Shown: one piece after another, positions 1 to 64,000 of the stretch | Layout: every line of letters starts with the position of its first letter | Position numbering within the stretch: the first letter of the stretch is position 1 | Source: Anaerolineales bacterium | GTDB lineage: Bacteria > Chloroflexota > Anaerolineae > Anaerolineales > UBA4823 | Reading direction: 5' to 3' | Length of the DNA: 64,000 nt | NCBI GenBank assembly: GCA_003105035.1 | Contig: PQAL01000004.1 | Coordinates: 1 to 64,000 of the forward strand | Notes under the pieces: model-generated | Database searches by the model: none | The model's input: the letters and a program-made list of their open reading frames with translations, nothing else | Told to the model about the DNA's origin: nothing | Program-made: the position numbers and the translations under genes

Positions 1-1080
1 GGCACCAAGTGGTCCTTCATCGACAACAAGAGCTGGCCGCATTACGTGGTGGCCAATGCTGACGAGTCCGAACCGGGCACCTTCAAGGACCGCGAGATCA
101 TGGAGTGCAATCCCTTCCAATTCCTGGAGGGGGTTGCCATCGCCTCCTACGCAGTGGGTGCCAGGGCGGCCTACATCTACCTGCGGGGCGAATTCTGGAC
201 GGTTGCCGCCATCCTCGATAAGAAGATCGCCGAGATGGAAAAAGCCGGTCTGCTGGGGGAGGCACTTTTCGGCAGCGACTTTTCACTGCGCATTTACACC
301 CACCTGGGTGCGGGAGCCTACATCTGCGGCGAGGAGACGGCTCTGCTTGAGTCCATCGAGGGGAAACGCGGCCAGCCACGCATCCGGCCTCCCTTCCCGG
401 CGGTGTATGGTTTGTACGGCAAGCCCACCGTGGTCAACAACGTTGAAACGCTCGCCAACGTTCCACTGATCATTTCAAAAGGGGCCGACTGGTACAAGTC
501 GCTGGGCACTCCTGACAGCGCTGGTGTGAAGATCTTCTCCCTCTCCGGGCATGTGAAGCAGCCCGGGAATTACGAACTACCTTTTGGCACCACCTACCGT
601 GAGTTGATCTATACCCACGGCGGCGGCGTAAGCGATGACCGCCCGGTCAAGGCCATCATGTCGGCGGGAGCCTCGTCAGCCATGATCATTGCCGACGACA
701 AGGCGCTCGATACCCCCATGGATTATGCTTCGGTGCGCGGCCTGGGTGCAGATCTGGGGTCCGCCTCCGTGATCGTCATCAATGACAGTGTGGATATGGA
801 CTGGGTCATTAACAAGACCATCCGATTCTTTAAACACGAATCCTGCGGCAAGTGCACTCCCTGCCGGGAAGGAACCTATTGGATGCAGCACCTGATCGAG
901 CGCATTAAGCGCGGCGAGGAAGTGAAAGCCAATACAGAACTGCTCCATAGCGTGGCAAAGCAGATGCAGAATAAATGCCTGTGCCCGCTGGGTGAGTTCT
1001 CCACAATGGCGGTCACCACTGCCATCGAGCGCTTCCCGGCAGACTTTGAACCCTCCCACAGCGGAGGCGGCCATGGCTAA
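1..1080 (+). CDS. nuoF: NADH-quinone oxidoreductase subunit F, 5' partial
   Basis: C-terminal about 359 residues of the NADH- and FMN-binding subunit of complex I; the reading frame is open from base 1, so the start lies outside the window. The visible part holds the glycine-rich region around GAGAYICGEETAL and, near the C-terminus, the N3 [4Fe-4S] ligands (CGKCTPC, then CLCPLGEF). In the enzyme this subunit oxidises NADH and passes electrons through FMN to the cluster chain in NuoG. The stop overlaps the nuoG start by 8 bp, so the two are translationally coupled. Identification is by strong family resemblance. Confidence 0.96.
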   Translation, partial: GTKWSFIDNKSWPHYVVANADESEPGTFKDREIMECNPFQFLEGVAIASYAVGARAAYIYLRGEFWTVAAILDKKIAEMEKAGLLGEALFGSDFSLRIYTHLGAGAYICGEETALLESIEGKRGQPRIRPPFPAVYGLYGKPTVVNNVETLANVPLIISKGADWYKSLGTPDSAGVKIFSLSGHVKQPGNYELPFGTTYRELIYTHGGGVSDDRPVKAIMSAGASSAMIIADDKALDTPMDYASVRGLGADLGSASVIVINDSVDMDWVINKTIRFFKHESCGKCTPCREGTYWMQHLIERIKRGEEVKANTELLHSVAKQMQNKCLCPLGEFSTMAVTTAIERFPADFEPSHSGGGHG

Positions 1081-3493
1081 AATGGTTTCCCTGACGATCG
1101 ATGGAAAACCGGTCAGTGTGCCGGAAGGTACGCTCATCGTTAATGCCGCCAAGCAGGTCGGCATTGACATCCCCGTCTTCTGCTATCACCCGAAGATGGA
1201 ACCGGTGGGGATGTGCCGTCAATGCCTGGTGGAAGTGGGCCGCCCGGTGGTGGACCGCGCCACCGGACAGGTGGTGATGGAAGGTGACAAGCCCAAGATC
1301 GGTTTTGGCCCCAAACTCGAAACCGCCTGCACCACCCCGGTCTCGGAAGGCATGCAGGTCTTGAGCCAGTCTGAAAAAGCCAAGGCTTCTCAAAAAGAGA
1401 TCCTGGAATTCCTGCTCACCTCGCATCCCCTGGACTGCCCCGTCTGCGATAAGGGCGGCGAATGCCCGCTGCAGAACCTGACCATGGCCCATGCCTCACC
1501 GCAAAGCCGTTATCAGTACAGCGAGAAGCACCATGCCGGCAAACATGTGCCCCTGGGCGACCTGATCTGGCTGGACCGCGAACGCTGCATCCAGTGCGCC
1601 CGCTGCATCCGCTTCCAGGATGAAATTGCCGGGGAGCCCGTGCTGGCCTTCTACCAGCGCGGTCGTGCCACCGACATCATAACCAATTCCGAGCCGGGTT
1701 TTGACTCGATCTTCTCCGGCAACACTTCCGACATCTGCCCGGTGGGTGCATTGACCACTGCGGACTTCCGCTTTGGAGCCCGCCCGTGGGAGATGAAGGC
1801 GGCTGCATCCATCTGTCCGCACTGCCCAGTGGGCTGCAACGTAACGCTGAACACCCGGCGGGAAGCCAGTTCGGGCGGAAAAGTAGCCATCAAGCGGGTC
1901 ATGCCGCGTCAGAACGAAGCCGTGAACGAGATCTGGCTGTGCGACAAGGGCCGCTTCGCCCATCATTATGTCGAATCTGCCAGCCGGCTGGACCAGGTGC
2001 TGGTAAGGAGGAATGGCGAACTCCAGCAGGCATCCTGGCAGGAAGGCCTGCAAACGGTGGCGATGGCCCTTAAGGAGGCGGGTAATGAGGCCGTCATCCT
2101 TGCCAGCGGACGGCTTTCCAATGAAGACCTGTTCACGCTGAAAGGCCTGTCTGACAGCCTGGGTGGCAAAGCCCTGCTTTACACCCACATGGGTGGAGGT
2201 GAACAAACCCTCGCCTACGGCGTCAGTGCCGGGATGGACTTCTCAAGTATGGGCAAGGGCACCATCCTCCTGGTGGTGGCTTCGGACCTGTACCAGGAAG
2301 CCCCGCTCTGGTACCTGCGTATCAAGCAGGCTGCCAGGCGCGGTGCCACCCTGATCGTGGTGAATGCACGCCAGACCAAGCTGGACCCCTGGGCTGCCTT
2401 TGTGGTCCGGACTTCCTACGGGGACGAAGTGGAAACCGTCCAAGGTCTCCCCGGCAAGGAGAAGATCGGTGCACTGATCCAGTCGGCTGAGAACCTGGTG
2501 GTGCTTTATGGCTCGGACGGACTTGGGTTGGAAGGTTCCAGTGCCCTGGCGGCAGCCTGTGCTGAACTGGTGAAGGCCCACGCCGGAAAACCAAACAGCG
2601 GCCTGATCGGCGTTTGGCCCCGGGCGAATGACCAGGGAGCCTGGGAAATTGGCTTTAAACCAGCGGAAGATCTGGCAAAGACCCTCAGCGGCAAGACGGT
2701 CTACGTGGTGGCAGCCGATCCTGCTGGCGATGACCCACTGCTGCAGCAGGCTCTCAAGGGAGCCAAATTTCTGGCGGTGCAGGAATTGTTCCTGACCGAA
2801 ACCGCAAAACTGGCACAGGTGGTTCTTCCGGCGCGATCCTACACCGAATGCGAAGGCTCCTACACCTCCGGCGAACGTAGGGTGCAGCGTTTCTACCCTG
2901 CCATATCGGCGCGCGGCGAAGCGCGCCAGGATTTCGCCATCACCAGTGCCATTGCCAGTGAAATCGGCGTGACCCTGGAGAGCGGCTCACCGGCGCGGGT
3001 AATGAATTCCCTGGCCGGCACGCTGAAAGCCTATAAAGGCATTACCTACCGCAGCCTGGCAGCCACGCATGAGCAAGCCCCACTGGTGGGACGTGGCGAC
3101 TTGTACTACGGCGGCACGACCTATGAAAACCGGCAGGGCCTGGGCGTGCACCTGGCCCTGGCGGGCTCTGCCCCCGCGGCTGCTCCAGCGCCCGCCTCCT
3201 TGCGGCCGTTGGATGACAGGCTCCTGGCGGTGCCTGTGACACATTTATACGACCCCGGCGTCACTTTGACTGGTTCCAGCCTGCTGGAGGCGCATATCCG
3301 CCAGGTTGAAGTGCTCGTGCACCCCGAGACCGCCCGCAAGTACGGGTTTACCCAAGGCGGTCCGGTCACCGTGAACGGGGTGGAAGCCAGGCTGAAGGTG
3401 GATGAAAACGTCCCGGCTTCGGTCATGCTTCTGCCGCGCAGGTTGGGTCTGTCGATCCATGCTCCAGCCTATGCTGAAATAAAGAAGGCATAA
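1073..3493 (+). CDS. nuoG: NADH-quinone oxidoreductase subunit G
   Basis: Iron-sulfur subunit of the complex I peripheral arm, 806 residues. The start MAKMVSLTIDGK at 1073 is chosen because a [2Fe-2S] ferredoxin domain begins there; the upstream in-frame ATG at 992 lies inside nuoF. N-terminal cysteines (CYHP, CRQC) match the 2Fe-2S site, followed by the His-containing cluster region (SHPLDCPVCDKGGECPLQ), a ferredoxin pair (CIQCARC and CPVG) and CPHCPVGC before a molybdopterin-oxidoreductase-like domain. The C-terminal part is Ala/Pro-rich around residue 700 and ends in a molybdopterin dinucleotide-binding-like fold. It relays electrons from NuoF toward NuoI. Confidence 0.95.
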   Translation: MAKMVSLTIDGKPVSVPEGTLIVNAAKQVGIDIPVFCYHPKMEPVGMCRQCLVEVGRPVVDRATGQVVMEGDKPKIGFGPKLETACTTPVSEGMQVLSQSEKAKASQKEILEFLLTSHPLDCPVCDKGGECPLQNLTMAHASPQSRYQYSEKHHAGKHVPLGDLIWLDRERCIQCARCIRFQDEIAGEPVLAFYQRGRATDIITNSEPGFDSIFSGNTSDICPVGALTTADFRFGARPWEMKAAASICPHCPVGCNVTLNTRREASSGGKVAIKRVMPRQNEAVNEIWLCDKGRFAHHYVESASRLDQVLVRRNGELQQASWQEGLQTVAMALKEAGNEAVILASGRLSNEDLFTLKGLSDSLGGKALLYTHMGGGEQTLAYGVSAGMDFSSMGKGTILLVVASDLYQEAPLWYLRIKQAARRGATLIVVNARQTKLDPWAAFVVRTSYGDEVETVQGLPGKEKIGALIQSAENLVVLYGSDGLGLEGSSALAAACAELVKAHAGKPNSGLIGVWPRANDQGAWEIGFKPAEDLAKTLSGKTVYVVAADPAGDDPLLQQALKGAKFLAVQELFLTETAKLAQVVLPARSYTECEGSYTSGERRVQRFYPAISARGEARQDFAITSAIASEIGVTLESGSPARVMNSLAGTLKAYKGITYRSLAATHEQAPLVGRGDLYYGGTTYENRQGLGVHLALAGSAPAAAPAPASLRPLDDRLLAVPVTHLYDPGVTLTGSSLLEAHIRQVEVLVHPETARKYGFTQGGPVTVNGVEARLKVDENVPASVMLLPRRLGLSIHAPAYAEIKKA

Positions 3494-3503
3494 GGAAGGC
3501 ACA

Positions 3504-4637
3504 ATGAACTTTCCCATGGTATTGGAATGGCTTATCAAAGGCTTTGTGTGGGCACTGATCCTGCTGGGCGGTTTTGCCTACCTTACGCTCTACGAGCGCA
3601 AGGCACTGGCGCGCATCCAGTCTCGCATCGGCCCCAACCGCGCCGGGCCATGGGGTATCCTCCAGCCTATCGCGGACGCGGTCAAGCTGATCTTTAAAGA
3701 GGAACTCACCCCGGCCAATGTGGATAAATTGATCTTCCTGCTCTCCCCGGTCATCACGGTGGTGCCGGCGGTGGTAATCACGGCGGTGGTACCCTGGGGG
3801 CCCAGCCTGAATATTTTCGGCTACCACCTGGATCTGTATATCGCAGATATCAATGTGGGCGTGCTGTACATCATGTCGATCGCCTCCATTGCAGTGTATG
3901 GCATTGTACTGGCAGGCTGGTCTTCCAATAACAAGTATGCCATGCTGGGTGGTTTGCGCTCGTCGGCGCAGATGATCAGTTATGAGATCGCCCTGGGGTT
4001 GTCATTCGTCTCGGTGGTCCTGTTGGCTGGTTCAATGAACATGCTCGATATCGTCCACCTGCAGGGCGGATACTGGTTGAACTTCATTCCCAAGTGGTTC
4101 GTGGTGCTCCAGCCGGTCGGGACGGCCATCTTCCTGATCGCCACCCTGGCGGAGGTCAACCGCGCCCCCTTCGACATGCCCGAAGCCGAGCAGGAACTGA
4201 CCGCCGGGTACCATACCGAGTACTCCGGCATGAAGTTCGCCCTGCTGTTCATGGCCGAATATACCAAGATGATCGCCATCAGTGCCATCGGGGCCACCAT
4301 CTTCTTTGGCGGCTACAATGGTCCTTTCATTAATAAGTTTCCCTGGCTTGGACCGATCTACATCTTCATCAAGATCCTGCTGCTGCTGTTTGGAATGATC
4401 TGGGTGCGGGCGACCTTCCCACGCATCCGTTACGACCGCCTGATGGCTTTTGGGTGGAAAGTACTCCTGCCGCTCTCGCTGGCGCTGGTCTTCATCACGG
4501 CGGTGGGGATCATGCTGGGGCAGCAGGTGAACCCGGGATTGGTATTCATCATCCCGGTGGCATCCCTGCTGGCAGGCGGTGTGGCGGTTGCGCTGATCGA
4601 CCGAACGCTAAGGAGAAAAGACTATGCGCGTCGTTGA
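3504..4637 (+). CDS. nuoH: NADH-quinone oxidoreductase subunit H
   Basis: Membrane subunit of complex I, 377 residues with about eight to nine hydrophobic segments. It has the family signature [21 protein letters not shown] near the N-terminus and the acidic loop [20 protein letters not shown], which in this family lines the quinone channel. It links the peripheral arm to the proton-pumping arm. It starts 10 bp after nuoG and its 3' end overlaps nuoI by 14 bp, as expected in one operon. Confidence 0.96.
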
Positions 4638-5142
4638 GCCTGTGGTGGAACTGGTTCGGGGCATGTGGACGACGCTCCGGATGATGTTTGACAAACCGGT
4701 CACCATCCAGTACCCGGAAGAGAAAAAACCCGTCAAGCCCCGCTTCCGCGGCCGGCATGTCTTAAAGCGCTACGAGAATGGCCTGGAAAAGTGCATCGGC
4801 TGTGCCCTGTGTGCCGCTGCCTGCCCGGCGGATGCCATCTTCGTCGAGTCAGCCGAAAACACTGATGAACGGCGTTTCTCACCCGGCGAGCGCTATGCCA
4901 GCACGTACGAGATCAACATGCTGCGCTGCATTTACTGCGGTTTTTGTGAGGATGCCTGCCCTACCGAAGCGATCGTGCTGGGTGACCAATATGAGCTGTC
5001 CTTCACCGACCGGCGGCAATCGATCTACCCCAAGGAAATGCTGATCGAGCCTGTTCCGGCGGGCGGGAAGCCCACCCCCCAGGAGACCGAGCCGGGCCTT
5101 TACACCCGCTCGGTGCCTGAAATGAAAGATCCACAAGATTGA
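4624..5142 (+). CDS. nuoI: NADH-quinone oxidoreductase subunit I
   Basis: 172-residue 8Fe ferredoxin-type subunit carrying clusters N6a and N6b. Two complete motifs are visible, [12 protein letters not shown] and [12 protein letters not shown]. It accepts electrons from NuoG and passes them toward the terminal cluster and quinone. The start is supported by an AAGGAG Shine-Dalgarno at about 4610-4615, inside the end of nuoH. Confidence 0.96.
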
Positions 5143-5149
5143 GACACCC

Positions 5150-5671
5150 ATGAACCTGACCCTCATCTTCTTCATCATCCTGGCGGTTGTTGCCATCGCT
5201 TCTGCAGCAGGCTTATTGATCAGCCGGAATTCGGTCTATGCCGCCCTGTACCTGGTGCTCAACTTTGCCTGCGTGGCTGTGTTCTATCTCCTGCTGGGCG
5301 CCCCCTTCATCGCCCTGGCGCAGGTGACCGTTTACGCCGGCGCTATCATGGTGTTGTTCCTGTTCGTCATCATGCTGCTGGGTGCGGATAAACTGCCACG
5401 TGGGCAGGTCCTGCCCTGGCAGCGGCCTGTGGCCATCGTGCTGGCGGGGGTGCTGCTGGCGGAAGCGGGCTTTCTGCTCATCCAACGCCTCAACCTGAGC
5501 ACCAGCCTGGCCAACCCGGACGCATCTGCCAACACCACCGCCAACCTGCAGGAACTGGCAAAAATGCTCTTCAGCCAGTACCTGCTGCCATTTGAAGTGA
5601 CCTCCGTGCTGCTGCTGGTGGCAATGATCGGTGTGATTGTGCTGACGAAAAAAGAGAAAGGAGAGGCCTAA
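5150..5671 (+). CDS. nuoJ: NADH-quinone oxidoreductase subunit J
   Basis: 173-residue membrane subunit of complex I with five predicted transmembrane helices; the segment [17 protein letters not shown] is the typical NuoJ helix 3 with its pi-bulge region. It sits 7 bp after nuoI and its stop overlaps the nuoK start by 1 bp. No anomalies seen. Confidence 0.95.
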
Positions 5672-5982
5672 TGGAGCAAACCATCCCTCTCACCTATTAC
5701 CTGCTGGTTTCAGCCATCCTGTTCGTGATGGGCGCGCTGGGGGTGCTGGTCCGGCGCAACCCATTGATCATCTTCATGTCGATCGAGTTGATGTTGAATG
5801 CAGCCAACCTGGCGTTCGTGGCGTTTGCCCGCTCCTTTGGCGTGCTCACCGGTCAGATCTTCGTTTTCTTTGTGATGACCGTGGCGGCTGCAGAAGTGGC
5901 GGTGGGCCTGGCCCTGATCGTGATCATCTTCCGCACACGACACAACATTGATGTGGATCAGATGAACAGCCTGAAAGGATAA
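5671..5982 (+). CDS. nuoK: NADH-quinone oxidoreductase subunit K
   Basis: 103-residue, three-helix membrane subunit. Conserved glutamates of the proton path are visible in the helix [16 protein letters not shown] and in the last helix, [16 protein letters not shown]. It forms part of the antiporter-like chain with NuoL, NuoM and NuoN. Coupled to nuoJ through overlapping stop and start codons. Confidence 0.96.
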
Positions 5983-5987
5983 GCGCA

Positions 5988-8057
5988 ATGGAAACTTCTG
6001 GTCTGTTCTCGCTTGTACCCCTGATCGTCTTCCTGCCGGTGGCGGGCTTGCTGGTCAACATGATCTTCGGCGGCCGCATGAGTGAAAAAGGCATCGGCAC
6101 AGTTGCCAGCCTGGCTTCCGGGCTTTCATTCGCAGTGGCTGTCCTGCTGGGCATTGCGCTATGGACCAGCAGCGGCGAGGCTGTGGTGGTCCCATTTGCC
6201 GACTGGCTGCACATTGGTGACCTGAACGTTGCCTGGGATTTCCGGGTGGATACACTTTCGGTGGTGATGATGCTGGTGGTCTCCGGCGTTGGCACCCTCA
6301 TTCATATCTATGCCATCGGTTACATGCATGAGGATGTGCGCTTCAAGAACGATCCGGGCCGCTACCGCCGCTTCTTCGTGTTCCTGAACCTGTTCATCGC
6401 CATGATGATGATCCTGGTCAGCGGCGACTCCTACCTGATGCTGTTCGTCGGCTGGGAAGGGGTGGGCTTGTGCTCCTTCCTGCTGATCGGCTTCTGGTAT
6501 GAGATGGATACACTCGGCAGGCCTTCGTGGGCGAATTCCAATGCCGCCAAAAAAGCCATGATCGCCAACCGCATCGGTGACTTTGGTTTTCTACTGGCAG
6601 CCTTCACCATGTTCTGGTGGTTCAAGAGCCTCAATTTTACCGAGGTCTTCGAGCAGGCCGCCACCATCCCTTCCAATGTGATCCTAATGATCACGCTCTT
6701 CCTGCTGGTGGGCGTGGCAGGCAAGTCAGCCCAGATCCCGCTCTACGTCTGGTTGCCAGACGCCATGGCTGGCCCAACACCGGTTTCCGCCCTCATCCAT
6801 GCCGCCACCATGGTAACCGCCGGCGTGTACCTGGTCACCCGCTCCGCCCCGCTCTACATGCTTGCTCCACAGGCACAAACGGTGGTGGCGTTGGTGGGAG
6901 GCATTACCGCCCTGTTTGCCGCCACCATTGCGGTGGGACAGTATGACATTAAGAAGGTGCTGGCTTATTCCACCATCTCGCAGTTGGGGTTCATGGTGGC
7001 TGCGGTGGGCATGGGAGCCTATGTGGCCGGCATGTTCCACCTGGTGACGCATGCCTTCTTCAAGGCTTTGTTGTTCCTTTCAGCCGGCTCCGTCATCCTG
7101 GGCATGGAACGCGGGCATCACCACCTTCCGCACGAAGCCCATGGCGAACACCACGAAGAGGTCTTTGATCCCGGCGACATGCGCAACATGGGCGGCTTGC
7201 GCAAACAAATGCCTGTCACCTTCTGGCTCTACCTGGTGGGTGCGTTGGCCCTGGCGGGCATCTTCCCCTTGGCGGGGTTCTGGTCCAAGGATGAGATCCT
7301 GGCAGATGCCTTCCACCAATTTCCCCTGGTATATGCCCTGCTTAGCGTGGCAGCCTTCCTGACCGCCTTTTACATGGGCCGCCAGGTCTGGATGGTCTTC
7401 TTTGGAAAAGCCCGCCATGCCGCGGCCGGGCATGCCCAGGAAAGCCCCAAGGTCATCACCATCCCGCTCATGGTCCTGGCGGGGTTGGCGATCCTGGGTG
7501 GGGCACTGAATTTGCCCGGGCTGCACAGCCTGACCCTCTGGTTGGAACATTCCATCGAGGGCATCGAAGCCGGGGAATTCAACTTCATGGTGGCGGCCGT
7601 CTCCACCGGGCTGGCTTTGCTGGCCATCTTCCTGGCATGGCTGCTTTACGGACGCAAGCCACTGGCGCAGGGAGAAAAGGATCCGCTGAAGAAAATGCTC
7701 GGCCCGCTCTTTACCGTCTTCGAGCGAAAATACTGGGTGGATGAAGCCTACAATGCTCTCATCCTCGACCGGTATGTGGATCTTTCCCGCTTCCTGGCAA
7801 ATGTGATCGATGGAAGATTCTGGCATGACTGGGTGCATGACAAGCTCATCGCCGGTACCTACAACTGGTTTGCACGCACCTTCCTGGACCTGCGCGTGGA
7901 CCAGCAGTTTATCGATGCCATCGCCAATGGTCTGGGGAAGATCACCCAGCGCGTTTCAGGTGGTTTGCGCCGCCTGCAGAATGGCTTTGTACGCAGTTAT
8001 GCCATGGCGGTGCTTGCAGGTGTTGCCATCATTATTGGCTATCTATTGTTGAAATAA
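5988..8057 (+). CDS. nuoL: NADH-quinone oxidoreductase subunit L
   Basis: 689-residue distal antiporter-like subunit. The core motif KSAQIPLYVWLPDAMAGPTP and the following HAATMVTAGVYL hold the lysine and histidines of the proton channel. The long C-terminal region corresponds to the lateral amphipathic helix and final transmembrane helix. A histidine-rich loop (residues about 374-390, GHHHLPHEAHGEHHEE) sits between helices. Five bases separate it from nuoK. Confidence 0.96.
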   Translation: METSGLFSLVPLIVFLPVAGLLVNMIFGGRMSEKGIGTVASLASGLSFAVAVLLGIALWTSSGEAVVVPFADWLHIGDLNVAWDFRVDTLSVVMMLVVSGVGTLIHIYAIGYMHEDVRFKNDPGRYRRFFVFLNLFIAMMMILVSGDSYLMLFVGWEGVGLCSFLLIGFWYEMDTLGRPSWANSNAAKKAMIANRIGDFGFLLAAFTMFWWFKSLNFTEVFEQAATIPSNVILMITLFLLVGVAGKSAQIPLYVWLPDAMAGPTPVSALIHAATMVTAGVYLVTRSAPLYMLAPQAQTVVALVGGITALFAATIAVGQYDIKKVLAYSTISQLGFMVAAVGMGAYVAGMFHLVTHAFFKALLFLSAGSVILGMERGHHHLPHEAHGEHHEEVFDPGDMRNMGGLRKQMPVTFWLYLVGALALAGIFPLAGFWSKDEILADAFHQFPLVYALLSVAAFLTAFYMGRQVWMVFFGKARHAAAGHAQESPKVITIPLMVLAGLAILGGALNLPGLHSLTLWLEHSIEGIEAGEFNFMVAAVSTGLALLAIFLAWLLYGRKPLAQGEKDPLKKMLGPLFTVFERKYWVDEAYNALILDRYVDLSRFLANVIDGRFWHDWVHDKLIAGTYNWFARTFLDLRVDQQFIDAIANGLGKITQRVSGGLRRLQNGFVRSYAMAVLAGVAIIIGYLLLK

Positions 8058-8122
8058 TCTCATTATTTGAACCCCCCATCGCCCGGGCTGTGGAGGTGGT
8101 TCAAAATGACTGAGGAGTGAAC

Positions 8123-9628
8123 ATGAACTTAATTACCAATCCCCTCATCCTGGTGACATTCTTCCCACTGCTGGGTGTCCTGGCACTGCTCTTTGTCCGC
8201 TCGGATCGCAAGACTCTCATGCGCTGGATCAGCCTGCTGGTCTCCCTGGTCACTTTTGGTCTGTCGATCTGGATGCTGACGTTGTTCGACAAGGCCAACC
8301 CAGAACTGCAGTTGGGATTTAACCTGCCCTGGATCCAGGTGGCAAACTGGAATATCAGTTTCATCATGGGCGTGGACGGTCTGAGCATCCTGCTGGTGTT
8401 GCTTACCACCTTCCTGACCCCCATTTCCATCCTTTCCACCTGGACTGCGGTCGAGGAACGGGTGAAAGAGTTCATGATCTTCTTCCTGCTGCTGGAAGTG
8501 GGCATGTTGGGCGTTTTCCTGGCGCAGGATCTGTTCCTGTTCTACATCTTCTGGGAATTCACCCTGGTGCCGATGTACTTCCTGATCGGCATCTGGGGCG
8601 GACCGCGCCGCATCTACGCCGCCATCAAGTTCTTCCTGTACACCATGGCTGGCTCGATCCTGATGCTGCTGGCCATCCTGTGGCTGGGCATCAACCAGGG
8701 TACCTTCAGCGTACCCGACCTGATCAAGAACGGCGGCATTCCCGGCAACATCCAGCTTTGGTTGTTCCTGGCTTTCGCAGCTGCCTTCGCCATCAAGGTA
8801 CCCATGTGGCCGCTGCACTCGTGGCTGCCAGACGCACACGTGGAAGCCCCCACCGCCGGTTCTGTGATCCTGGCGGGTGTACTGCTGAAGATGGGCACGT
8901 ATGGCTTCCTGCGCTTCAACCTGCCTCTTTTCCCTGATGCGGTCAAGCAAGCCGCACCCTGGATGGCTCTCCTGGCAGTCATTGGCATCCTGTACGGCGC
9001 GGCTGTCTCGTACGCGCAGAAGGACATCAAGAAACTGGTTGCTTATTCATCGGTCAGCCACCTGGGCTTTGTAATGCTGGGCTTGTTTGCCCTGAATGCC
9101 CAGGGGGTGGAGGGGGCCATCCTGCAGATGATCAACCACGGTTTGAGCACGGGTGCGTTGTTCCTCCTGGTGGGCATGGTGTACGAGCAAACTCACACGC
9201 GGGAATTCAGTGTGTACGGTGGATTGTGGAAGATCATGCCGGTGTATGGCACGGTGATGTTGATCGTGGCCCTCTCATCGATGGGCTTGCCTGGTCTGAA
9301 CGGTTTCATCGGCGAATTTGCGATCCTGCTGGGTGCGTTTGGCTCCAAGGCCATCGGCTCACCCTGGTTTGCCGGGTTGGCCGCGGCGGGTGTCATTCTG
9401 GCGGCTGTGTATATCCTGTACATGTTCCAGAAGATGTTCCTGGGACCCGAAGGCTCGATCGTGGAAGATGTGAAGAAGCACGGGCATGCCCTGCGCGACC
9501 TGAATTTGCGCGAAATCGTCACCGTCCTGCCTCTTCTGGTCTTCATCTTCTGGATTGGCCTGTACCCCAAGCCATTCTTTGACCTGATCGCTCCTGCAGT
9601 AGAAAAACTACTGATCGCCTTTCATTAG
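8123..9628 (+). CDS. nuoM: NADH-quinone oxidoreductase subunit M
   Basis: 501-residue antiporter-like proton-pumping subunit of complex I. It carries the signature FAIKVPMWPLHSWLPDAHVEAPT and the glutamate-containing helix near residue 140 (FYIFWEFTLVPMYFLIG). ATG at 8123 is preferred over the in-frame GTG at 8117 because GAGGAG at 8112-8117 is correctly spaced only from the ATG. A 65-bp gap separates it from nuoL. Confidence 0.95.
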   Translation: MNLITNPLILVTFFPLLGVLALLFVRSDRKTLMRWISLLVSLVTFGLSIWMLTLFDKANPELQLGFNLPWIQVANWNISFIMGVDGLSILLVLLTTFLTPISILSTWTAVEERVKEFMIFFLLLEVGMLGVFLAQDLFLFYIFWEFTLVPMYFLIGIWGGPRRIYAAIKFFLYTMAGSILMLLAILWLGINQGTFSVPDLIKNGGIPGNIQLWLFLAFAAAFAIKVPMWPLHSWLPDAHVEAPTAGSVILAGVLLKMGTYGFLRFNLPLFPDAVKQAAPWMALLAVIGILYGAAVSYAQKDIKKLVAYSSVSHLGFVMLGLFALNAQGVEGAILQMINHGLSTGALFLLVGMVYEQTHTREFSVYGGLWKIMPVYGTVMLIVALSSMGLPGLNGFIGEFAILLGAFGSKAIGSPWFAGLAAAGVILAAVYILYMFQKMFLGPEGSIVEDVKKHGHALRDLNLREIVTVLPLLVFIFWIGLYPKPFFDLIAPAVEKLLIAFH

Positions 9629-9690
9629 CCACACATGAACGACGTACTCCTTTCTAATCCTTCCCTGTTCACCTGTGGTTCGGAGCATCC

Positions 9691-11151
9691 ATGACGCAAT
9701 CCGATCTCTTCACAATTTTACCGATCCTCGTGCTCATCGTCTGGGCATGTGTGTTGCTGCTGGTGGACTTGTTCATACCCAAGGGCAGTAAAAAATGGAC
9801 CGCTTTGCTGGCTGCGGTCGGCCTGGCAGGCGCCCTGGGCTTGAACCTGGCACAAGCCGGGCAGCAACTTTCCGCCTTTGGCGGCATGGTCGTGCTGGAC
9901 GGCTTTTCATCCTTCATGACCAGCCTGTTCCTGGCAAGCGGGCTGCTGGCGGTCGCCCTCGCCTACGGCTACCTCAAGCGCATGGGGCTGGAGCGCGGTG
10001 AGTATTATGTCATCCTGATGTTCAGCCTGTCGGGAATGATGTTAATGGCCCAGGCGACGGACCTTTTCGTGGTGTTCCTCGCCCTCGAACTTTTATCCAT
10101 TCCACTCTATGTGCTGGCAGCTTTTGCCCGCTCGCGCTCAGATTCCGAAGAAGCCGGGCTGAAGTATTTCCTGCTGGGTGCTTTTGCCACCGGGTTCGTG
10201 GTCTATGGCATCAGCCTGGTTTTTGGTGCCACCGGGCACACCTCCCTGGCCGGGATCGTCTCGGTCATCCAAACCCCCGAGACTTTCAGCGGCACCTTCA
10301 ATCCGCTCCTGCTGACAATCGGCGCGGCGCTGATCCTGGTGGGGTTCAGTTTCAAGGTGGCAGCCGTCCCCTTTCACATGTGGACTCCCGACGTTTACCA
10401 GGGTGCGCCCACCCCGGTGACGGGCTTCATGGCGGTGGGTGCCAAGGCGGCTGGTTTTGCCGCGTTGTTGCGCATCTTCGTGGCTGCCCTGCCATCATTG
10501 AGCGCCGACCTGGTGCCGGTGCTGTGGGGTCTGGCTGCCCTCACCATGCTGGTGGGCAACCTGGTTGCCATTTCACAAACCAACATCAAGCGCTTGCTGG
10601 CCTACTCCAGCATTGCCCATGCCGGTTATATCTTGATGGCTTTTGTGAACTTTGGGAACCCAAAAGTGGGACCGGATGCAGTCGCCTCAGCCCTGTTCTA
10701 CCTGCTCACCTATGCCATCACCTCCTTCGGAGCCTGGGCAGTGGTCATTGGGCTGGAAAAACAGGATGGAAAAGGTCTGGAGATCAGCGACTTCGCAGGC
10801 CTGGGACGCAAACGCCCCCTTATGGCGGCTGCCATGACCATCTTCATGCTCTCACTGACCGGCATGCCGCCCACGCTGGGCCTGGTGGGTAAGTTCTACC
10901 TGTTCCGCACTGTGGTGGAAGGCGGTTACATCTGGCTGGCGGTGATAGGCGTGCTCACTTCGCTCATCTCGGCATACTACTACCTGCGGGTGGTGGTGAC
11001 CATGTATATGCACACGGGTGAGCCTGAAACCAAGCGTGAATTCTGGCTGGACCTTACCTGGGAACTGGCAGCCCTGGCGACGGTGGTGCTTAGTTTCGTG
11101 CCGGCGGCGCTCTTCGCCTGGGCAAGCGGTGCGGTACTGACAATATTCTAA
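9691..11151 (+). CDS. nuoN: NADH-quinone oxidoreductase subunit N
   Basis: 486-residue antiporter-like membrane subunit, last gene of the nuo operon. Motifs seen: FKVAAVPFHMWTPDVYQGAPTP (lysine and histidine of the channel) and the helix LFVVFLALELLSIPLYVL with the conserved glutamate. It ends 17 bp before a factor-independent terminator, which marks the operon end. Confidence 0.95.
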   Translation: MTQSDLFTILPILVLIVWACVLLLVDLFIPKGSKKWTALLAAVGLAGALGLNLAQAGQQLSAFGGMVVLDGFSSFMTSLFLASGLLAVALAYGYLKRMGLERGEYYVILMFSLSGMMLMAQATDLFVVFLALELLSIPLYVLAAFARSRSDSEEAGLKYFLLGAFATGFVVYGISLVFGATGHTSLAGIVSVIQTPETFSGTFNPLLLTIGAALILVGFSFKVAAVPFHMWTPDVYQGAPTPVTGFMAVGAKAAGFAALLRIFVAALPSLSADLVPVLWGLAALTMLVGNLVAISQTNIKRLLAYSSIAHAGYILMAFVNFGNPKVGPDAVASALFYLLTYAITSFGAWAVVIGLEKQDGKGLEISDFAGLGRKRPLMAAAMTIFMLSLTGMPPTLGLVGKFYLFRTVVEGGYIWLAVIGVLTSLISAYYYLRVVVTMYMHTGEPETKREFWLDLTWELAALATVVLSFVPAALFAWASGAVLTIF

Positions 11152-11168
11152 AATAACCACAGATATGC

Positions 11169-11202
11169 AAAGGACGGTGAGAATTTCACCGTCCTTTTTT
11201 TA
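11169..11202 (+). terminator. Rho-independent terminator of the nuo operon
   Basis: Perfect 12-bp stem AAAGGACGGTGA / TCACCGTCCTTT with a 5-nt loop, followed by a run of T. It lies 17 bp after the nuoN stop and between convergent genes. Confidence 0.9.
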
Positions 11203-11232
11203 TTGGCTGAGTTCGTAATCCTGCTGCCCGAC

Positions 11233-12024
11233 TTATGCCGTTGGAGGAATTTCCCCTTCCAACAGGCTGCCGCTTTCAAGAAGTTCGATGAAAGTGCCCA
11301 CGAACCGCCCTCCGGGTGCGCCATCAACGATGTCATGATTGATGCTGACCGTCAGGTGCAGGCAGTCGCGCAATGCCACCCCCCCGTTGTAAGCCATTGG
11401 TTTTGGCACCATGCTGCCGATCCAGGCTCCCACAGTGTGGATGTATAGTTGTCCAACCCCCCATCTTAAACCTTTGCCAAACATCCCGAACGCGGAGAGC
11501 TGGGCGGTGCCGTCGATGCGCTTCATCAGGCCAGGGAACCACTTCATCAAGCTGAATGTGAGGGTGCGCATGAACCCGGGAACGTGGCTTGCGAGCGGCA
11601 TGACCTTCTCAAGCCAGCCGAGGGGATGCGAGCCGGCTTTGACCGCCCTTAATTCATCACTGATCTCCCTAACTGATCTTTCGTGCGCCCGCCGGACGAC
11701 ATGCGGCACGGGCACTCCCTGGCCATCCGGATGGTCGACAAAGGTGGAGACATCTACATCATTGAAAACCAGCAGCCGGTTGTCGAGGGTGCGATAGACG
11801 TGCACTGCCGGGTGTGCATGGATAGCCCTGGCATAGCAGGCAATGATGTAGGCGGTGAGGGAGAGCGGGTGACCGTCACTTCCGCGGGTGTCCTTCAGCA
11901 TGCGGCGCGGCTCGGTTATATCTGCTTCCAGCAATCCATGCACGATGTGACGCCGGACTGCGAAGCGCAGCGCTTCACTGGCCACCCTGCGGCTGCGCGG
12001 GAAAGGAAGGAATTCTTTATCCAT
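11233..12024 (-). CDS. Stand-alone 2-oxoacid dehydrogenase E2-type acyltransferase
   Basis: 263 residues matching only the catalytic domain of dihydrolipoamide acyltransferases; no lipoyl or E1/E3-binding domain precedes it. The active-site motif is visible near the C-terminus as SINHDIVDGAPGGRF, equivalent to the HxxxDG of E2 and chloramphenicol acetyltransferase folds. Start ATG at 12024 is 6 nt after AAGGA; an adjacent GTG at 12027 is too close to it. Stand-alone versions of this domain exist in several phyla, but their acyl acceptor is generally not known. No 2-oxoacid dehydrogenase partner genes are nearby, so the function is left open. Confidence 0.75.
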   Translation of the reverse strand: MDKEFLPFPRSRRVASEALRFAVRRHIVHGLLEADITEPRRMLKDTRGSDGHPLSLTAYIIACYARAIHAHPAVHVYRTLDNRLLVFNDVDVSTFVDHPDGQGVPVPHVVRRAHERSVREISDELRAVKAGSHPLGWLEKVMPLASHVPGFMRTLTFSLMKWFPGLMKRIDGTAQLSAFGMFGKGLRWGVGQLYIHTVGAWIGSMVPKPMAYNGGVALRDCLHLTVSINHDIVDGAPGGRFVGTFIELLESGSLLEGEIPPTA

Positions 12025-12261
12025 CACATGTCCTTTTCGGAAGGTATTTAATCATTCCACTTTTCCTGTGGTCGCTTTCGAGACTTTAATGATAGGATAA
12101 TAATATTCCGTAATTCCGAAAAATCATCCATACAGCCTGCCCTTAACCCCCACCTGATTTGGATTGGAAGTGGTACCAAGCCGTTGCTAAATGAATCAAC
12201 CCTGAAAGCAAGGCTGGGGTACGCCGCGACCAACTGGGGGCGAGGCGATTGGAGAAGGTGA

Positions 12262-12630
12262 CTAAAACCCGCAATTGTTGGAAGTAATGTTCCCGCTCTG
12301 ATCCATGCATATCGTGCATTGCAACCCAAGCAGGGAGGTTGAATTGTAACAGGTGACATTAGGTGCAAGGGTTGCGGTGGGAAGATAGATCACTGGTTTT
12401 GGGGTGGGTGTGGAGGTTGGGCTGGGAGTTTCCGAAGGGGTGATCGTGAAGGTGAAGGTGGGACTGGGGGTCTCGCTGGGGGTAACAGTAAGGGTCGCTG
12501 TGGAGGTTGGCATGGCGGTCAGGGTCTCGGCAACGTGTTGTGCAATTGCCGTGGACTCAGCATCCCCACCCGATCCGCAGGAAGTGAGCAGTAACGCCGC
12601 AACTAGCAGAAACCAGGTTGATTTTTTCAT
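12262..12630 (-). CDS. Small Thr/Pro-rich lipoprotein
   Basis: 122 residues. The start MKKSTWFLLVAALLLTSC at 12630 gives a classic lipoprotein signal with the lipidated cysteine in LTSC; the upstream in-frame start has no signal logic. A Thr/Ser/Pro linker (PTSTATLTVTPSETPSPT and similar) of about 60 residues follows, then a short Cys-containing tail (CYNSTSLLGLQCTICMDQ). Such linkers are common in surface proteins of Anaerolineae. Function unknown. Confidence 0.7.
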   Translation of the reverse strand: MKKSTWFLLVAALLLTSCGSGGDAESTAIAQHVAETLTAMPTSTATLTVTPSETPSPTFTFTITPSETPSPTSTPTPKPVIYLPTATLAPNVTCYNSTSLLGLQCTICMDQSGNITSNNCGF

Positions 12631-12718
12631 CTCATCATTATACAGCAGCCCAACAAAAACCACAAATCCGGTAATGAAACCCAACTTTTCATTCGCTCCC
12701 GCCTCCCGGGTGGTTGGT

Positions 12719-12747
12719 TTGCATAATTACCTGAATTCACTTATACT
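12719..12747 (+). promoter_or_regulatory. Candidate sigma70-type promoter for the ABC transporter pair
   Basis: TTGCAT at 12719 and TATACT at 12742 are separated by 17 bp, 138 bp upstream of the first transporter gene. The -35 match is weak. The 254 bases between the divergent lipoprotein and transporter genes hold nothing else recognisable. Confidence 0.35.
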
Positions 12748-12884
12748 ATCGAAGAACCAATCGACAATCCCTTGCTCGCAAGTTAAAAAGGACCTGGTTA
12801 CTGCTCCTCTTGCTGCCTGAAAGATTGGGGATACCAGCACCGGCAGGGAATGGTTGGCATAATCATCAAGGCGGTCTGATCAAA

Positions 12885-15155
12885 ATGTTGGCTGAATACA
12901 AACCATTAATTGGAGCAGGCGAGGTCAAGGGGTCTGAAGTTGAAGCGCTCCAATTAAACAAATGGGTGCGCAAGAAGCTCAATATTCTCCAGGACGTCTC
13001 GCTGACCTTCAAGCCGGGTGAATTTATCGTGGTGGTGGGGGCCAGCGGGGGCGGCAAGACCACCCTGGTGGATGCCATTGCCGGTTACCGCCCGGCCACC
13101 CACGGCAGGGTCTTCGTGGATGGCATTGATGTATACCGGAACGTGGACTCGATGCGCGGCAAGGTCGGGTACGTCCCACAGCGCGACATCATTCACATGG
13201 AATTAACCGTGTACCAAGCACTTGAATTCAGCGCGCGCCTGCGTCTGCCACCCCACACCACCCGGGCGGAGCGTAAGGAACGCATCCACGAGGTGCTGGA
13301 AGAGTTGGGCCTGGAAAATCACCAGGACATGCGCATCAGCGAGTTAAGCGGGGGGCAGCAGAAGCGCGTCTCCATCGGTGTGGAACTGCTCACCCGCCCC
13401 GGCTTGTTCTTCCTGGATGAACCCACCTCGGGCCTGGACCCCGGGAATGAAACGGCCTTCATGTACCTGATGCGCCGCCTGGCAGACCAGGGACGCACGG
13501 TGGTGATGATCTCGCACACCACCAAGAATGTGATGTTGGCAGATAAGGTGCTCTTCATGGGCCGCGGCGGCTACATGGCCTGGTTTGGCCCCCCGGCCGA
13601 AGCCATGACCTATTTTGCCCAGTTCCGCACCAAGAGGCAGTTTGGGGATGGCGAAATGCAGTTCGATGAGATCTACGCCATCCTGGATGACCCTGAATTG
13701 GGGGATGCCAAGGATTGGGCGGACCGCTTTCAGGAGAGCCAGGCGTATCGCCAGTATGTGCTGGAGCCGCTGCAGCCCCGCCAGGAATTGCTGGAGAAAG
13801 AAAAAACCCGGGCCCGCTTGAGCCGCAGGTCTGCCGAAACCCGGCAATACCAGGAAGACAGGAAACGCGCCCGCAAGAACCGCATTTCAGGACTGCGGCA
13901 ATTCATCATCCTGTCGGTGCGCAATCTGACCATCCTGGGGCGCGACCGCTCCAGCCTGATCCTGATGCTGTTGATCGCCCCCATCGTGGGGACGTTGGAC
14001 CTGTTTCTGGCACCGCTGTTGGGGAAGAATGTCTTTTCCTATGAGAACGGCAGCGCTGTGAATGCCAGCGTGATCTTTTACCTGTGGTCCATCTATTCCC
14101 TGCTGGTGGGTGGTCTTTCGCAGATGCGTGAGTTCGTCAAGGAAGCCAGCATCTATAAACGTGAACGACTGGTGAATTTACGGATCTTCCCTTATGTTGC
14201 CTCCAAGGTGTGGGTGGCTTTGATCCTGGCCCTCTACCACGCACTGGCGTTCACCTTGATCCGTTACCTGGCTTTTAATATGCCGGGTGGATTGAGCGAA
14301 TTCATCCAGGTGTATGTCACCCTCCTGCTGGGGACCATCACCGGCATGATGATCGGCTTGATGGCTTCCGCCATTTCGAACAACCAGAGCACCACCCCGC
14401 TGATCATGATCCTGTTGACGGTGCCGATGTACATGTTCAGCGGCGCACTGGCACCCATCCCGGAATACCTGAGCGTTTGGGCTTCCACGCGCTGGTCTTA
14501 CGAAGCCCTGATGGGCATCGCCGGGATCGGCTCGGATGTTTCCCGCGATCCCTGCTGGCAGCTGCCGGCAGACCTGCGGGATGGCATGTCCCTGGACGAC
14601 AAGGAATTCTTCCAGTGCAACTGCATGGGCTTGGACATGTTCAGCAAGGATTCATGTGACTTCCCGGGTGTGGGCGCATATTACACCAGTGAGCTTAACC
14701 AGGATCCTCCTGCCAGCCCGGCGGCACTACCGGATGCCCCCCCTGAGCCGCTCTTCCCCGATCCTCCCGACCCCCCTGCAGATGTTTCAAACCAGGTGGT
14801 CGTGGTTCAATACCTGGACGCGTTGAAGAAATACCAGGAGGATGTCACAGACATTCAGGATGATTACCGCAACCAGGTGGATATCTACCAGACCATGGCA
14901 GAGATCTACCAGAATGACATGATCCAATACCAGGAAGACCTGGCCAAATACACGGTCAGGCGCGTCTCGGCTGTGTCTGGCGCTGAGGGCGTCATTGACA
15001 GTGTCGTTGATCGTTGGAGTTGGGCATTCGTGAACAAGCGCGATCCCAAGGCCTATCTTCCCTGGTTGTACCAGGTGTGGGCTGCCCAGGTCATCCTGAT
15101 GCTGCTCTATTTTGTGGTCATCCTGATCCTGATCAAGCGCAAGGACAGCCAGTGA
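12885..15155 (+). CDS. ABCG-like transporter, ATPase fused to permease (copy 1)
   Basis: 756 residues with start ATG at 12885, chosen because it gives the same length and N-terminal alignment as the second copy at 16588. The N-terminal ATPase has Walker A GASGGGKTT (52-60), signature LSGGQQKRVSIG, Walker B LFFLDEPTSGLDPGNE and a switch histidine (ISHT). An ABC2-type membrane domain with about six helices follows. Before the last helix there is a predicted external region with cysteines (CWQLP, CNCMG, CDFPG), a proline-rich stretch and a heptad-like segment full of Tyr-Gln repeats. It is a half-size transporter expected to dimerise. Substrate unknown; the adjacent lipoprotein is a probable partner. 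Confidence 0.85.
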   Translation: MLAEYKPLIGAGEVKGSEVEALQLNKWVRKKLNILQDVSLTFKPGEFIVVVGASGGGKTTLVDAIAGYRPATHGRVFVDGIDVYRNVDSMRGKVGYVPQRDIIHMELTVYQALEFSARLRLPPHTTRAERKERIHEVLEELGLENHQDMRISELSGGQQKRVSIGVELLTRPGLFFLDEPTSGLDPGNETAFMYLMRRLADQGRTVVMISHTTKNVMLADKVLFMGRGGYMAWFGPPAEAMTYFAQFRTKRQFGDGEMQFDEIYAILDDPELGDAKDWADRFQESQAYRQYVLEPLQPRQELLEKEKTRARLSRRSAETRQYQEDRKRARKNRISGLRQFIILSVRNLTILGRDRSSLILMLLIAPIVGTLDLFLAPLLGKNVFSYENGSAVNASVIFYLWSIYSLLVGGLSQMREFVKEASIYKRERLVNLRIFPYVASKVWVALILALYHALAFTLIRYLAFNMPGGLSEFIQVYVTLLLGTITGMMIGLMASAISNNQSTTPLIMILLTVPMYMFSGALAPIPEYLSVWASTRWSYEALMGIAGIGSDVSRDPCWQLPADLRDGMSLDDKEFFQCNCMGLDMFSKDSCDFPGVGAYYTSELNQDPPASPAALPDAPPEPLFPDPPDPPADVSNQVVVVQYLDALKKYQEDVTDIQDDYRNQVDIYQTMAEIYQNDMIQYQEDLAKYTVRRVSAVSGAEGVIDSVVDRWSWAFVNKRDPKAYLPWLYQVWAAQVILMLLYFVVILILIKRKDSQ

Positions 15156-15215
15156 TCTTAAGCGCTGGTATTAAAGGTATGATGAGTGTGAGTACCAAAC
15201 AAAGGCAGGCGCGCG

Positions 15216-16370
15216 ATGAGAACTGAAATTCGCAGATGGACAAAGGTCGTTTCCCTGATCCTTCCTGTGCTGCTTTTCCTGGCAGCCTGCGGGTCCATCC
15301 TGGAACAACATAACTTGGATTATGGGACGCTCACACCCATGGGGAGAGCGGTGATGGAAACCATCACAGCGCGTGCCCTGGAAGCAGGCTCGGGCTCCAG
15401 CCAGGCGACCGCCTTCGCCAAGGCCACTGCCATCAGTGCAGAGTCCACCGCCCAGGCGGAGCAGGACAACCTGGTCTATCAGCAGACAGCTGCCGCCATG
15501 CTCCCGGTGCTGGAAGAGCTCCCCCGGTATGGCGTCAACCCCCTGGACGGGCAGGTCGCCTGGCTTCATCCGCCGGTGACCATCGAGCTGGACGGGTATT
15601 CGCAGACCGGGTACGCCAACGACTATCCGGAGGTGACCGCGGCCGATTTCGTCCTGGCAGCGGATTTCACCTGGAACACGCAGGCCGCCACTGCCAGTTG
15701 CGGGTATGTTTTCCGCTCGGACGGCGACAAGGAAAAGCCCAACCAGTTTAACATCACGGTGGCACGCTATGCCAGCGGCACGCTGTATTTTTCAGCCCTG
15801 GTGGATGGAAACCTGGCCAACACGCAGGCCTTTTACCCCAAGAAAAAAGATACCTCCTTCAACGGGCTGAATGACGCCACCAACCGGCTGGTGGTGGTGG
15901 CGCGCGGCACGCTGATCGACATTTACACCAATGGGGTCAAGATCGGCCAGGTGGATACCACCAAGCCGCCGCCCTCCACGGTTGAAGCACCCATCTTCCC
16001 TATCCGACCGGTTGACCCCACCCCCGAACAACTTGCTGCCTACCAGCAGGCCTTGGCTCAGTATGAGCAGGTGATGGCACAGAACCAGGCAAACCTGAGC
16101 GAGGCTCAGCGCAACTACAACAGCGAAAAGATCGCCACATTCCGGGATGGCTTTCTCAGTTTCATAAGCGCCAGCGAATATGGCCATACCACCTGCAAAT
16201 TCAGCAATGCCTGGCTGTTCATCATTGGCCGGCCGCCAACTCCCACCCCCAACCTGACCTGGACAGCCACTCCCACGATTACACCCACCCGCACCCCCAA
16301 CCGGGTTCGCACGGCAACATCAGCCTGTGCCACCTACCAGGCTGGTTACCCCGGTACTCCCTGTCCGTAG
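15216..16370 (+). CDS. Lipoprotein paired with the ABC transporter (copy 1)
   Basis: 384 residues. Lipoprotein signal ending LFLAAC at about residue 25. An Ala/Gln/Thr-rich helical segment (residues 40-90) precedes a beta-rich domain (about 115-250, containing DGYSQTGYANDYPEV and CGYVFRSDGD) that resembles laminin-G/DUF1349-type sandwiches. A helical segment, a Thr/Pro linker and a Cys-containing tail ending GTPCP follow. It lies 60 bp after the transporter and its paralogue at 18848 sits after the second transporter, which argues for a shared function, perhaps substrate capture or cell-surface attachment (inference). Confidence 0.7.
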   Translation: MRTEIRRWTKVVSLILPVLLFLAACGSILEQHNLDYGTLTPMGRAVMETITARALEAGSGSSQATAFAKATAISAESTAQAEQDNLVYQQTAAAMLPVLEELPRYGVNPLDGQVAWLHPPVTIELDGYSQTGYANDYPEVTAADFVLAADFTWNTQAATASCGYVFRSDGDKEKPNQFNITVARYASGTLYFSALVDGNLANTQAFYPKKKDTSFNGLNDATNRLVVVARGTLIDIYTNGVKIGQVDTTKPPPSTVEAPIFPIRPVDPTPEQLAAYQQALAQYEQVMAQNQANLSEAQRNYNSEKIATFRDGFLSFISASEYGHTTCKFSNAWLFIIGRPPTPTPNLTWTATPTITPTRTPNRVRTATSACATYQAGYPGTPCP

Positions 16371-16388
16371 GAGAGAAATGTCACCGCT

Positions 16389-16413
16389 CCTTCCGGGTAA
16401 GCCATCCGGAAGG
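16389..16413 (+). other. Perfect 8-bp inverted repeat between the two duplicated units
   Basis: CCTTCCGG and CCGGAAGG are separated by 9 nt, 18 bp after the first lipoprotein gene. No T-run follows, so this is a weak terminator or an RNA stability hairpin. Confidence 0.45.
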
Positions 16414-16587
16414 GAAAAGTTAAAATATTGAGAGTCATCCCTACACCATGAGGCATCATCCCCTGGCAACATCTTCCCCCTCAAAATTACGTCCCTTCCC
16501 TTCAGAGCCAGGCAGTAATTTCCTTATTCATATCTTTCCGGGCGGGGTAGAACCCGTGGGGCATACTGCCCAGTGTGAAACCAACCT

Positions 16588-18858
16588 ATGACCATGCTCA
16601 AGACTGAAGCAAACAAGGAAACCGAACCTGGAGGTGCACTCGTAGAAGTACTCCAGGTGAACAAGTGGGTTCGCCGTAAACTCAATATTCTGCACGACAT
16701 CTCCCTGGTTGTGAAGCCGAATGAATTCGTGGTGGTGGTAGGGCAGAGCGGTGGCGGCAAGACCACCCTGGTGGATGCCATCGCGGGGTACCGGCCTGCC
16801 ACTCACGGCCGGGTGCTGGTGGACGGTATCGACGTGTATCGTAATAAAGCCTCCATGCGGGGAAAGATCGGCTATGTGCCCCAGCGCGACATCATCCACA
16901 TGGAGTTGACCGTTTACCAGGCCCTGGATTTCAGTGCCAGGTTGAGGATGCCCCCCAGAACCAGCAAAATGGAACGCCAGAGGCGCATCCTGGAGGTGCT
17001 GGAGGAATTGGACCTGGAAGCGCAAAAGGATGTGCGCATCAGCGACCTGAGCGGGGGACAGCAGAAGCGGGTCTCCATCGGAGTGGAATTGCTCACCCGG
17101 CCGCGGCTCTTCTTCCTGGATGAACCCACCTCCGGCTTGGACCCCGGCAACGAGACAGCTTTCATGCACCTCATGCGCCGGTTGGCTGACCAGGGCCGCA
17201 CGGTGATCATGATCACCCACACTACCAAGAATGTAAAACTGGCGGACAAGGTCCTGTTCATGGACACCGGCGGGTACATGGCCTGGTATGGTCCGCCAGA
17301 TGAAGCACTCGCATATTTTGACCATTATCGCAGTGAACAGCACCTGGGTGAAACGGTGATGCAATTCGATGACATCTACGCCGTCATTGAAGACCCGGAC
17401 CTGGGGGGACCGAAAGAATGGGCTGAGCGCTACCTGGCCAGCGAAGCCTACCGCAAATACATCTACGAACCCTTGAGAGCCCGCCGGGAAAGCCTTGACG
17501 ACCTGGTGATCCAATCCCGCTCCCGCCGGAAAAAGCTGGAGACCCGTCGCACCCGCCTGGATAGAAACCGGGTGCGGAAACTGACCATCTCATCCTTCCG
17601 TCAATTTGCCATCCTTTCCAGCAGGAACCTCACCATCCTGGCGCGTGATCGCTCCAGCCTGATCTTGATGCTGTTGATCGCCCCGTTGGTGGGCTCGGTG
17701 GATTTCATCATCGCCCCCATTTTGGGGAAAGACACCTTTAATTACGTCACCGGCAACGGCATCTATGCCAACGTATCCCTGTTCATCGTGACCATGTACG
17801 CCCTGATGGTGGGCGCCATGAGCCAGATGCGAGAATTCGTAAAGGAAGCCAGCATCTACAAGCGCGAACGCCTGGTTAACCTGCGTATCTTTCCCTACGT
17901 GGCGTCCAAGGTATGGGTGGCTTTATTGCTGGCTTTCTACCATGCCCTGGCGTTCACGGTTCTGCATTTCGCAGCCTTCAAAGTCCCCGGGGGTCCCTCA
18001 GCTTTCCTGGAGATCTACATTTCACTGGTGCTGGCGGTGATGACCGGCATGATGCTTGGCTTGGTGGCTTCCGCCATCTCCAACAACCCCGGTGTGACCC
18101 CCCTGATCATGATCGGGTTGATCGTGGTTTTGATCGTTTTCAGCGGCGGCCTGGCGCCCATCCCTGATTATATGAGCGCCTGGGCAACCACCCGTTGGTC
18201 GCTCCAGGTGATGATCGGGATCACCGAAATGGGCTCGGATGTGGCCCGCGATCCCTGCTGGGACCTGCCCAAGCCGCTGCGCGATGCACTGACATTGGAG
18301 GACAAGGCTTTTTACCAATGTCCCTGCATGGGTGTGAAGATGTTCGACCAGAACTCCTGTGACTTCCCGGGTCTGGGTGCCCTGTATGTGCCCGAGATCT
18401 CGGAGGCTCCGCCCGCGGCTCCACCTGCCCTGCCCGAAGCCCCGGCAGAACCGGCCCTGCCCTCCCCGCCTTCCCCCCCGCAGGACACTTCCGACCAGGT
18501 GAAGGTGGTGGAATACCTGAATGCCCTGCAGCAGTATGAAGAGTCAGTCACCAGCCTTCAGAAAAATTATCGCAGCCAGATGGATTTTTACAAGAACACG
18601 GTTGCCATCTACCAGACCAACCTGGTACAGTACCAGCAGGACCTGGCGCACTACACCATTTCGCGGGCGGCTGCGGTCTCGGCAGGCGAAGCCCTGATCG
18701 ACAGCGTGGCGATCTCCTCCGACTGGGCCTGGGTTGACAAAACAGATCCCTCCATCTATTATCCATGGGTATTCAAGACCTGGTATGCCCAGTTGATCCT
18801 GGTCGTCCTGTATTTCTCCGTCATCTTGATCCTGGTAAAGAGCCGAGATGTCCACTAA
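16588..18858 (+). CDS. ABCG-like transporter, ATPase fused to permease (copy 2)
   Basis: 756 residues, strongly similar along its whole length to the gene at 12885: Walker A GQSGGGKTT, LSGGQQKRVSIG, LFFLDEPTSGLDPGNE, the same REFVKEASIYKRERLVNLRI stretch before the later membrane helices, and the same external cysteine pattern (CWDLP, CPCMG, CDFPG). The proline-rich and coiled region is also retained. ATG at 16588 or 16594 could start it. Its stop overlaps the next lipoprotein gene by 11 bp. It may form a heterodimer with copy 1; that is inference from the paired duplication. Confidence 0.85.
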   Translation: MTMLKTEANKETEPGGALVEVLQVNKWVRRKLNILHDISLVVKPNEFVVVVGQSGGGKTTLVDAIAGYRPATHGRVLVDGIDVYRNKASMRGKIGYVPQRDIIHMELTVYQALDFSARLRMPPRTSKMERQRRILEVLEELDLEAQKDVRISDLSGGQQKRVSIGVELLTRPRLFFLDEPTSGLDPGNETAFMHLMRRLADQGRTVIMITHTTKNVKLADKVLFMDTGGYMAWYGPPDEALAYFDHYRSEQHLGETVMQFDDIYAVIEDPDLGGPKEWAERYLASEAYRKYIYEPLRARRESLDDLVIQSRSRRKKLETRRTRLDRNRVRKLTISSFRQFAILSSRNLTILARDRSSLILMLLIAPLVGSVDFIIAPILGKDTFNYVTGNGIYANVSLFIVTMYALMVGAMSQMREFVKEASIYKRERLVNLRIFPYVASKVWVALLLAFYHALAFTVLHFAAFKVPGGPSAFLEIYISLVLAVMTGMMLGLVASAISNNPGVTPLIMIGLIVVLIVFSGGLAPIPDYMSAWATTRWSLQVMIGITEMGSDVARDPCWDLPKPLRDALTLEDKAFYQCPCMGVKMFDQNSCDFPGLGALYVPEISEAPPAAPPALPEAPAEPALPSPPSPPQDTSDQVKVVEYLNALQQYEESVTSLQKNYRSQMDFYKNTVAIYQTNLVQYQQDLAHYTISRAAAVSAGEALIDSVAISSDWAWVDKTDPSIYYPWVFKTWYAQLILVVLYFSVILILVKSRDVH

Positions 18859-20062
18859 ACCGCGCATTGCAGCCCTGCTGATCCTAATGATAATTGTGAT
18901 GGTCGCGGCGTGTGTGCCCATCTTCGACCAGGATCTCCAGCCCTCCAATACCCGCACGCCCTTTGCGGAAGAATTCATGCTCACCGTCACAGCGCGCGCC
19001 GGGCTGCAGGCCGGCTCGGGGGATGACCTGGCGACCCAATATGCGCAAGCCACCGCCCTCAGCCAGGATGTGACCGCCCAGGCGGAAACGGAACAGGCTG
19101 CCTTTGCCGCCACTGCCGAAGCCATGCTGCCGGTCTTGCAGGAACTGCCCCTTTACGGGGTTAACCCGCTGGATGGGCAGGTGGCCTGGCTGCATAACCC
19201 CTTCGACCTGGATCTGGACGGTTACATGCAGTATGGGTATGCCAATGATTACCCTGAGATCCTGGCGGGCGATTTTGCCCTGGCCGCGGATATCACCTGG
19301 GACACCAAGGCTGGCTCCTCCACCTGCGGGTATTATTTCCGTTCCGACGGGAACAAAGATAAACCCAATCAATTCATGGTGTCCATTTCCCGCTTTGCCA
19401 ACGGCACACTCACATTTTCCGCCCTGGTGGATGGCAACATCACCAACACGCAAGCCTTTTACCCGCGCGGCAAAGACAAGTCCTTTGACTGGTTGAATGG
19501 TTCCACCAACCGGCTGGTGGTGGTGGCGCGTGGCAATCTCATCGAATTTTTTACCAACGGCATCAAGATCGGCCAGGTGGATATCACCAAGCCGCCGCCC
19601 TCCACACTTCAATTGCCGGCTTTCCCGCAAATGCCCTCCGATGCCAGCGAGGCTCAAATCGCGGAATACCAGGCCCAGGTGGCACAGTATGCGCAGATCT
19701 ACGAACAGATGCAATCGGACCTGCTGGAAGCCCAACGCAACTACAACAATGATAAAATTGCCACCTTCACCGACGGCTTCCTGGGTTTTATGAGCATGAG
19801 TGAATATGGGCTGACCAAGTGCCAATTCAACAATGCCTGGTTGTTCCTGATCGGGCGTCCACCCTCCCCAACCCCCAACCTCACCTGGACCCGCACACCC
19901 ACCCGCACTGCCACCCCCACGCCGAAGGCGCCGCTCGCCACCTGGACGCCCACCAACACACGCATCCCTTCGTCCACCATCACCCCCCTGCCCACCGATC
20001 CCTCCGGGACGGCCACCTCTGTCTGCGCCACCTCCCAGGCCATGGGCACACCCTGCCCCTGA
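18848..20062 (+). CDS. Lipoprotein paired with the ABC transporter (copy 2)
   Basis: 404 residues, paralogue of the gene at 15216. Signal peptide with lipobox VAAC, the same order of helical segment, beta-sandwich domain (DGYMQYGYANDYPEI, CGYYFRSDGN), helical segment, longer Thr/Pro linker, and C-terminal tail CATSQAMGTPCP. The shared GTPCP end in both copies suggests the tail matters. It overlaps the transporter by 11 bp, so the pair is co-translated. Only 13 bp separate it from the convergent MprF-like gene. Confidence 0.7.
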   Translation: MSTKPRIAALLILMIIVMVAACVPIFDQDLQPSNTRTPFAEEFMLTVTARAGLQAGSGDDLATQYAQATALSQDVTAQAETEQAAFAATAEAMLPVLQELPLYGVNPLDGQVAWLHNPFDLDLDGYMQYGYANDYPEILAGDFALAADITWDTKAGSSTCGYYFRSDGNKDKPNQFMVSISRFANGTLTFSALVDGNITNTQAFYPRGKDKSFDWLNGSTNRLVVVARGNLIEFFTNGIKIGQVDITKPPPSTLQLPAFPQMPSDASEAQIAEYQAQVAQYAQIYEQMQSDLLEAQRNYNNDKIATFTDGFLGFMSMSEYGLTKCQFNNAWLFLIGRPPSPTPNLTWTRTPTRTATPTPKAPLATWTPTNTRIPSSTITPLPTDPSGTATSVCATSQAMGTPCP

Positions 20063-20075
20063 GACCTTGCCTGGT

Positions 20076-21776
20076 TTACCTTTTTAAATACTTCCAGGGA
20101 AAATTATCGCGGCTGTAAACGCGCACCACCGCGGATAGGATGCTGGGCAGGGAGGAAATCCCAGGGTACATCAGGTAGCGCGGCTCCCACTGGGGGTGGA
20201 ATTTATCCTTAAAGAAATGGATCCCCTGCAGGTTGTAGATGCGGTTCAGTGAGATCGCCAGCGAATGCAGGATCCGTTCCAGGCGCGGGTTATCGGGATG
20301 GGCGCCCACGCTGATCAATGGACTGACTCCCAGGCTGAACGATTCATAACCCCGATCTTTCGCCCACTCCAGCATGAAAATGTAAAGGAGATCCATCAAC
20401 CCGTTATCCATATGTGGGTAACGGCGCATCATGTCAATGGTGACCTCATTTTTCTGGTACTCGGGGATCAAGTTGGCAAAGGCAGCCGGGCGGTCATCGG
20501 GCCCATATACCACAAATGCCGACCCGTTGCGGATGTAGTCATCACTGAACCAGCCGTGGGTGAAGGAGAGCTCCCCGCCCACCTTCATGGACAGCCAGGC
20601 ATCACTGATCTTCCTCAATTCGCGCACTAACTGGTCATCGAGCGGCGGACGGTGAAAGGTGACCTTGTATCCGAGACGCGTCATCTTGGAGGCTGTCTGG
20701 CGGATATTCTTATTCTTGTTCCCCTGCAGTGTAAAACCTGCCAGCGCTACGATGGCTTCCTTCCCGATGGCGAGTTTTTCAAACCCAGCCTCAGCGTAGA
20801 TGTCGAGATGGTCTGGCAGGACCGCCATATATCCAGCCTGCCAATCGTTCTCTTCACAAAACTGCTTAAACCCGTGGATGGCTGCATGGATATCCTCTAA
20901 CGGACCGATCGGGTCTCCCAGCACAAGCACACCCCGGCCCCGTTCCACATAGGCGATCACCGAGCCGCCCGGGCTGAAGTAATAGGACTTGTCCTCGTAC
21001 AGGGCAGCTCGTGCCAGGCCACCTCGTCCATATTTTTCGATGATGGCAGCCGCGCGGGTGCGTTCCTCTTCATTTGCAGGGCGGCGCACCAACACCGGGC
21101 GGATGATCATGATCAGGGAAAAACCCAGCGTCACCACCCAGACCACATAAACCGAAGCCACAAAATAGCGGCTAAAGCCCGCCAGGCTCCCCAGGTCAGG
21201 CGCCCTGGTGGCAGACAGTAGTTTAAAGGTCTGGCTGATGCTTTCCACCAGGTTGATGGGATGCCCGCTGGATGTGCCCTCCAGGCTGAAGCCGGCGGTA
21301 CCATATGCCAGCGTGAAAAGGAACGCCGAAACCAGGATGATCACCCCCTGGCGCACCGAGGGCGGGTCGGAATGACTATGAAAACTGCGACTGAGCAGGA
21401 GCAACAGGAACAACAACACCCCGGCCAGGAGGGTCCCTAGATCCGGAGTGGTAAGGAAGTCAACCAGGATCTTACCGCCCACCACCAATACGCTCAGCAC
21501 CCAACCGGTGCGTTTGCGCCTCCACAGGCTGCCGGCAAGCAGGAACAAGGCAAACCCGAGCAGGGCGGTTGCCAGGTGGCCTCCCACCTGGACTTCCAAC
21601 GCGCTGGTCGAGTTGATCTCTTCCAGGCGGTCGATCATGGACGGCTGGATGGCCAGCAGGAGATTAACAGCCCCCAACAGCCAGATCAGGATGGCAACCA
21701 GGCGCACCCCCCAATGGGGGAACTCCTTCACTGTTCGCGAGGCGATGGTGAGAATATGTTTTTCGGTGTATGCCAT
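20076..21776 (-). CDS. MprF-like phosphatidylglycerol lysyltransferase family protein
   Basis: 566 residues from ATG 21776 (an in-frame ATG at 21797 is possible; neither has a strong ribosome site). The N-terminal third holds about six hydrophobic helices. The C-terminal 300 residues match the DUF2156/MprF acyltransferase domain: SPGGSVIAYVERGRGVLVLGDP, a GNAT-like fold, and the end segment YNLQGIHFFKDKFHPQWEPRYL, which is characteristic. The family transfers aminoacyl groups from tRNA to membrane lipids and can lower anionic surface charge. It is shorter than the classic MprF with its large flippase domain; substrate amino acid cannot be read from sequence. Confidence 0.8.
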   Translation of the reverse strand: MAYTEKHILTIASRTVKEFPHWGVRLVAILIWLLGAVNLLLAIQPSMIDRLEEINSTSALEVQVGGHLATALLGFALFLLAGSLWRRKRTGWVLSVLVVGGKILVDFLTTPDLGTLLAGVLLFLLLLLSRSFHSHSDPPSVRQGVIILVSAFLFTLAYGTAGFSLEGTSSGHPINLVESISQTFKLLSATRAPDLGSLAGFSRYFVASVYVVWVVTLGFSLIMIIRPVLVRRPANEEERTRAAAIIEKYGRGGLARAALYEDKSYYFSPGGSVIAYVERGRGVLVLGDPIGPLEDIHAAIHGFKQFCEENDWQAGYMAVLPDHLDIYAEAGFEKLAIGKEAIVALAGFTLQGNKNKNIRQTASKMTRLGYKVTFHRPPLDDQLVRELRKISDAWLSMKVGGELSFTHGWFSDDYIRNGSAFVVYGPDDRPAAFANLIPEYQKNEVTIDMMRRYPHMDNGLMDLLYIFMLEWAKDRGYESFSLGVSPLISVGAHPDNPRLERILHSLAISLNRIYNLQGIHFFKDKFHPQWEPRYLMYPGISSLPSILSAVVRVYSRDNFPWKYLKR

Positions 21777-21919
21777 GGCTCGTTTACAACAAATCATGCC
21801 CCAGGGCTCGGTGATGTTCGGATCTCCCCCTTGATCTGCCTTGCCTGGTCCGACCTAGCGCGCGGGGAAGAAGTCAATCCGAATCTGTTCTTTACTCATT
21901 ATACTCTTTCACGCCTGAA

Positions 21920-22318
21920 TCACAAATCGCCCTGGATCCGGAGCCTTAAAAAGTACTCGATCCCCATCATCCTCAACCCTGAACGGAAGATGGCTGGAAA
22001 TGCCAGCAAGCTTCTTTCCGGGCTGACAAACTCCGGGTGGACCAGGGCATAGTCGCGATTTTTCCAGCGCAGTGAGCAACTCCCCCTTGCCAGCACGTTT
22101 TTCAACCAGTCCACCTTTTTTCCATAGGTGAGGGCGATCACGAAGCCATCCTCATACGGCTCGGCGATGATTGGGATCTGGTATAACCTGCCGCTCTTTC
22201 GTCCGAGGTGGCCGAGGATGGCGAAATGGCCGAATTTCTTCCCGCATAGGTGGATGAGCAGCTTGTTGGTGGCGGCTTTGTTCAACTGGCGGATGCGGTC
22301 CAGCGTCGCTTGTTTCAT
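21920..22318 (-). CDS. Deazaflavin (F420)-dependent nitroreductase-family protein
   Basis: 132 residues. The motif GRKSGRLYQIPI and a split beta-barrel pattern fit the DDN family that binds F420 in actinobacteria and some Chloroflexota. The N-terminus is short. Its start overlaps the stop of the upstream methyltransferase gene by 4 bp (ATGA), so they are co-translated. Enzymatic substrate unknown. Confidence 0.75.
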   Translation of the reverse strand: MKQATLDRIRQLNKAATNKLLIHLCGKKFGHFAILGHLGRKSGRLYQIPIIAEPYEDGFVIALTYGKKVDWLKNVLARGSCSLRWKNRDYALVHPEFVSPERSLLAFPAIFRSGLRMMGIEYFLRLRIQGDL

Positions 22319-23340
22319 GTAACTTCCTCGGGCAGCGGTGTTTTCGTTTTCCGCTTCACCTTAAGCATTGCGATCTTGGTCGAATGGTTGAAGGGAGCCG
22401 GGTCGCTGATGGGCGAGCCTGAGCGTGTGCTGGCATACCCGCACACATCTTCGGGGACGGGGATTAATTCTGCCAATTGCATGTACCCGTCTGCACATAG
22501 TTCTTCCAGGGTGCCCAGGAATTTCTTTCCGCTCACGTAGAGGGCGTTATTTATGAAGATCAGCCAGCCATCCTGAGCCACCAGGGGACGCACCTTGTTG
22601 ATCAGGCGGGCGCTGTCGGTGTTCAGGTCCAGCGTGCCGCGCGGGGTGGAGGAGTAAAATGGTGGATCCACCACCACGCAATCGAACAGCTCTCCGGTCC
22701 TCTTCAGGCGCTTCACCTGGCTCCAGAAGTCGCCTGCCATGAGATCTGCCTCACGGATGGGGAATCCGTTCAAACTGCAGGATTCCCTGGCAAGGTTGAG
22801 GAAAGCATGGTTCAGATCCAATTGCACAACCTGCCGGGCACCGCCTGCCAGGGCGGCCACACCCAGGCTGCCGGTGTAGGCAAACGTATTCAACACCCGC
22901 CTGCCGTGTGTGTTCAGCAGCAGCCATCGGCGCAAGCCGCGCGTATCCAGGTAAAAGCTGGCATCCTGGTTCATCCCAAGGTCCACAGCATACCAGACCC
23001 CGTTTTCCAGGATCTTGCGGTCGGGCTGCCCGCCAAAGAGATGCTGGCCGCGTTTTTCTTCCCTGGAGGCACTGCCGTGTTTCTTGAGCATGCCCGCCTT
23101 CAGCCAGGGCAGGCGCTGCTCCAGGAAGTCCTGCGCTTCACGGACCAGCGCCAAGTCCTGCTGCGGGTGGGTGGGATGAAGGGTGAGGACTGCCGTGGTG
23201 GCATAAACATCCAGGCTCAGCCCCGGGCAGCCTTCCAAAAAGCCGTTGAACAGACGGAAAGCGCTAAGGTGCCCATCGTCGATGATCGGCTGGCGTGCCT
23301 GAAAGGCTTTATCAAGCAGGGAGGTGATCAGCCCGGGCAT
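22315..23340 (-). CDS. RlmI/RlmK-like class I SAM-dependent methyltransferase
   Basis: 341 residues. A Rossmann methyltransferase core is visible: VLNTFAYTGSLGVAAL (SAM motif I), QLDLN (motif II acid), and DCVVVDPPFYSS (catalytic DPPF/Y motif of base methyltransferases). The upstream region LGMNQDASFYLDTRGLRRWL is typical of RlmI-type 23S rRNA m5C methyltransferases (DxGxxxGFYLDQR). The N-terminal PUA part of RlmI looks reduced. The start is supported by GAGGAA just upstream. Confidence 0.75.
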   Translation of the reverse strand: MPGLITSLLDKAFQARQPIIDDGHLSAFRLFNGFLEGCPGLSLDVYATTAVLTLHPTHPQQDLALVREAQDFLEQRLPWLKAGMLKKHGSASREEKRGQHLFGGQPDRKILENGVWYAVDLGMNQDASFYLDTRGLRRWLLLNTHGRRVLNTFAYTGSLGVAALAGGARQVVQLDLNHAFLNLARESCSLNGFPIREADLMAGDFWSQVKRLKRTGELFDCVVVDPPFYSSTPRGTLDLNTDSARLINKVRPLVAQDGWLIFINNALYVSGKKFLGTLEELCADGYMQLAELIPVPEDVCGYASTRSGSPISDPAPFNHSTKIAMLKVKRKTKTPLPEEVT

Positions 23341-23348
23341 ACGGTTCC

Positions 23349-24317
23349 TCAGGTTGCTGTGGCTTCCATCTGCGATCGCTGGCGATCCAGGCGGCCCTCA
23401 TGGATGCGCAGGAAGACCACCCCCGCCAGGATCAACACGCCGCCCAGCAACTGCCTCCAGGTGAGCTGCTCGCCCAGCAGCCCATAGGCAAGGACGGCGG
23501 TGAAAACAGGTTCCAGGGTGACCACCAGGTTGGCGACGCTGGAAGGCAGGTGGGACAGGCTGACATTGTACAGCCCGAAGCCAGCCAGGGTGGGTACTGC
23601 CGCCAACAGGAACAACAAACCCCAACCCACCCAGGCGTTTCCCAACCAGAGCAGCTCGCCCGGCTGGCTGGCGCTGCCCGGAATCTTGCCGGCGGAGACC
23701 AGGTTGAAACCCAGCAGGAAGAGCGCCGCGAACCCGAAAGTGTACAGCAGGGTCGTCCACGGGTTGATGCCACGCTGTGATGCCGAGCGCCCCATCAGCG
23801 AATAGACGGCATACATTAAACCGGAGAGCGTCCCGGTGATGATCCCGATCAGGTTCAAGCGCCAGGCGGCTTCGTCCAGGGCGTTGGCAACCAGCACACA
23901 ACCGCCCAGGCTGAGCACCACTGCCAGTATCTTGCTCCACTCCAGGCGCTCCTTAAGGAACCACCAGCCCAGGAGGGCGGTGAAGCCCGCCGAACAATAA
24001 GCCAGCACGGTTGCCACCGAGGCACCATTGATCGCCACCGACAGGGTCCACAGGGAGTTGAACAGTGCCAGGGCCAGCCCGTAGAGGACCAGGAAGGGGA
24101 TATGCGGGCGCTCCAGGCGTAGAAGCGCCCGCCTACCCAGCGCCAATATGGGCAGCAGGGTGAGGAAGACGAACAGGTCGCGCCAGAATGCCAGGATGAG
24201 CGCTGGCAGGGAATAAGTGCGGGTGAGATGCCGGATGAAAATGGCCGTGGTGGATAGGATGGCTGCGCTGATAAGGGCTGCAGTGTAGCCGCGTGTGAGG
24301 TGCGATCTGTCAGGCAT
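23349..24317 (-). CDS. EamA/DMT-superfamily transporter
   Basis: 322 residues with ten hydrophobic helices arranged as two EamA repeats; the segments SVATVLAYCSAGFTALLGWW and NLVVTLEPVFTAVLAYGLLG are the paired family signatures. ATG at 24317 is preferred over TTG at 24323. It is the first gene of a tight minus-strand trio with the methyltransferase (8 bp gap) and the DDN-family gene. Probably a small-metabolite exporter, substrate unknown. Confidence 0.8.
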   Translation of the reverse strand: MPDRSHLTRGYTAALISAAILSTTAIFIRHLTRTYSLPALILAFWRDLFVFLTLLPILALGRRALLRLERPHIPFLVLYGLALALFNSLWTLSVAINGASVATVLAYCSAGFTALLGWWFLKERLEWSKILAVVLSLGGCVLVANALDEAAWRLNLIGIITGTLSGLMYAVYSLMGRSASQRGINPWTTLLYTFGFAALFLLGFNLVSAGKIPGSASQPGELLWLGNAWVGWGLLFLLAAVPTLAGFGLYNVSLSHLPSSVANLVVTLEPVFTAVLAYGLLGEQLTWRQLLGGVLILAGVVFLRIHEGRLDRQRSQMEATAT

Positions 24318-24334
24318 GGGCAAATGGGATGGGG

Positions 24335-24901
24335 CTACAACCCCCAGCGTTCTTTCCTTTCCAGTTTTTCAATGGCTTCTTTAACCCGCCGCTGTCGGGT
24401 GTCATCCCTTTTGGCGTCCGAGATCCATCCGATGCAGATCCGGCGCTGAGAGGCCGGCAGTGTGTTGTAGAATTCCCAGGCGACCGGGCTGGTCATCAGG
24501 GCTGCCTTCAGCCAGTCGGGCAGCGCAAGTTCGAGGCGCCGGGGGGGCGGCAGGTGTGCGTCGGGCAGTGGGACACGGATGGCAGCCAGCCCCGCCGGGG
24601 TCATCCGGCCTTCATCCACCAGCCTGGCTGCCAGGTGCCGGTTGAGCTCGGACCACTGGCTGCCGGGCCGGCGGGGGTTGAATTTGCGGGCATAGCGTTC
24701 GTCATCGATCTTCTGGATGAGGCTGTCGATCCACCCGTAGCACAGGGCTTCTTCAAGCGATTGGCGGTAGGTGATGGATGGCTTTCCGCTTTCTTTCCGG
24801 TGGAAGATCAGCCAGACTTCCCGCTCGGTGGCATGGTTCTGTTCCAGCCATTGGCGCCATTCTTCACGGTTGGCGGCGGTGGTGGTGCGGGACATTTCCA
24901 T
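24335..24901 (-). CDS. YdeI/OmpD-associated family protein
   Basis: 188 residues. WRQWLEQNHATEREVWLIFHRK, EALCYGWIDSLIQKID and the C-terminal basic helix (RICIGWISDAKRDDTRQRRV) match the YdeI/OmpD-associated family. Members are small cytoplasmic proteins sometimes linked to peptide tolerance, with no established biochemistry. Good family match; role unknown. Confidence 0.75.
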   Translation of the reverse strand: MEMSRTTTAANREEWRQWLEQNHATEREVWLIFHRKESGKPSITYRQSLEEALCYGWIDSLIQKIDDERYARKFNPRRPGSQWSELNRHLAARLVDEGRMTPAGLAAIRVPLPDAHLPPPRRLELALPDWLKAALMTSPVAWEFYNTLPASQRRICIGWISDAKRDDTRQRRVKEAIEKLERKERWGL

Positions 24902-25017
24902 GCCTGCCAGTATACATCAATTTGTCCGGGTGCTTGGCTGGCAGTATAATCAGCCGATGTGCTGGCAGCCCGTACTTGGGCTGCCGGTCGCGATCTCAAG
25001 GTTTCGCCCGGAGTGGC

Positions 25018-26190
25018 ATGATCCAAGCACTGATCTTTGATTTTGACGGCCTGATGGTGGATACCGAAACGCCCGAACTGCAGATCTGGAAGGACCTCTT
25101 CGCCTCCTATGGGCAGGTTTTCCCGCTGGAAGAGTGGGTGCGCATCGTGGTGGGTTCAGGGGTTTCCAACCTGGACCCGGTCACCCGCCTGGAACAACTC
25201 ACCGGGCTCCAGCTCGATCACCAGGCATTGCACCAGCAGGCGCACCAAACCTGGACGCAGTTACAAACCACCCTGCAGCCCATGCCGGGAGTGGTTGACA
25301 CCCTGCAGACCGCCCGCGCGCAAGGCTTGCGCCTTGCCATTGCCTCTAGTTCACCCCACACCTGGGTGGAAGGCTTCCTAAAGCGGCTGGGATTCGAGCA
25401 CCTGTTCGAGGCGGTCGTGTGCCGAGAAGATGCCCCACGCACAAAGCCTGCACCCGACCTGTACCTGGCGGCCCTTTCAACCCTGGGGTTGCGGGCAGAC
25501 CAGGCGCTGGCGCTGGAGGATTCACCCAATGGAATTACTGCGGCAAAAGCCGCAGGGGTGCGGGTGCTGGGGGTGCCCAACGCTGTCACATCCCTACAGG
25601 GACCCCTGCCGGCTGACCTGACGCTGCACTCACTGGCCAGCCAGCCGCTGGGAGCCGTGCTGGCATATTTTGGAGACCGGTTGGAGCTCCGCCCGGAGAG
25701 CGGGCAGGATATCCCCGGCATCCGTGCCGTGGAGACAGCCGCCTTTTCCCGCCCGGCCGAGGCGCGGTTGGTGGAGCAGGCGCGCCAGCATGGCAGGGTC
25801 AGCCTTTCGATGGTGGCGGTCGAGCAGGGCAGCCTGGTGGGACACGTGCTGCTCACCCCACTCAGTTCAGAGAACGGATCCATACCCACCGGTGGGCTGG
25901 GGCTGGGTCCGCTGGCGGTTGCCCCTGAGGCCCAGGGTAAGGGGGTGGGTGCGCGGCTGGTGCGCGCTGCCCTGGAGCGGGCGCGCAGCATGGGGCACGG
26001 CTTCGTCGTCCTGCTGGGCGACCCGGCTTACTACGCCCGTTTTGGGTTCAAACCCGGGCGCAGCCTTGGTCTCACCAGCGATTACGGCAGCGGGGATGAG
26101 TTCCAGGCGTTGGAGCTGCGGGTGGGAGCGCTGGCTGGCGCAGATGGGCGGGTTCACTATATCCCCGAGTTCGGGGAACTGGATGGGTGA
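25018..26190 (+). CDS. HAD hydrolase fused to GNAT acetyltransferase
   Basis: 390 residues from ATG 25018, preceded by GGAG. Residues 1-215 are a beta-phosphoglucomutase-like HAD hydrolase: motif I DFDGLMVDTE (D8, D10), motif II IASSS, the conserved lysine in RTKPAPD, and motif IV LEDSPNG. Residues about 221-390 are a GNAT N-acetyltransferase with the acetyl-CoA loop VAPEAQGKGVGARL and GDPAYYARFGF, as in YhbS-like proteins. The frame runs continuously through both, so this is a real fusion rather than two genes. A linked dephosphorylation/acetylation step is an inference. Confidence 0.82.
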   Translation: MIQALIFDFDGLMVDTETPELQIWKDLFASYGQVFPLEEWVRIVVGSGVSNLDPVTRLEQLTGLQLDHQALHQQAHQTWTQLQTTLQPMPGVVDTLQTARAQGLRLAIASSSPHTWVEGFLKRLGFEHLFEAVVCREDAPRTKPAPDLYLAALSTLGLRADQALALEDSPNGITAAKAAGVRVLGVPNAVTSLQGPLPADLTLHSLASQPLGAVLAYFGDRLELRPESGQDIPGIRAVETAAFSRPAEARLVEQARQHGRVSLSMVAVEQGSLVGHVLLTPLSSENGSIPTGGLGLGPLAVAPEAQGKGVGARLVRAALERARSMGHGFVVLLGDPAYYARFGFKPGRSLGLTSDYGSGDEFQALELRVGALAGADGRVHYIPEFGELDG

Positions 26191-26414
26191 ATAAAAACAG
26201 GGGGCACACGTAGATGCTTGAGCGTATGAAGAACGAATATCCCGGTTCAGTAATTCCATGATTGCTGGAGTTGTCACGATGCACCCGGATGGGGAAAATC
26301 GACTGGGCGAATGCTTGCCATCCTGTTTGTGAGTGAATTAATGATTACAAGCCGGAGATGATCAACCGTAATGATCGCGCCGGCAAAGCTCCCCCTACCA
26401 GGTCGTGGATGGGA

Positions 26415-26762
26415 TTAGCGAAGGATCTTCTCCATGGCTTTCCCTTTTGCGAGTTCATCCACCAGCTTATCCAGATAGCGAATCTTCTGCATCAATGGAT
26501 CTTCGATCTCTTCCACGCGCACACCACAGACCACTCCCTTGATCAGCGCACTGTGGGGATGGATGGCAGGCGCCTGGGCAAAGAAGGTTTCAAAGTCATG
26601 GTTCTGCGTGATCTGTTGCTGCAACCCAAGCAGGCTGTAGCCGGTCAGCCAGCAAATGACCTGGTCAACTTCTTCTTTGGTGCGGTTTTTCCGTTCCGCT
26701 TTCTGGATATACAGCGGGTAAACGCTTGAGAAACTGGTCGTGAAAATTCGGTGTTTCGGCAT
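26415..26762 (-). CDS. DUF2200 family protein
   Basis: 115 residues. The N-terminal [20 protein letters not shown], followed by a Lys/Arg-rich turn and WLTGY, is diagnostic for DUF2200. A GGAG ribosome site is well placed. Function unknown. The 224 bases upstream of its stop, back to the HAD-GNAT gene, show no further gene. Confidence 0.8.
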
Positions 26763-26813
26763 GCTTTGATCTCCAGGTGAATGGGTCCAATCTAAAGTTG
26801 TTCCCTGGGAAAT

Positions 26814-27134
26814 CTATTGACCCGGCGGGCGAAAATCAACTCTTTTCGCGACAACCTTGTCAACCTGCTCGGGAGTGAGAAGCTCTGTCGCACGAATGCT
26901 GAATGTTCCACTGGCATTCCCAGCCAGGGTTACAGCCATGGCACTCACGTAATCCGGTAAATTCACTATGATGAAGAAGTCTTCTTCGTCACACGAATAA
27001 TAAAAGGCTTCGAGAGAACCCCCCACGCTTCCCAACGCCTTTTGTGCCACATCGATGCGCACCGAACCACCTTCTTGAAGTAGACCTTTGTACCCCTCCG
27101 GCGTGTACTTTCCATGGAACAAGTATTTGCGCAT
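26814..27134 (-). CDS. GYD domain protein
   Basis: 106 residues matching the GYD family: YLFHGKYTPEGYKGLLQEGG at the start, a central beta-rich core (AFYYSCDEEDFFIIVNLPD) and a Thr-rich end. Strong AAAGGAG ribosome site. Small cytoplasmic protein; family function unknown. Confidence 0.8.
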   Translation of the reverse strand: MRKYLFHGKYTPEGYKGLLQEGGSVRIDVAQKALGSVGGSLEAFYYSCDEEDFFIIVNLPDYVSAMAVTLAGNASGTFSIRATELLTPEQVDKVVAKRVDFRPPGQ

Positions 27135-27157
27135 GATACTCCTTTCATTAACTATTT

Positions 27158-27976
27158 TTATCCCAGTGCTACGTCAAGCAGCATCATGATGGCAAAACCC
27201 AGCATGGCGCCAAAGGTGGAAAAGTGGGTATCCTTGCCGGACTGCGACTCGGGGATGAGCTCCTCCACCACCACGTAGATCATGGCACCCGCCGCAAATG
27301 CCAGTGCGTAGGGCAGGATGGGACGCATTGCCAACACCAGGGCCGCCCCGATCACACCCGCCACCGGTTCCACAAAACCGGAAGCCTGGCCATACAAAAA
27401 GCTTTTCAAGCGGCTCATGCCTTCGCGCCGCAAAGGGATGGAGACCGCTGCCCCTTCGGGGAAGTTTTGCAATCCGATCCCAATGGCCAGGGCTACCGCA
27501 CCGGCCAGCGCGGCAGAAGGGATGCCTGCCGCCACCGCCCCAAAGGCCACGCCAACTGCCAGTCCTTCCGGGATGTTGTGCAGGGTGATGGCCAGCACCA
27601 GCAGGATGCTACGCTGCCATGACGTCTTGATCCCCTCGGCTTCGCTGGTGGGCAGGCCCAGGTGGAGATGTGGCAGGATCTTGTCCACACCCCACAGGAA
27701 CACACCACCCATTAAGAAACCGATCACCGCTGGCAACCAGGCGGGGAGATCGCTCGATTCCTCGGCCATGTCGATGGCTGGCGCCAGCAGCGACCAGAAA
27801 CTTGCCGCGATCATCACGCCAGCTGCAAAACCGAGCATGCTATCCAACACCTTGCGGTTGATGGCCTTAAAGAAGAAGACCATCGCCGCGCCAATTGCCG
27901 TCACACCCCAGGTGAAAAGCGTTCCCAGGAGCGCTTGCAGAATGGGATTGAGATTTGCGAACCAATCAAATGACAT
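27158..27976 (-). CDS. ZIP family divalent metal transporter
   Basis: 272 residues with about eight membrane helices. The metal-site helices are clear: [14 protein letters not shown] in helix IV and [16 protein letters not shown] in helix V, as in GufA/ZupT-like ZIP proteins. A moderately acidic loop (residues 70-115) with His residues separates helices 3 and 4. Expected to import Zn2+ or related metals across the cytoplasmic membrane. It precedes the GYD gene by 23 bp and may be co-transcribed with it. Confidence 0.88.
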
Positions 27977-28226
27977 GCTTGCCTCCAGGTTGGGTCACAA
28001 TCGCCCAAGCGTTATTATTTTACATTTATTTCGTCCTGAGCCAAAGGCAACCCTGTTCCAGCCTTCCCAATTACGTCAGATTGTACTAACATAAGAAGCG
28101 ATCCACATTTCGGGGGCAGGTCAAATCAAGACCATTATTGATTTGAAGAGTTACGCAGACTAATGATCTGTTAATCCGAATAATACAGCCAGTATATTAA
28201 TTAGCCATTATCGAGAGGCGGCGAAT

Positions 28227-29117
28227 ATGGCAAAAAAACAGCAGGCGATGTCTCCAGGTCAGAATCCAGGAGAATTGGTGATCGCCAGGTTAAATACTTT
28301 CACCGATCCGCAAGGAAATCTTCGGATAGTTGGATTGATAAAGAACAAAACTGGCGATCTCGTAAAGTCAATTCAATTGCTGGCGGACATCCGTGATGAC
28401 TCGGGGAATTCACTCCTCAGGGACGAAAGCGGTCAGGTAGTGGATGGGAAACCTTTTTACCCAGAGATCACCACATTAATCCCGGGAGAGTCATCCCCAT
28501 TCTCCTTTATTTACAACCAGCGCAATGGCGCAACCTCCTCCTATGAAATTAGAATCATTAATTACCAGGTCGGAGAATCGACCCGGGCTGATCCGGTGAT
28601 CTCCATTGAAGAATCCAAACCAGACCTCCAAATTCCTGAAACCAGTAAAGCAGAAATAATTCCCGTAATACCCGTGGATGTCTCCCGGCATATTTCAGAG
28701 CTGGAGGCTGTAAAACCAAAGCCTGAGGCTCAATTACCCGCGCATCCCGAACTTGATTCCGTTGTCCAACAATTCGTGACACAGGCGGGAGAGGACTTGA
28801 TCGCCACGGTGGTGACAGGACCGGATGGAAACATCCTGTCAAGCAGGTCGAATGATCCCGCATTCAACTCGACGATCACTGCTGCAAGTATCACACCGAT
28901 TTTACAATTGGCTGCTCGAGCTGGTGCGAAAATTAACTTGGGCAAGGTGGAAAACAACATGACCACCACGGATAAAGTCTATTTCATTGCCAGATTCATC
29001 GGAGATGGTTCTTACAACTGGGGGGTTATTATATTAAAGAGCGCAACCATTGGTTTTATCCGTTTGTTGATGAACGAATTTGCAGAAAAGATCTGGTTGA
29101 AGGTCAAGCAGGGGTGA
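28227..29117 (+). CDS. FxLYD-like / roadblock-like two-domain protein
   Basis: 296 residues, no signal peptide. Residues 15-115 resemble an FxLYD-type beta-sandwich (GNLRIVGLIKNKTGDLVKSI, PGESSPFSF), a fold usually found outside the cell. A linker rich in Pro/Glu follows. Residues 170-296 look like a roadblock/LC7-type domain (LIATVVTGPDGNILSSRS, a central helix, then FIARFIGDGSYNWGVIIL). The second assignment is tentative. GAGAGGCGG precedes the ATG. The 250-bp upstream region is AT-rich and probably holds its promoter. Function not known. Confidence 0.55.
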   Translation: MAKKQQAMSPGQNPGELVIARLNTFTDPQGNLRIVGLIKNKTGDLVKSIQLLADIRDDSGNSLLRDESGQVVDGKPFYPEITTLIPGESSPFSFIYNQRNGATSSYEIRIINYQVGESTRADPVISIEESKPDLQIPETSKAEIIPVIPVDVSRHISELEAVKPKPEAQLPAHPELDSVVQQFVTQAGEDLIATVVTGPDGNILSSRSNDPAFNSTITAASITPILQLAARAGAKINLGKVENNMTTTDKVYFIARFIGDGSYNWGVIILKSATIGFIRLLMNEFAEKIWLKVKQG

Positions 29118-29251
29118 GCTGGTCATACCCACAGCAGCCAGATCTGCTTGTCTGACGGGCATCCCCCTCACGGAAATTCGGTGACCTTCAGCAAGACGCC
29201 CTCCCCCAATGAGAACGGATGCACTGGGAGAAATGAGGTGCACTTTTGCGT

Positions 29252-29890
29252 TCATGGCAGCATACCAAGCTGGTCAGACTCGCTCATGGATGTGTCCGTG
29301 AGGATGAGTTCATGGGTATACCCGCCGGTTTCCCAGCGATACGTCAGCATGGGACCGCTGTACCCGCCCATCGTGATGAACCCGCTGCCGGATTGAACGC
29401 TCCCTGCAGGTGGAGTTTCAGGGGGGACAGCCTGTTCCGGTAGCAGTTGGACGGGGCTGCGCTGGTAGATGATCAGGTGCCCGCGGGGATCCTGCCAGGT
29501 GATGGTCAGGCTGTCCCCGGTTGCCTCTCCCTGCGGCTGCAGCGAGTACGCGGGAGGAACGCTCGGAAGGACCAGGTCCGGGTGAAGGGCGAGCAGGTCG
29601 CCCACCTCCAACGATTCGACCGCCTGGGCAACCCCGATGCCTGCGCCGGCCACTTCCCCGTTCTCACCCTGGATGGTCACGGAGGTATCGCTCAGTTCAG
29701 TCACAGCCTCCATGTTCCCGCTCACCACCAATTTGCCGGTGCCCGGGTCAACGCGGACGGTCACGCCGTTGAAGGTGAGCAGGGTCTCCATGGCAGCCCT
29801 GGCAGCCGGTGAGAAGGCGAACAGGAGGGCGATGGAGATGACCAGCGCCAGGGTGATGAACAACACGGTACGGTTGCGACGGGAAGACAT
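29252..29890 (-). CDS. Single-pass membrane or secreted protein of unknown function
   Basis: 212 residues. One N-terminal hydrophobic helix (residues 8-30, ending before ARAAMETLL). The rest is predicted extracytoplasmic and beta-rich: a GVTVRVDPGTGKLVVSG segment and a C-terminal YSGPMLTYRWETGGYTHELI. It has no enzyme motif I can name. It lies 28 bp from the PAS gene on the same strand, so the two may be co-transcribed. Confidence 0.55.
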   Translation of the reverse strand: MSSRRNRTVLFITLALVISIALLFAFSPAARAAMETLLTFNGVTVRVDPGTGKLVVSGNMEAVTELSDTSVTIQGENGEVAGAGIGVAQAVESLEVGDLLALHPDLVLPSVPPAYSLQPQGEATGDSLTITWQDPRGHLIIYQRSPVQLLPEQAVPPETPPAGSVQSGSGFITMGGYSGPMLTYRWETGGYTHELILTDTSMSESDQLGMLP

Positions 29891-29917
29891 GGCTTGACTG
29901 GTGGAGAGGATCAGCCC

Positions 29918-30304
29918 CTACTTCACTTCACGGAAGAAATGCAGGGCAAGCATTTCACCACGCCAGGGGAAGGGGATCATATCCGTTTCGGCTTTGAACC
30001 GTGAGCCGTCCTTGCGGATGCCTGTCACCTGGAAACGAGCCGGGGTCAGTTCCTGGTGGATGTGCTGATGGTACATACTGACGATCTTCTCCACATCCCC
30101 GGGGATGGCGTGCTTGTTCACAAAGCCATCCATCGCTTCCCATTCTTTCACGGTCAGGCCGAACATTTTGGCAAAACGCTCGTTGCAGATCTTGTGGACT
30201 TCATCAATGTAAAGATAGATGCCCTCCGGGCTGTTCTCGAACAGGGGGCGGAACTGCTCTGCCAGTTCATTAAGGATCTTCACATGCTCGTGTTCTGCGG
30301 CCAT
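29918..30304 (-). CDS. Small PAS-domain protein
   Basis: 128 residues; ATG 30304 preceded by AAAGGAG is chosen over an upstream in-frame ATG at 30376. The single PAS core runs from about residue 15 to the end (FRPLFENSPEGIYLYIDEVHK, NERFAKMFGLTVKEWEAMDG, and a C-terminal strand pattern ending ALHFFREVK). No output domain is attached, so it would have to act through a partner. Ligand unknown. Confidence 0.75.
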   Translation of the reverse strand: MAAEHEHVKILNELAEQFRPLFENSPEGIYLYIDEVHKICNERFAKMFGLTVKEWEAMDGFVNKHAIPGDVEKIVSMYHQHIHQELTPARFQVTGIRKDGSRFKAETDMIPFPWRGEMLALHFFREVK

Positions 30305-30643
30305 GGGTGGTCTCCTTTCAGTATACCGATAAGTGTGTTTAATATTATAGTCCAAAATAAGACATAATTTATCCAATTAAGATTCGTCTAAGTTAAGGGG
30401 CATGTGAAGGAAAGTGGGTTGCCTGATCATTCTCCCCCAAGTTAAGGCATGGGACGAGGTTATTCAAAAAAAGATGGCAGAAGGTATAGAAGCTATAAAG
30501 GTGGTCAGTGAAAACCTGATGAACCGGTTCCCCACCCGACTTGGCATGACATCTTTCCAAAATTCAACATACTGCAAATGGGGATCGCGCACTTTGCATC
30601 CCCGTTTTTTGGGGAGGGCAGGGTTGGGGCTGTTGTGACTCAC
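30305..30643. other. Intergenic stretch without a recognised gene
   Basis: No coding signal that I trust. It contains a short GC hairpin near 30600 (CCCCGTTTTTTGGGG, about 30602-30616) just before repeat A, of the same kind as the hairpins at 32.5-32.8 kb. Confidence 0.4.
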
Positions 30644-30735
30644 CTCGGCAGGAGTCGGGCCTCCCGGAAGAACAAACCCCATTGCTATGCTACGAGGGGT
30701 TTCGGCGGGACGGTGTGCGACCAAGCGTATTCAGT
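30644..30735 (-). repeat. tRNA-3'-half-derived repeat, copy A (long, with insert)
   Basis: Read on the minus strand: AATACGCTTGGTCGCA (anticodon-stem and variable-loop part), then about 55-60 nt of foreign sequence, then CCCGACTCCTGCCGAGG, which continues the T-arm. The insert sits inside the T-arm. Compare copies B, C and E. No 5' tRNA half is present. Confidence 0.7.
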
Positions 30736-30802
30736 CTCAAACCCAGTTCGACAATTATCTATCCTTCATGGGATTTGCTACGGTGAAGTGGAAGGAAAAA
30801 TG

Positions 30803-31357
30803 CTATTTGAACTTGAACCCTTCGGCAAGCTGAATGCACCGTTCTGACACAGGGATGATCGCGCCTGGCGTGGCATCTGCTGGACTGACACAAATCAATG
30901 CATACGCCCAACCATTGTATTCCATCCAGATTTCTCTCGTCTGTACATAAGGTTCACCGCTGAACTCGCGGTGGATATACTCGATTGCCGTGCGAGCATT
31001 GATCGTGATCTGGTTTTGTGATATCAACTGGAAGTCATTGGAATAAAGTTCGCTGATTAATCGCATGTGGTCTGTGAAAACGGTGTCCAGATCACTCCCC
31101 GAAGGGATTGTTTGGCGATTAATTAAAAAATACGGGTAATGTCCCACATTTGAAAACAACAAGTGTTCGGAATTGGTGACCGAATCAAAATAGGGTGGAT
31201 CATACATCTTGGTTTTGTAACTTGCTGGAACCGAAAACGTGAAATCTTCACCTTCGTAGAGGGTATAGCCGATTGGGTTGGAACAAGCGAGGATGGAAAC
31301 GAATAGAGTAAGAACTGCACATAATAAGCGGAAATTCATAAATCTCGGATTCGCCAT
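30803..31357 (-). CDS. Lipoprotein of unknown function
   Basis: 184 residues; ATG 31357 follows AAGGAGAGG and gives a lipoprotein signal with lipobox SILAC. The mature part is mixed alpha/beta (GEDFTFSVPASYKTKMYDPP, then a region with YPYFLINRQTIPSG) and may be PsbP/DcrB-like; I cannot confirm that. It ends with two cysteines flanking a helix. It lies between repeats A and B with the next lipoprotein gene. Confidence 0.6.
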   Translation of the reverse strand: MANPRFMNFRLLCAVLTLFVSILACSNPIGYTLYEGEDFTFSVPASYKTKMYDPPYFDSVTNSEHLLFSNVGHYPYFLINRQTIPSGSDLDTVFTDHMRLISELYSNDFQLISQNQITINARTAIEYIHREFSGEPYVQTREIWMEYNGWAYALICVSPADATPGAIIPVSERCIQLAEGFKFK

Positions 31358-31572
31358 GACCTCTCCTTCTGCTCCAGCCGAGATGAAGACTGATCCAACC
31401 GCGAAAGAAATGGAAGAAACCCCAACCTGATTCGAGAATTCCAGTTTTATAAAAGGCTGCCAAACAGCCTGGCTCACCAGCGGCGAGCCGCCAGGCAATG
31501 ATGACTTTCCTCCTCAAAGAGCACCCGCTGCCCAGACGTCATCCAACTGCCCGGGCAGGGGAATCCAACCTA

Positions 31573-32289
31573 TCAGGGCTTGTTGAGAATGGTGAAGAAA
31601 TCAAAATCTGCCACGGTGCCTGTGGTGGTGGTAGCGCTGGCACGGATGCCAACCTTGGGGTTCACAAAATCGAATTCGTGCGTCCCGATCAGGGTCCAGT
31701 CCTGTCCATCCGAACTGTAATACGCAGTAAAGAGCGTGCCGGCCTTGGTCAGGCGCAACCAGGCTTCATTCTTCACATCGGTCACAGTTCCCAGGTTGGG
31801 ACCCACGTACTTTCCATCCTGCGCACCTTCAAAATAGATGCCATTTCCAACGCATCCGCCGGGGATGTCGCAGAACAGCCGGCCAAAAGAGGCCACAGTT
31901 TGAGGATCTACAAAAACGATGAGCCCGGCAAATTCAAATTTACTGGTGGGCTCAAAGAGCACATGAGTGCTGATCTCAAAATCGGAGCTGCCCGGGTCGC
32001 GTAACAAGACCAGTTCATAAGGATCATTTTGCAGGACATAGTGTAAAAATCCTGGGGTGGTGGAAAGATCCAGGGAGGGGACATGCTCCGCGTTCCATGT
32101 CCAACCCGGCTGAAGGACGGCGTCGAAGTCTTCCTGGAAGGGGGTTGGTTCGGTGAAGGTGGGAAGTGGAATCGTGGAGGTGGGAGGGGGAGGTGTGGGT
32201 GTGGCGGGCACGCTGGTGGGAGTAGCAGGGGTACTGTTGCAACCCGCCAGGAACATCAAAAAGATCAACAAATAAGCGGCGTATTTCAT
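31573..32289 (-). CDS. Lipoprotein with DUF1349-like beta-sandwich
   Basis: 238 residues. Signal and lipobox FLAGC at residue 17, a Thr/Pro linker (residues 19-50), then a concanavalin-like domain (FQEDFDAVLQPGWTWNAE, EFAGLIVFVDPQTVASFG, AYYSSDGQDWTLIG, VGIRASATTTT) typical of DUF1349/laminin-G-type sandwich proteins that bind or stand beside glycans. Probably surface-exposed. It has the same layout as the ABC-linked lipoproteins, but is shorter. Confidence 0.7.
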   Translation of the reverse strand: MKYAAYLLIFLMFLAGCNSTPATPTSVPATPTPPPPTSTIPLPTFTEPTPFQEDFDAVLQPGWTWNAEHVPSLDLSTTPGFLHYVLQNDPYELVLLRDPGSSDFEISTHVLFEPTSKFEFAGLIVFVDPQTVASFGRLFCDIPGGCVGNGIYFEGAQDGKYVGPNLGTVTDVKNEAWLRLTKAGTLFTAYYSSDGQDWTLIGTHEFDFVNPKVGIRASATTTTGTVADFDFFTILNKP

Positions 32290-32569
32290 GGGGCTCCCTC
32301 CATTGACTTATGATCTGGAAATGTTGCCTTCCGCCAGGACATATCGCGCATCAGGCGACATTTAATGTCCATTAAATAGTATTCCTTTTAATTACTGAAT
32401 ACAATAGGTAATCACCAGATCAAGGGTTGGAATATGAGCAGACAAGCCCCCGGGCGCAGCGACTGCATGCCCGAGCGGGCTGCGAGCCTGCCTAGGGCGG
32501 TGCAGAGGCGCGGTGCGCCCTCTCAGCGACCCACTTTTTTGTGTCACTGCGAGCAAGGCGATGCACATG

Positions 32570-32787
32570 TCCCCGTACTTTGGGGAGTCCCCTGGTTAAG
32601 AGGGGCAGCGCTTCCCCGGCGGGGGGAGCATCCGGCGCTCATCCCCGAAATACGGGGTTTTCCAAGGGGCGGGGATCCCCAAAAAGCGGGGATAATAATA
32701 ATTACGCTTCGCGGTGCGCCGAATACGCCCGGTGGCGGCTTGTCCCCAAAGAACGGGGATGCTTCGCGAATGCCGCCCCGGGCGGCA
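32570..32787. repeat. Cluster of GC-rich hairpins
   Basis: At least six short inverted repeats in 218 bp: TCCCC-GTACTTT-GGGGA (32570), CCCCT/AGGGG (32589-32605), CTTCCCC/GGGGGAG (32611-32628), CCCCG/CGGGG (32643-32657), ATCCCC/GGGGAT (32675-32693) next to the palindrome GGGGATCCCC, TCCCC/GGGGA (32743-32759), and TGCCGCC/GGCGGCA (32771-32787). No T-runs, and no convincing gene. The 860-bp gap from 32290 to 33152 otherwise holds only repeat B and AT-rich DNA. Confidence 0.6.
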
Positions 32788-33009
32788 AAAAGCTTGATTT
32801 AAGCCCCGCGCGCGCACACTTAAGTGATTTATAAAAACAAATCAAAATTTGAGTTTATAGGGGGTTATAGTAATGAAGAAGCGATACGTGTGAATTATTA
32901 AAATTGATTTGTTTTTATTTGTTTTTTTGGAAAGGGGTTGAAAAGGGGGGGATGAAGATCGTGGAAGGTTTGGTTTATCCATGCTCACCCATTAACACTG
33001 CATAATTGA

Positions 33010-33124
33010 GCCTGGCAGGACGGGATCCCCCGCAGGGAGAGCCGGGTTTCTCGGAAGGACAACCCCCTTCGCTACGCTACGTGGACCTTCGGTGGGACGG
33101 TGTGCGACCAAACGATTATGAGTA
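33010..33124 (-). repeat. tRNA-3'-half-derived repeat, copy B (long, with insert)
   Basis: Minus strand begins CTCATAATCGTTTGGTCGCA, then the long insert containing AAGGTCCACGTAGCGTAGCG and TTGTCCTTCCGAGAAACC, then a variable GC-rich part and CCTGCCAGGC, the acceptor-stem end. It lies 28 bp from the 3' end of the AAA gene. Confidence 0.7.
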
Positions 33125-33152
33125 AGGGCGTCCGCTTTCCATATAGGGCGAG

Positions 33153-34298
33153 CTACAGATGATGGATCAACTCTGGGACGCTTTGCAATGGCAGAACCGA
33201 GATCTTCTTTTCGACCTGGTAAGCATCTGCACCTGGATAGACCACCCACAAATGGGAAAGATCCAGATCGTGCAGCACAGATTGCATCGAACGAGTGATC
33301 TCGGGAGCTTCGCTGAACTTCACTTCAATCCCGTAACGTTTCCCTTTATGGAAGAACAGCAAATCCAGCTCCGCACTTTTATGGACCGCCCAGAAGTATG
33401 CTTCTGACGGACGGATGATCTGCAAGACCTGTTCGATCACGTATCCTTCCCAGGAAGCACCGACCTTCGGATGACCTAATAAGGTATTCATACCATCTAT
33501 GTTGAGCAAGCTATGCAGGAGACCGCTATCGCGGAGATAGACCTTCGGTGACCGCACCTGGCGTTTGCTCATGTTTTCATGCCATGGCTGGAGTTGTCGC
33601 ACCATAAAAGCCCCTGTCAGAACATCAAGATATCCACGTACCGTTTTATCCGATAATCCCATTGCACGGCTCAGTTCGGATGCATTCCAGGTTTGGGCAT
33701 GATAATGCGCCAGCATGGTCCAGAAACGCCGCATGGCAGTGGCAGGAATCTGAATGCCGAGTTGTGGAATGTCTCGTTCTAGGAAAGTGCGGATAAATCC
33801 TTCCCGCCAGGTCAGACTGTCTGTTTCGTTTTTTGCTAAGTAGGAGCGTGGAAAACATCCCCTTATCCAAAGCGACTGCCAATTCGAACTCCCCACTTCA
33901 GTCAGGTCAAATCCATTCAAATCCACAAATTCAATTCGTCCCGCAAGCGTTTCTGAAGCATTCCGGATGATCCCCGGTGAGGCGCTGCCCAGGATGATGA
34001 AGCGCGCTTTTTGTCCCGGGCGGTCCACCAATACTCTCAAAGTGCCAAACAATTCCGGCATCAGCTGGATCTCATCCAGAATGACCAGCCCTTCCAGGTT
34101 TCCAAGTGCAAGTTCGGGGTTCTGGAGTCGGCGCTGATCCGGAATGGATTCCAGGTCAAAGAAAGTCGCCGTTTTTTCTTCGGCAAACATGCGCGCCAAT
34201 GTGGTTTTCCCAGTTTGGCGCGGCCCCAACAAAGCGGTTATGGGGGAGCGGCGAACTGCTGTTTTCAATAATTCGAGATAATCTGGGCGATTGATCAT
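33153..34298 (-). CDS. AAA ATPase with DUF4143 C-terminal domain
   Basis: 381 residues. N-terminal P-loop ATPase (AAA_14 type): Walker A GPRQTGKTTLAR, Walker B GLVILDEIQLMP, and a sensor segment (ARFIILGSASPGI). The C-terminal DUF4143 domain ends with a nuclease-fold-like stretch (AELDLLFFHKGKRYGIEVKFSE), which retains a D..EVK pattern. The family is common in accessory DNA and its cellular role is unsettled; nuclease or toxin-antitoxin-like roles have been proposed. It is the only gene between repeats B and C, so B-gene-C looks like one cassette. Confidence 0.85.
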   Translation of the reverse strand: MINRPDYLELLKTAVRRSPITALLGPRQTGKTTLARMFAEEKTATFFDLESIPDQRRLQNPELALGNLEGLVILDEIQLMPELFGTLRVLVDRPGQKARFIILGSASPGIIRNASETLAGRIEFVDLNGFDLTEVGSSNWQSLWIRGCFPRSYLAKNETDSLTWREGFIRTFLERDIPQLGIQIPATAMRRFWTMLAHYHAQTWNASELSRAMGLSDKTVRGYLDVLTGAFMVRQLQPWHENMSKRQVRSPKVYLRDSGLLHSLLNIDGMNTLLGHPKVGASWEGYVIEQVLQIIRPSEAYFWAVHKSAELDLLFFHKGKRYGIEVKFSEAPEITRSMQSVLHDLDLSHLWVVYPGADAYQVEKKISVLPLQSVPELIHHL

Positions 34299-34403
34299 GA
34301 GTTTATTATAGCATGAAATATCGGAGTTATACTCCGAGATTTCAGATAATATTGTGAAAAGTACGGCTCTGCCGTGCCAGTTTGAGGTATGGCGTTAATA
34401 GGT

Positions 34404-34488
34404 CAGGTGGGAGACGTACCTCCCGGAAGGGCAACCCCCTTCGCTACGTGGACATTCGGTGGGACGGTGCGCGACCAAGCGATTATGA
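34404..34488 (-). repeat. tRNA-3'-half-derived repeat, copy C (long, with insert)
   Basis: Minus strand: TTCATAATCGCTTGGTCGCG, the insert (GTCCCACCGAATGTCCACGT, then GCGAAGGGGGTTGCCCTTCC), then a T-arm-like GGGAGGTACGTCTCCC and ACCTG. It lies 106 bp upstream of the AAA gene start. Confidence 0.7.
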
Positions 34489-34509
34489 ATTGGAACAAAT
34501 GCTCGATAT

Positions 34510-34558
34510 ACCGTATATATGGTGCCTTTATGCCTAAAGGGTACCATCGATGAACGGT
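34510..34558. repeat. Inverted repeat module next to copy C
   Basis: Arms ACCGTATATATGG (34510-34522) and CCATCGATGAACGGT (34544-34558), imperfect, spanning 49 bp, 22 bp beyond copy C. It resembles the modules beside copies E and H, but more loosely. No other gene is visible from here to 34984. Confidence 0.4.
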
Positions 34559-34830
34559 CTATTTAGTACTCAAAAGTGCTCGGAAGGTTCCAATATGTCG
34601 ATTTCAACCGTCTTGTTGAACACAAAGTCGCTATGATCATTCATTTTATCGGATAAAATTCATCATAAATGTTAATATAAACAACACAAAGAGATCGATT
34701 AACTGATTGTTATATCGATGTAGATGACCAATATGTTTTATTATTTGAACACATATATACTCAATGAACAGATAATGTATAAATAAATGCCAGCGGATAC
34801 AACAAAATAACATCAAAAACCATCATAATA

Positions 34831-34859
34831 TTGACAAAATAGTATATAAATATTATACT
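34831..34859 (+). promoter_or_regulatory. Sigma70-type promoter of the catabolic operon
   Basis: TTGACA at 34831-34836 (consensus) and TATACT at 34854-34859 with a 17-bp spacer, in AT-rich DNA about 125 bp upstream of the aminotransferase start. It is the best promoter in the window and suggests a leader long enough for a regulator such as the DeoR protein encoded at the end of the operon. Confidence 0.65.
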
Positions 34860-34983
34860 GAACAAGAAAATTGAGTATAGGTTTCACCTCAATAATGATA
34901 TTTATTCTGCTTCCTTGTTGTGATGATGAAGTTTGAGATCCAGGTCATTTCCACCAGAATTCACAAAGGTTACGAAACCCATC

Positions 34984-36069
34984 ATGAATGCACCGAAACT
35001 TTTTACCCCCGGACCTGTGAATGTAAGTGAGGATGTCCGTCAAGCATTGCTTCATTATGATATCTGTCATCGCACCAGAGCATTTGAAGAAATGTTCATT
35101 GACTCCCAAGAAAAGATCAACCAGATCCTTAATGCCGATGCTACCTATTATTCCATTATCATCTCAGGATCGGGAACGGCTGCGAACGAAACCATACTTT
35201 CATCGGTTCTTAAGGAAGGGCAGGGGGTATTGCTGATCAAGAACGGGACGTTTGGGGAGAAATTGGAAGAAATAATTGACCAGTACCGCATCCCAAAAGA
35301 AATCGCATCAAGTGAATGGGCAACCTCTCCAGATCTGAACCTGATCGAGAGCATCTTAAAACGAAATCCAACGATCGCGTTGGTTGCCATGGTTTTTCAT
35401 GAAACCTCCACTGGGATGATCAATCCGGTCCACCAGGTGGGGGAGTTATGCGTGAAGTATGGCAAAAAATACTTCGTGGACGCTGTATCTGCTGCAGGGG
35501 GCGAGCATGTTGACATGCTTAAGAATCACATCGATTTCACCACCTCTGTGGGTGGCAAATGCATTGGTGCGTTTCCCGGTTCTGCTTTCATCTGTGCCAG
35601 GGAAGCATATTTAAAGCAGATCACCGCCAGCCAATGCAAGAATGTTTATCTCAACCTGTATAAGCATTACCAATTTGCCCTTGTCAAGCACCAAACCCCA
35701 AACACTCCCAATGTGACCCTCTTCTGGGCGCTCAATAAGGCAATTACCAATATCCTCCAGGAAGGACTGGAATCACGGATCAGTCGTTATCGCAACTGCG
35801 CGCAAATCATCCGTAACGGAGTCCGCAATGCTGGACTCAGTCTACTGTTGGACAAGGAAATGTCAAACACTGTCACTTCGGTTTTTTTGCCCGAGGGCCG
35901 CAACATTTACCAATTCATAGGCGACCTGGAGGAGCGTGGCTTTTTTGTTTACCTGGGCAAGGGGAAGTACGCCGATCTGGGCATGTTCCAGATCGCCAAC
36001 ATGGGTGAGATCTATGAAAGCGATTGCCACGCTTTCTTGCAAGTGCTGGAAGAAGTCCTGAAAAATTGA
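34984..36069 (+). CDS. Class V aminotransferase, PhnW-like
   Basis: 361 residues; ATG 34984 is chosen because the family N-terminus (KLFTPGPVNVSEDVRQALLH) starts there. PLP enzyme of the alanine-glyoxylate/2-aminoethylphosphonate-pyruvate aminotransferase group: SGSGTAANE phosphate-binding loop, VDAVSAAGGEHVDM (PLP aspartate), and the PLP lysine in SVGGKCIGAFPG. The match to 2-aminoethylphosphonate-pyruvate aminotransferase is suggestive only; there is no phosphonatase or other phn gene beside it. First gene of an operon that continues to 45.9 kb. Confidence 0.75.
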   Translation: MNAPKLFTPGPVNVSEDVRQALLHYDICHRTRAFEEMFIDSQEKINQILNADATYYSIIISGSGTAANETILSSVLKEGQGVLLIKNGTFGEKLEEIIDQYRIPKEIASSEWATSPDLNLIESILKRNPTIALVAMVFHETSTGMINPVHQVGELCVKYGKKYFVDAVSAAGGEHVDMLKNHIDFTTSVGGKCIGAFPGSAFICAREAYLKQITASQCKNVYLNLYKHYQFALVKHQTPNTPNVTLFWALNKAITNILQEGLESRISRYRNCAQIIRNGVRNAGLSLLLDKEMSNTVTSVFLPEGRNIYQFIGDLEERGFFVYLGKGKYADLGMFQIANMGEIYESDCHAFLQVLEEVLKN

Positions 36070-36189
36070 TTGGATATCCCATAACCAATCGTCCATGGAA
36101 GGATACTGGATGGAAAGGAGGACTGACAAAAAATTCTATCAATGCTCTTGACACATTCGATCTGATCAACCTAAACAAGGAGAATGAAG

Positions 36190-37797
36190 ATGAGAAAATC
36201 TGTAAGATTTTTTGCCACATTGATGGTTTCAATCATGATCGTGTCAGCGATCAGCGCCTGCCAACCCAGCGCGACCGCGACCCCCGTGGCATCCAACCCA
36301 CAGTCCCCCACATCGGAACAACCCACAGCTGAAGTTCCCGCCAAGGATTCTTTGGTCATGTTATCTGCAGAAAGTTTCACCGGTGCGTGGGATCCGGCTG
36401 GTCACACGGTCCTGGCTAATGTGCACCTTGAGCAGTTGGTGTTTGACCATCTTTGGGAAGTGGATTGGGCAAGTGGAAGTACCGAGTACGTGCCGCGCCT
36501 GGCCCTCTCCTGGGGGTATTTGGCGGATGGAGTCACGCTCGAGATCAAACTTAGGCCAGGTGTGAAATTCCAGGATGGTTCCGATTTCGATGCGGAAGAT
36601 GTTGCCGCAACAGTGGAACGCTACAGCGATCCAACCAAACCCATGGGTTTCTTCTGGGCAGAGCAAATGGTCGGAACCGCGGTCGATCCGCTGACCGTGC
36701 AGATCACCACCACAAGCGGGCAGCCATATGCTCCCCTGGTGAACAACCTTTCCTTCATTTCCATCATGTCATCAGCAGATATCTTGGATGAAGCCAAACT
36801 GAAAGCCGGGATGAACGGCACCGGTGCTTTCAAGTTCGTCAGCTACGAGAATGAGCAAGTCAACCTGGTGGCGAATGAAGATTACTGGGATGGCGCTCCT
36901 CAAATAAAAACCATTACCTTCCGATATGTGGCAGACCCTGCCACCCGGTTGGCGGCTCTTCAGTCTGGAGAGGCTGATCTCATCGAGCGCGTTGATTCTG
37001 AACAGATCCCCACCATCCAGGCAGATGCAAACCTCGAACTGATTACCCTGCCTTCGATCGAACAGAAGAATCTGGTCTTCAAGTGGGCCGTTCCCCCAAC
37101 GGAAGAAGCCCTGGTCCGCAAAGCGATTTCTTATGCCATCGATCGCGAGACGATCGTCAATGACATCATGCAGGGCTATGCAACTGTTGCAGATAGTTTC
37201 GTCTCTCCTGTTGCATGGGGTTACGCTCCGGCTGAGGGGTTCCCGACATACGATCCTGAGATGGCAAAAGCTCTTCTAGTTGAAGCCGGATATCCAAATG
37301 GTGAGGGTTTGCCCGAACTGACCTACTTGACCTCGGTCGGCTTCTACCCGAAGACCAAAGAGTACGGTGAAGTCATTGTGTCAAACCTGGCCGATGTGGG
37401 CATAAAGTGCACCCTTCAACCAATGGAGACTGCCAGCTGGTTGAATGCGCTCTATACCCCCAATTCTGGTAATATGGTTGATACCGGTTGGATGCCGCCT
37501 GCATTGGAACCTGATATGACCTTGGCGGCGCTGTACAAGAATCCGGGGTTGACCACCGGTGGTGGAAGTGCAGAAATTAATGAGGCACTTATCAATGAAA
37601 GCAGGATGGTTGATCCGGTGCAACGGGCTGCCTATTTAAAAGATGTGGTATACCCCCTCATTGCAGACGTGATGCCACAGTTGCCCCTGTTCAACTCCAT
37701 GTTGATCTATGCCAAGAGCACAACCTTGCAGGGATTCGTTCCTGCTTCCACATCGGATCTGTCGTCCATCCGAGACGCATACTTCATCAATAAATAG
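36190..37797 (+). CDS. Oligopeptide-type ABC importer, solute-binding lipoprotein
   Basis: 535 residues. ATG 36190 is correctly spaced from AAGGAG at 36177-36182; the in-frame ATG at 36184 is too close. Lipoprotein signal ending ISAC, then a SBP_bac_5 fold: LEQLVFDHLWEVDWASGSTEYVPRLA near the N-terminus, FRYVADPATRLAALQSGEADLIE in the middle, RKAISYAIDRETIVNDIMQGYA, and a C-terminal domain returning to LPLFNSMLIYAKS. It captures peptides or similar solutes at the cell surface for the permease and ATPase genes that follow. Confidence 0.9.
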   Translation: MRKSVRFFATLMVSIMIVSAISACQPSATATPVASNPQSPTSEQPTAEVPAKDSLVMLSAESFTGAWDPAGHTVLANVHLEQLVFDHLWEVDWASGSTEYVPRLALSWGYLADGVTLEIKLRPGVKFQDGSDFDAEDVAATVERYSDPTKPMGFFWAEQMVGTAVDPLTVQITTTSGQPYAPLVNNLSFISIMSSADILDEAKLKAGMNGTGAFKFVSYENEQVNLVANEDYWDGAPQIKTITFRYVADPATRLAALQSGEADLIERVDSEQIPTIQADANLELITLPSIEQKNLVFKWAVPPTEEALVRKAISYAIDRETIVNDIMQGYATVADSFVSPVAWGYAPAEGFPTYDPEMAKALLVEAGYPNGEGLPELTYLTSVGFYPKTKEYGEVIVSNLADVGIKCTLQPMETASWLNALYTPNSGNMVDTGWMPPALEPDMTLAALYKNPGLTTGGGSAEINEALINESRMVDPVQRAAYLKDVVYPLIADVMPQLPLFNSMLIYAKSTTLQGFVPASTSDLSSIRDAYFINK

Positions 37798-37815
37798 TAA
37801 CAGCAATAAACAAAC

Positions 37816-37851
37816 CCGTGCCCAAAACAATCTGCAATGTTTTGGGCACGG
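37816..37851 (+). other. Long hairpin between the binding-protein and permease genes
   Basis: Perfect 14-bp stem CCGTGCCCAAAACA / TGTTTTGGGCACGG with an 8-nt loop, 19 bp after the binding-protein stop. No T-run follows, so it is more likely a 3' RNA-protecting hairpin than a full terminator; this is a common way to make the binding protein more abundant than the membrane subunits. The rest of the 300-bp gap holds no gene. Confidence 0.65.
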
Positions 37852-38097
37852 TTCAAAAATTTCCTGATCCGAAGTTACCACCCATGCTATTTTTTATTAA
37901 TCCTGGCAAAAACAGGAAATATCTTTAGTGATGTCGAATGGCTATACAAGTAATGTTTCGTCCTGATCGAATTTAGAATTAATCCGATGAAATCCCAGAA
38001 AATATATCTTCTGAATACCATAATGATTGGGATGAAAGGAATACAATGGGAGAATGCGCCAGCGGAATATTGAAGGGCTTGAAATGGAGATCTTTTA

Positions 38098-39027
38098 ATG
38101 ATCACAACTATTGTTAAGCGCTTGCTGCAAGGCTTGATTGTTGTATTTGCGATCATGGTAATCACCTTCATCATGCTACGATTGATCCCGGGTGATCCCT
38201 CAAGGACCCTGGCACCCGTTGCCACTGAAGCGCAGATCGCACAACTCAAAGAGCAGATGGGCATTGGAGAAAGCATCCCCATTCAATTTTGGAAATATTG
38301 TCAGAACCTTTTTCATGGATACCTGGGGTATTCTTATTTTCAAAAAGCAGATGTTTCGGTGGTTATTGGCAATGCCCTACCCAAGACGGTGTTATTGTTG
38401 TTTTTCGCCCTCATCCTGGAACTGATATTTGGAATCGTATTTGGGATTTTAGCAGCAGTTAAGGCGAACACGTGGGTGGATAAAGTCATTTCTGGTTTTG
38501 CAGTGATATTTCAATCCCTGCCAAATTATTGGATCTCACTCATCATGATCTCCATCGTTACAGTCAAACTTCACTTGATCCCATCCATTGGTTATAAAGG
38601 ACCAATCTACGCTGTGCTGCCTGCGATCGTACTTTCCCTGCAGCCAATGGCGGTTTTAATCCGTAACATCCGCGCTTCGATGATGGGCAGCCTCGGCCAG
38701 AGTTTTGTAAAAGCAGCCAGGGCCAGGGGGGTTCCTTGGAGATTTACCCTGATTAAATACGCATTCCGGAACTCGCTCATCCCCATGTTAACTTTATTTG
38801 GGGCTCAACTAAGTTTCATTGTAGGAAGTATCGTAGTCGTTGAGTATGTATTTGGTTTCCCGGGGATTGGACTGCAAACTTTGAATGCCATTCTTCGGCG
38901 GGATTATTTCCTGGTGCAAGGGTTGGTGGTCTTGATCTCTGGATTCTTTATCATCGTAAATACTGCCATCGATATTGGGTACATCTATCTAGATCCGCGC
39001 ATCCGGAAAGCACTGGGTGGCTTATGA
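38098..39027 (+). CDS. Oligopeptide-type ABC importer, permease 1 (DppB-like)
   Basis: 309 residues, six transmembrane helices. BPD-type inner-membrane domain with the EAA loop SFVKAARARGVPWRFTLIKYAFRNSLIP and the N-terminal region of DppB/OppB (IMVITFIMLRLIPGDP). Overlaps the next permease by 4 bp. Confidence 0.92.
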   Translation: MITTIVKRLLQGLIVVFAIMVITFIMLRLIPGDPSRTLAPVATEAQIAQLKEQMGIGESIPIQFWKYCQNLFHGYLGYSYFQKADVSVVIGNALPKTVLLLFFALILELIFGIVFGILAAVKANTWVDKVISGFAVIFQSLPNYWISLIMISIVTVKLHLIPSIGYKGPIYAVLPAIVLSLQPMAVLIRNIRASMMGSLGQSFVKAARARGVPWRFTLIKYAFRNSLIPMLTLFGAQLSFIVGSIVVVEYVFGFPGIGLQTLNAILRRDYFLVQGLVVLISGFFIIVNTAIDIGYIYLDPRIRKALGGL

Positions 39028-39884
39028 TGAAAAAGAATAAAGCATTGGGATTGCTGTTGAAGGACAGGAATTTCCTGATCGGCGCCGTCATCATCGTTAT
39101 TACGCTTTTCATTACCATATTTGCGCAGCAAATCGTCCCCTATAATCCTGGAAAAGTTGCTCCCCATGACCGGCTGATGCCACCATTCTGGAGTTCGGAC
39201 ACCAACGCATTTCACTTCCTGGGCACAGATTCAGTTGGCAGGGACCTGCTCTCGCGCATTTTCATTGGTATCAAGAACTCCATGGTGATTGGGATTTTCT
39301 CCATTGCTGTGGCAATATTGATCGGGGCGGTGGTGGGACTGCTATCAGGATTGTCTTATCCAGGCTTTATCGACTCGTTATTGATGCGGATCACAGACAT
39401 CCAAATGGGATTCCCGTTTGTTTTACTGGCAATCATCATCTTATCGCTGGTCGATCCTACCGTGGTGACGATCATATTGGTGTTGAGTTTATCTGCATGG
39501 CCAGCCTATGCCCGCGTCATTAGGTCCGGGGTGATCATCGAAAAAGAGATGGATTATGTGGCAGCCGCAAAGATCATGGGCGCAAGCCGGCTGCGGATCG
39601 CATTTAAGTACCTTGGGAAAAACCTGGTGCCTGCCATTCTACCGGTCGCCCCCATGGACCTGGCGAGCATCGTGATCGCAGAGAGCTTGCTTTCATTTAT
39701 GAACCTGGGTATTCAACCCCCTGGAATATCACTGGGCAATATCATGGCTGATGGATGGAAATACATCGCAACACAATGGTGGATTACCGCTTCACCTGGA
39801 ATAGTCATCTTCATAATTGTCCTTGGGCTTAACCTCATGGCTGACGCCATGCAAGCGGTATCGGGAAAACGACAAAAAGAATGA
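39024..39884 (+). CDS. Oligopeptide-type ABC importer, permease 2 (DppC-like)
   Basis: 286 residues. N-terminal DppC-type segment, then LGTDSVGRDLLSRIFIGIKNS, which is characteristic, and the EAA loop MDYVAAAKIMGASRLRIAFKYLGKNL. Start is ATG 39024 or 39027; the first overlaps the previous stop. It partners permease 1 to form the membrane channel. Confidence 0.92.
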   Translation: MMKKNKALGLLLKDRNFLIGAVIIVITLFITIFAQQIVPYNPGKVAPHDRLMPPFWSSDTNAFHFLGTDSVGRDLLSRIFIGIKNSMVIGIFSIAVAILIGAVVGLLSGLSYPGFIDSLLMRITDIQMGFPFVLLAIIILSLVDPTVVTIILVLSLSAWPAYARVIRSGVIIEKEMDYVAAAKIMGASRLRIAFKYLGKNLVPAILPVAPMDLASIVIAESLLSFMNLGIQPPGISLGNIMADGWKYIATQWWITASPGIVIFIIVLGLNLMADAMQAVSGKRQKE

Positions 39885-39900
39885 GGCTTTTGGAGAGATC

Positions 39901-40992
39901 ATGGATCAAATCGTAACCAAGAGTTTAAGTCCAGCACCTGATTCAGAAGTATTACTCGAGGTAAAAAACCTTAAGACGTATTTCTATATGCAATCTGGGG
40001 ATGTGGTCAAGGCTGTTGATGGTGTAGATTTTTCCCTGCGTAAAGGGAGTGTATTGGGCATCATCGGCGAGAGCGGATCTGGAAAAAGTGTCACCTCCCG
40101 GTCTATTTTGCGCATTGTTGATGAACCGGGCAAGATTGTGGATGGTGAGATCTTTTTCAGGGGCAGGAACCTGCTGAAGATGTCTGAAAAGGAAATGAGA
40201 CAGATCCGCGGGGCACAGATCTCGCTGATCTTCCAGGATCCGACCACCTCGTTTAACCCGTATACCAAAATCGGCGAACAATTATCTGAGGCATACCGCG
40301 TTCACCGGCGCGATAACAAAGCAATTGTCAAAACACACGTCATCGATGCGCTGAAAATGGTGGGAATTTCCAATTACGAGGATGTTCTCGACCGGTATCC
40401 TTGTGAATTTTCTGCTGGCTTCAGACAGCGGATCTTCATTGCCATGTCCATGATCTTCAACCCGGCACTGCTAATCGCCGACGAACCAACCACGAACCTG
40501 GGCATCACCATCCAAGCTGAGATCATCGAAGCACTCATTGAAGTCAAAGAACGGGTGGGCAATTCGGTGATCATTATCACGCATGATTTTGGGGTGGTTT
40601 CGCAGTTCTCAGACGATATCATGGTGATGTATGCAGGACATTGCGTGGAATATTCGCCCAAGAGAGACCTGCTGTTAACTCCTAAACACCCTTATACGGT
40701 TGGCTTGATCCAATCTGTCCCCCTGCTGGAAGCTCGCAAGACGAGGCGATTAAAATCCATCCCGGGTTTCCCACCAGACATGGTACATGTACCCCAAGGA
40801 TGTCCTTTTGCACCCCGCTGCCTGTACAAGCAAGAGAAATGCTCCCAGGAACTCCCCCTCCTTCAGGACCTTGGAGCAAGCCGAAAGGTGGCATGCCATT
40901 ACCCACTATACAATTATCATACCAGTGATGATCTAAAAATAGGACAAGGTGAACCTGATGAGCACGCCGATTCTGGAAATACAAAAAGTTAA
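39901..40992 (+). CDS. Oligopeptide-type ABC importer, ATPase 1 (DppD-like)
   Basis: 363 residues from ATG 39901 (earlier in-frame ATG lies inside dppC). Walker A GESGSGKSVTSR, Walker B ALLIADEPTTNLG, switch ITHDFG, and the C-terminal oligopeptide domain GCPFAPRCLYKQEKC with its Cys pattern. One oddity: the signature reads CEFSAGFRQRIFIAMS where most relatives have SGGMRQR, so both signature glycines are altered to A-G. Confidence 0.9.
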   Translation: MDQIVTKSLSPAPDSEVLLEVKNLKTYFYMQSGDVVKAVDGVDFSLRKGSVLGIIGESGSGKSVTSRSILRIVDEPGKIVDGEIFFRGRNLLKMSEKEMRQIRGAQISLIFQDPTTSFNPYTKIGEQLSEAYRVHRRDNKAIVKTHVIDALKMVGISNYEDVLDRYPCEFSAGFRQRIFIAMSMIFNPALLIADEPTTNLGITIQAEIIEALIEVKERVGNSVIIITHDFGVVSQFSDDIMVMYAGHCVEYSPKRDLLLTPKHPYTVGLIQSVPLLEARKTRRLKSIPGFPPDMVHVPQGCPFAPRCLYKQEKCSQELPLLQDLGASRKVACHYPLYNYHTSDDLKIGQGEPDEHADSGNTKS

Positions 40993-41950
40993 TAAGCATT
41001 ATCCCATCCGCGAAGGATTTTTCAACAAACAGGTGGGATTAAAGCAAGTTGTGAATTCCGTCAGTTTCACCATCGAAGATGGTGAGACTGTGGCGCTGGT
41101 GGGCGAGTCTGGTTGTGGAAAATCGGTTTTACTGCGTACGATCATCGGGCTTGAACGACCCACGGATGGAAAGGTGTTATTCAGGAATAAAGAAATCCAT
41201 AAAATGGATAAGCGGGAAACCAACGGATTCAGAAAAAAAGTGCAGTTGATCTTCCAAAATGCCTTCACCGCACTCCATCCTCGCTTTACGATCGAACAAT
41301 CCATGGAAGAGGTGCTCATCCTTACCGGGATGAAAGACCCGAAGAAAAGAAAGCAAGCGATCAATGACACCTTGTTAAAAGTCGGCTTGGACCCGATATA
41401 TCGTTTTCGATATCCTGAACAATTATCTGGGGGGCAGTGCCAGCGGGTGATCATTGCCCGGGCGCTTGTGGAACAACCAGATCTCATCCTGGCGGATGAG
41501 CCCATTTCATCTCTGGATGTATCCCTGCAGGCGCAGGTGCTGAATTTATTGATGGACCTACAAGAGGAATATAAAATGTCCATGCTGTTCGTCGCGCATG
41601 ACCTGGCGGTTGTCCGGCAGATGTCCAGCAAGATCATGATCATGTATGCAGGCACGATATTGGAAAGCGGACCCAGTTGGGAGATCTATAATAATCCTCA
41701 GCATCCTTATACCAAAATCTTATTGAAATCTGCTCCCAGCATTTCCAAGGGGATCAATGAAGAGGGGTTTAACCTGGATATCAAGGTGGGTGATACACCC
41801 AGTCCCGATTCATTACCTGTGGGATGCTTGTTCAATACTCGCTGCATGTACAGCGAAGAGCGTTGCTTTCTCGAAAGGCCGGCAGATGCCAAGGTAGCGC
41901 CTGGTCATTTCGCGAGTTGTCATCTGGTACAGCAGATGCAAGAAACGTAA
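40958..41950 (+). CDS. Oligopeptide-type ABC importer, ATPase 2 (DppF-like)
   Basis: 330 residues from ATG 40958, overlapping the previous gene by 35 bp. Walker A GESGCGKSVLLR, signature QLSGGQCQRVIIAR, Walker B LILADEPISSLD, switch VAHDLA, and the C-terminal GCLFNTRCMYSEERC region. Its intact signature contrasts with the altered one in its partner, as expected for a heterodimer with one degenerate site. Confidence 0.9.
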   Translation: MSTPILEIQKVNKHYPIREGFFNKQVGLKQVVNSVSFTIEDGETVALVGESGCGKSVLLRTIIGLERPTDGKVLFRNKEIHKMDKRETNGFRKKVQLIFQNAFTALHPRFTIEQSMEEVLILTGMKDPKKRKQAINDTLLKVGLDPIYRFRYPEQLSGGQCQRVIIARALVEQPDLILADEPISSLDVSLQAQVLNLLMDLQEEYKMSMLFVAHDLAVVRQMSSKIMIMYAGTILESGPSWEIYNNPQHPYTKILLKSAPSISKGINEEGFNLDIKVGDTPSPDSLPVGCLFNTRCMYSEERCFLERPADAKVAPGHFASCHLVQQMQET

Positions 41951-42006
41951 GGTCATTCCGAGAAATACGCATTTCAACCCCGATCTACTAAAAGGAGGAA
42001 AAACTC

Positions 42007-43488
42007 ATGGAAGAAGCATATGTTCTCTCGTATGACGTTGGGACAAGTGGTGTTAAGACAGTACTTGTTGATCTGGATGGGAATGTGGCAGGGATCGCGT
42101 TTGCCAGTTATGGCTTACTCACCCCGCAACCCGGCTGGGCAGAACAAGACCCTGCTGCCTACTGGAACGGGGTCTGTACTTCCACGAAACAGGCCTTGCA
42201 GCAAACAGGGATATCACCCAACAAGATCAGGGGAATAGCCTTTAGCACGCAATGGAAGGGGATCATCCCGGTGGACGAACGGGACCAGGTGCTGCACAAT
42301 AATATTATCTGGCTCGATAACCGTGCGGTCAGGCAGGCAACAAGACTCAACCAGAAATTAAACGGGGAACTACTGCGGGGAGATGACTACTGGCCCAAGG
42401 TGCTGTGGGTTAAGGAAGAATTACCAGCCATCTATGCGAAGACGAAATCTTTCCTGGAGGTAAATGCGTTCCTAAAATTTAAGGCTACCGGTGAAAAGTG
42501 CGTGGACTTGACCAATAATTTTGTTCATACAGCCAACCCGGACCTACAGACTTACTACAGTGAGATACAAAAGGCTGCAGATGTGGACCTGGGCAAGTTT
42601 CCAACGCTGGTGATGTCCACCGAGAAGGTGGGGGAGGTTACAGCCAGGGCAGCGGAGGAAATGGGCATCTTGGCAGGGACCCCGGTGTTTGGTGGGTGTG
42701 GGGATATTCCAGCAATAACGATCGGATCGGGACGCTGTTCACCTGGAGATTTTCATATTTACCTGGGATCCTCAGGCTGGCTGGCAGTGGTGTCGAAACG
42801 GGTAACCAGCCGCTCCTTGAATTATGTGACCTTTGAGAAGGATAAAGATATCAACCTTTTGGGTGGAACGAAAGCCGCTGGCATGTCCTTTAATTGGGCG
42901 ATTGATCAATTTTACCGGGCGGAAAAAGAGACCCTCAAGGAAGGCATTTATGAATATGTGAACAAGGACATCCAGAACATTCCACCAGGCTCGGGGAACC
43001 TGTTGGCAACGCCCTGGTATTATGGTGATTTCCCTCCAGTTGCGCAGAACGCCAAATCAGTTTTCCTGAATATCTCTGGCCAACATGACCGCCGGTATAT
43101 GATCCATGCGGTATTGGAAGGGATCTGCTACCAGATGCGTTGGTATGCGGAAATCTACCATGCTCAAACCGGAAAAAGTGTAAATTCCCTGAGAATCGTG
43201 GGTGGCGGCGCAAATGGAGGTCCATGGATGCAAATGATGGCAGATGTATTGGGCAGACCGATAGAAGTGCCCGAAAACCCCAGCCATGTGGGTGCCCTGG
43301 GAACGGCCTATTGCACGTTCATCGGCATTGGGTTGTGCAGTGATTTTTCAGATGTCAAGCGCAAGGTCAGGGTAAAAAAGACTTACCAGCCGCGTGCTGA
43401 ATATGCCAAAATATACGATGATCTTTATGGGCAGTATACGAATATCAGCCCGATGTTGGAACCACTATTCTCAGCCCTTAATAAGTAG
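42007..43488 (+). CDS. FGGY-family carbohydrate kinase (xylulokinase-like)
   Basis: 493 residues. N-terminal phosphate-binding strand SYDVGTSGVKTVLVD, PGWAEQDPAAYWNGV, IAFSTQWKGI, and in the C-terminal half FLNISGQHDRRYMIHAVLEGI and RIVGGGANGGPWMQMMADVLG (adenosine-binding). It phosphorylates a sugar or polyol; the exact substrate is not readable. SD AAAGGAGG precedes the start. Its place downstream of a peptide-type importer suggests the imported solute may carry a sugar or polyol part (inference). Confidence 0.85.
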   Translation: MEEAYVLSYDVGTSGVKTVLVDLDGNVAGIAFASYGLLTPQPGWAEQDPAAYWNGVCTSTKQALQQTGISPNKIRGIAFSTQWKGIIPVDERDQVLHNNIIWLDNRAVRQATRLNQKLNGELLRGDDYWPKVLWVKEELPAIYAKTKSFLEVNAFLKFKATGEKCVDLTNNFVHTANPDLQTYYSEIQKAADVDLGKFPTLVMSTEKVGEVTARAAEEMGILAGTPVFGGCGDIPAITIGSGRCSPGDFHIYLGSSGWLAVVSKRVTSRSLNYVTFEKDKDINLLGGTKAAGMSFNWAIDQFYRAEKETLKEGIYEYVNKDIQNIPPGSGNLLATPWYYGDFPPVAQNAKSVFLNISGQHDRRYMIHAVLEGICYQMRWYAEIYHAQTGKSVNSLRIVGGGANGGPWMQMMADVLGRPIEVPENPSHVGALGTAYCTFIGIGLCSDFSDVKRKVRVKKTYQPRAEYAKIYDDLYGQYTNISPMLEPLFSALNK

Positions 43489-43538
43489 GTGCCAGAATTG
43501 CAGGAGGGAGGTGGCGATCCTGGAAATAGGAGAAACCC

Positions 43539-45017
43539 ATGAAAACAATTCTCGTGGCAGAATTTCACCAGGAAACGAACTCCTTTAATCCCTGGCCAAC
43601 CACACGTAAGGATTTTGAGAGAAGGCAGGTGTCAACAGGAAAACAGATCCTGGAAACCGGACAGCAATTGGAACTTACCGGTATGCTCCAGGCAATCCAG
43701 GAGGCGGATGGCAGGGTGATCCCGGTTTGTGCTCTGAAGGCTCCCAGCGGCGGGCCGGTAGTGCAGGAGATTGCGGAAGATTTCCTGCACCAGATGATCT
43801 GTGCCATCCGGGCAGCGAAGCATGTGGACGGCATCTTTTTATCCCTGCATGGGGCAACGCAAACGATTGAATGGGAAGATGCGTGTGGTGAGATCATTGA
43901 AGCCTGTCGGAAGGAAGCCGGCAGCCAGGTTGTGATCGCCACCTCTGCTGACTTGCATGCGAACATCACGCAAAAATGGGCAGCGAACGCAGATATCATC
44001 TGCGGATATCGGTCTTATCCCCATGTTGACCTGTTGGAAACAGGATACCGGGCTGCCAGGCTGGGCATGATGATCTTGCAGGGACGGAAATTGTCCATGG
44101 TGCGCGTATCGGTGCCAATGCTGGTGCCAGCAAACCTCTATACCAGTGTGGCTGGCCCATTCAAAGAGGTGATCGAGGAAGCGAAGGATTTGGTTAACTG
44201 CCAGACCCTGCTGGATTGTTCCGTTTTTCAGATGCAACCATGGTTGGATGTGAGTTGCGCGAGCGGAGCGGTGGTGATCGCCATAGATGAAAACCCTCTC
44301 AATGCGGAGACATATGCCCACCAATTGGCGTTGCATCTCTTCCAGGTGCGCAAAGATTTCCGACCAGCCCTGCAGTCCATTGACCAGGTTATCGACCTTT
44401 CCCTTACAAATGAAACCAAGAAACCTGTGCTCCTGGTGGATGCTGCCGACTCAGCCAATGCCGGTTCCACGGGAGATAGTGCGGCTGTGTTAGAAGCTCT
44501 CCTGCGGCATGAGAAGAAACCCCGGACAGCAATGATCATCAATGATGCTCCCGCCGTTGCATTGGCCTTTCAGACTGGTATTGGGAAAGTAGTCGAATTC
44601 CGTCTTGGTGGGACCAGAAACCCGACTTTGTTCTCGCCTGTGGTGGCCGAGGGATATGTGAAATCACTGCATGATGGTGCTTTCAGACTGGAAACAGCAG
44701 CCTATCGCGGGGTACGGATCGAGATCGGACCGACCGCGGTGATCACCGTTGGTGAGAGCGATATCGTGCTGTGCCATGCGATGATGATGAATGGCGACCC
44801 GCAGATCTATCGAGGGTTTGGGCTGGAACCCACCTTCTACAAGATGGTGGTGGTCAAGGCTTGCACATCGTTCAGAGAAGCCTATGCCCAGATTTCTGAC
44901 ATTGTTTGTTATACCGACACCCCGGGGGCGGCCTCAGCAGACTTGGCATCTCTTCCTTTTCAGAAAGTACCTTCATCGTTCTATCCGTTCACTGACTTGT
45001 CCGAATTAGAAATTTAA
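43539..45017 (+). CDS. M81 family metallopeptidase, MlrC-like
   Basis: 492 residues. ILVAEFHQETNSFNP (metal-binding His), GIFLSLHGATQ, the central ATSADLHANITQKWAANADIICGYRSYPH, and DAADSANAGSTGDS match the M81 (microcystinase C) family across its length. These enzymes cleave linear peptides or amide substrates, and are often encoded beside Dpp-type importers. Here it probably acts on the imported compound in the cytoplasm. Confidence 0.88.
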   Translation: MKTILVAEFHQETNSFNPWPTTRKDFERRQVSTGKQILETGQQLELTGMLQAIQEADGRVIPVCALKAPSGGPVVQEIAEDFLHQMICAIRAAKHVDGIFLSLHGATQTIEWEDACGEIIEACRKEAGSQVVIATSADLHANITQKWAANADIICGYRSYPHVDLLETGYRAARLGMMILQGRKLSMVRVSVPMLVPANLYTSVAGPFKEVIEEAKDLVNCQTLLDCSVFQMQPWLDVSCASGAVVIAIDENPLNAETYAHQLALHLFQVRKDFRPALQSIDQVIDLSLTNETKKPVLLVDAADSANAGSTGDSAAVLEALLRHEKKPRTAMIINDAPAVALAFQTGIGKVVEFRLGGTRNPTLFSPVVAEGYVKSLHDGAFRLETAAYRGVRIEIGPTAVITVGESDIVLCHAMMMNGDPQIYRGFGLEPTFYKMVVVKACTSFREAYAQISDIVCYTDTPGAASADLASLPFQKVPSSFYPFTDLSELEI

Positions 45018-45103
45018 CTGTTATTACTACTGGAATATCATATAATAACGATGAAAACCTGAGCATTGAGACCCGAATTATTGATAAGTGGAAGGCAGGG
45101 TAT

Positions 45104-45889
45104 ATGTTATCTGAAGAGCGCCGCAATCAAATCCTTGAGATCATCAATCACGATAAGATCATTAAGATCAAGGATATTACCAAACGATTTAATGTTTCGA
45201 TTGCCACTGTACGTCGTGACCTTGACATCCTGCAAGAACAACTTTACATCAAGCGTGTCTATGGGGGCGCCATCCCGGTGACGCCATCAGGCACCGAGCC
45301 GTTATATTTCACGCGGGAAATGGAAAATCGGGCCGAAAAAATCGCCATCGGAAAGGCAGCTGCGGAAATGGTGGTGGAGGGCGATACGATCTACCTGGAT
45401 ATTGGTACAACCACCCAGGAGGTGGGACGTAATCTAAAGAAAATGAATAATATTACCGTAATCACCAGTTCACTGACGATCATGACCGAATTGGCGAATT
45501 CCAATGTCACTGTCTATTCGCTGGGAGGCAAGATCCGCCCGCATGAATTATCGATGTCGGGCAGTATCGCGATACATTCGCTGGAACAATTTTGCGTACA
45601 AAAAGCGTTCATCGGTGCAGCCGGGGTGACGTTTGATGAAGGAATTTCAGATTTTAATTACGAGGAAGCCCAGGTAAGATTGACGGCCATAAAACGAGCC
45701 AAACAAGCCATCTTGGTGGTGGACAGCACGAAATTTGGTAACAACGCCTTTGCTCGCACCTGTTCCTTGGATTACTTCCATACCATCGTTACGGATATTA
45801 ATGTCCCAAAGAAGTATATTGATGGCATCAACGACCGGAAGATCAACCTGGTCACTGTTCAACCAGCCGGGGGTATTGAAACGAGTTAG
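45104..45889 (+). CDS. DeoR/GlpR-family transcriptional regulator
   Basis: 261 residues. N-terminal winged helix (EERRNQILEIINHDKIIKIK and FNVSIATVRRDLDIL), then the DeoR sugar-phosphate sensor domain (GKAAAEMVVEGDTIYLDIGTT, ITVITSSLTIMTELANS, FIGAAGVTFDEGISDF). It probably controls the operon it ends. A TATAAT box at 45041-45046 lies between it and the previous gene, so it may also have its own promoter. A weak 8-bp hairpin (45891-45910) follows the stop. Confidence 0.9.
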   Translation: MLSEERRNQILEIINHDKIIKIKDITKRFNVSIATVRRDLDILQEQLYIKRVYGGAIPVTPSGTEPLYFTREMENRAEKIAIGKAAAEMVVEGDTIYLDIGTTTQEVGRNLKKMNNITVITSSLTIMTELANSNVTVYSLGGKIRPHELSMSGSIAIHSLEQFCVQKAFIGAAGVTFDEGISDFNYEEAQVRLTAIKRAKQAILVVDSTKFGNNAFARTCSLDYFHTIVTDINVPKKYIDGINDRKINLVTVQPAGGIETS

Positions 45890-45964
45890 CCTCCGCATGC
45901 TAATGTGGAGATATCAAGCGGAGAGGTTCTGGAAGGACAACCATCCGTGCGCACACCGCTGCGG

Positions 45965-46004
45965 GGGCCCGGCAGGAGTCGGACCTGTAACCAAGCGTAT
46001 TAGG
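45965..46004 (-). repeat. tRNA-3'-half-derived repeat, copy D (short)
   Basis: Minus strand: AATACGCTTGGTTACAGGTC then CGACTCCTGCCGGGCCC, the anticodon-stem 3' side, variable loop, T-arm and acceptor 3' strand of a tRNA without an insert. TTACAGG replaces TCGCAGG. It separates the catabolic operon from the DUF2726 gene. Confidence 0.75.
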
Positions 46005-46051
46005 CCTCCGGTCAACCGTGGGCGGGATCGGGGACCCGCGCCGAACGATGA

Positions 46052-46720
46052 TCAGCCTGGATTTACGAAAGGAAGCCGTTCGCGGCACTTTGGGAAATTA
46101 CTACAGCCATAGAAGTGTTGCCCGGTATATTCCCCCTTGCCAGCTGTCCGCAAAACCATGGGGATCCCACACTTTGGACAAAATGGGATGGACCTTCCCT
46201 GGTTAATCTCAACCGGAACCGGCGGTATATTTCCGACTCCATTGTTCACATGTTGTAAAACTCGTGATTCAATGTCTTTGGTGTTGTAGTCATGTTGTGC
46301 TGGTACATGCAATAGGGGCAGATGCGCTGCTTTAAAAACTTCGTCATTGAACAAATCTCTTTCCCTTCTGGAAGCCTGATTATGGCTGGCATCATCCAGT
46401 TCTATCCCTGCGATTGGTCGCATTGATCCAGGCTCGCAAAGAAGGAAATCCACGTGGCGGTGAGCAACGCGATTGTGGAACCCATAGTTCTCATTTGGGC
46501 GCATGACAAAAAACACATCTGCCAGGTTCACCTTGGTAAGGATGGAATAACGAGACCCAAATAGCAATATGAGAACCTTATAAAATGATAGCTCAGCAGG
46601 GGATAAAAAATCATCGCGTAATCGATAGGGGAGATGTGTATTCTGGGGAGTGTTTTTCTTTTTGGGGAGGGAAAAGAATGCGGATAAGCAACCAGGTCTT
46701 GAATCTGTTTTGTGGGCCAT
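46052..46720 (-). CDS. DUF2726 protein with topoisomerase-type zinc ribbon
   Basis: 222 residues. The middle (residues 40-150) matches DUF2726, an endonuclease-like fold: ADVFFV, HRHVDFLLCEP, IAGIELDDASH, KAAHLPLLHVPA, with an acidic/Lys/His pattern typical of PD-(D/E)XK relatives. The C-terminal 45 residues are a four-cysteine ribbon (CPKCG ... CSNFPKC) as found at the end of topoisomerase I. A DNA-acting role is likely; target unknown. It is the sole gene between repeats D and E and starts 70 bp from E. Confidence 0.7.
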   Translation of the reverse strand: MAHKTDSRPGCLSAFFSLPKKKNTPQNTHLPYRLRDDFLSPAELSFYKVLILLFGSRYSILTKVNLADVFFVMRPNENYGFHNRVAHRHVDFLLCEPGSMRPIAGIELDDASHNQASRRERDLFNDEVFKAAHLPLLHVPAQHDYNTKDIESRVLQHVNNGVGNIPPVPVEINQGRSIPFCPKCGIPMVLRTAGKGEYTGQHFYGCSNFPKCRERLPFVNPG

Positions 46721-46789
46721 GATGATTTCTCTCCAGCGATTCAGTCAACTGCGATTGATTTTTGGGGAACCTATTACCTAAAGTGACGC

Positions 46790-46849
46790 AGGTGGGAGGC
46801 GGACCTCCCGGAGGCCTTCGACGGGACGGTGTGCGACCAAGCGATTATG
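46790..46849 (-). repeat. tRNA-3'-half-derived repeat, copy E (long variant, shorter insert)
   Basis: Minus strand: ACATAATCGCTTGGTCGCA, a shortened insert CACCGTCCCGTCGAAGGCC, then GGGAGGTCCGCCTCCCACC, which is T-arm-like. 70 bp upstream of the DUF2726 gene start. Confidence 0.7.
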
Positions 46850-46886
46850 TGGTGGGGAAAAAGCAATTTCTATAATGTCCACCAAT

Positions 46887-46940
46887 TATATCCCCTATAT
46901 ATGGCTTTTCATTTATTAATATTTACCATATATGGGGGTA
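46887..46940. repeat. Inverted repeat module next to copy E
   Basis: Arms TATATCCCCTATATATGG (46887-46904) and CCATATATGGGGGTA (46926-46940). The arms begin 38 bp after copy E, the same distance and total length as beside copy H. AT-rich DNA fills the rest of the gap to 47043; no gene is seen. Confidence 0.6.
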
Positions 46941-47042
46941 TTTTCATTTATGCTATGTGCATACACCGTATGTTTTCTATGCCTTCTCTTCTGGTAGCTG
47001 TAGTAGCTATCGTTTATTGGTAGTGATTACTTTTTTCTTATG

Positions 47043-50000
47043 TTATTCCTCATCAAGCTTGGTTATCACTGCTTCAAGAATTTCTGAAAACCCTGATGTC
47101 TGGTGAAGGGATGCTGTGAGGGTATTCATAGTTTTGAGAATGTTCATCAATTCAGGTAACATTATTCTAATTTTCGTATAAAGATCAATATCTTCACGAA
47201 AGCCCTGCATATTATCAGAAGAAACACGCTTCATTACTTCATCAAGTTCATGTTTCTTCTTCTCCCAGTATTCAACATACTGTGCTCTGTCAATCGGGTC
47301 GTAAATCTTTGCGTCGTTTAGTATTATTGGGAATATCCGATCAGCAAATTTTCCATTTTCCGCGATTTGGACTAGTTCGAAGCAGCAGTTTGGAGATTTA
47401 AGGTATTTATCGCTTATCACCAAGATAATCGCATTACCACGACCTATATTTTTCATGAATTTATTAATATCGCCTTTAAACCCCAAATCGCGTTTATCAC
47501 GGATGATATTTATATTTCTTTTTTGAAATTCTTGATCTAATTCATTTACTATTATTTCATTCTCATCACCCCAGGCATATGAAAGAAATACTTCTGCTTT
47601 TTTCATTTTTCCAAAAGTATCTATCAATTGATGTTTGAGCACATCGCGTAATGGCTTGAATCTCTCATGTTCGAGTTGAATAGAATATAGGCTTAAAACC
47701 AAATCAAATAAAGTGACAGCATATGATGTTTCATCACTAAAATCGCCATATCGAATATCGGTCATTTCCACAGGAATAGAAGTACGTAAATTACCTTTTA
47801 ACAATAATGGGATTACTGAGACTTGATTTTGTTTAGGTCTCTCATGATTTTTTTTGATTTCTGTCTTAATATCGATTTCTTTTTTTTCTACCCACATCTT
47901 CTTATAGTCAGGTGTACAAACCATCAGAATATAATCATTTCCATGAATCTGATCTAGATCTTCCAAAACAAATATACCTGCTTCGAGTAAGTCATGAATA
48001 AGATTTTCAACCCAATCAAGTTGGTCGTTGGCGTGACTGATATAACAACGTGGAGGAACACGGTCAATGCGAAAGCTTTTTATCTTAGCGAGATTCATCT
48101 CGTAAATTCTTCGAAGTTTAACAAGTGATTCTTCCCTCTGAACTCTCCTTCCAACTTTTGCGCCAAGAGTTTGGGGAGTATCAATTTCTGGGAGAAACGT
48201 TTTAGCCCCGCATTCATCGCAGAATAAAAATTTATTACCGCCATGTAAATGCTTGATAATTAATGAGTGTCCAATTTGGTGCAATTGGGGACAAAAAACT
48301 GGCGGTATCCGGATTACTTCTACGTCATGATTGAATAAGAACTTCTCAAATAAACCTTGAAAAAGTGCACGGCCATATGTAGGCATGGTTGTGCTGTAAT
48401 ATAACAATAATTCAATTTCTCCCTCTTTCTCGTCAATGAGACGGAAACCACAAATCTCACTTGCCCCCATCTCATATTGTGCTTGATTCTGCCATTGGTT
48501 TATTCGGGTGAACGCGGTGGTATAACCTAGTAAAACTACTAATGAAGCATAAATGTTCTCTGTTCGTCCGCGAACGATAAACAACACATCATCCACATAA
48601 TCAAATTCATCTTTAAGTGGACGTTTTTGTTTTATTAGTGCAGGAAAAATCAGCAGGGAATCATTGCCTAATTTCTCCCTAAAACAAATATCATGGTCAA
48701 GAAAGCGCTGTACAACTGCATCTATCAAGGTTTGTTCTTCATCTTTTGGGAGTCCTTTAATTTCATCAACCTGATAATTTCCTTGAAGGAGTTCCATTTC
48801 ATTTATAGCCCCTAGCTCGCGGGGATTTTTATCAGCTAAAAGGATAACAGATGAAGCTATATTGACCAACAAATCAGGGGCAAGCAATATATACTCAACA
48901 CCGACTGCATTATGTAAGTTTGTGACATAACCATGGGTTTCAAGATGCTCGATTGCCGTTCTTATTTCTGCTGTGGTGAAGCTTATGTCATTATCAATTG
49001 CATGTAATTGCAGTATCAAATCAGAGAAACGAACTAGAACTTTCTTAGAGTCATCGCTCTCTTTGAGAGAAAGAATGTAATCTTTAATGCGTTTGAAAGT
49101 AAAAGTAGTGACTGTTGAAATCATTTGTTCCCAAGGAATTTGGATTTTAATAATCTCCAGTAATGATTCCATGCCTTCCCCAGTCAAGGCACTTGTACTT
49201 ATATAACCTCCACTAATACCATAACGTTGGCAGAACTGTTCAAGATCTTGTTGCGAGAGTATTGGAGCTCCGCGATCAACCCTTGCTCCAATTAAAATAG
49301 ATGGTGGTAATCGCTTTTTCCCTTTCAATTGCTCTAACCAGTATTGTGCCCCCTTTAGAGGATCTTGACGGTTACTTGGGTCAAATACAATTAGCGAGAC
49401 GTTCACATTATCTAAGAAGATTGAGTGGATTTGGCGATATACATGCTGTCCAGCCAAGTCCCAAAGAACAGCTTCGCACTCAGTGTCATCATTGCGTTTA
49501 GTGTTGAGCCTGTTAATTATCCAAAACTGTTGTCCGTGTGAAGATATTTGTTCTTTATATTCACCATGTGAAAGCCACCAACCCACGCCAGTTTTTCCAA
49601 CACCAGTATCACCAACTAAGACGAGTTTGGCTGTTGTATATTGTAGAGAATGAGTAGTCGCTTTTTTAGAAAGGAGAATACTCATGTCTAGATCCCAGAA
49701 TCGGATTAATTTATTTTTCCCAATGGTTGCGATTAAATGTTTCTGGGAATAATTTTCGCCGAAACCGGTACTTAGACTTGTTATTTCTTGAGCAAATATT
49801 GCTGAAATTTCCCAAGTATCAGTACGCCAAATTCTTAATGTATGGTTTCCATCTACCAAGAATAGTAAACGTCCATCAAATGAATAGGAGATTGATCTTA
49901 TTGCTTGTGTAAGGCCTTCAAGAATTTTCGTCATTTGATTATTCTTAACGTCCCAAAGGCTTATATTATTACTAGTGGATCCTATGGCAAGTGTATGACC

Positions 50001-50672
50001 ATCTGGAGACCATGCCAAGCTTGGAATATTTGTGTTCTTATTAAGCTCCTTAATAATCTGTACAACTTTTCTTGTCCTAATATCGCATAGATATACATTG
50101 TTATTTACTGAAGCAGAAATCTGTTTTCCATCAGGAGACCAAGCAATTTGTAAAACGCCCCCATTTTCTTCTTTATTTGTCTTGAGTATATTGATTTTAT
50201 TGGATTCAGTTGCCCACAAGTAAATATAGGGGTCATTATGAGAAAAACAATATGCTATATATTGGCTATCTGGTGACCATGAGATTGATTTCACATTTTG
50301 AGGGAGAGAACTAATCATTTTTAATTGATTTTGGTTATTGATATCCCATCTCTTAATTGTTCTATCCTTTGCTCCAGATACGAGTTGAGAATTATCAGGT
50401 GCCCAGGAAATAGATAATATCTCAGCTTCGTGTCCTTTAAGTATTGACATACATTTTCCACGTCTTATATCCCAAATTCGGATAGCATTATCATTTGCTG
50501 TTGATGCTATATAGTTACCATTGGGTGAAATTGCAATGCAAGTTATTGGGGATGAATGTTCGGACAAGACTTGTCTTAAAGTAATACCTGGAATTGGTGA
50601 ATCACCAATATTTATTTGTTTTCCATCGGGACCATTTTCATGAGGTGAATATTCAAACATATCTTGGGTCAT
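47043..50672 (-). CDS. WD40 - Roc GTPase - COR-like - TIR - TIR protein
   Basis: 1209 residues. Residues about 30-335 are seven WD40 repeats (for example NDNAIRIWDIRRG, LIRFWDLD). Residues 348-515 are a Roc-type GTPase: P-loop GDTGVGKT (354-361), switch II WDLAGQ (404-409), and ARVD in place of NKxD. Residues 520-780 look like a COR-type linker; a Cys/His ribbon (CPQLHQIGH ... CDEC) follows. Residues 873-1000 are TIR/SEFIR-like (CYISHANDQ, ILMVCTPDYKK), and 1025-1150 are a second, clearer TIR domain (VFLSYAWGDE, RDLGFKGDI, NCCFEL with Glu1099 in the catalytic position). A cytoplasmic sensor-effector, most likely for defence or regulated NAD+ loss; that function is inferred from the domain class. 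AT-rich DNA suggests transfer. Confidence 0.85.
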   Translation of the reverse strand: MTQDMFEYSPHENGPDGKQINIGDSPIPGITLRQVLSEHSSPITCIAISPNGNYIASTANDNAIRIWDIRRGKCMSILKGHEAEILSISWAPDNSQLVSGAKDRTIKRWDINNQNQLKMISSLPQNVKSISWSPDSQYIAYCFSHNDPYIYLWATESNKINILKTNKEENGGVLQIAWSPDGKQISASVNNNVYLCDIRTRKVVQIIKELNKNTNIPSLAWSPDGHTLAIGSTSNNISLWDVKNNQMTKILEGLTQAIRSISYSFDGRLLFLVDGNHTLRIWRTDTWEISAIFAQEITSLSTGFGENYSQKHLIATIGKNKLIRFWDLDMSILLSKKATTHSLQYTTAKLVLVGDTGVGKTGVGWWLSHGEYKEQISSHGQQFWIINRLNTKRNDDTECEAVLWDLAGQHVYRQIHSIFLDNVNVSLIVFDPSNRQDPLKGAQYWLEQLKGKKRLPPSILIGARVDRGAPILSQQDLEQFCQRYGISGGYISTSALTGEGMESLLEIIKIQIPWEQMISTVTTFTFKRIKDYILSLKESDDSKKVLVRFSDLILQLHAIDNDISFTTAEIRTAIEHLETHGYVTNLHNAVGVEYILLAPDLLVNIASSVILLADKNPRELGAINEMELLQGNYQVDEIKGLPKDEEQTLIDAVVQRFLDHDICFREKLGNDSLLIFPALIKQKRPLKDEFDYVDDVLFIVRGRTENIYASLVVLLGYTTAFTRINQWQNQAQYEMGASEICGFRLIDEKEGEIELLLYYSTTMPTYGRALFQGLFEKFLFNHDVEVIRIPPVFCPQLHQIGHSLIIKHLHGGNKFLFCDECGAKTFLPEIDTPQTLGAKVGRRVQREESLVKLRRIYEMNLAKIKSFRIDRVPPRCYISHANDQLDWVENLIHDLLEAGIFVLEDLDQIHGNDYILMVCTPDYKKMWVEKKEIDIKTEIKKNHERPKQNQVSVIPLLLKGNLRTSIPVEMTDIRYGDFSDETSYAVTLFDLVLSLYSIQLEHERFKPLRDVLKHQLIDTFGKMKKAEVFLSYAWGDENEIIVNELDQEFQKRNINIIRDKRDLGFKGDINKFMKNIGRGNAIILVISDKYLKSPNCCFELVQIAENGKFADRIFPIILNDAKIYDPIDRAQYVEYWEKKKHELDEVMKRVSSDNMQGFREDIDLYTKIRIMLPELMNILKTMNTLTASLHQTSGFSEILEAVITKLDEE

Positions 50673-50869
50673 ACGCCTACTGCCTTGGAGAATAAAATTT
50701 TGTGAATAATTTATTGCAACATTTATTTTCTTGCAGATCTAATCGTGGAGAGTAGGTTTTTATTGGATAATGTCTCATATATTCTGCCTCCAGCAATCAT
50801 ATGTATGAAATATCCCATCAACTCATCTATTACATCCCTAGAAAAAAAATTAATCTGGATAAAGACGCA

Positions 50870-51661
50870 TTATTTACATGAACTTTCCGGTAGGATCTCG
50901 ATATAAAAGTCTCCTAAATATTGCTCATCTTTCGAAGAATATATATAAGGATTTAATAATCCACCCCCTTCAATCTTGCCCACAACCAAAACACATCGAT
51001 TAATATAAAATCCCAAATAAATATCACCAAATAACTCAAGACATTTTTTATCATATTCAAGACCAAAATCTCTACCATCGAGGCAAAAATAACCTTTATA
51101 TGTGGGGGAAGGTATTGAGTTTATATCAATCTCCATTTTGGTAATAGTGCCATAGATACAAGTAAATAGCCCAACATTGCGATAAGCATCATCAGCAGAA
51201 ATGCAGTTGCGCGTTTTATCTTCAATAAATGCTTCAGTTTCATTTGAATTAAGTGTTTCTATATGGGCATCAACGGTTTGTGTAGCAAATATATGTTGAT
51301 AATAGCTATATTTCCCTCTTTCGATTTCATACATCATATAAATTACGATCAATAATAATATTAATATCCCTATTAACCATGATTTCCAACCCAGGATAAT
51401 CTTTCTGGGTATATCGCGTAATCTATCAACAAAGTTTTGAAAAGTATCTTTAGTTGGGTGAAAATCATCAAGAACATTGACATAATAGTTAAGAAAGAAT
51501 ATTAGCACATAATATTGCCCAATGATGAAAACAACAATACGTAGTGTTTTAGTTAAGAAGTTAACACTTGGTGAAGAAAATCCTCTAAACCACCATATAG
51601 ATAATAATGTTGCTGTGATTAAATATAAGGTGAGAAAGAGAAAACCAATTAACCTTTTCAT
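50870..51661 (-). CDS. Membrane protein of unknown function
   Basis: 263 residues from ATG 51661; a GTG at 51667 is too close to AAGGAGAGG. Three predicted transmembrane helices (residues about 8-28, 38-64 and 96-116), then a 140-residue extracytoplasmic domain with six cysteines (CISAD, CIYG, CLDG, CLELFG, CVLVVG and the C-terminal SSCK). It lies 197 bp upstream, in transcription order, of the WD40-Roc-TIR gene and 90 bp from repeat F, so it may be a partner. No family recognised. Confidence 0.6.
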   Translation of the reverse strand: MKRLIGFLFLTLYLITATLLSIWWFRGFSSPSVNFLTKTLRIVVFIIGQYYVLIFFLNYYVNVLDDFHPTKDTFQNFVDRLRDIPRKIILGWKSWLIGILILLLIVIYMMYEIERGKYSYYQHIFATQTVDAHIETLNSNETEAFIEDKTRNCISADDAYRNVGLFTCIYGTITKMEIDINSIPSPTYKGYFCLDGRDFGLEYDKKCLELFGDIYLGFYINRCVLVVGKIEGGGLLNPYIYSSKDEQYLGDFYIEILPESSCK

Positions 51662-51750
51662 TTTCACCTCTCCTTACCTGAAGGTATATTTTTATTACCA
51701 CCCAATTTTCTTTCCGATATTATCCACATGTACACTAGTAGTATCCATGG

Positions 51751-51775
51751 GATTTTGTGCAACTAGGCGATTATG
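51751..51775 (-). repeat. tRNA-3'-half-derived repeat, copy F (short, degenerate)
   Basis: Minus strand: TTCATAATCGCCTAGTTGCAC. Only the anticodon-loop and variable-loop part is recognisable; the T-arm is lost. The weakest of the eight copies, accepted because of position and orientation. Confidence 0.4.
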
Positions 51776-51787
51776 AACCGTTTACCT

Positions 51788-52309
51788 TTACGGCCCAAGG
51801 TAGATCCAAGATCCACAATCTTCCACACTAACCTGAAAGGCAGTTGAAGGAATATACATAGTTCCACCTGCCATTCCGAAGTGGTTGCTGATAATATCTC
51901 CAGTTCGCGTATCTATTTCCCAATAACACCGATCACCTGTTCCTTGAGATCGCCACACGCCTGGTGCAATATCTACTCCCACCAGGTAGAACCCATCGCC
52001 GCGAGGCGTTGTGAGGGGATTTACTGTGGGTGTGGGGGTACCGGTTTTTGTGGGGGTTGACGTGATGGTTGGTGTGAATATTGGGGAATTAGTGAAAGTG
52101 GGTGTGACGATTTTTGTGATCTGGACCGTTGGTTGTTGGGTATAGGTTGGATAGGGTGTATTTGTAGGGTACGGTGTTTGTGAAGGGATTGGCGTCCAGG
52201 CACCTTGTGTTTCTTGAACCGCGCTTTGTATGGCTGCTTGTGATGGTGTACACGCGGATAAAAAGAAAGTCGCCATACAGAAATAGAATGCGAAACGACT
52301 CATCTTCAT
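51788..52309 (-). CDS. Thr/Pro-rich lipoprotein
   Basis: 173 residues. Signal with lipobox FLSAC, then a linker of about 70 residues made almost wholly of Thr/Pro/Ser/Gln (PIPSQTPYPTNTPYPTYTQQ and TITSTPTKTGTPTPT). The C-terminal 65 residues (GFYLVGVDIAPGVWRSQG, CYWEIDTRTGDII, ISNHFGM) resemble a domain often seen at the end of Chloroflexota and actinobacterial surface proteins. AAAGGGGA precedes the ATG. Confidence 0.7.
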   Translation of the reverse strand: MKMSRFAFYFCMATFFLSACTPSQAAIQSAVQETQGAWTPIPSQTPYPTNTPYPTYTQQPTVQITKIVTPTFTNSPIFTPTITSTPTKTGTPTPTVNPLTTPRGDGFYLVGVDIAPGVWRSQGTGDRCYWEIDTRTGDIISNHFGMAGGTMYIPSTAFQVSVEDCGSWIYLGP

Positions 52310-52523
52310 AGGTTCCCCTTTCCCTGTTTGTTTTTCCTCCTGGTTATTATCGCGCCATTTCCAACATTGTACGCATATAAGCTGTTTCTTGTTTAATTAG
52401 TATGATGTATGGTTTTGAAATTATCGTCCTCTCATTCCTTCCAAAATCGGAATTCGTTTTATCTGATTTGCCAAAAAAAACCATCACAGAAACAGCTCTT
52501 ACATTGTTAATGGCGATAAAAAT

Positions 52524-52703
52524 ATGATGCACTCAAATTTGAGTATTACAGATGGAGTTTACGGGACACTTTCAGATAATGATGTTAAAGGACAAATAAC
52601 GACACTTGGTCTTAGAAAAGATTTTAGTGAAGTTAGGAACATTGAAGAGTTAACGGACATAATAAGAAAACTTGTAGAAAGGTGGGGGGTTGATCACGTT
52701 TAA
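52524..52703 (+). pseudogene. Tyrosine recombinase C-terminal remnant
   Basis: A 59-residue open frame MMHSNLSITDGVYGTLSDND continuing to a natural TAA. It carries the H ... Y box of tyrosine recombinases (His3, Tyr13) with the usual helix after it, but no catalytic domain upstream: the frame runs only a few residues beyond the ATG. It is on the plus strand, opposite to its neighbours. A relic of an older integration event is the best reading; a small expressed fragment cannot be excluded. Confidence 0.6.
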
Positions 52704-52732
52704 CTTACATGGGATGTATTAAAGAGGTGGAT

Positions 52733-53209
52733 TTACAATCCAGTAAGAAAGATTTGCCCAATAGAACCTCCTGCATAAAACAGAGTTGCTGAAAGAAAGA
52801 AATAGATTATTTGGGCAATTACTAACCATGCAGATGGTGTATCGGTCGTCATGATGAGTGAAAGGATAATCAAGACAGGAACGAGGATTAACACGATAAT
52901 TATCGAAAGTATTAGGGCAGTATTTTCCCAAGCAATCTTTCGTGGTTTTGATACCAAACCAGAAATTAATTTGACTATTGTTTGACCAACAAGAATTGAA
53001 GATGCAAGAGACCATTCGGGGATACGAAAAAAGGCGGAGAATTCGCCTTTACTAAAAGAGATAATACCAATCACAATAAACGGTAAAATAATGAATAAGA
53101 GTTCGGCAATGATTAATATTTGTGCTTTTTTAAATTGTTCATTTAGTGTGGGGATATCTTTATCACTTTTTATTTTTTCAATTACTTGTTTGTTTATATT
53201 ATTTGGCAT
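52733..53209 (-). CDS. Small integral membrane protein
   Basis: 158 residues with four predicted transmembrane helices (about 30-50, 66-84, 95-118 and 130-155). The N-terminus is charged (KQVIEKIKSDKD). Very AT-rich with few clear motifs. It starts 79 bp from repeat G. No function assigned. Confidence 0.55.
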   Translation of the reverse strand: MPNNINKQVIEKIKSDKDIPTLNEQFKKAQILIIAELLFIILPFIVIGIISFSKGEFSAFFRIPEWSLASSILVGQTIVKLISGLVSKPRKIAWENTALILSIIIVLILVPVLIILSLIMTTDTPSAWLVIAQIIYFFLSATLFYAGGSIGQIFLTGL

Positions 53210-53287
53210 ATTCTTAATAACCTACTAGTTTCGTTAATATTAGGAAAGTAAAGAAAAGCTAATTGCGCAGACTAAATTGCATCAAAG

Positions 53288-53330
53288 GTGGGCCTGGCAG
53301 GAGTCGAACCTGCGACCAAGCGGATTTATG
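53288..53330 (-). repeat. tRNA-3'-half-derived repeat, copy G (short)
   Basis: Minus strand: CGCTTGGTCGCAGGTTCGAC followed by TCCTGCCAGGCCCACC. It is the best-conserved T-arm and acceptor 3' strand in the window, including a normal GGTTCGA T-loop. The DNA on its 5' side has no D-arm or acceptor match, so there is no complete tRNA gene. Confidence 0.8.
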
Positions 53331-53411
53331 CTTTATTCCAATTGGTACACATTATTAGGTAATTATCTGATATGTTTCAATCGTTTTTTAATAAATAGTG
53401 ATAAAGATTAG

Positions 53412-53990
53412 CTAAGCAGTTACTTCTGCACTTTTTACAAAATGTGCGAACTTATTTCTTAATCTGCTGATTCTAACACGCAACATTGAAGGGGATTGAT
53501 TACTTCTTAAAGCTATTTCGTGCATTGAATATCCTTCAAGAAGTGTGTTAAATAATCGCTTTTCGTCCTGAGTCAAACTATCTAGAAATGGTTCTATTCT
53601 TTGTAAACCTACTTCCCATGAATCGTCGTGAATATCATTTGATTCTGATGGAATATTATCAAAATCTGAGATTTGTTCTGCAGGAACTTCTTTTCTTTCT
53701 TTTTGTAGGTAATTTAATGCTTCAAAGTAACTAATTTTATACGCCCAGGATCTGACCTGAAAGTCTGTAGTACCATAATAATTTTCAGCTTTAAACCATA
53801 TAGTAGAGAGGGTATCTATTGCTATGGATTCAACGATTTCTTTTTCAAGATCAGGGAACCTTCTGTTAATGTATTCGGTAACAGCAGGTGCTAATATCTT
53901 AAATAATTCTCCGAAGGCAATTTCGTCTTTTTCCTTAACCTTATTAAGTAGGTCGTTCAATGAGATATTATTTCTAATTTGTGTGTTCAT
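53412..53990 (-). CDS. ECF-type sigma factor
   Basis: 192 residues from ATG 53990; an in-frame ATG at 54050 lies inside the upstream gene. Region 2 (LFKILAPAVTEYINRRFPD, TLSTIWFKAENY, FQVRSWAYKISYFEALNYLQKER) and region 4 (LDSLTQDEKRLFNTLLEGYS, MHEIALRSNQSPSMLRVRIS) are both present, without regions 1 or 3. It overlaps the upstream membrane protein gene by 17 bp, so the two are co-translated. Its target promoters are unknown. Confidence 0.8.
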   Translation of the reverse strand: MNTQIRNNISLNDLLNKVKEKDEIAFGELFKILAPAVTEYINRRFPDLEKEIVESIAIDTLSTIWFKAENYYGTTDFQVRSWAYKISYFEALNYLQKERKEVPAEQISDFDNIPSESNDIHDDSWEVGLQRIEPFLDSLTQDEKRLFNTLLEGYSMHEIALRSNQSPSMLRVRISRLRNKFAHFVKSAEVTA

Positions 53991-54438
53991 GATTAGGTAA
54001 TGGGTTGTCAGGTGATTTAATCTCATCCAGCAATTTAAATATTGAAACAATATCTATTTGAGCTTGTTCATCAATTTGATAATCTATCGAAGTAACCTTA
54101 TTACTTGTGGGCATTTTTATTGATAATGTGCCCACACGAATTGACCCGGTAATCCGTCCTCGTAATTGATAAATCAAGTTATAGATCGATTCTGCAAAAT
54201 CTTTCGAAGATTTTACTACCCTCGTTAGTGCATCGATGATCTTAACCATAATTAATAAAAATAATAATAATTCAAGGGCATATAGAACAAGTTTCACAAC
54301 TAGATCAATTTTGAAAGTGGCAAATGCCCAAACGATGAAAATTGATTCAACAATGAGCAAAGAAACAAAAACCAGCTCCCTAAGCTGACCACCAGGAGAA
54401 ATTGGATTTTCCTCGGATGCCTTCTTGATTTTTTTCAT
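53974..54438 (-). CDS. Two-helix membrane protein coupled to the sigma factor
   Basis: 154 residues from ATG 54438 (a TTG just upstream is less likely). Two hydrophobic helices (about 25-45 and 48-72), then a cytoplasmic domain of about 80 residues. The order is opposite to usual anti-sigma operons, in which the sigma gene comes first, but the 17-bp overlap with the sigma gene makes a regulatory partnership plausible. Its start overlaps the stop of the XRE pseudogene (TGATG). No known anti-sigma domain is evident. Confidence 0.6.
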   Translation of the reverse strand: MKKIKKASEENPISPGGQLRELVFVSLLIVESIFIVWAFATFKIDLVVKLVLYALELLLFLLIMVKIIDALTRVVKSSKDFAESIYNLIYQLRGRITGSIRVGTLSIKMPTSNKVTSIDYQIDEQAQIDIVSIFKLLDEIKSPDNPLPNHEHTN

Positions 54439-54731
54439 CAAAGATTAGCTAAATCAACTAAAGCTCTAGCTTGAGCGATTAATCTACGTAGATCATCATC
54501 TTCAAGTTTTCTTACATGTAACAGTAATTCAATTCCAAGAGGTGATTAGTCTGCATCTTTGGTTTTTCAAGGTTAAGCCATTTTGGGAAAAAAATAGGTG
54601 ATTGGTTTATTTAGAGCATATCCCAAATAGAGAAGAACGGCTGTTTTAACTTCTCGCTCCCCCGCTTCAATTTGAGATATTGCTGCTTTTCGAAAGTGCG
54701 CTTCTTCTGCCAATTCGGCTTGGCACATCAT
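54437..54731 (-). pseudogene. XRE-family regulator, truncated and frameshifted
   Basis: A 52-residue open frame (54573-54731) reads AELAEEAHFRKAAISQIEAG and continues to YALNKPITYFFPKM, the second half of an XRE/Cro-type helix-turn-helix domain without its first helix. Reading on, LGIELLLHVRKLEDDDLRRL appears in the same frame down to 54437, but one or two frame changes are needed near 54575. Its start is only 40 bp from repeat H, so the N-terminus was probably lost at that junction. It ends by overlapping the membrane protein gene, suggesting it was once first in that operon. Confidence 0.65.
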
Positions 54732-54770
54732 TGCCTCCAATCCCGCATGAGTGGTTCGGCAAAATTACTA

Positions 54771-54816
54771 GTGGGCCCGGCAGGAGTCGGACCTGCGACC
54801 AAGCGATTATGAGTTA
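54771..54816 (-). repeat. tRNA-3'-half-derived repeat, copy H (short; next to integrase)
   Basis: Minus strand: ACTCATAATCGCTTGGTCGC, then AGGTCCGACTCCTGCCGGGC and CCAC. CTCATAA fits a CAT-anticodon loop (tRNA-Met or Ile2-like). It lies 132 bp beyond the 3' end of the integrase gene, where an attachment site would be expected. Confidence 0.75.
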
Positions 54817-54853
54817 AGCAGTGCGAATTCCATAGCTTCCACTCTATTGTATC

Positions 54854-54905
54854 ACCCCCATATCTGGGATGTCTGTTGTAGGCTACCGTACCAAATATGG
54901 GGGTT
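54854..54905. repeat. Inverted repeat module next to copy H
   Basis: Arms ACCCCCATATCTGG (54854-54867) and CCAAATATGGGGGTT (54891-54905), 52 bp across, starting 38 bp after copy H and ending 43 bp before the integrase stop. The arms match those beside copy E in sequence and spacing. Confidence 0.6.
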
Positions 54906-54947
54906 GGCTCTCTTCGGGGCATTTTGAGGTCGGATTGTACTGCAACC

Positions 54948-56084
54948 CTACTGCAAGTCATCATCGGGCGGATTCACGATTTCCTCGATATTTTCAGCCG
55001 CCTCATCCTGCGAATGGGCCATTACGTGCCCGTAGATGTCGGTGGTGACGCTCGCCTTGGAGTGCCCTGCCCGCCTCTGGACCGTGTTGACCGGAGTTCC
55101 GATGTCCAGGAGCAGAGAAATCGAGGTGTGCCGCAGATCGTGGAAGCGGATTACCGGCAGGCCATTCTCCCGAAGGATTTCCTTGAACTCGCGTGATACT
55201 TTGGTCTGATCGAGGTAGGTGCCGATGGTCGTGGTGAAGATCATGCCGGTTTCAACCCATCGATCTCCGGCAGCCGCTCTCAGAGCTTCCTGCCGTTGGC
55301 GGTGCGCATCCAGCATTGCCAGGGCGCCCTTGCCAATCTTGATCGTTCGTCGACCGGCTTTCGTCTTCGTGGGGACAAGCACATACCCCTTACCGGCCTC
55401 GATCTGCAGTTGGCGTTCGACCCTCAGGGATCCTTTTTGCCAATCCACGTCAGTCCACCTCAGGCCGAGAAGTTCGCCCTTGCGCAGACTGGTTGTCAAT
55501 GCCAGGTAGTAGAGTGCCACAAGTGGATGATTTCTGGCTGCTGTCAGGAACGCATGCACCTGTTCCTCGGTGAAGATTTGGAACTCCTGCGTTTCCACCT
55601 TCGGACGCTCTACTGCCTCGACGGGATTGCGACCGATCAGGCCTTCCTTGACCGCCTGCTTCAGGGCGCCGTGCAGAGTCACGTGGACCAGCTGGATCGT
55701 CCGGGCTCCGCGACCTTCCTCCTGCATCCGTAGATACAACTGACGCAGGTGTGATGGAAGGATATTCTGCAGCCGCATCTTTCCAAGTGCCGGGAAGATG
55801 TAATCCGAGCAGTACGATCGATAGTTCTTGACCGTGTTCGGCCTGCGGGACAGTTCCTTGCCGGCGAGCCAGCTTTCCATGAATTGCTCCAGGGAAACCT
55901 GCGTGCCATCGAAGGTCAGGCCGTGCTCGATCTTACCGAGGATGTCCTTGACCCAGTCGCGGCAGGCCTTTTGTGACTTGGCATATTTCGTGACGCGTCG
56001 ACCGCTCAGGCTGACTTGGGCGCACCACCGGCCATCTTTCCGCTTGTAGATGGTGCCTTCGTTGTTGCCTCGCTTTCTAGCCAT
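54948..56084 (-). CDS. Tyrosine recombinase / phage-type integrase
   Basis: 378 residues from ATG 56084, 8 nt after AAAGGAGG (ATG 56090 is too close). N-terminal AP2-like arm-binding segment (GTIYKRKDGRWCAQVSLSGR), SAM-like core-binding domain (RPNTVKNYRSYCSDYIFPAL), and catalytic domain with Arg201 (SLRKGELLGLRW), HDLRHTS (His315, Arg318), GHSKASVTTDIYGH (His341, Tyr351). All catalytic residues are present, so it is probably active. It sits beside repeat H and is followed upstream by an excisionase-like gene. Confidence 0.93.
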   Translation of the reverse strand: MARKRGNNEGTIYKRKDGRWCAQVSLSGRRVTKYAKSQKACRDWVKDILGKIEHGLTFDGTQVSLEQFMESWLAGKELSRRPNTVKNYRSYCSDYIFPALGKMRLQNILPSHLRQLYLRMQEEGRGARTIQLVHVTLHGALKQAVKEGLIGRNPVEAVERPKVETQEFQIFTEEQVHAFLTAARNHPLVALYYLALTTSLRKGELLGLRWTDVDWQKGSLRVERQLQIEAGKGYVLVPTKTKAGRRTIKIGKGALAMLDAHRQRQEALRAAAGDRWVETGMIFTTTIGTYLDQTKVSREFKEILRENGLPVIRFHDLRHTSISLLLDIGTPVNTVQRRAGHSKASVTTDIYGHVMAHSQDEAAENIEEIVNPPDDDLQ

Positions 56085-56227
56085 GTTCATTCCTCCTTTC
56101 TGTGACTTGGTGAGCCCAGGCAGGAGGAACGAGTGGTGAAGCTTGTGCTATTCGACTGGTAAGGTGCTGTCGTACTCTAAAAAGATTGTACCTGATTTGG
56201 TCGCCAAGTGAGCGACCGGGATGGGAT

Positions 56228-56437
56228 TCATTTCTTGCGGTAAGGAAAGGTATAGGGCGGTTCATTTTGCTCTACTTTTCCTTTTAGATACCGTTCCAGA
56301 TCCCCGACTCTCACTCTGATGGCGTTGCCGATCCGAACGGTGGGGAGTTCGCCGCGCTTGGTAAGCAGGTAAGCATAAGAGAGACTTACTCCAAGCATTT
56401 CCGCGACCTCCTTCATTTTCAATAATCTTGCTTCCAT
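56228..56437 (-). CDS. Excisionase-like helix-turn-helix protein
   Basis: 69 residues from ATG 56437, preceded by TTGGAG. A MerR-like/HTH_17 fold: LLKMKEVAEMLGVSLSYAYLL, then LPTVRIGNAIRVRVGDLERY. Small proteins of this type beside integrases usually act as recombination directionality factors. The upstream extension in the same frame has no family support. 143 bp separate it from the integrase. Confidence 0.8.
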   Translation of the reverse strand: MEARLLKMKEVAEMLGVSLSYAYLLTKRGELPTVRIGNAIRVRVGDLERYLKGKVEQNEPPYTFPYRKK

Positions 56438-56594
56438 GGTTTTTTCTCCAATGAACCGTGATGTCATTATATAGAACTGATGTTCGCATGTCAAGCATTG
56501 CGGCTTTCCACTGTTTCTACTGCTTCCATACGTTATACACTTTTGCCAAAATCGGCGATTCTCATGTTTCACCTCCTCACCACATTGCTAAATT

Positions 56595-58856
56595 TCACGA
56601 TTGATGATAAATTGTTCCTGCCGAGCGGCTGGGTGCCCCCCTCACCCAGTTCTCGGCACTTTTTATTGGGAAGAGATACAGGCACTCACTTTCTTTCCCG
56701 CCAAGGATACTTTGCCGGATGGGATCAAGGACAGTCTGGACCGCCCGAGTGAACAAGGTTCGATATCGAGGCACATCCACACTGCGGGGGTCCGGTTGGT
56801 CCGGAATATCCCAGGCATGGACCCCCGATTTTCCAAGCGTAAACAAAAAACGCACCCTCTGGCCGGGACGTACCGTTCTCCCGGCAGCCTGCAGCTGCTT
56901 TACCGCGCGGGCGGCTGGTGAGGGAGAGGAATATTCCCCCACTTCACGCGTCAATCGTTGTGACACCAGCAGCTTCTCCAGGGGAATTTTTCCTTTCCGA
57001 AGCAATGTCAACTGCTTATCAACAAACGCTTGCGCTTTTGGAAGAACATCCTTCAAGCCATCGGCATCGGGAGCCCTGGCCAGGATTTCCAGGATACCCA
57101 TCTGAGTCTCAGTGATAAAGGGAGCAGTATCCCGGCGGCGTGCTTCAATCCCCCTGACCTTGACCGACCCATCCTGGAAGACGCCGAAGTAGCGGTTCGG
57201 AACCGGTACCCGCTCGTTCACACGGGATGGCAGGAAGACGACCCACCGGTAGATCCCATCCAAAGAGATCGGCAGGCCGGTGCGTTCGGTGATCTCTGCC
57301 AGGAGCACCTCATACTCCGCGGGGGTTTTACACCCAGGCTTGTGCACCCACAGCCCATCCACATACATGTGGAGGATCTCAAAATCCATATCTTCTGCAG
57401 CTTCCTTGGCACGCAGCAAGGCCTCCCGACCATAGGCAGTTACTGCCTCGTGCGCTTCAATTCTTCCGAACCGCGCATTTTTATACCCGAGGTATCCAAA
57501 GCAGGTGACCAGCAGCCATTTCTCAGCTGATGCCAGCGCCTGGTAGGTCGGTCGGCAGCAGTCCAGAGGAGGAAGGGTCATGATGAGCGACTTAAGCGCG
57601 ATCCGCTTGTTAAGCAGAGGAGCCAAGGTCATCGGGACAATCCCCGGTTCCCCATCGGCCGGTTCGAGGTCCTTGCCCGCCCGCGGCACTTCCGGAGAGA
57701 TGTTGTACTTCACCATCATGCCGGGATACATCGAAACGAAATCGATCCCGCCCACATCCCGGTGCAGGCCGACGGTCGGCTGGTAGATCATCCCCCCCAT
57801 GTCGGACTGGAGCAGGGCCATGGCCGTCTTGGGAGTCTCGGCCTGGTGCTTGTGCCACGGAATGAGGATCTTGTTCTGTAGGGCGGTGACGAACTGCATG
57901 GACGAGATCCCCGTCCCCGGAGATAGTCGGGCAGCTTCCTGCGCCGGCTGCCGGGTGACACGCGCCATCTCGAGAACGCCGGTCATGCCGTAATCCTTCC
58001 AGAGCATGGCATTCTCACGGTCGATATGCCAGCGGCCACGCAAGTGCACCTGCTGGCCACGATAGACGATCTGGCCATAAGAGAAGTAGGTGTGCTCCTT
58101 CCGCTCCACCACAGCCAGGTCTTCATCTCGGTTCAGGGGCAAGTCGAAGCCATTTTCCTGGGCTATCTTGACCATGTACGGCATCAGCCAGGTGTCACCC
58201 CAGGAGGTCAGGATCAGGTCGGGGTCAAAGCGCTTGATGTCAGCGCGCACTGTCCAGAACAAGGAGGTCTCTTTCTCCTGATTGATCGGCAGGGTGTATT
58301 TATTCCGCCCAAAGGCTATGGTGATCGACTTCGGCGTAGCGCGGGCTGGATCACAGTCCGGCTCGATGGAAAGGATGCGGAGCGGCGCTGGCTCAGGCTC
58401 CAGATCCCAAGGGGTATCAAGCGCCGCAATCCTGGTCACTTTCTCTCCCGCAATTTCAACTTTGCAACGGGCGAGGGGAAAGACATCGAATGCAGCGGCA
58501 TAACGTAAGGCGATGGATATATCGCCGTCGTAGTAGGTCAGGTCAGGAAATTCCTGGACCATGGAACGGAACAATTCATCCAGCCAGGCCGGCTGCGACA
58601 CCTCCACGGACAGGACGGACACCATGCCGCGGAATACATCCTTCCGCTCCTGCCGGGAGAGGGATACAGGAATGGGCTGCACTTCGAGCCATTTCCAGAG
58701 CTGCCGGAGACGCGGAAAAGAGCCAGTGGCATAGACCACAACGGAGAAATCCTGAAAGAAGCGGTGACGCTGCCCATCCTCCCCGATCACCCACAAGGTC
58801 AGGTTGGTTTCGTTCGGGTAAACGTCAAACAGCCAGCCGGTCATCGTATCGTTCAT
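56595..58856 (-). CDS. Divergent family-B DNA polymerase
   Basis: 753 residues. Polymerase motifs: A at GGIDFVSMYPGMMVKYN (catalytic Asp372), B as EKWLLVTCFGYLGYKNARFG (Lys446 kept, the usual NS replaced by TC), C as LHMYVDGLWV; aligned with YADTDG the catalytic second Asp is kept (Asp500) and the first is Tyr. The exonuclease domain (about 155-300) looks damaged: Exo I reads ILSIEPD instead of FDIE, and Exo II is SWGDTWL instead of NGDxFD. Predicted to be a polymerase with weak or no proofreading. It is the last of three coupled genes and overlaps the previous one by 4 bp. Confidence 0.82.
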   Translation of the reverse strand: MNDTMTGWLFDVYPNETNLTLWVIGEDGQRHRFFQDFSVVVYATGSFPRLRQLWKWLEVQPIPVSLSRQERKDVFRGMVSVLSVEVSQPAWLDELFRSMVQEFPDLTYYDGDISIALRYAAAFDVFPLARCKVEIAGEKVTRIAALDTPWDLEPEPAPLRILSIEPDCDPARATPKSITIAFGRNKYTLPINQEKETSLFWTVRADIKRFDPDLILTSWGDTWLMPYMVKIAQENGFDLPLNRDEDLAVVERKEHTYFSYGQIVYRGQQVHLRGRWHIDRENAMLWKDYGMTGVLEMARVTRQPAQEAARLSPGTGISSMQFVTALQNKILIPWHKHQAETPKTAMALLQSDMGGMIYQPTVGLHRDVGGIDFVSMYPGMMVKYNISPEVPRAGKDLEPADGEPGIVPMTLAPLLNKRIALKSLIMTLPPLDCCRPTYQALASAEKWLLVTCFGYLGYKNARFGRIEAHEAVTAYGREALLRAKEAAEDMDFEILHMYVDGLWVHKPGCKTPAEYEVLLAEITERTGLPISLDGIYRWVVFLPSRVNERVPVPNRYFGVFQDGSVKVRGIEARRRDTAPFITETQMGILEILARAPDADGLKDVLPKAQAFVDKQLTLLRKGKIPLEKLLVSQRLTREVGEYSSPSPAARAVKQLQAAGRTVRPGQRVRFLFTLGKSGVHAWDIPDQPDPRSVDVPRYRTLFTRAVQTVLDPIRQSILGGKESECLYLFPIKSAENWVRGAPSRSAGTIYHQS

Positions 58857-59116
58857 GGCTGCCTTGAAAGCACTTCGCCTATCTGCTCCCGGAGCCGCAT
58901 GACTTCCTTGTGCTCTTCGAGCAACATGGAAAGAAGAAACACTTCGAAAGGCAGCGCGTGAGAGGCATACTGCGCCGCCGCCAAATGCTGGCGGGCGGCC
59001 GTGAACAGATCGTCCAATGCGAGTTGATCGCTGCGCCGCAGCGCACGCCGGAAGCGGGCAAACGACGCCTCTTCCTGCATGAAAACTTGCGTGGTGGAAG
59101 GAAGGGTTCGGCCCAT
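58853..59116 (-). CDS. Small protein between RecA-like and PolB genes
   Basis: 87 residues, Ala/Arg/Leu-rich and predicted to be mostly helical (FARFRRALRRSDQLALDDLF, LSMLLEEHKEVMRLREQIGE). It shares one base with the upstream gene (TAATG) and overlaps polB by 4 bp (ATGA), so production is tied to both. No family recognised; a polymerase accessory protein is possible. Confidence 0.6.
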   Translation of the reverse strand: MGRTLPSTTQVFMQEEASFARFRRALRRSDQLALDDLFTAARQHLAAAQYASHALPFEVFLLSMLLEEHKEVMRLREQIGEVLSRQP

Positions 59117-59640
59117 TAGAACAACCTTAGCGGTTCCGGCGCGGGAGCAATCGACTCTACGAAATAAGTATCAGCAGCGGATGCCCGCAGGAGTTCCCAC
59201 AGTTCCTGGGCAGCAGGGCTGGGGACAGCCGGCGGGTGAATACTCACCGCGCCTCCCGCCAGGCGTTCCAAGCGTCTCAAATGTTCGATGCAGGCACGCA
59301 AGATGCGCTTCCGCTCCCCAAGTTGAACAGCTTCATCATAAAAGGTGCTGAGCATATCCAGGACAACAAAAGGCACCTGGATCGCCGGCGTGCTCTCAAG
59401 GAGGGAGAGTACCTGGTAGCAGGTGAAGGCACGCGAAACCGTGATACGGTTCAAGACTTCCGGCCGGCCTCTTGCAGCCCGCGCTACGGTATAAGCATTG
59501 AAACGGTTGCCGCCGTCCAATACCCGTAACGCTCCATGCTCTCCCAACCGGGCAATAGCGGTAAGCATGGTCGTGTTGATGCTGCGTGGGCCGACAAGAA
59601 GAAGCCAGCTGCCAACTTTGGGCTCGATAGAAGTAATCAT
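59116..59640 (-). CDS. RecA/RadA-like ATPase-fold protein lacking a normal Walker A
   Basis: 174 residues from ATG 59640. VLDGGNRFNAYTVARAARG and LNRITVSRAFTCYQVLSLL closely recall the RadA/Rad51 core strand and helix after the Walker B region, and VPFVVLDMLSTFYDE fits a Walker B-type strand. The N-terminal GSWLLLVGPRSINTTMLTAI holds a G..R..NTT sequence where GxxxxGKT is expected, so ATP binding is doubtful. First gene of the coupled trio ending in PolB. Probably a DNA-handling protein of the element. Confidence 0.55.
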   Translation of the reverse strand: MITSIEPKVGSWLLLVGPRSINTTMLTAIARLGEHGALRVLDGGNRFNAYTVARAARGRPEVLNRITVSRAFTCYQVLSLLESTPAIQVPFVVLDMLSTFYDEAVQLGERKRILRACIEHLRRLERLAGGAVSIHPPAVPSPAAQELWELLRASAADTYFVESIAPAPEPLRLF

Positions 59641-59662
59641 GCCCAAAAGGTAGCATCTTCTT

Positions 59663-59690
59663 AAAACAAAAAACACCCTCTCTGGGGTGT
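59663..59690 (-). terminator. Rho-independent terminator of the LuxR-type gene
   Basis: On the minus strand: ACACCC, a 6-nt loop, GGGTGT, then TTTTTTG. It lies 59 bp after the LuxR-type stop and 23 bp before the RecA-like gene start. Confidence 0.8.
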
Positions 59691-59748
59691 GTCGTGGAAC
59701 CGGTCCTATGGAGGTGCTACCTGTGGGGGTGGAAGAAGATGCCAGCCA

Positions 59749-60165
59749 CTAATATTGGGCTTTGGAACCCCACTGGGAGAAATCCCAGTCCCGAAGCACC
59801 ATTTTTAATTCATCCTTGCTATGGACACGGAATTTCACAAGAACCTGCCGTACATACCCCTTCACCGTATCCGGAGAAACGTGAAGTATTGCAGCGATTT
59901 GGCGGTTCGTATACCACAAGCAGGTGAGGGCGGTGACATCCTTTTCACGGGGGGAAAGCGATTCCCAGCACGCTACTAATGCATCCTGGGTATTCCGTTT
60001 CTCAACCGCATCTGCAAGAATGGCTGCATGAACATCCTCTGCTGATCGCTGCTCCCTCACCGCCAGACTTTCGAGCACTGAGTACGCCTGATCATCAAGC
60101 GCATACATACGACCACTATTACGCTTGAAACCAAGACGAGAGAGGAGGCGCTTAACAGCATTCAT
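59749..60165 (-). CDS. LuxR-type helix-turn-helix protein
   Basis: 138 residues. The C-terminal 65 residues are a LuxR/GerE DNA-binding domain: SLSPREKDVTALTCLWYTNR, then QIAAILHVSPDTVKGYVRQV and LVKFRVHSKDEL. The N-terminal 60 residues are charged and lack a receiver or ligand domain. Its own terminator follows. It probably regulates element genes such as the adjacent RecA-like/PolB trio (inference from position). Confidence 0.8.
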   Translation of the reverse strand: MNAVKRLLSRLGFKRNSGRMYALDDQAYSVLESLAVREQRSAEDVHAAILADAVEKRNTQDALVACWESLSPREKDVTALTCLWYTNRQIAAILHVSPDTVKGYVRQVLVKFRVHSKDELKMVLRDWDFSQWGSKAQY

Positions 60166-60286
60166 AATGCCACAAGATTATATAGAACAATAGTTCTAAA
60201 GTCAAGGTATCAAAATGACTTTTGCGAGACTGATTTATCAGTTGTAGATGCGGCGCGAATCGCACAGCATGACTGGAACGTACCCC

Positions 60287-60769
60287 CTAATCAGTATCCT
60301 GCCATCCTATTATCTCTACTGCTTCAAAGACTGCCATCGGATGAACGACGAGCATGATATCTTCATCGTCTTGTTTCCTGTGGCGTCTTTGCAGGATCAA
60401 ACTCACTCCAGGAAATTCTTTTTGGAATTCAACATGAGTAGGAACTTCATCAACCAGATCCTGAAATAAAACAGAAGTATCGGCATACGCCATTGCCATT
60501 AACTGTTCTACCTGCTCCACCGTTGTCTGGCCAATGTAGGAGATTGCCACAAGTTCAAACCGCTTCAGTTTCCTGCGCAATTGCACAAGGGTCTTTCCCA
60601 TATCATCGCTAACAAAATGCCAAGTCTGGCCACAAACCGGGCAAATCAGTGGAACAACCCAGACCCTGTCTGAATCGCCCGAAAGTAGGCAAACTTTCCC
60701 ATCCCGTTCGACGATGTCCATGATATGGCCGCAAATGGTCTGTGATAGAGTGTATTCAAAAACGCTCAT
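60287..60769 (-). CDS. Hypothetical protein with CPVCG motif
   Basis: 160 residues. VPLICPVCGQTWHFVSDDMG gives one CxxC metal-type site; the rest is mixed alpha/beta with a long central helix (LVQLRRKLKRFELVAISYIG). AAGGATAAGAG precedes the ATG. I do not recognise the family. It follows the small gene at 60829 with a 59-bp gap and may be co-transcribed with it. Confidence 0.5.
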   Translation of the reverse strand: MSVFEYTLSQTICGHIMDIVERDGKVCLLSGDSDRVWVVPLICPVCGQTWHFVSDDMGKTLVQLRRKLKRFELVAISYIGQTTVEQVEQLMAMAYADTSVLFQDLVDEVPTHVEFQKEFPGVSLILQRRHRKQDDEDIMLVVHPMAVFEAVEIIGWQDTD

Positions 60770-60828
60770 CTCTTATCCTTCCATAGCTAGAGAAAACTTG
60801 CTACAAAGCATTATCGTGCAGTACTCTC

Positions 60829-61041
60829 CTATTCGGTACGATCGTGTTGCTTCTTCTTTTTTTCAGGATTAGGAACTACTTTTCCATTCACGATAATTAA
60901 ATCGCCCGATTCAATGCGTAACCTAATTATCTGAGCAAGATCAGCGGCAGTGGCTTTCAACGCTGCTTTTTGCGCATCTTCCAAGCTGCCATATTGATTC
61001 CCCGATATTTCTTCTACTGTAAAAACCGGACTCTTCCTTGG
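60829..61041 (-). CDS. Small hypothetical protein
   Basis: 70 residues from ATG 61041, 8 nt after AGGA (an in-frame ATG at 61092 would add 17 residues). Sequence shows GSLEDAQKAALKATAADLAQ (helix) and DLIIVNGKVVPNPEKKKK. No family recognised. Divergent from the Crp/Fnr gene. Confidence 0.45.
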   Translation of the reverse strand, partial: PRKSPVFTVEEISGNQYGSLEDAQKAALKATAADLAQIIRLRIESGDLIIVNGKVVPNPEKKKKQHDRTE

Positions 61042-61169
61042 CATATTCTTTGTCCTGTAGGCTTCAGTCTTCGTTGGTTCGAATATTATCATAATCCATC
61101 GGTGAACCGCACTCCGGTCGACGAGGCAGCATTCCTTCAGTTGCCATCCCATGGGCAGGTATAATCATC

Positions 61170-61922
61170 ATGATGGCTCCCAGAAAACGCTCCCCACTGG
61201 AGATCAAGACAACCGAGGCGCACTTGTGCTCCATTTCGCTGCGCTTGAAGATCCTCGGTCAAGTGCCATTCTTCCGAGACCTGACCGCCTCCGATCATGA
61301 ATGGATCAATTCGCTGTTCCATGAGAAAGATTTCGATACCGATGAAGTCATCTGTCTTTCCGGTGATGCGGCTGAACAGCTCTTCATCATTGCGGACGGA
61401 AGGGTCAAGCTGCTGCAGCATTCCCTGGAAGGCAAGGAGATCCTTCTCGACCTGCTCACCCCGGGGGAATTCTTTGGGGCGCTTTCCGGGCTGGGCAATG
61501 ATGTCTACCCAGAGACGGCACAAGCCCATACCAACTGCTGCATCCTGGTCATCGGTCGGGAGACTTTCCAGCATGTTCTCCAGCGCTACCCGGCTGTCGC
61601 CTTGAAACTGATCGATATCATGGCCGGCAGACTCAGAACGGCCAACGAGCGTGTCCACCAACTGAGCGCCTTGAGCATCGAAGCACGCATTGCCAGCATC
61701 CTGCTGATGCTGGCAGATAAGTTCGGAGAACGAAAGGGGAATGAACTCCTGCTGCAGGTGCCTCTCTCCCGGGAGGACCTGGCCGGGATGAGTGGAGCGA
61801 CCACGGAGAGCGCCAGCCGGGTGATGAGCCGGTTCCAGAAGGATGGGCTGATCCGGTCAGGCCGGAAATGGGTGGCTGTGATCGACCGGGCAGGGCTGGA
61901 AGCTTTGGCCGGGAAGGCATAA
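61170..61922 (+). CDS. Crp/Fnr-family transcriptional regulator
   Basis: 250 residues. cNMP-type beta-roll (VICLSGDAAEQLFIIADGRV, GKEILLDLLTPGEFFG) and C-terminal winged helix (PLSREDLAGMSGATTESASR, VMSRFQKDGLI). The recognition helix keeps Glu-x-x-Ser-Arg, which in FNR reads TTGAT half-sites. FNR's N-terminal cysteine set is missing, so oxygen sensing by an Fe-S cluster is unlikely; a DNR-type or ligand-free role is open. TATAAT at 61160-61165 lies 5 nt before the ATG, which would make a leaderless transcript or point to a later start. Confidence 0.88.
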   Translation: MMAPRKRSPLEIKTTEAHLCSISLRLKILGQVPFFRDLTASDHEWINSLFHEKDFDTDEVICLSGDAAEQLFIIADGRVKLLQHSLEGKEILLDLLTPGEFFGALSGLGNDVYPETAQAHTNCCILVIGRETFQHVLQRYPAVALKLIDIMAGRLRTANERVHQLSALSIEARIASILLMLADKFGERKGNELLLQVPLSREDLAGMSGATTESASRVMSRFQKDGLIRSGRKWVAVIDRAGLEALAGKA

Positions 61923-61945
61923 AAAAAATTATCTACCCATTCGTG

Positions 61946-61978
61946 GGAGCGCAGGTAGACCCTGCGCTCCTATATTTT
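61946..61978 (+). terminator. Terminator of the Crp/Fnr gene
   Basis: Perfect 10-bp stem GGAGCGCAGG / CCTGCGCTCC with a 5-nt loop, then TATATTTT. 24 bp after the regulator stop. Confidence 0.75.
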
Positions 61979-61990
61979 CCTGACAATTAA

Positions 61991-62032
61991 TTGATCTACA
62001 TCATGGAATGAATCTTCCCACGGCGGTATAGT
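61991..62032 (+). promoter_or_regulatory. FNR-type operator and -10 box of the hemerythrin gene
   Basis: TTGAT-CTAC-ATCAT at 61991-62004 is one mismatch from the FNR/CRP-type palindrome TTGATnnnnATCAA. TATAGT at 62027-62032 is a good -10; a start about 7 nt later (near 62039) puts the operator centre at about -41.5, the class II activator position. No -35 is evident, as expected for an activated promoter. Confidence 0.65.
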
Positions 62033-62074
62033 GGTGACATAAGATCGGTCCCTATCTGTAAAGGAGATGAAAAA

Positions 62075-62587
62075 ATGACCACCCTGACCCAACCGTTACG
62101 AGACGAGCATAAGGAGCTTTACCCGCACATCGAGAGCCTGAGGCAGGCTGGATTGGCCGTGCACGGGAACCTCACCCAGGCCAGCCTTGAAAAGATCGAT
62201 GAAGCCTATTCATTCCTTACCACCCACCTGCTGCCACATGCCCGTGCCGAGGAGGCCGCCCTCTACCCGGCCGTGCAAAAGGTGATGGGCAGCCCCCATG
62301 CGACCGCCACCATGAGCCGCGACCACGTGGAAGTGGAGCGTTTGACCCAGGAACTGGCAGAGCTGCGTGGAACCCTTCAGGAGGGCGAGATCGGGGCCGG
62401 GAAGGCGAATGAACTGAAGCGCATCCTCTACGGGCTGCACACGCTGGTGAAAGTTCATTTTGCCAAGGAGGAGGAGGTCTACCTTCCACTTCTGGATGCC
62501 GGCCTGACCGCCGAAGAAGCCAGGGAAATGTTCGATGCCATGGAAAACGCCGCCGGCGAAGCAAAAGCACACATCCACGTTGACTAA
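62075..62587 (+). CDS. Hemerythrin-domain protein
   Basis: 170 residues. An HHE-type four-helix bundle with the iron-ligand pattern: LRDEHKELYPHIESL (His), LLPHARAEEAALYPAVQ (His..Glu), MSRDHVEVERL (His) and VHFAKEEEVYLPLL (His..Glu). Such proteins bind a di-iron centre and O2 or NO-related species. Strong AAAGGAG-type site upstream. The promoter layout makes it a probable target of the adjacent Crp/Fnr regulator. Confidence 0.88.
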   Translation: MTTLTQPLRDEHKELYPHIESLRQAGLAVHGNLTQASLEKIDEAYSFLTTHLLPHARAEEAALYPAVQKVMGSPHATATMSRDHVEVERLTQELAELRGTLQEGEIGAGKANELKRILYGLHTLVKVHFAKEEEVYLPLLDAGLTAEEAREMFDAMENAAGEAKAHIHVD

Positions 62588-62590
62588 ATA

Positions 62591-62632
62591 AAAAAGAGAT
62601 CGTCCCAGGAATTTTGGGGCGATCTCTTTTTT
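62591..62632. terminator. Bidirectional terminator
   Basis: Stem AAAAAGAGATCG / CGATCTCTTTTT with an inner CCC/GGG pairing, flanked by A- and T-runs. It can serve both the hemerythrin gene and the convergent ArdC-like gene. Confidence 0.85.
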
Positions 62633-62639
62633 ATTTCGA

Positions 62640-63665
62640 TCAAACAATTGGGAGCTCCGCTTCATCAGCGTGTACTAACCTTCCCATACTGGTCGGTATA
62701 ACGGCACCCTGGTACTGCTCATCAATCCATGCAATGACTTGGTGAGCTGCATCCCGGATGCGTTCCCCACATTCCATCAGTTCCGCCAGGGCGTTCTCCC
62801 CATCCCCCCAATGAGCCAAGTAGCCAAAGGCGACCTCCCCCACATCCAGCCCGAAGTGGTGGAGGATGCAGAAGGCAACCGATTCGGCCTCACACTCGAT
62901 GCGCGAGCGCGGGTTGTGCGCCCGGTATTCTTTGTCAGAGTGCAGGATGGCATGACCCAGTTCATGCGCCAGGGTCTGGGCACGGAAGAGCGGTGACCGG
63001 TTGCCGGCCACAACGATCCTCTTCGCATGACCTTCCTCGTCATAGCTGCAGGCGCCGCCCCAGTTCGGATTGTCCGACTCGATCAGCTCGACCTCGATGT
63101 GGAGGATTTCCTTTGCGAAGGATGCCAGCGCAGCGTACACTCCCTGATCATCCCCTGCAAGGTTCATGTTGATCGGCTCGGGGATGGGAGCGCCGTCCGT
63201 CTGGCTGACATCGAAGGTGTGCCCAATCTTGAAGCCCACCACCTTGTAGCCGGATGCGTCACGGCCGCAATCCCCATCGCCGTCAGGTTCTCTAGCTTCC
63301 CTCGTTCTGTTTTCCTCCTTTCCCTTTTCAGGGGAGGAACATACCGGTACCCGAGCGAGGATCGGGACCAGGATCTCGATTCCCCTTTCCCCTTTGCAGA
63401 CATGCCGCCCCAACTGGTTCCAGGTCCGGTAAGATGCGCACAAGGTGGCCTGCGGGAACTGGAGCAGGATCAATATCAGGTTGTTGAACGAGTACCGGTG
63501 GAAATGAGAGAGAAACTTCAAGTACTCGGTCCACCGACCGCTCCCGACCAGCTGGCTTACACCGTCTTCCAACTTCTGTCGGGCCTGGTCCAACTTCTCT
63601 TGTCGGAGGGCAACAGCTGCCTGGCGTTCTTCATCGTTCATCTCCGACCATTTCTTTGTTTTCAT
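62640..63665 (-). CDS. ArdC-like antirestriction metallopeptidase
   Basis: 341 residues from ATG 63665, 9 nt after AAAGGAG; longer in-frame starts lack this. The N-terminal half matches the ArdC ssDNA-binding domain (SGRWTEYLKFLSHFHRYSFN, NLILILLQFPQATLCASYRT, WNQLGRHVCKGERG). The C-terminal half carries the zinc site TLAHELGHAILH and the downstream Glu in IECEAESVAF. Such proteins protect incoming plasmid or element DNA. An acidic/charged insert (about 145-175) separates the halves. Its presence supports a mobile origin for the right-hand region. Confidence 0.85.
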   Translation of the reverse strand: MKTKKWSEMNDEERQAAVALRQEKLDQARQKLEDGVSQLVGSGRWTEYLKFLSHFHRYSFNNLILILLQFPQATLCASYRTWNQLGRHVCKGERGIEILVPILARVPVCSSPEKGKEENRTREAREPDGDGDCGRDASGYKVVGFKIGHTFDVSQTDGAPIPEPINMNLAGDDQGVYAALASFAKEILHIEVELIESDNPNWGGACSYDEEGHAKRIVVAGNRSPLFRAQTLAHELGHAILHSDKEYRAHNPRSRIECEAESVAFCILHHFGLDVGEVAFGYLAHWGDGENALAELMECGERIRDAAHQVIAWIDEQYQGAVIPTSMGRLVHADEAELPIV

Positions 63666-63690
63666 GGTTTCTGTCTCCTTTTTCTGTCGG

Positions 63691-64000
63691 TCAGGCGGGA
63701 ATGAGTTCCGCTTCCGCCTGAATGAGGATGGATTGACCTCGCCGGTCGTGTTCCACCAGCCGGTCAACACCCTGTTCATGGGCTTCGAAGGCGTACATCT
63801 CCTCACGTTCTTGTGCAGTGAGGGTCTCCTCCAAGAGCCATTGCTCCACGATCAGGTTCTCCCGTGCTGCCTCCCGCGCCAGGCGTTCGGCGGCTGCAAC
63901 CGTGTGAACATGGGGATTGCCCCAGCCGTAGCGGTTGAACCAGCGGGCAGCCAGGCGGGTCCGGAAGGGACCCTGTGCGCACGTATAGAGATGGCCGTGC
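63691..64000 (-). CDS. Hypothetical protein, 5' partial
   Basis: The frame is open from base 63999 down to TGA at 63691, 102 residues seen. It contains FRTRLAARWFNRYGWGNPHV and VEQWLLEETLTAQEREEMYA and ends in AEAELIPA. No family recognised. It lies 25 bp upstream of the ArdC-like gene on the same strand and is probably in its operon. Coding is supported by continuity and composition; the start is outside the window. Confidence 0.6.
   Translation of the reverse strand, partial: HGHLYTCAQGPFRTRLAARWFNRYGWGNPHVHTVAAAERLAREAARENLIVEQWLLEETLTAQEREEMYAFEAHEQGVDRLVEHDRRGQSILIQAEAELIPA

Follow-up and report, generated by a model that had tools for sequence, protein, structure and literature searches.

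In this study, we describe a trio of genes in a 64,000-nucleotide stretch of DNA from an Anaerolineales bacterium of the phylum Chloroflexota (hereafter the window) that very probably constitutes a bacterial PolB2 mutasome, controlled by LexA, serving translesion synthesis and accompanied by a co-induced pair of excisionase and integrase genes (xis-int). With less assurance, we lean towards a wider reading in which the mutasome is mobile and its excision is governed by the same LexA switch, DNA damage inducing both the polymerase complex, whose operon begins with a LuxR-type regulator gene of its own, and xis-int. The features on which these readings rest are collected in Table 1.

Table 1. 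Positions in the window of the mutasome genes, their key motifs and promoters, and the adjoining integration genes
Feature	Position	Strand	Remarks
Operon promoter, TTGACT-17-TATAAT	60177..60205	-	11/12 matches; LexA box GAACTATTGTTC at 60185-60196 in the spacer
LuxR/GerE-type helix-turn-helix (HTH) gene	59749..60165	-	138 aa; Pfam GerE 7e-12; first gene of the operon
Terminator-like C/G-rich hairpin with T-run	59673..59690	-	between the HTH gene and iRadA; weak
iRadA	59116..59640	-	inactive RadA/Rad51-fold protein, 174 aa, without Walker A; C-terminus ...PLRLF
PPB2	58853..59116	-	small protein, 87 aa; MGRT start; hhalign match to haloarchaeal PPB2
PolB2	56595..58856	-	B-family DNA polymerase, 753 aa, without exonuclease residues
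PolB2 D(K/R) motif, D279-R280	58017..58022	-	predicted PPB2-contact loop
PolB2 motif A catalytic Asp372 (GIDFVSMYP)	57741..57743	-	invariant in 35 sequences
PolB2 motif C, Y498-V499-D500	57357..57365	-	first Asp replaced by Tyr, second Asp retained
xis promoter, TTGACA-17-TATAAT	56466..56494	-	12/12 matches; LexA box GAACATCAGTTC at 56474-56485, upstream of xis
Excisionase (xis)	56228..56437	-	69 aa, ATG at 56437; NCBIfam TIGR01764, 40.7 bits (cut-off 28.8)
Tyrosine integrase (int)	54948..56090	-	380 aa; Pfam PF00589 3e-21; PHROG integrase 8e-72
tRNA-Ile(CAU)-like 3' half	54771..54811	-	candidate attachment site; adjoins the integrase gene

Identity of the gene trio

The three genes occupy positions 56595-59640 of the minus strand, with iRadA overlapping PPB2 by 1 bp and PPB2 overlapping PolB2 by 4 bp, exactly as given in the first-pass annotation. 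Their order (iRadA-PPB2-PolB2, adjacent and on one strand) and their spacing agree with the sole gene order reported for bacterial operons of the PolB2 mutasome (PMC11791011). In the predicted 1:1:3 complex, PolB2 is joined by iRadA and by three copies of PPB2, and the published traits of the polymerase are a vanished exonuclease site, the usual loss of the first Asp of the DxD motif and a D(K/R) motif (PMC11791011). A Pfam search of the trio gave a match for the polymerase only (DNA_pol_B, E 8e-22). A haloarchaeal plasmid (NZ_CP119792) encodes Cdc6, two hypothetical proteins and a PolB in succession, and its products were matched by hhalign to the window-family alignments of iRadA (E 2e-7), PPB2 (E 3.5e-18) and PolB2 (E 3.4e-84). 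Judged by these sequence features, the window trio is a bacterial copy of the iRadA-PPB2-PolB2 mutasome of PMC11791011, a system of an already-known kind.

The first-pass annotation had treated the three genes as one module, a view that our analysis supports. Its description of this module as one for replication is unsupported, since the sequence features are all those of the PolB2 translesion mutasome (PMC11791011; Dpo2 in PMC7390963 and PMC8764526) and since the genome's LexA box lies within the promoter. By analogy with these systems, the trio would fit a damage-tolerance polymerase rather than a replication module. That annotation made no mention of the HTH gene upstream, of the LexA boxes or of the tRNA 3' halves.

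The RadA-fold protein and the small subunit

A profile built from 24 relatives of iRadA matched RadA with an E value of 1.7e-7, and the AlphaFold2 monomer model (pLDDT 93) returned RadA/Rad51 matches in Foldseek (E 8e-8 versus RadA); by both measures iRadA is nearer to RadA/Rad51 than to RecA. The 174-residue protein consists of the core only, the ATPase site and the N-terminal domain being missing, and a search for Walker A (GxxxxGK[ST]) in iRadA and 82 homologues found no instance. It had been described earlier as a RecA-like protein without a standard Walker A, suggestive of a structural partner or one not driven by ATP, and the lack of an ATPase site is supported here. The consensus C-terminus of iRadA resembles the beta-clamp motif (QLxLF), the window protein ending in PLRLF and its relatives often in QLxLF or QPxLF. 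A beta-clamp motif in iRadA or PolB2 is frequent, though not universal, in PolB2 mutasomes (PMC11791011).

The N-terminus of PPB2 reads MGRTLPSTTQ and contains the MGRT arm motif reported for this protein (PMC11791011). An MG[RHNK]T start was found in 73 of 84 PPB2 relatives, the other 11 of which may include truncated or mis-called starts, and the haloarchaeal PPB2 of NZ_CP119792 begins with VGRT, from a GTG codon. A sequence search with PPB2 found no relative whose structure has been solved.

The polymerase

The PolB2 family profile matched the structures of archaeal PolB from Pyrobaculum (E 1e-77) and Pyrococcus (E 4e-73). The AlphaFold2 monomer model (mean pLDDT 86.7) aligned to archaeal PolB over 642 residues with a Z score of 26.6, an rmsd of 4.0 Å and 17% identity. 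Motif states were read from an alignment of 35 sequences, the window protein and 34 relatives, in all of which motif A (IDFVSMYP) and Asp500 of motif C (YVDG) are invariant. Based on the alignment of the family profile with the Pyrobaculum and Pyrococcus polymerases, Tyr498 takes the position of the first Asp of DxD and Asp500 that of the second. Motif B is KWLLVTCFGYLGYKNARFG, a sequence conserved across the family. The altered motif B and the motif C with only its second Asp, both noted in the first-pass annotation, were thus upheld by the 35-sequence alignment.

The acidic residues of exo I, II and III are missing from PolB2 in this alignment as well as in the alignment to the Pyrococcus and Pyrobaculum polymerases; exo II, for example, is WGDTWL where canonical enzymes have NGDNFD. 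The absence of these catalytic acids agrees with the loss of the exonuclease, and probably reduced proofreading, proposed earlier. Homologues with intact exonuclease and Walker A motifs would have pointed to misaligned residues; the homologues carry the same changes, so the active-site changes are not alignment errors. In the D(K/R) motif, described for PolB2 in PMC11791011, Asp279 is invariant in the alignment and the second position varies in Chloroflexota.

The Dpo2 polymerase of Sulfolobus islandicus, which has lost the same Asp, is an active extender polymerase with robust activity and no proofreading (PMC8764526), and it is the source of damage-induced mutagenesis in this archaeon (PMC7390963). 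A 2026 survey places bacterial G2/PolB2 among the exonuclease-inactivated translesion enzymes (PMC12926913).

LexA boxes and promoters

The exact box GAAC-N4-GTTC occurs at two sites in the 64-kb window, both inside the boxed promoters of Table 1; chance alone would give about one such site in a stretch of this length, so the weight rests on where the two lie and not on how many there are. These boxed promoters are the two best of the region (11/12 and 12/12 matches). The genome's own lexA gene, on contig C28, is preceded by TTGACATC-GAACGAATGTTC-TGG-TATTAT, a promoter of the same layout. A genome-wide search for the box combined with a -10 element returned eight distinct places, and a control with the reversed pattern returned none. 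They comprise lexA, uvrB, an O6-methylguanine methyltransferase-like gene, both PolB2 operons of the genome and xis-int, along with two less clear cases near holA and near a fructose bisphosphatase gene.

The box is also a recurrent feature of related operons, 43 of 70 of which carry an exact copy at the first gene, against 0.37 expected; the count covers -300 to +20 of the first gene and the expectation was derived from box density elsewhere in the same loci. Operons without an exact box mostly have a 9-of-10 match. From the position of the boxes, we infer that LexA would bind both sites in the window and that damage would induce the operon and excision together. A search of the open literature for papers joining PolB2 with LexA and Chloroflexi, or phage with mutasome, found none. 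What is new here is the presence of putative LexA switches before both the mutasome operon and the neighbouring xis-int genes.

A putative regulator gene upstream

In 52 of 73 named Anaerolineae-type loci, an HTH gene is the immediate 5' neighbour of iRadA, and it remains with iRadA-PPB2 where PolB2 has relocated (in the split loci described below). The HTH family also has many stand-alone copies and is not confined to the trio. We infer that the HTH protein regulates the operon. A hairpin was found in the gap between the HTH gene and iRadA at 34 of 53 loci, compared with 27% in shuffled sequences; RNA folding of the window gap alone did not rise above shuffles (z -0.29). The hairpin is a possible, if weak, candidate for an attenuator that tunes read-through.

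Distribution among relatives

PolB2 occurs in 36 of 61 relatives. The genome itself has a second PolB2 operon, on contig C5, at 55% identity. Related loci were collected by alignment query; the 80 named ones belong to Chloroflexota, mostly Anaerolineae, and the named and unnamed sets overlap (L110, for example, is G012), so they are not independent. The complete trio was found in 73 of 83 loci, namely the 80 named loci and three viral contigs.

The nearest PolB2 clade has six members, among them the window, L104 (Anaerolineae bacterium CG2_30_58_95) and the phage-embedded L032 and L102. In L032 (PolB2 at 6498-9136), PPB2-PolB2 follows portal, head-protease and endolysin genes and there is no iRadA, and in L102 (PolB2 at 5995-8280) the polymerase gene follows head genes with neither iRadA nor PPB2. 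From a reading of their genes, L055 and L182 (PolB2 in L182 at 7806-10457) resemble the phage-embedded cases. Such copies hint that a phage may bring its own polymerase subunit into a mutasome of its host.

In two cases HTH-iRadA-PPB2 and PolB2 stand apart (L069 and L034, G012; L070 and L039, G030), and the lone PolB2 has its own LexA box about 50 bp upstream. On the evidence of gene and box positions, the mutasome regulon of G012 and of G030 is split, in contrast to the single operon described for bacteria in PMC11791011. At L106, a divergently oriented gene that we read as a DnaE-like polymerase (1469-4738) adjoins an HTH-mutasome operon.

The probable integrative element

The HTH-trio-xis-int arrangement was found as a whole in one other locus only, L104, which is collinear with the window over 4.7 kb at 70% identity, has both boxed promoters and carries a tRNA-Lys(CUU)-like 3' half after int; the tRNA assignments (Ile CAU, Lys CUU) are our own reading of the sequence. 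With the window integrase as the only query, an integrase gene was found near 1 of the 80 named Chloroflexota loci. By this search, the link between trio and integrase seen in the window is repeated in L104 and is not general. Searches of the 99-kb contig revealed neither a full tRNA nor a right-hand attachment repeat that would mark the right end of the element; an empty site was not found either.

Copies of the tRNA-Ile(CAU)-like 3' half, partly decayed, occur on the minus strand at 33103, 34471, 45965, 46832, 53288 and 54771, and some run into a different common tail (CACCGTCCCACCGAAG). These repeated copies suggest integration at one tRNA site again and again. Other genes in the surroundings include one for a 1209-residue protein with WD40 repeats, a Roc GTPase and a TIR-like domain (47043-50672; weak PADLOC matches), and an antirestriction-type gene (62640-63806) encoding an ArdC N-terminal domain with an M78/IrrE peptidase; ArdC-type antirestriction genes are common on mobile elements. 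To the right of the mutasome element, beyond the window, lies a DISARM-type cluster of DrmC, DrmB and DrmA (PADLOC; L053 10771-16944, contig C4, ~74.8-80.9 kb).

Discussion

Based on these features, PolB2 would act as a translesion polymerase without proofreading, bound to an ATPase-dead iRadA and to PPB2, a small helical protein with an MGRT arm that would reach the polymerase active site. Upon DNA damage, LexA would be cleaved and leave its operator in the promoter at 60177-60205, allowing expression of the HTH-iRadA-PPB2-PolB2 operon. The complex would then extend distorted or mismatched primer ends past lesions by means of the motif A Asp and the one Asp of motif C. The same LexA switch on xis-int would make damage promote the excision of the mutasome's carrier as well. 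Polymerase activity, assembly of the complex and the translesion role would follow by analogy with published work on archaeal Dpo2 and from complex models; LexA binding, induction and co-induced excision are proposals of our own.

The replacement of the first motif C Asp by Tyr, in a family that was formerly predicted to be inactive (PMC11791011), could be taken to mean that the polymerase is catalytically dead and a pure scaffold like its RecA-fold partner. We consider this highly improbable, since all 35 aligned sequences keep both the Asp of motif A and the second Asp of motif C, and S. islandicus Dpo2 is robustly active despite the same loss (PMC8764526). It is at least as improbable that the trio is the replication module of the element, in which a divergent replicative PolB and accessory proteins copy the excised DNA. 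The trio does lie beside xis-int, and close relatives are found within phage structural clusters, but the exonuclease residues are lost family-wide, no gene for a primase, a helicase or an origin-binding protein was seen next to the trio, most relatives are chromosomal and lack an integrase, a second copy resides elsewhere in the genome, and LexA boxes occupy the operon promoters.

A LexA-controlled translesion mutasome could also be a resident SOS operon that came by chance to adjoin the end of an unrelated island at a tRNA hotspot. Such an accident is favoured by the absence of an integrase from most related operons, by the failure to locate a right end and by the decayed tRNA-Ile half repeats scattered across the island. 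We nevertheless regard it as rather unlikely, because L104 has the same order, the 4.7-kb collinearity at 70% identity and the two boxed promoters next to a different tRNA half, and because the nearest PolB2 clade is rich in phages and elements (four of six loci). The preferred reading of a mobile, LexA-switched mutasome has points against it as well: iRadA ends in PLRLF and not QLxLF, the HTH-iRadA hairpin would lower transcription past it from the boxed promoter, neither a right end nor an empty site was found to prove excision as a unit, and the xis-int arrangement is shared by one other locus only.

Several known systems invite comparison. The window operon shares with the published PolB2 mutasome (PMC11791011) the gene order, the MGRT arm, the D(K/R) motif, the lost first DxD Asp, the absent exonuclease and a RadA-fold partner without an ATPase site. 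It differs in its leading LuxR-type HTH gene, in the operator within its promoter, in the adjacent xis-int with the same operator, and in the location of lexA elsewhere in the genome, on contig C28. Sulfolobus Dpo2 (PMC7390963, PMC8764526) is likewise a B-family extender of the same group that has lost proofreading and the first DxD Asp, but it is archaeal and its damage control does not run via LexA. The mobile Pol V homologues rumAB and mucAB (named in PMC11791011) are SOS-type mutasomes with a RecA-fold partner and mobile carriers, whereas their Y-family polymerase and UmuD-type subunit are unrelated to PolB2 and PPB2. Leptospira phages of the LE1 type (KF114878; L183) combine the trio with an integrase gene; their PolB2, however, is only ~30% identical, and our searches found no upstream HTH gene or LexA box at the operon. 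In L183, an SRAP gene follows the trio. Two further groups were ruled out. The E. coli Pol II group (G1 PolB), single-subunit enzymes with intact exonuclease and DxD, was set aside on motifs and on the 17% structural identity. ImuA-ImuB-DnaE2, with its C-family DnaE2 and Y-family ImuB, does not match a B-family polymerase and a RadA-type RecA-like protein.

In summary, our analysis places a recently predicted complex in a testable setting and adds a conserved fourth gene, the LuxR-type HTH gene, to the PolB2 operon. Anaerolineae PolB2 operons with the LexA box of their host are the operator-level counterpart of the published enrichment of lexA in PolB2 neighbourhoods. Close relatives of this mutasome travel with phages and with one integrative element, and such travel with mobile elements would tie stress mutagenesis to the horizontal movement of genes, as is known for the Pol V homologues.
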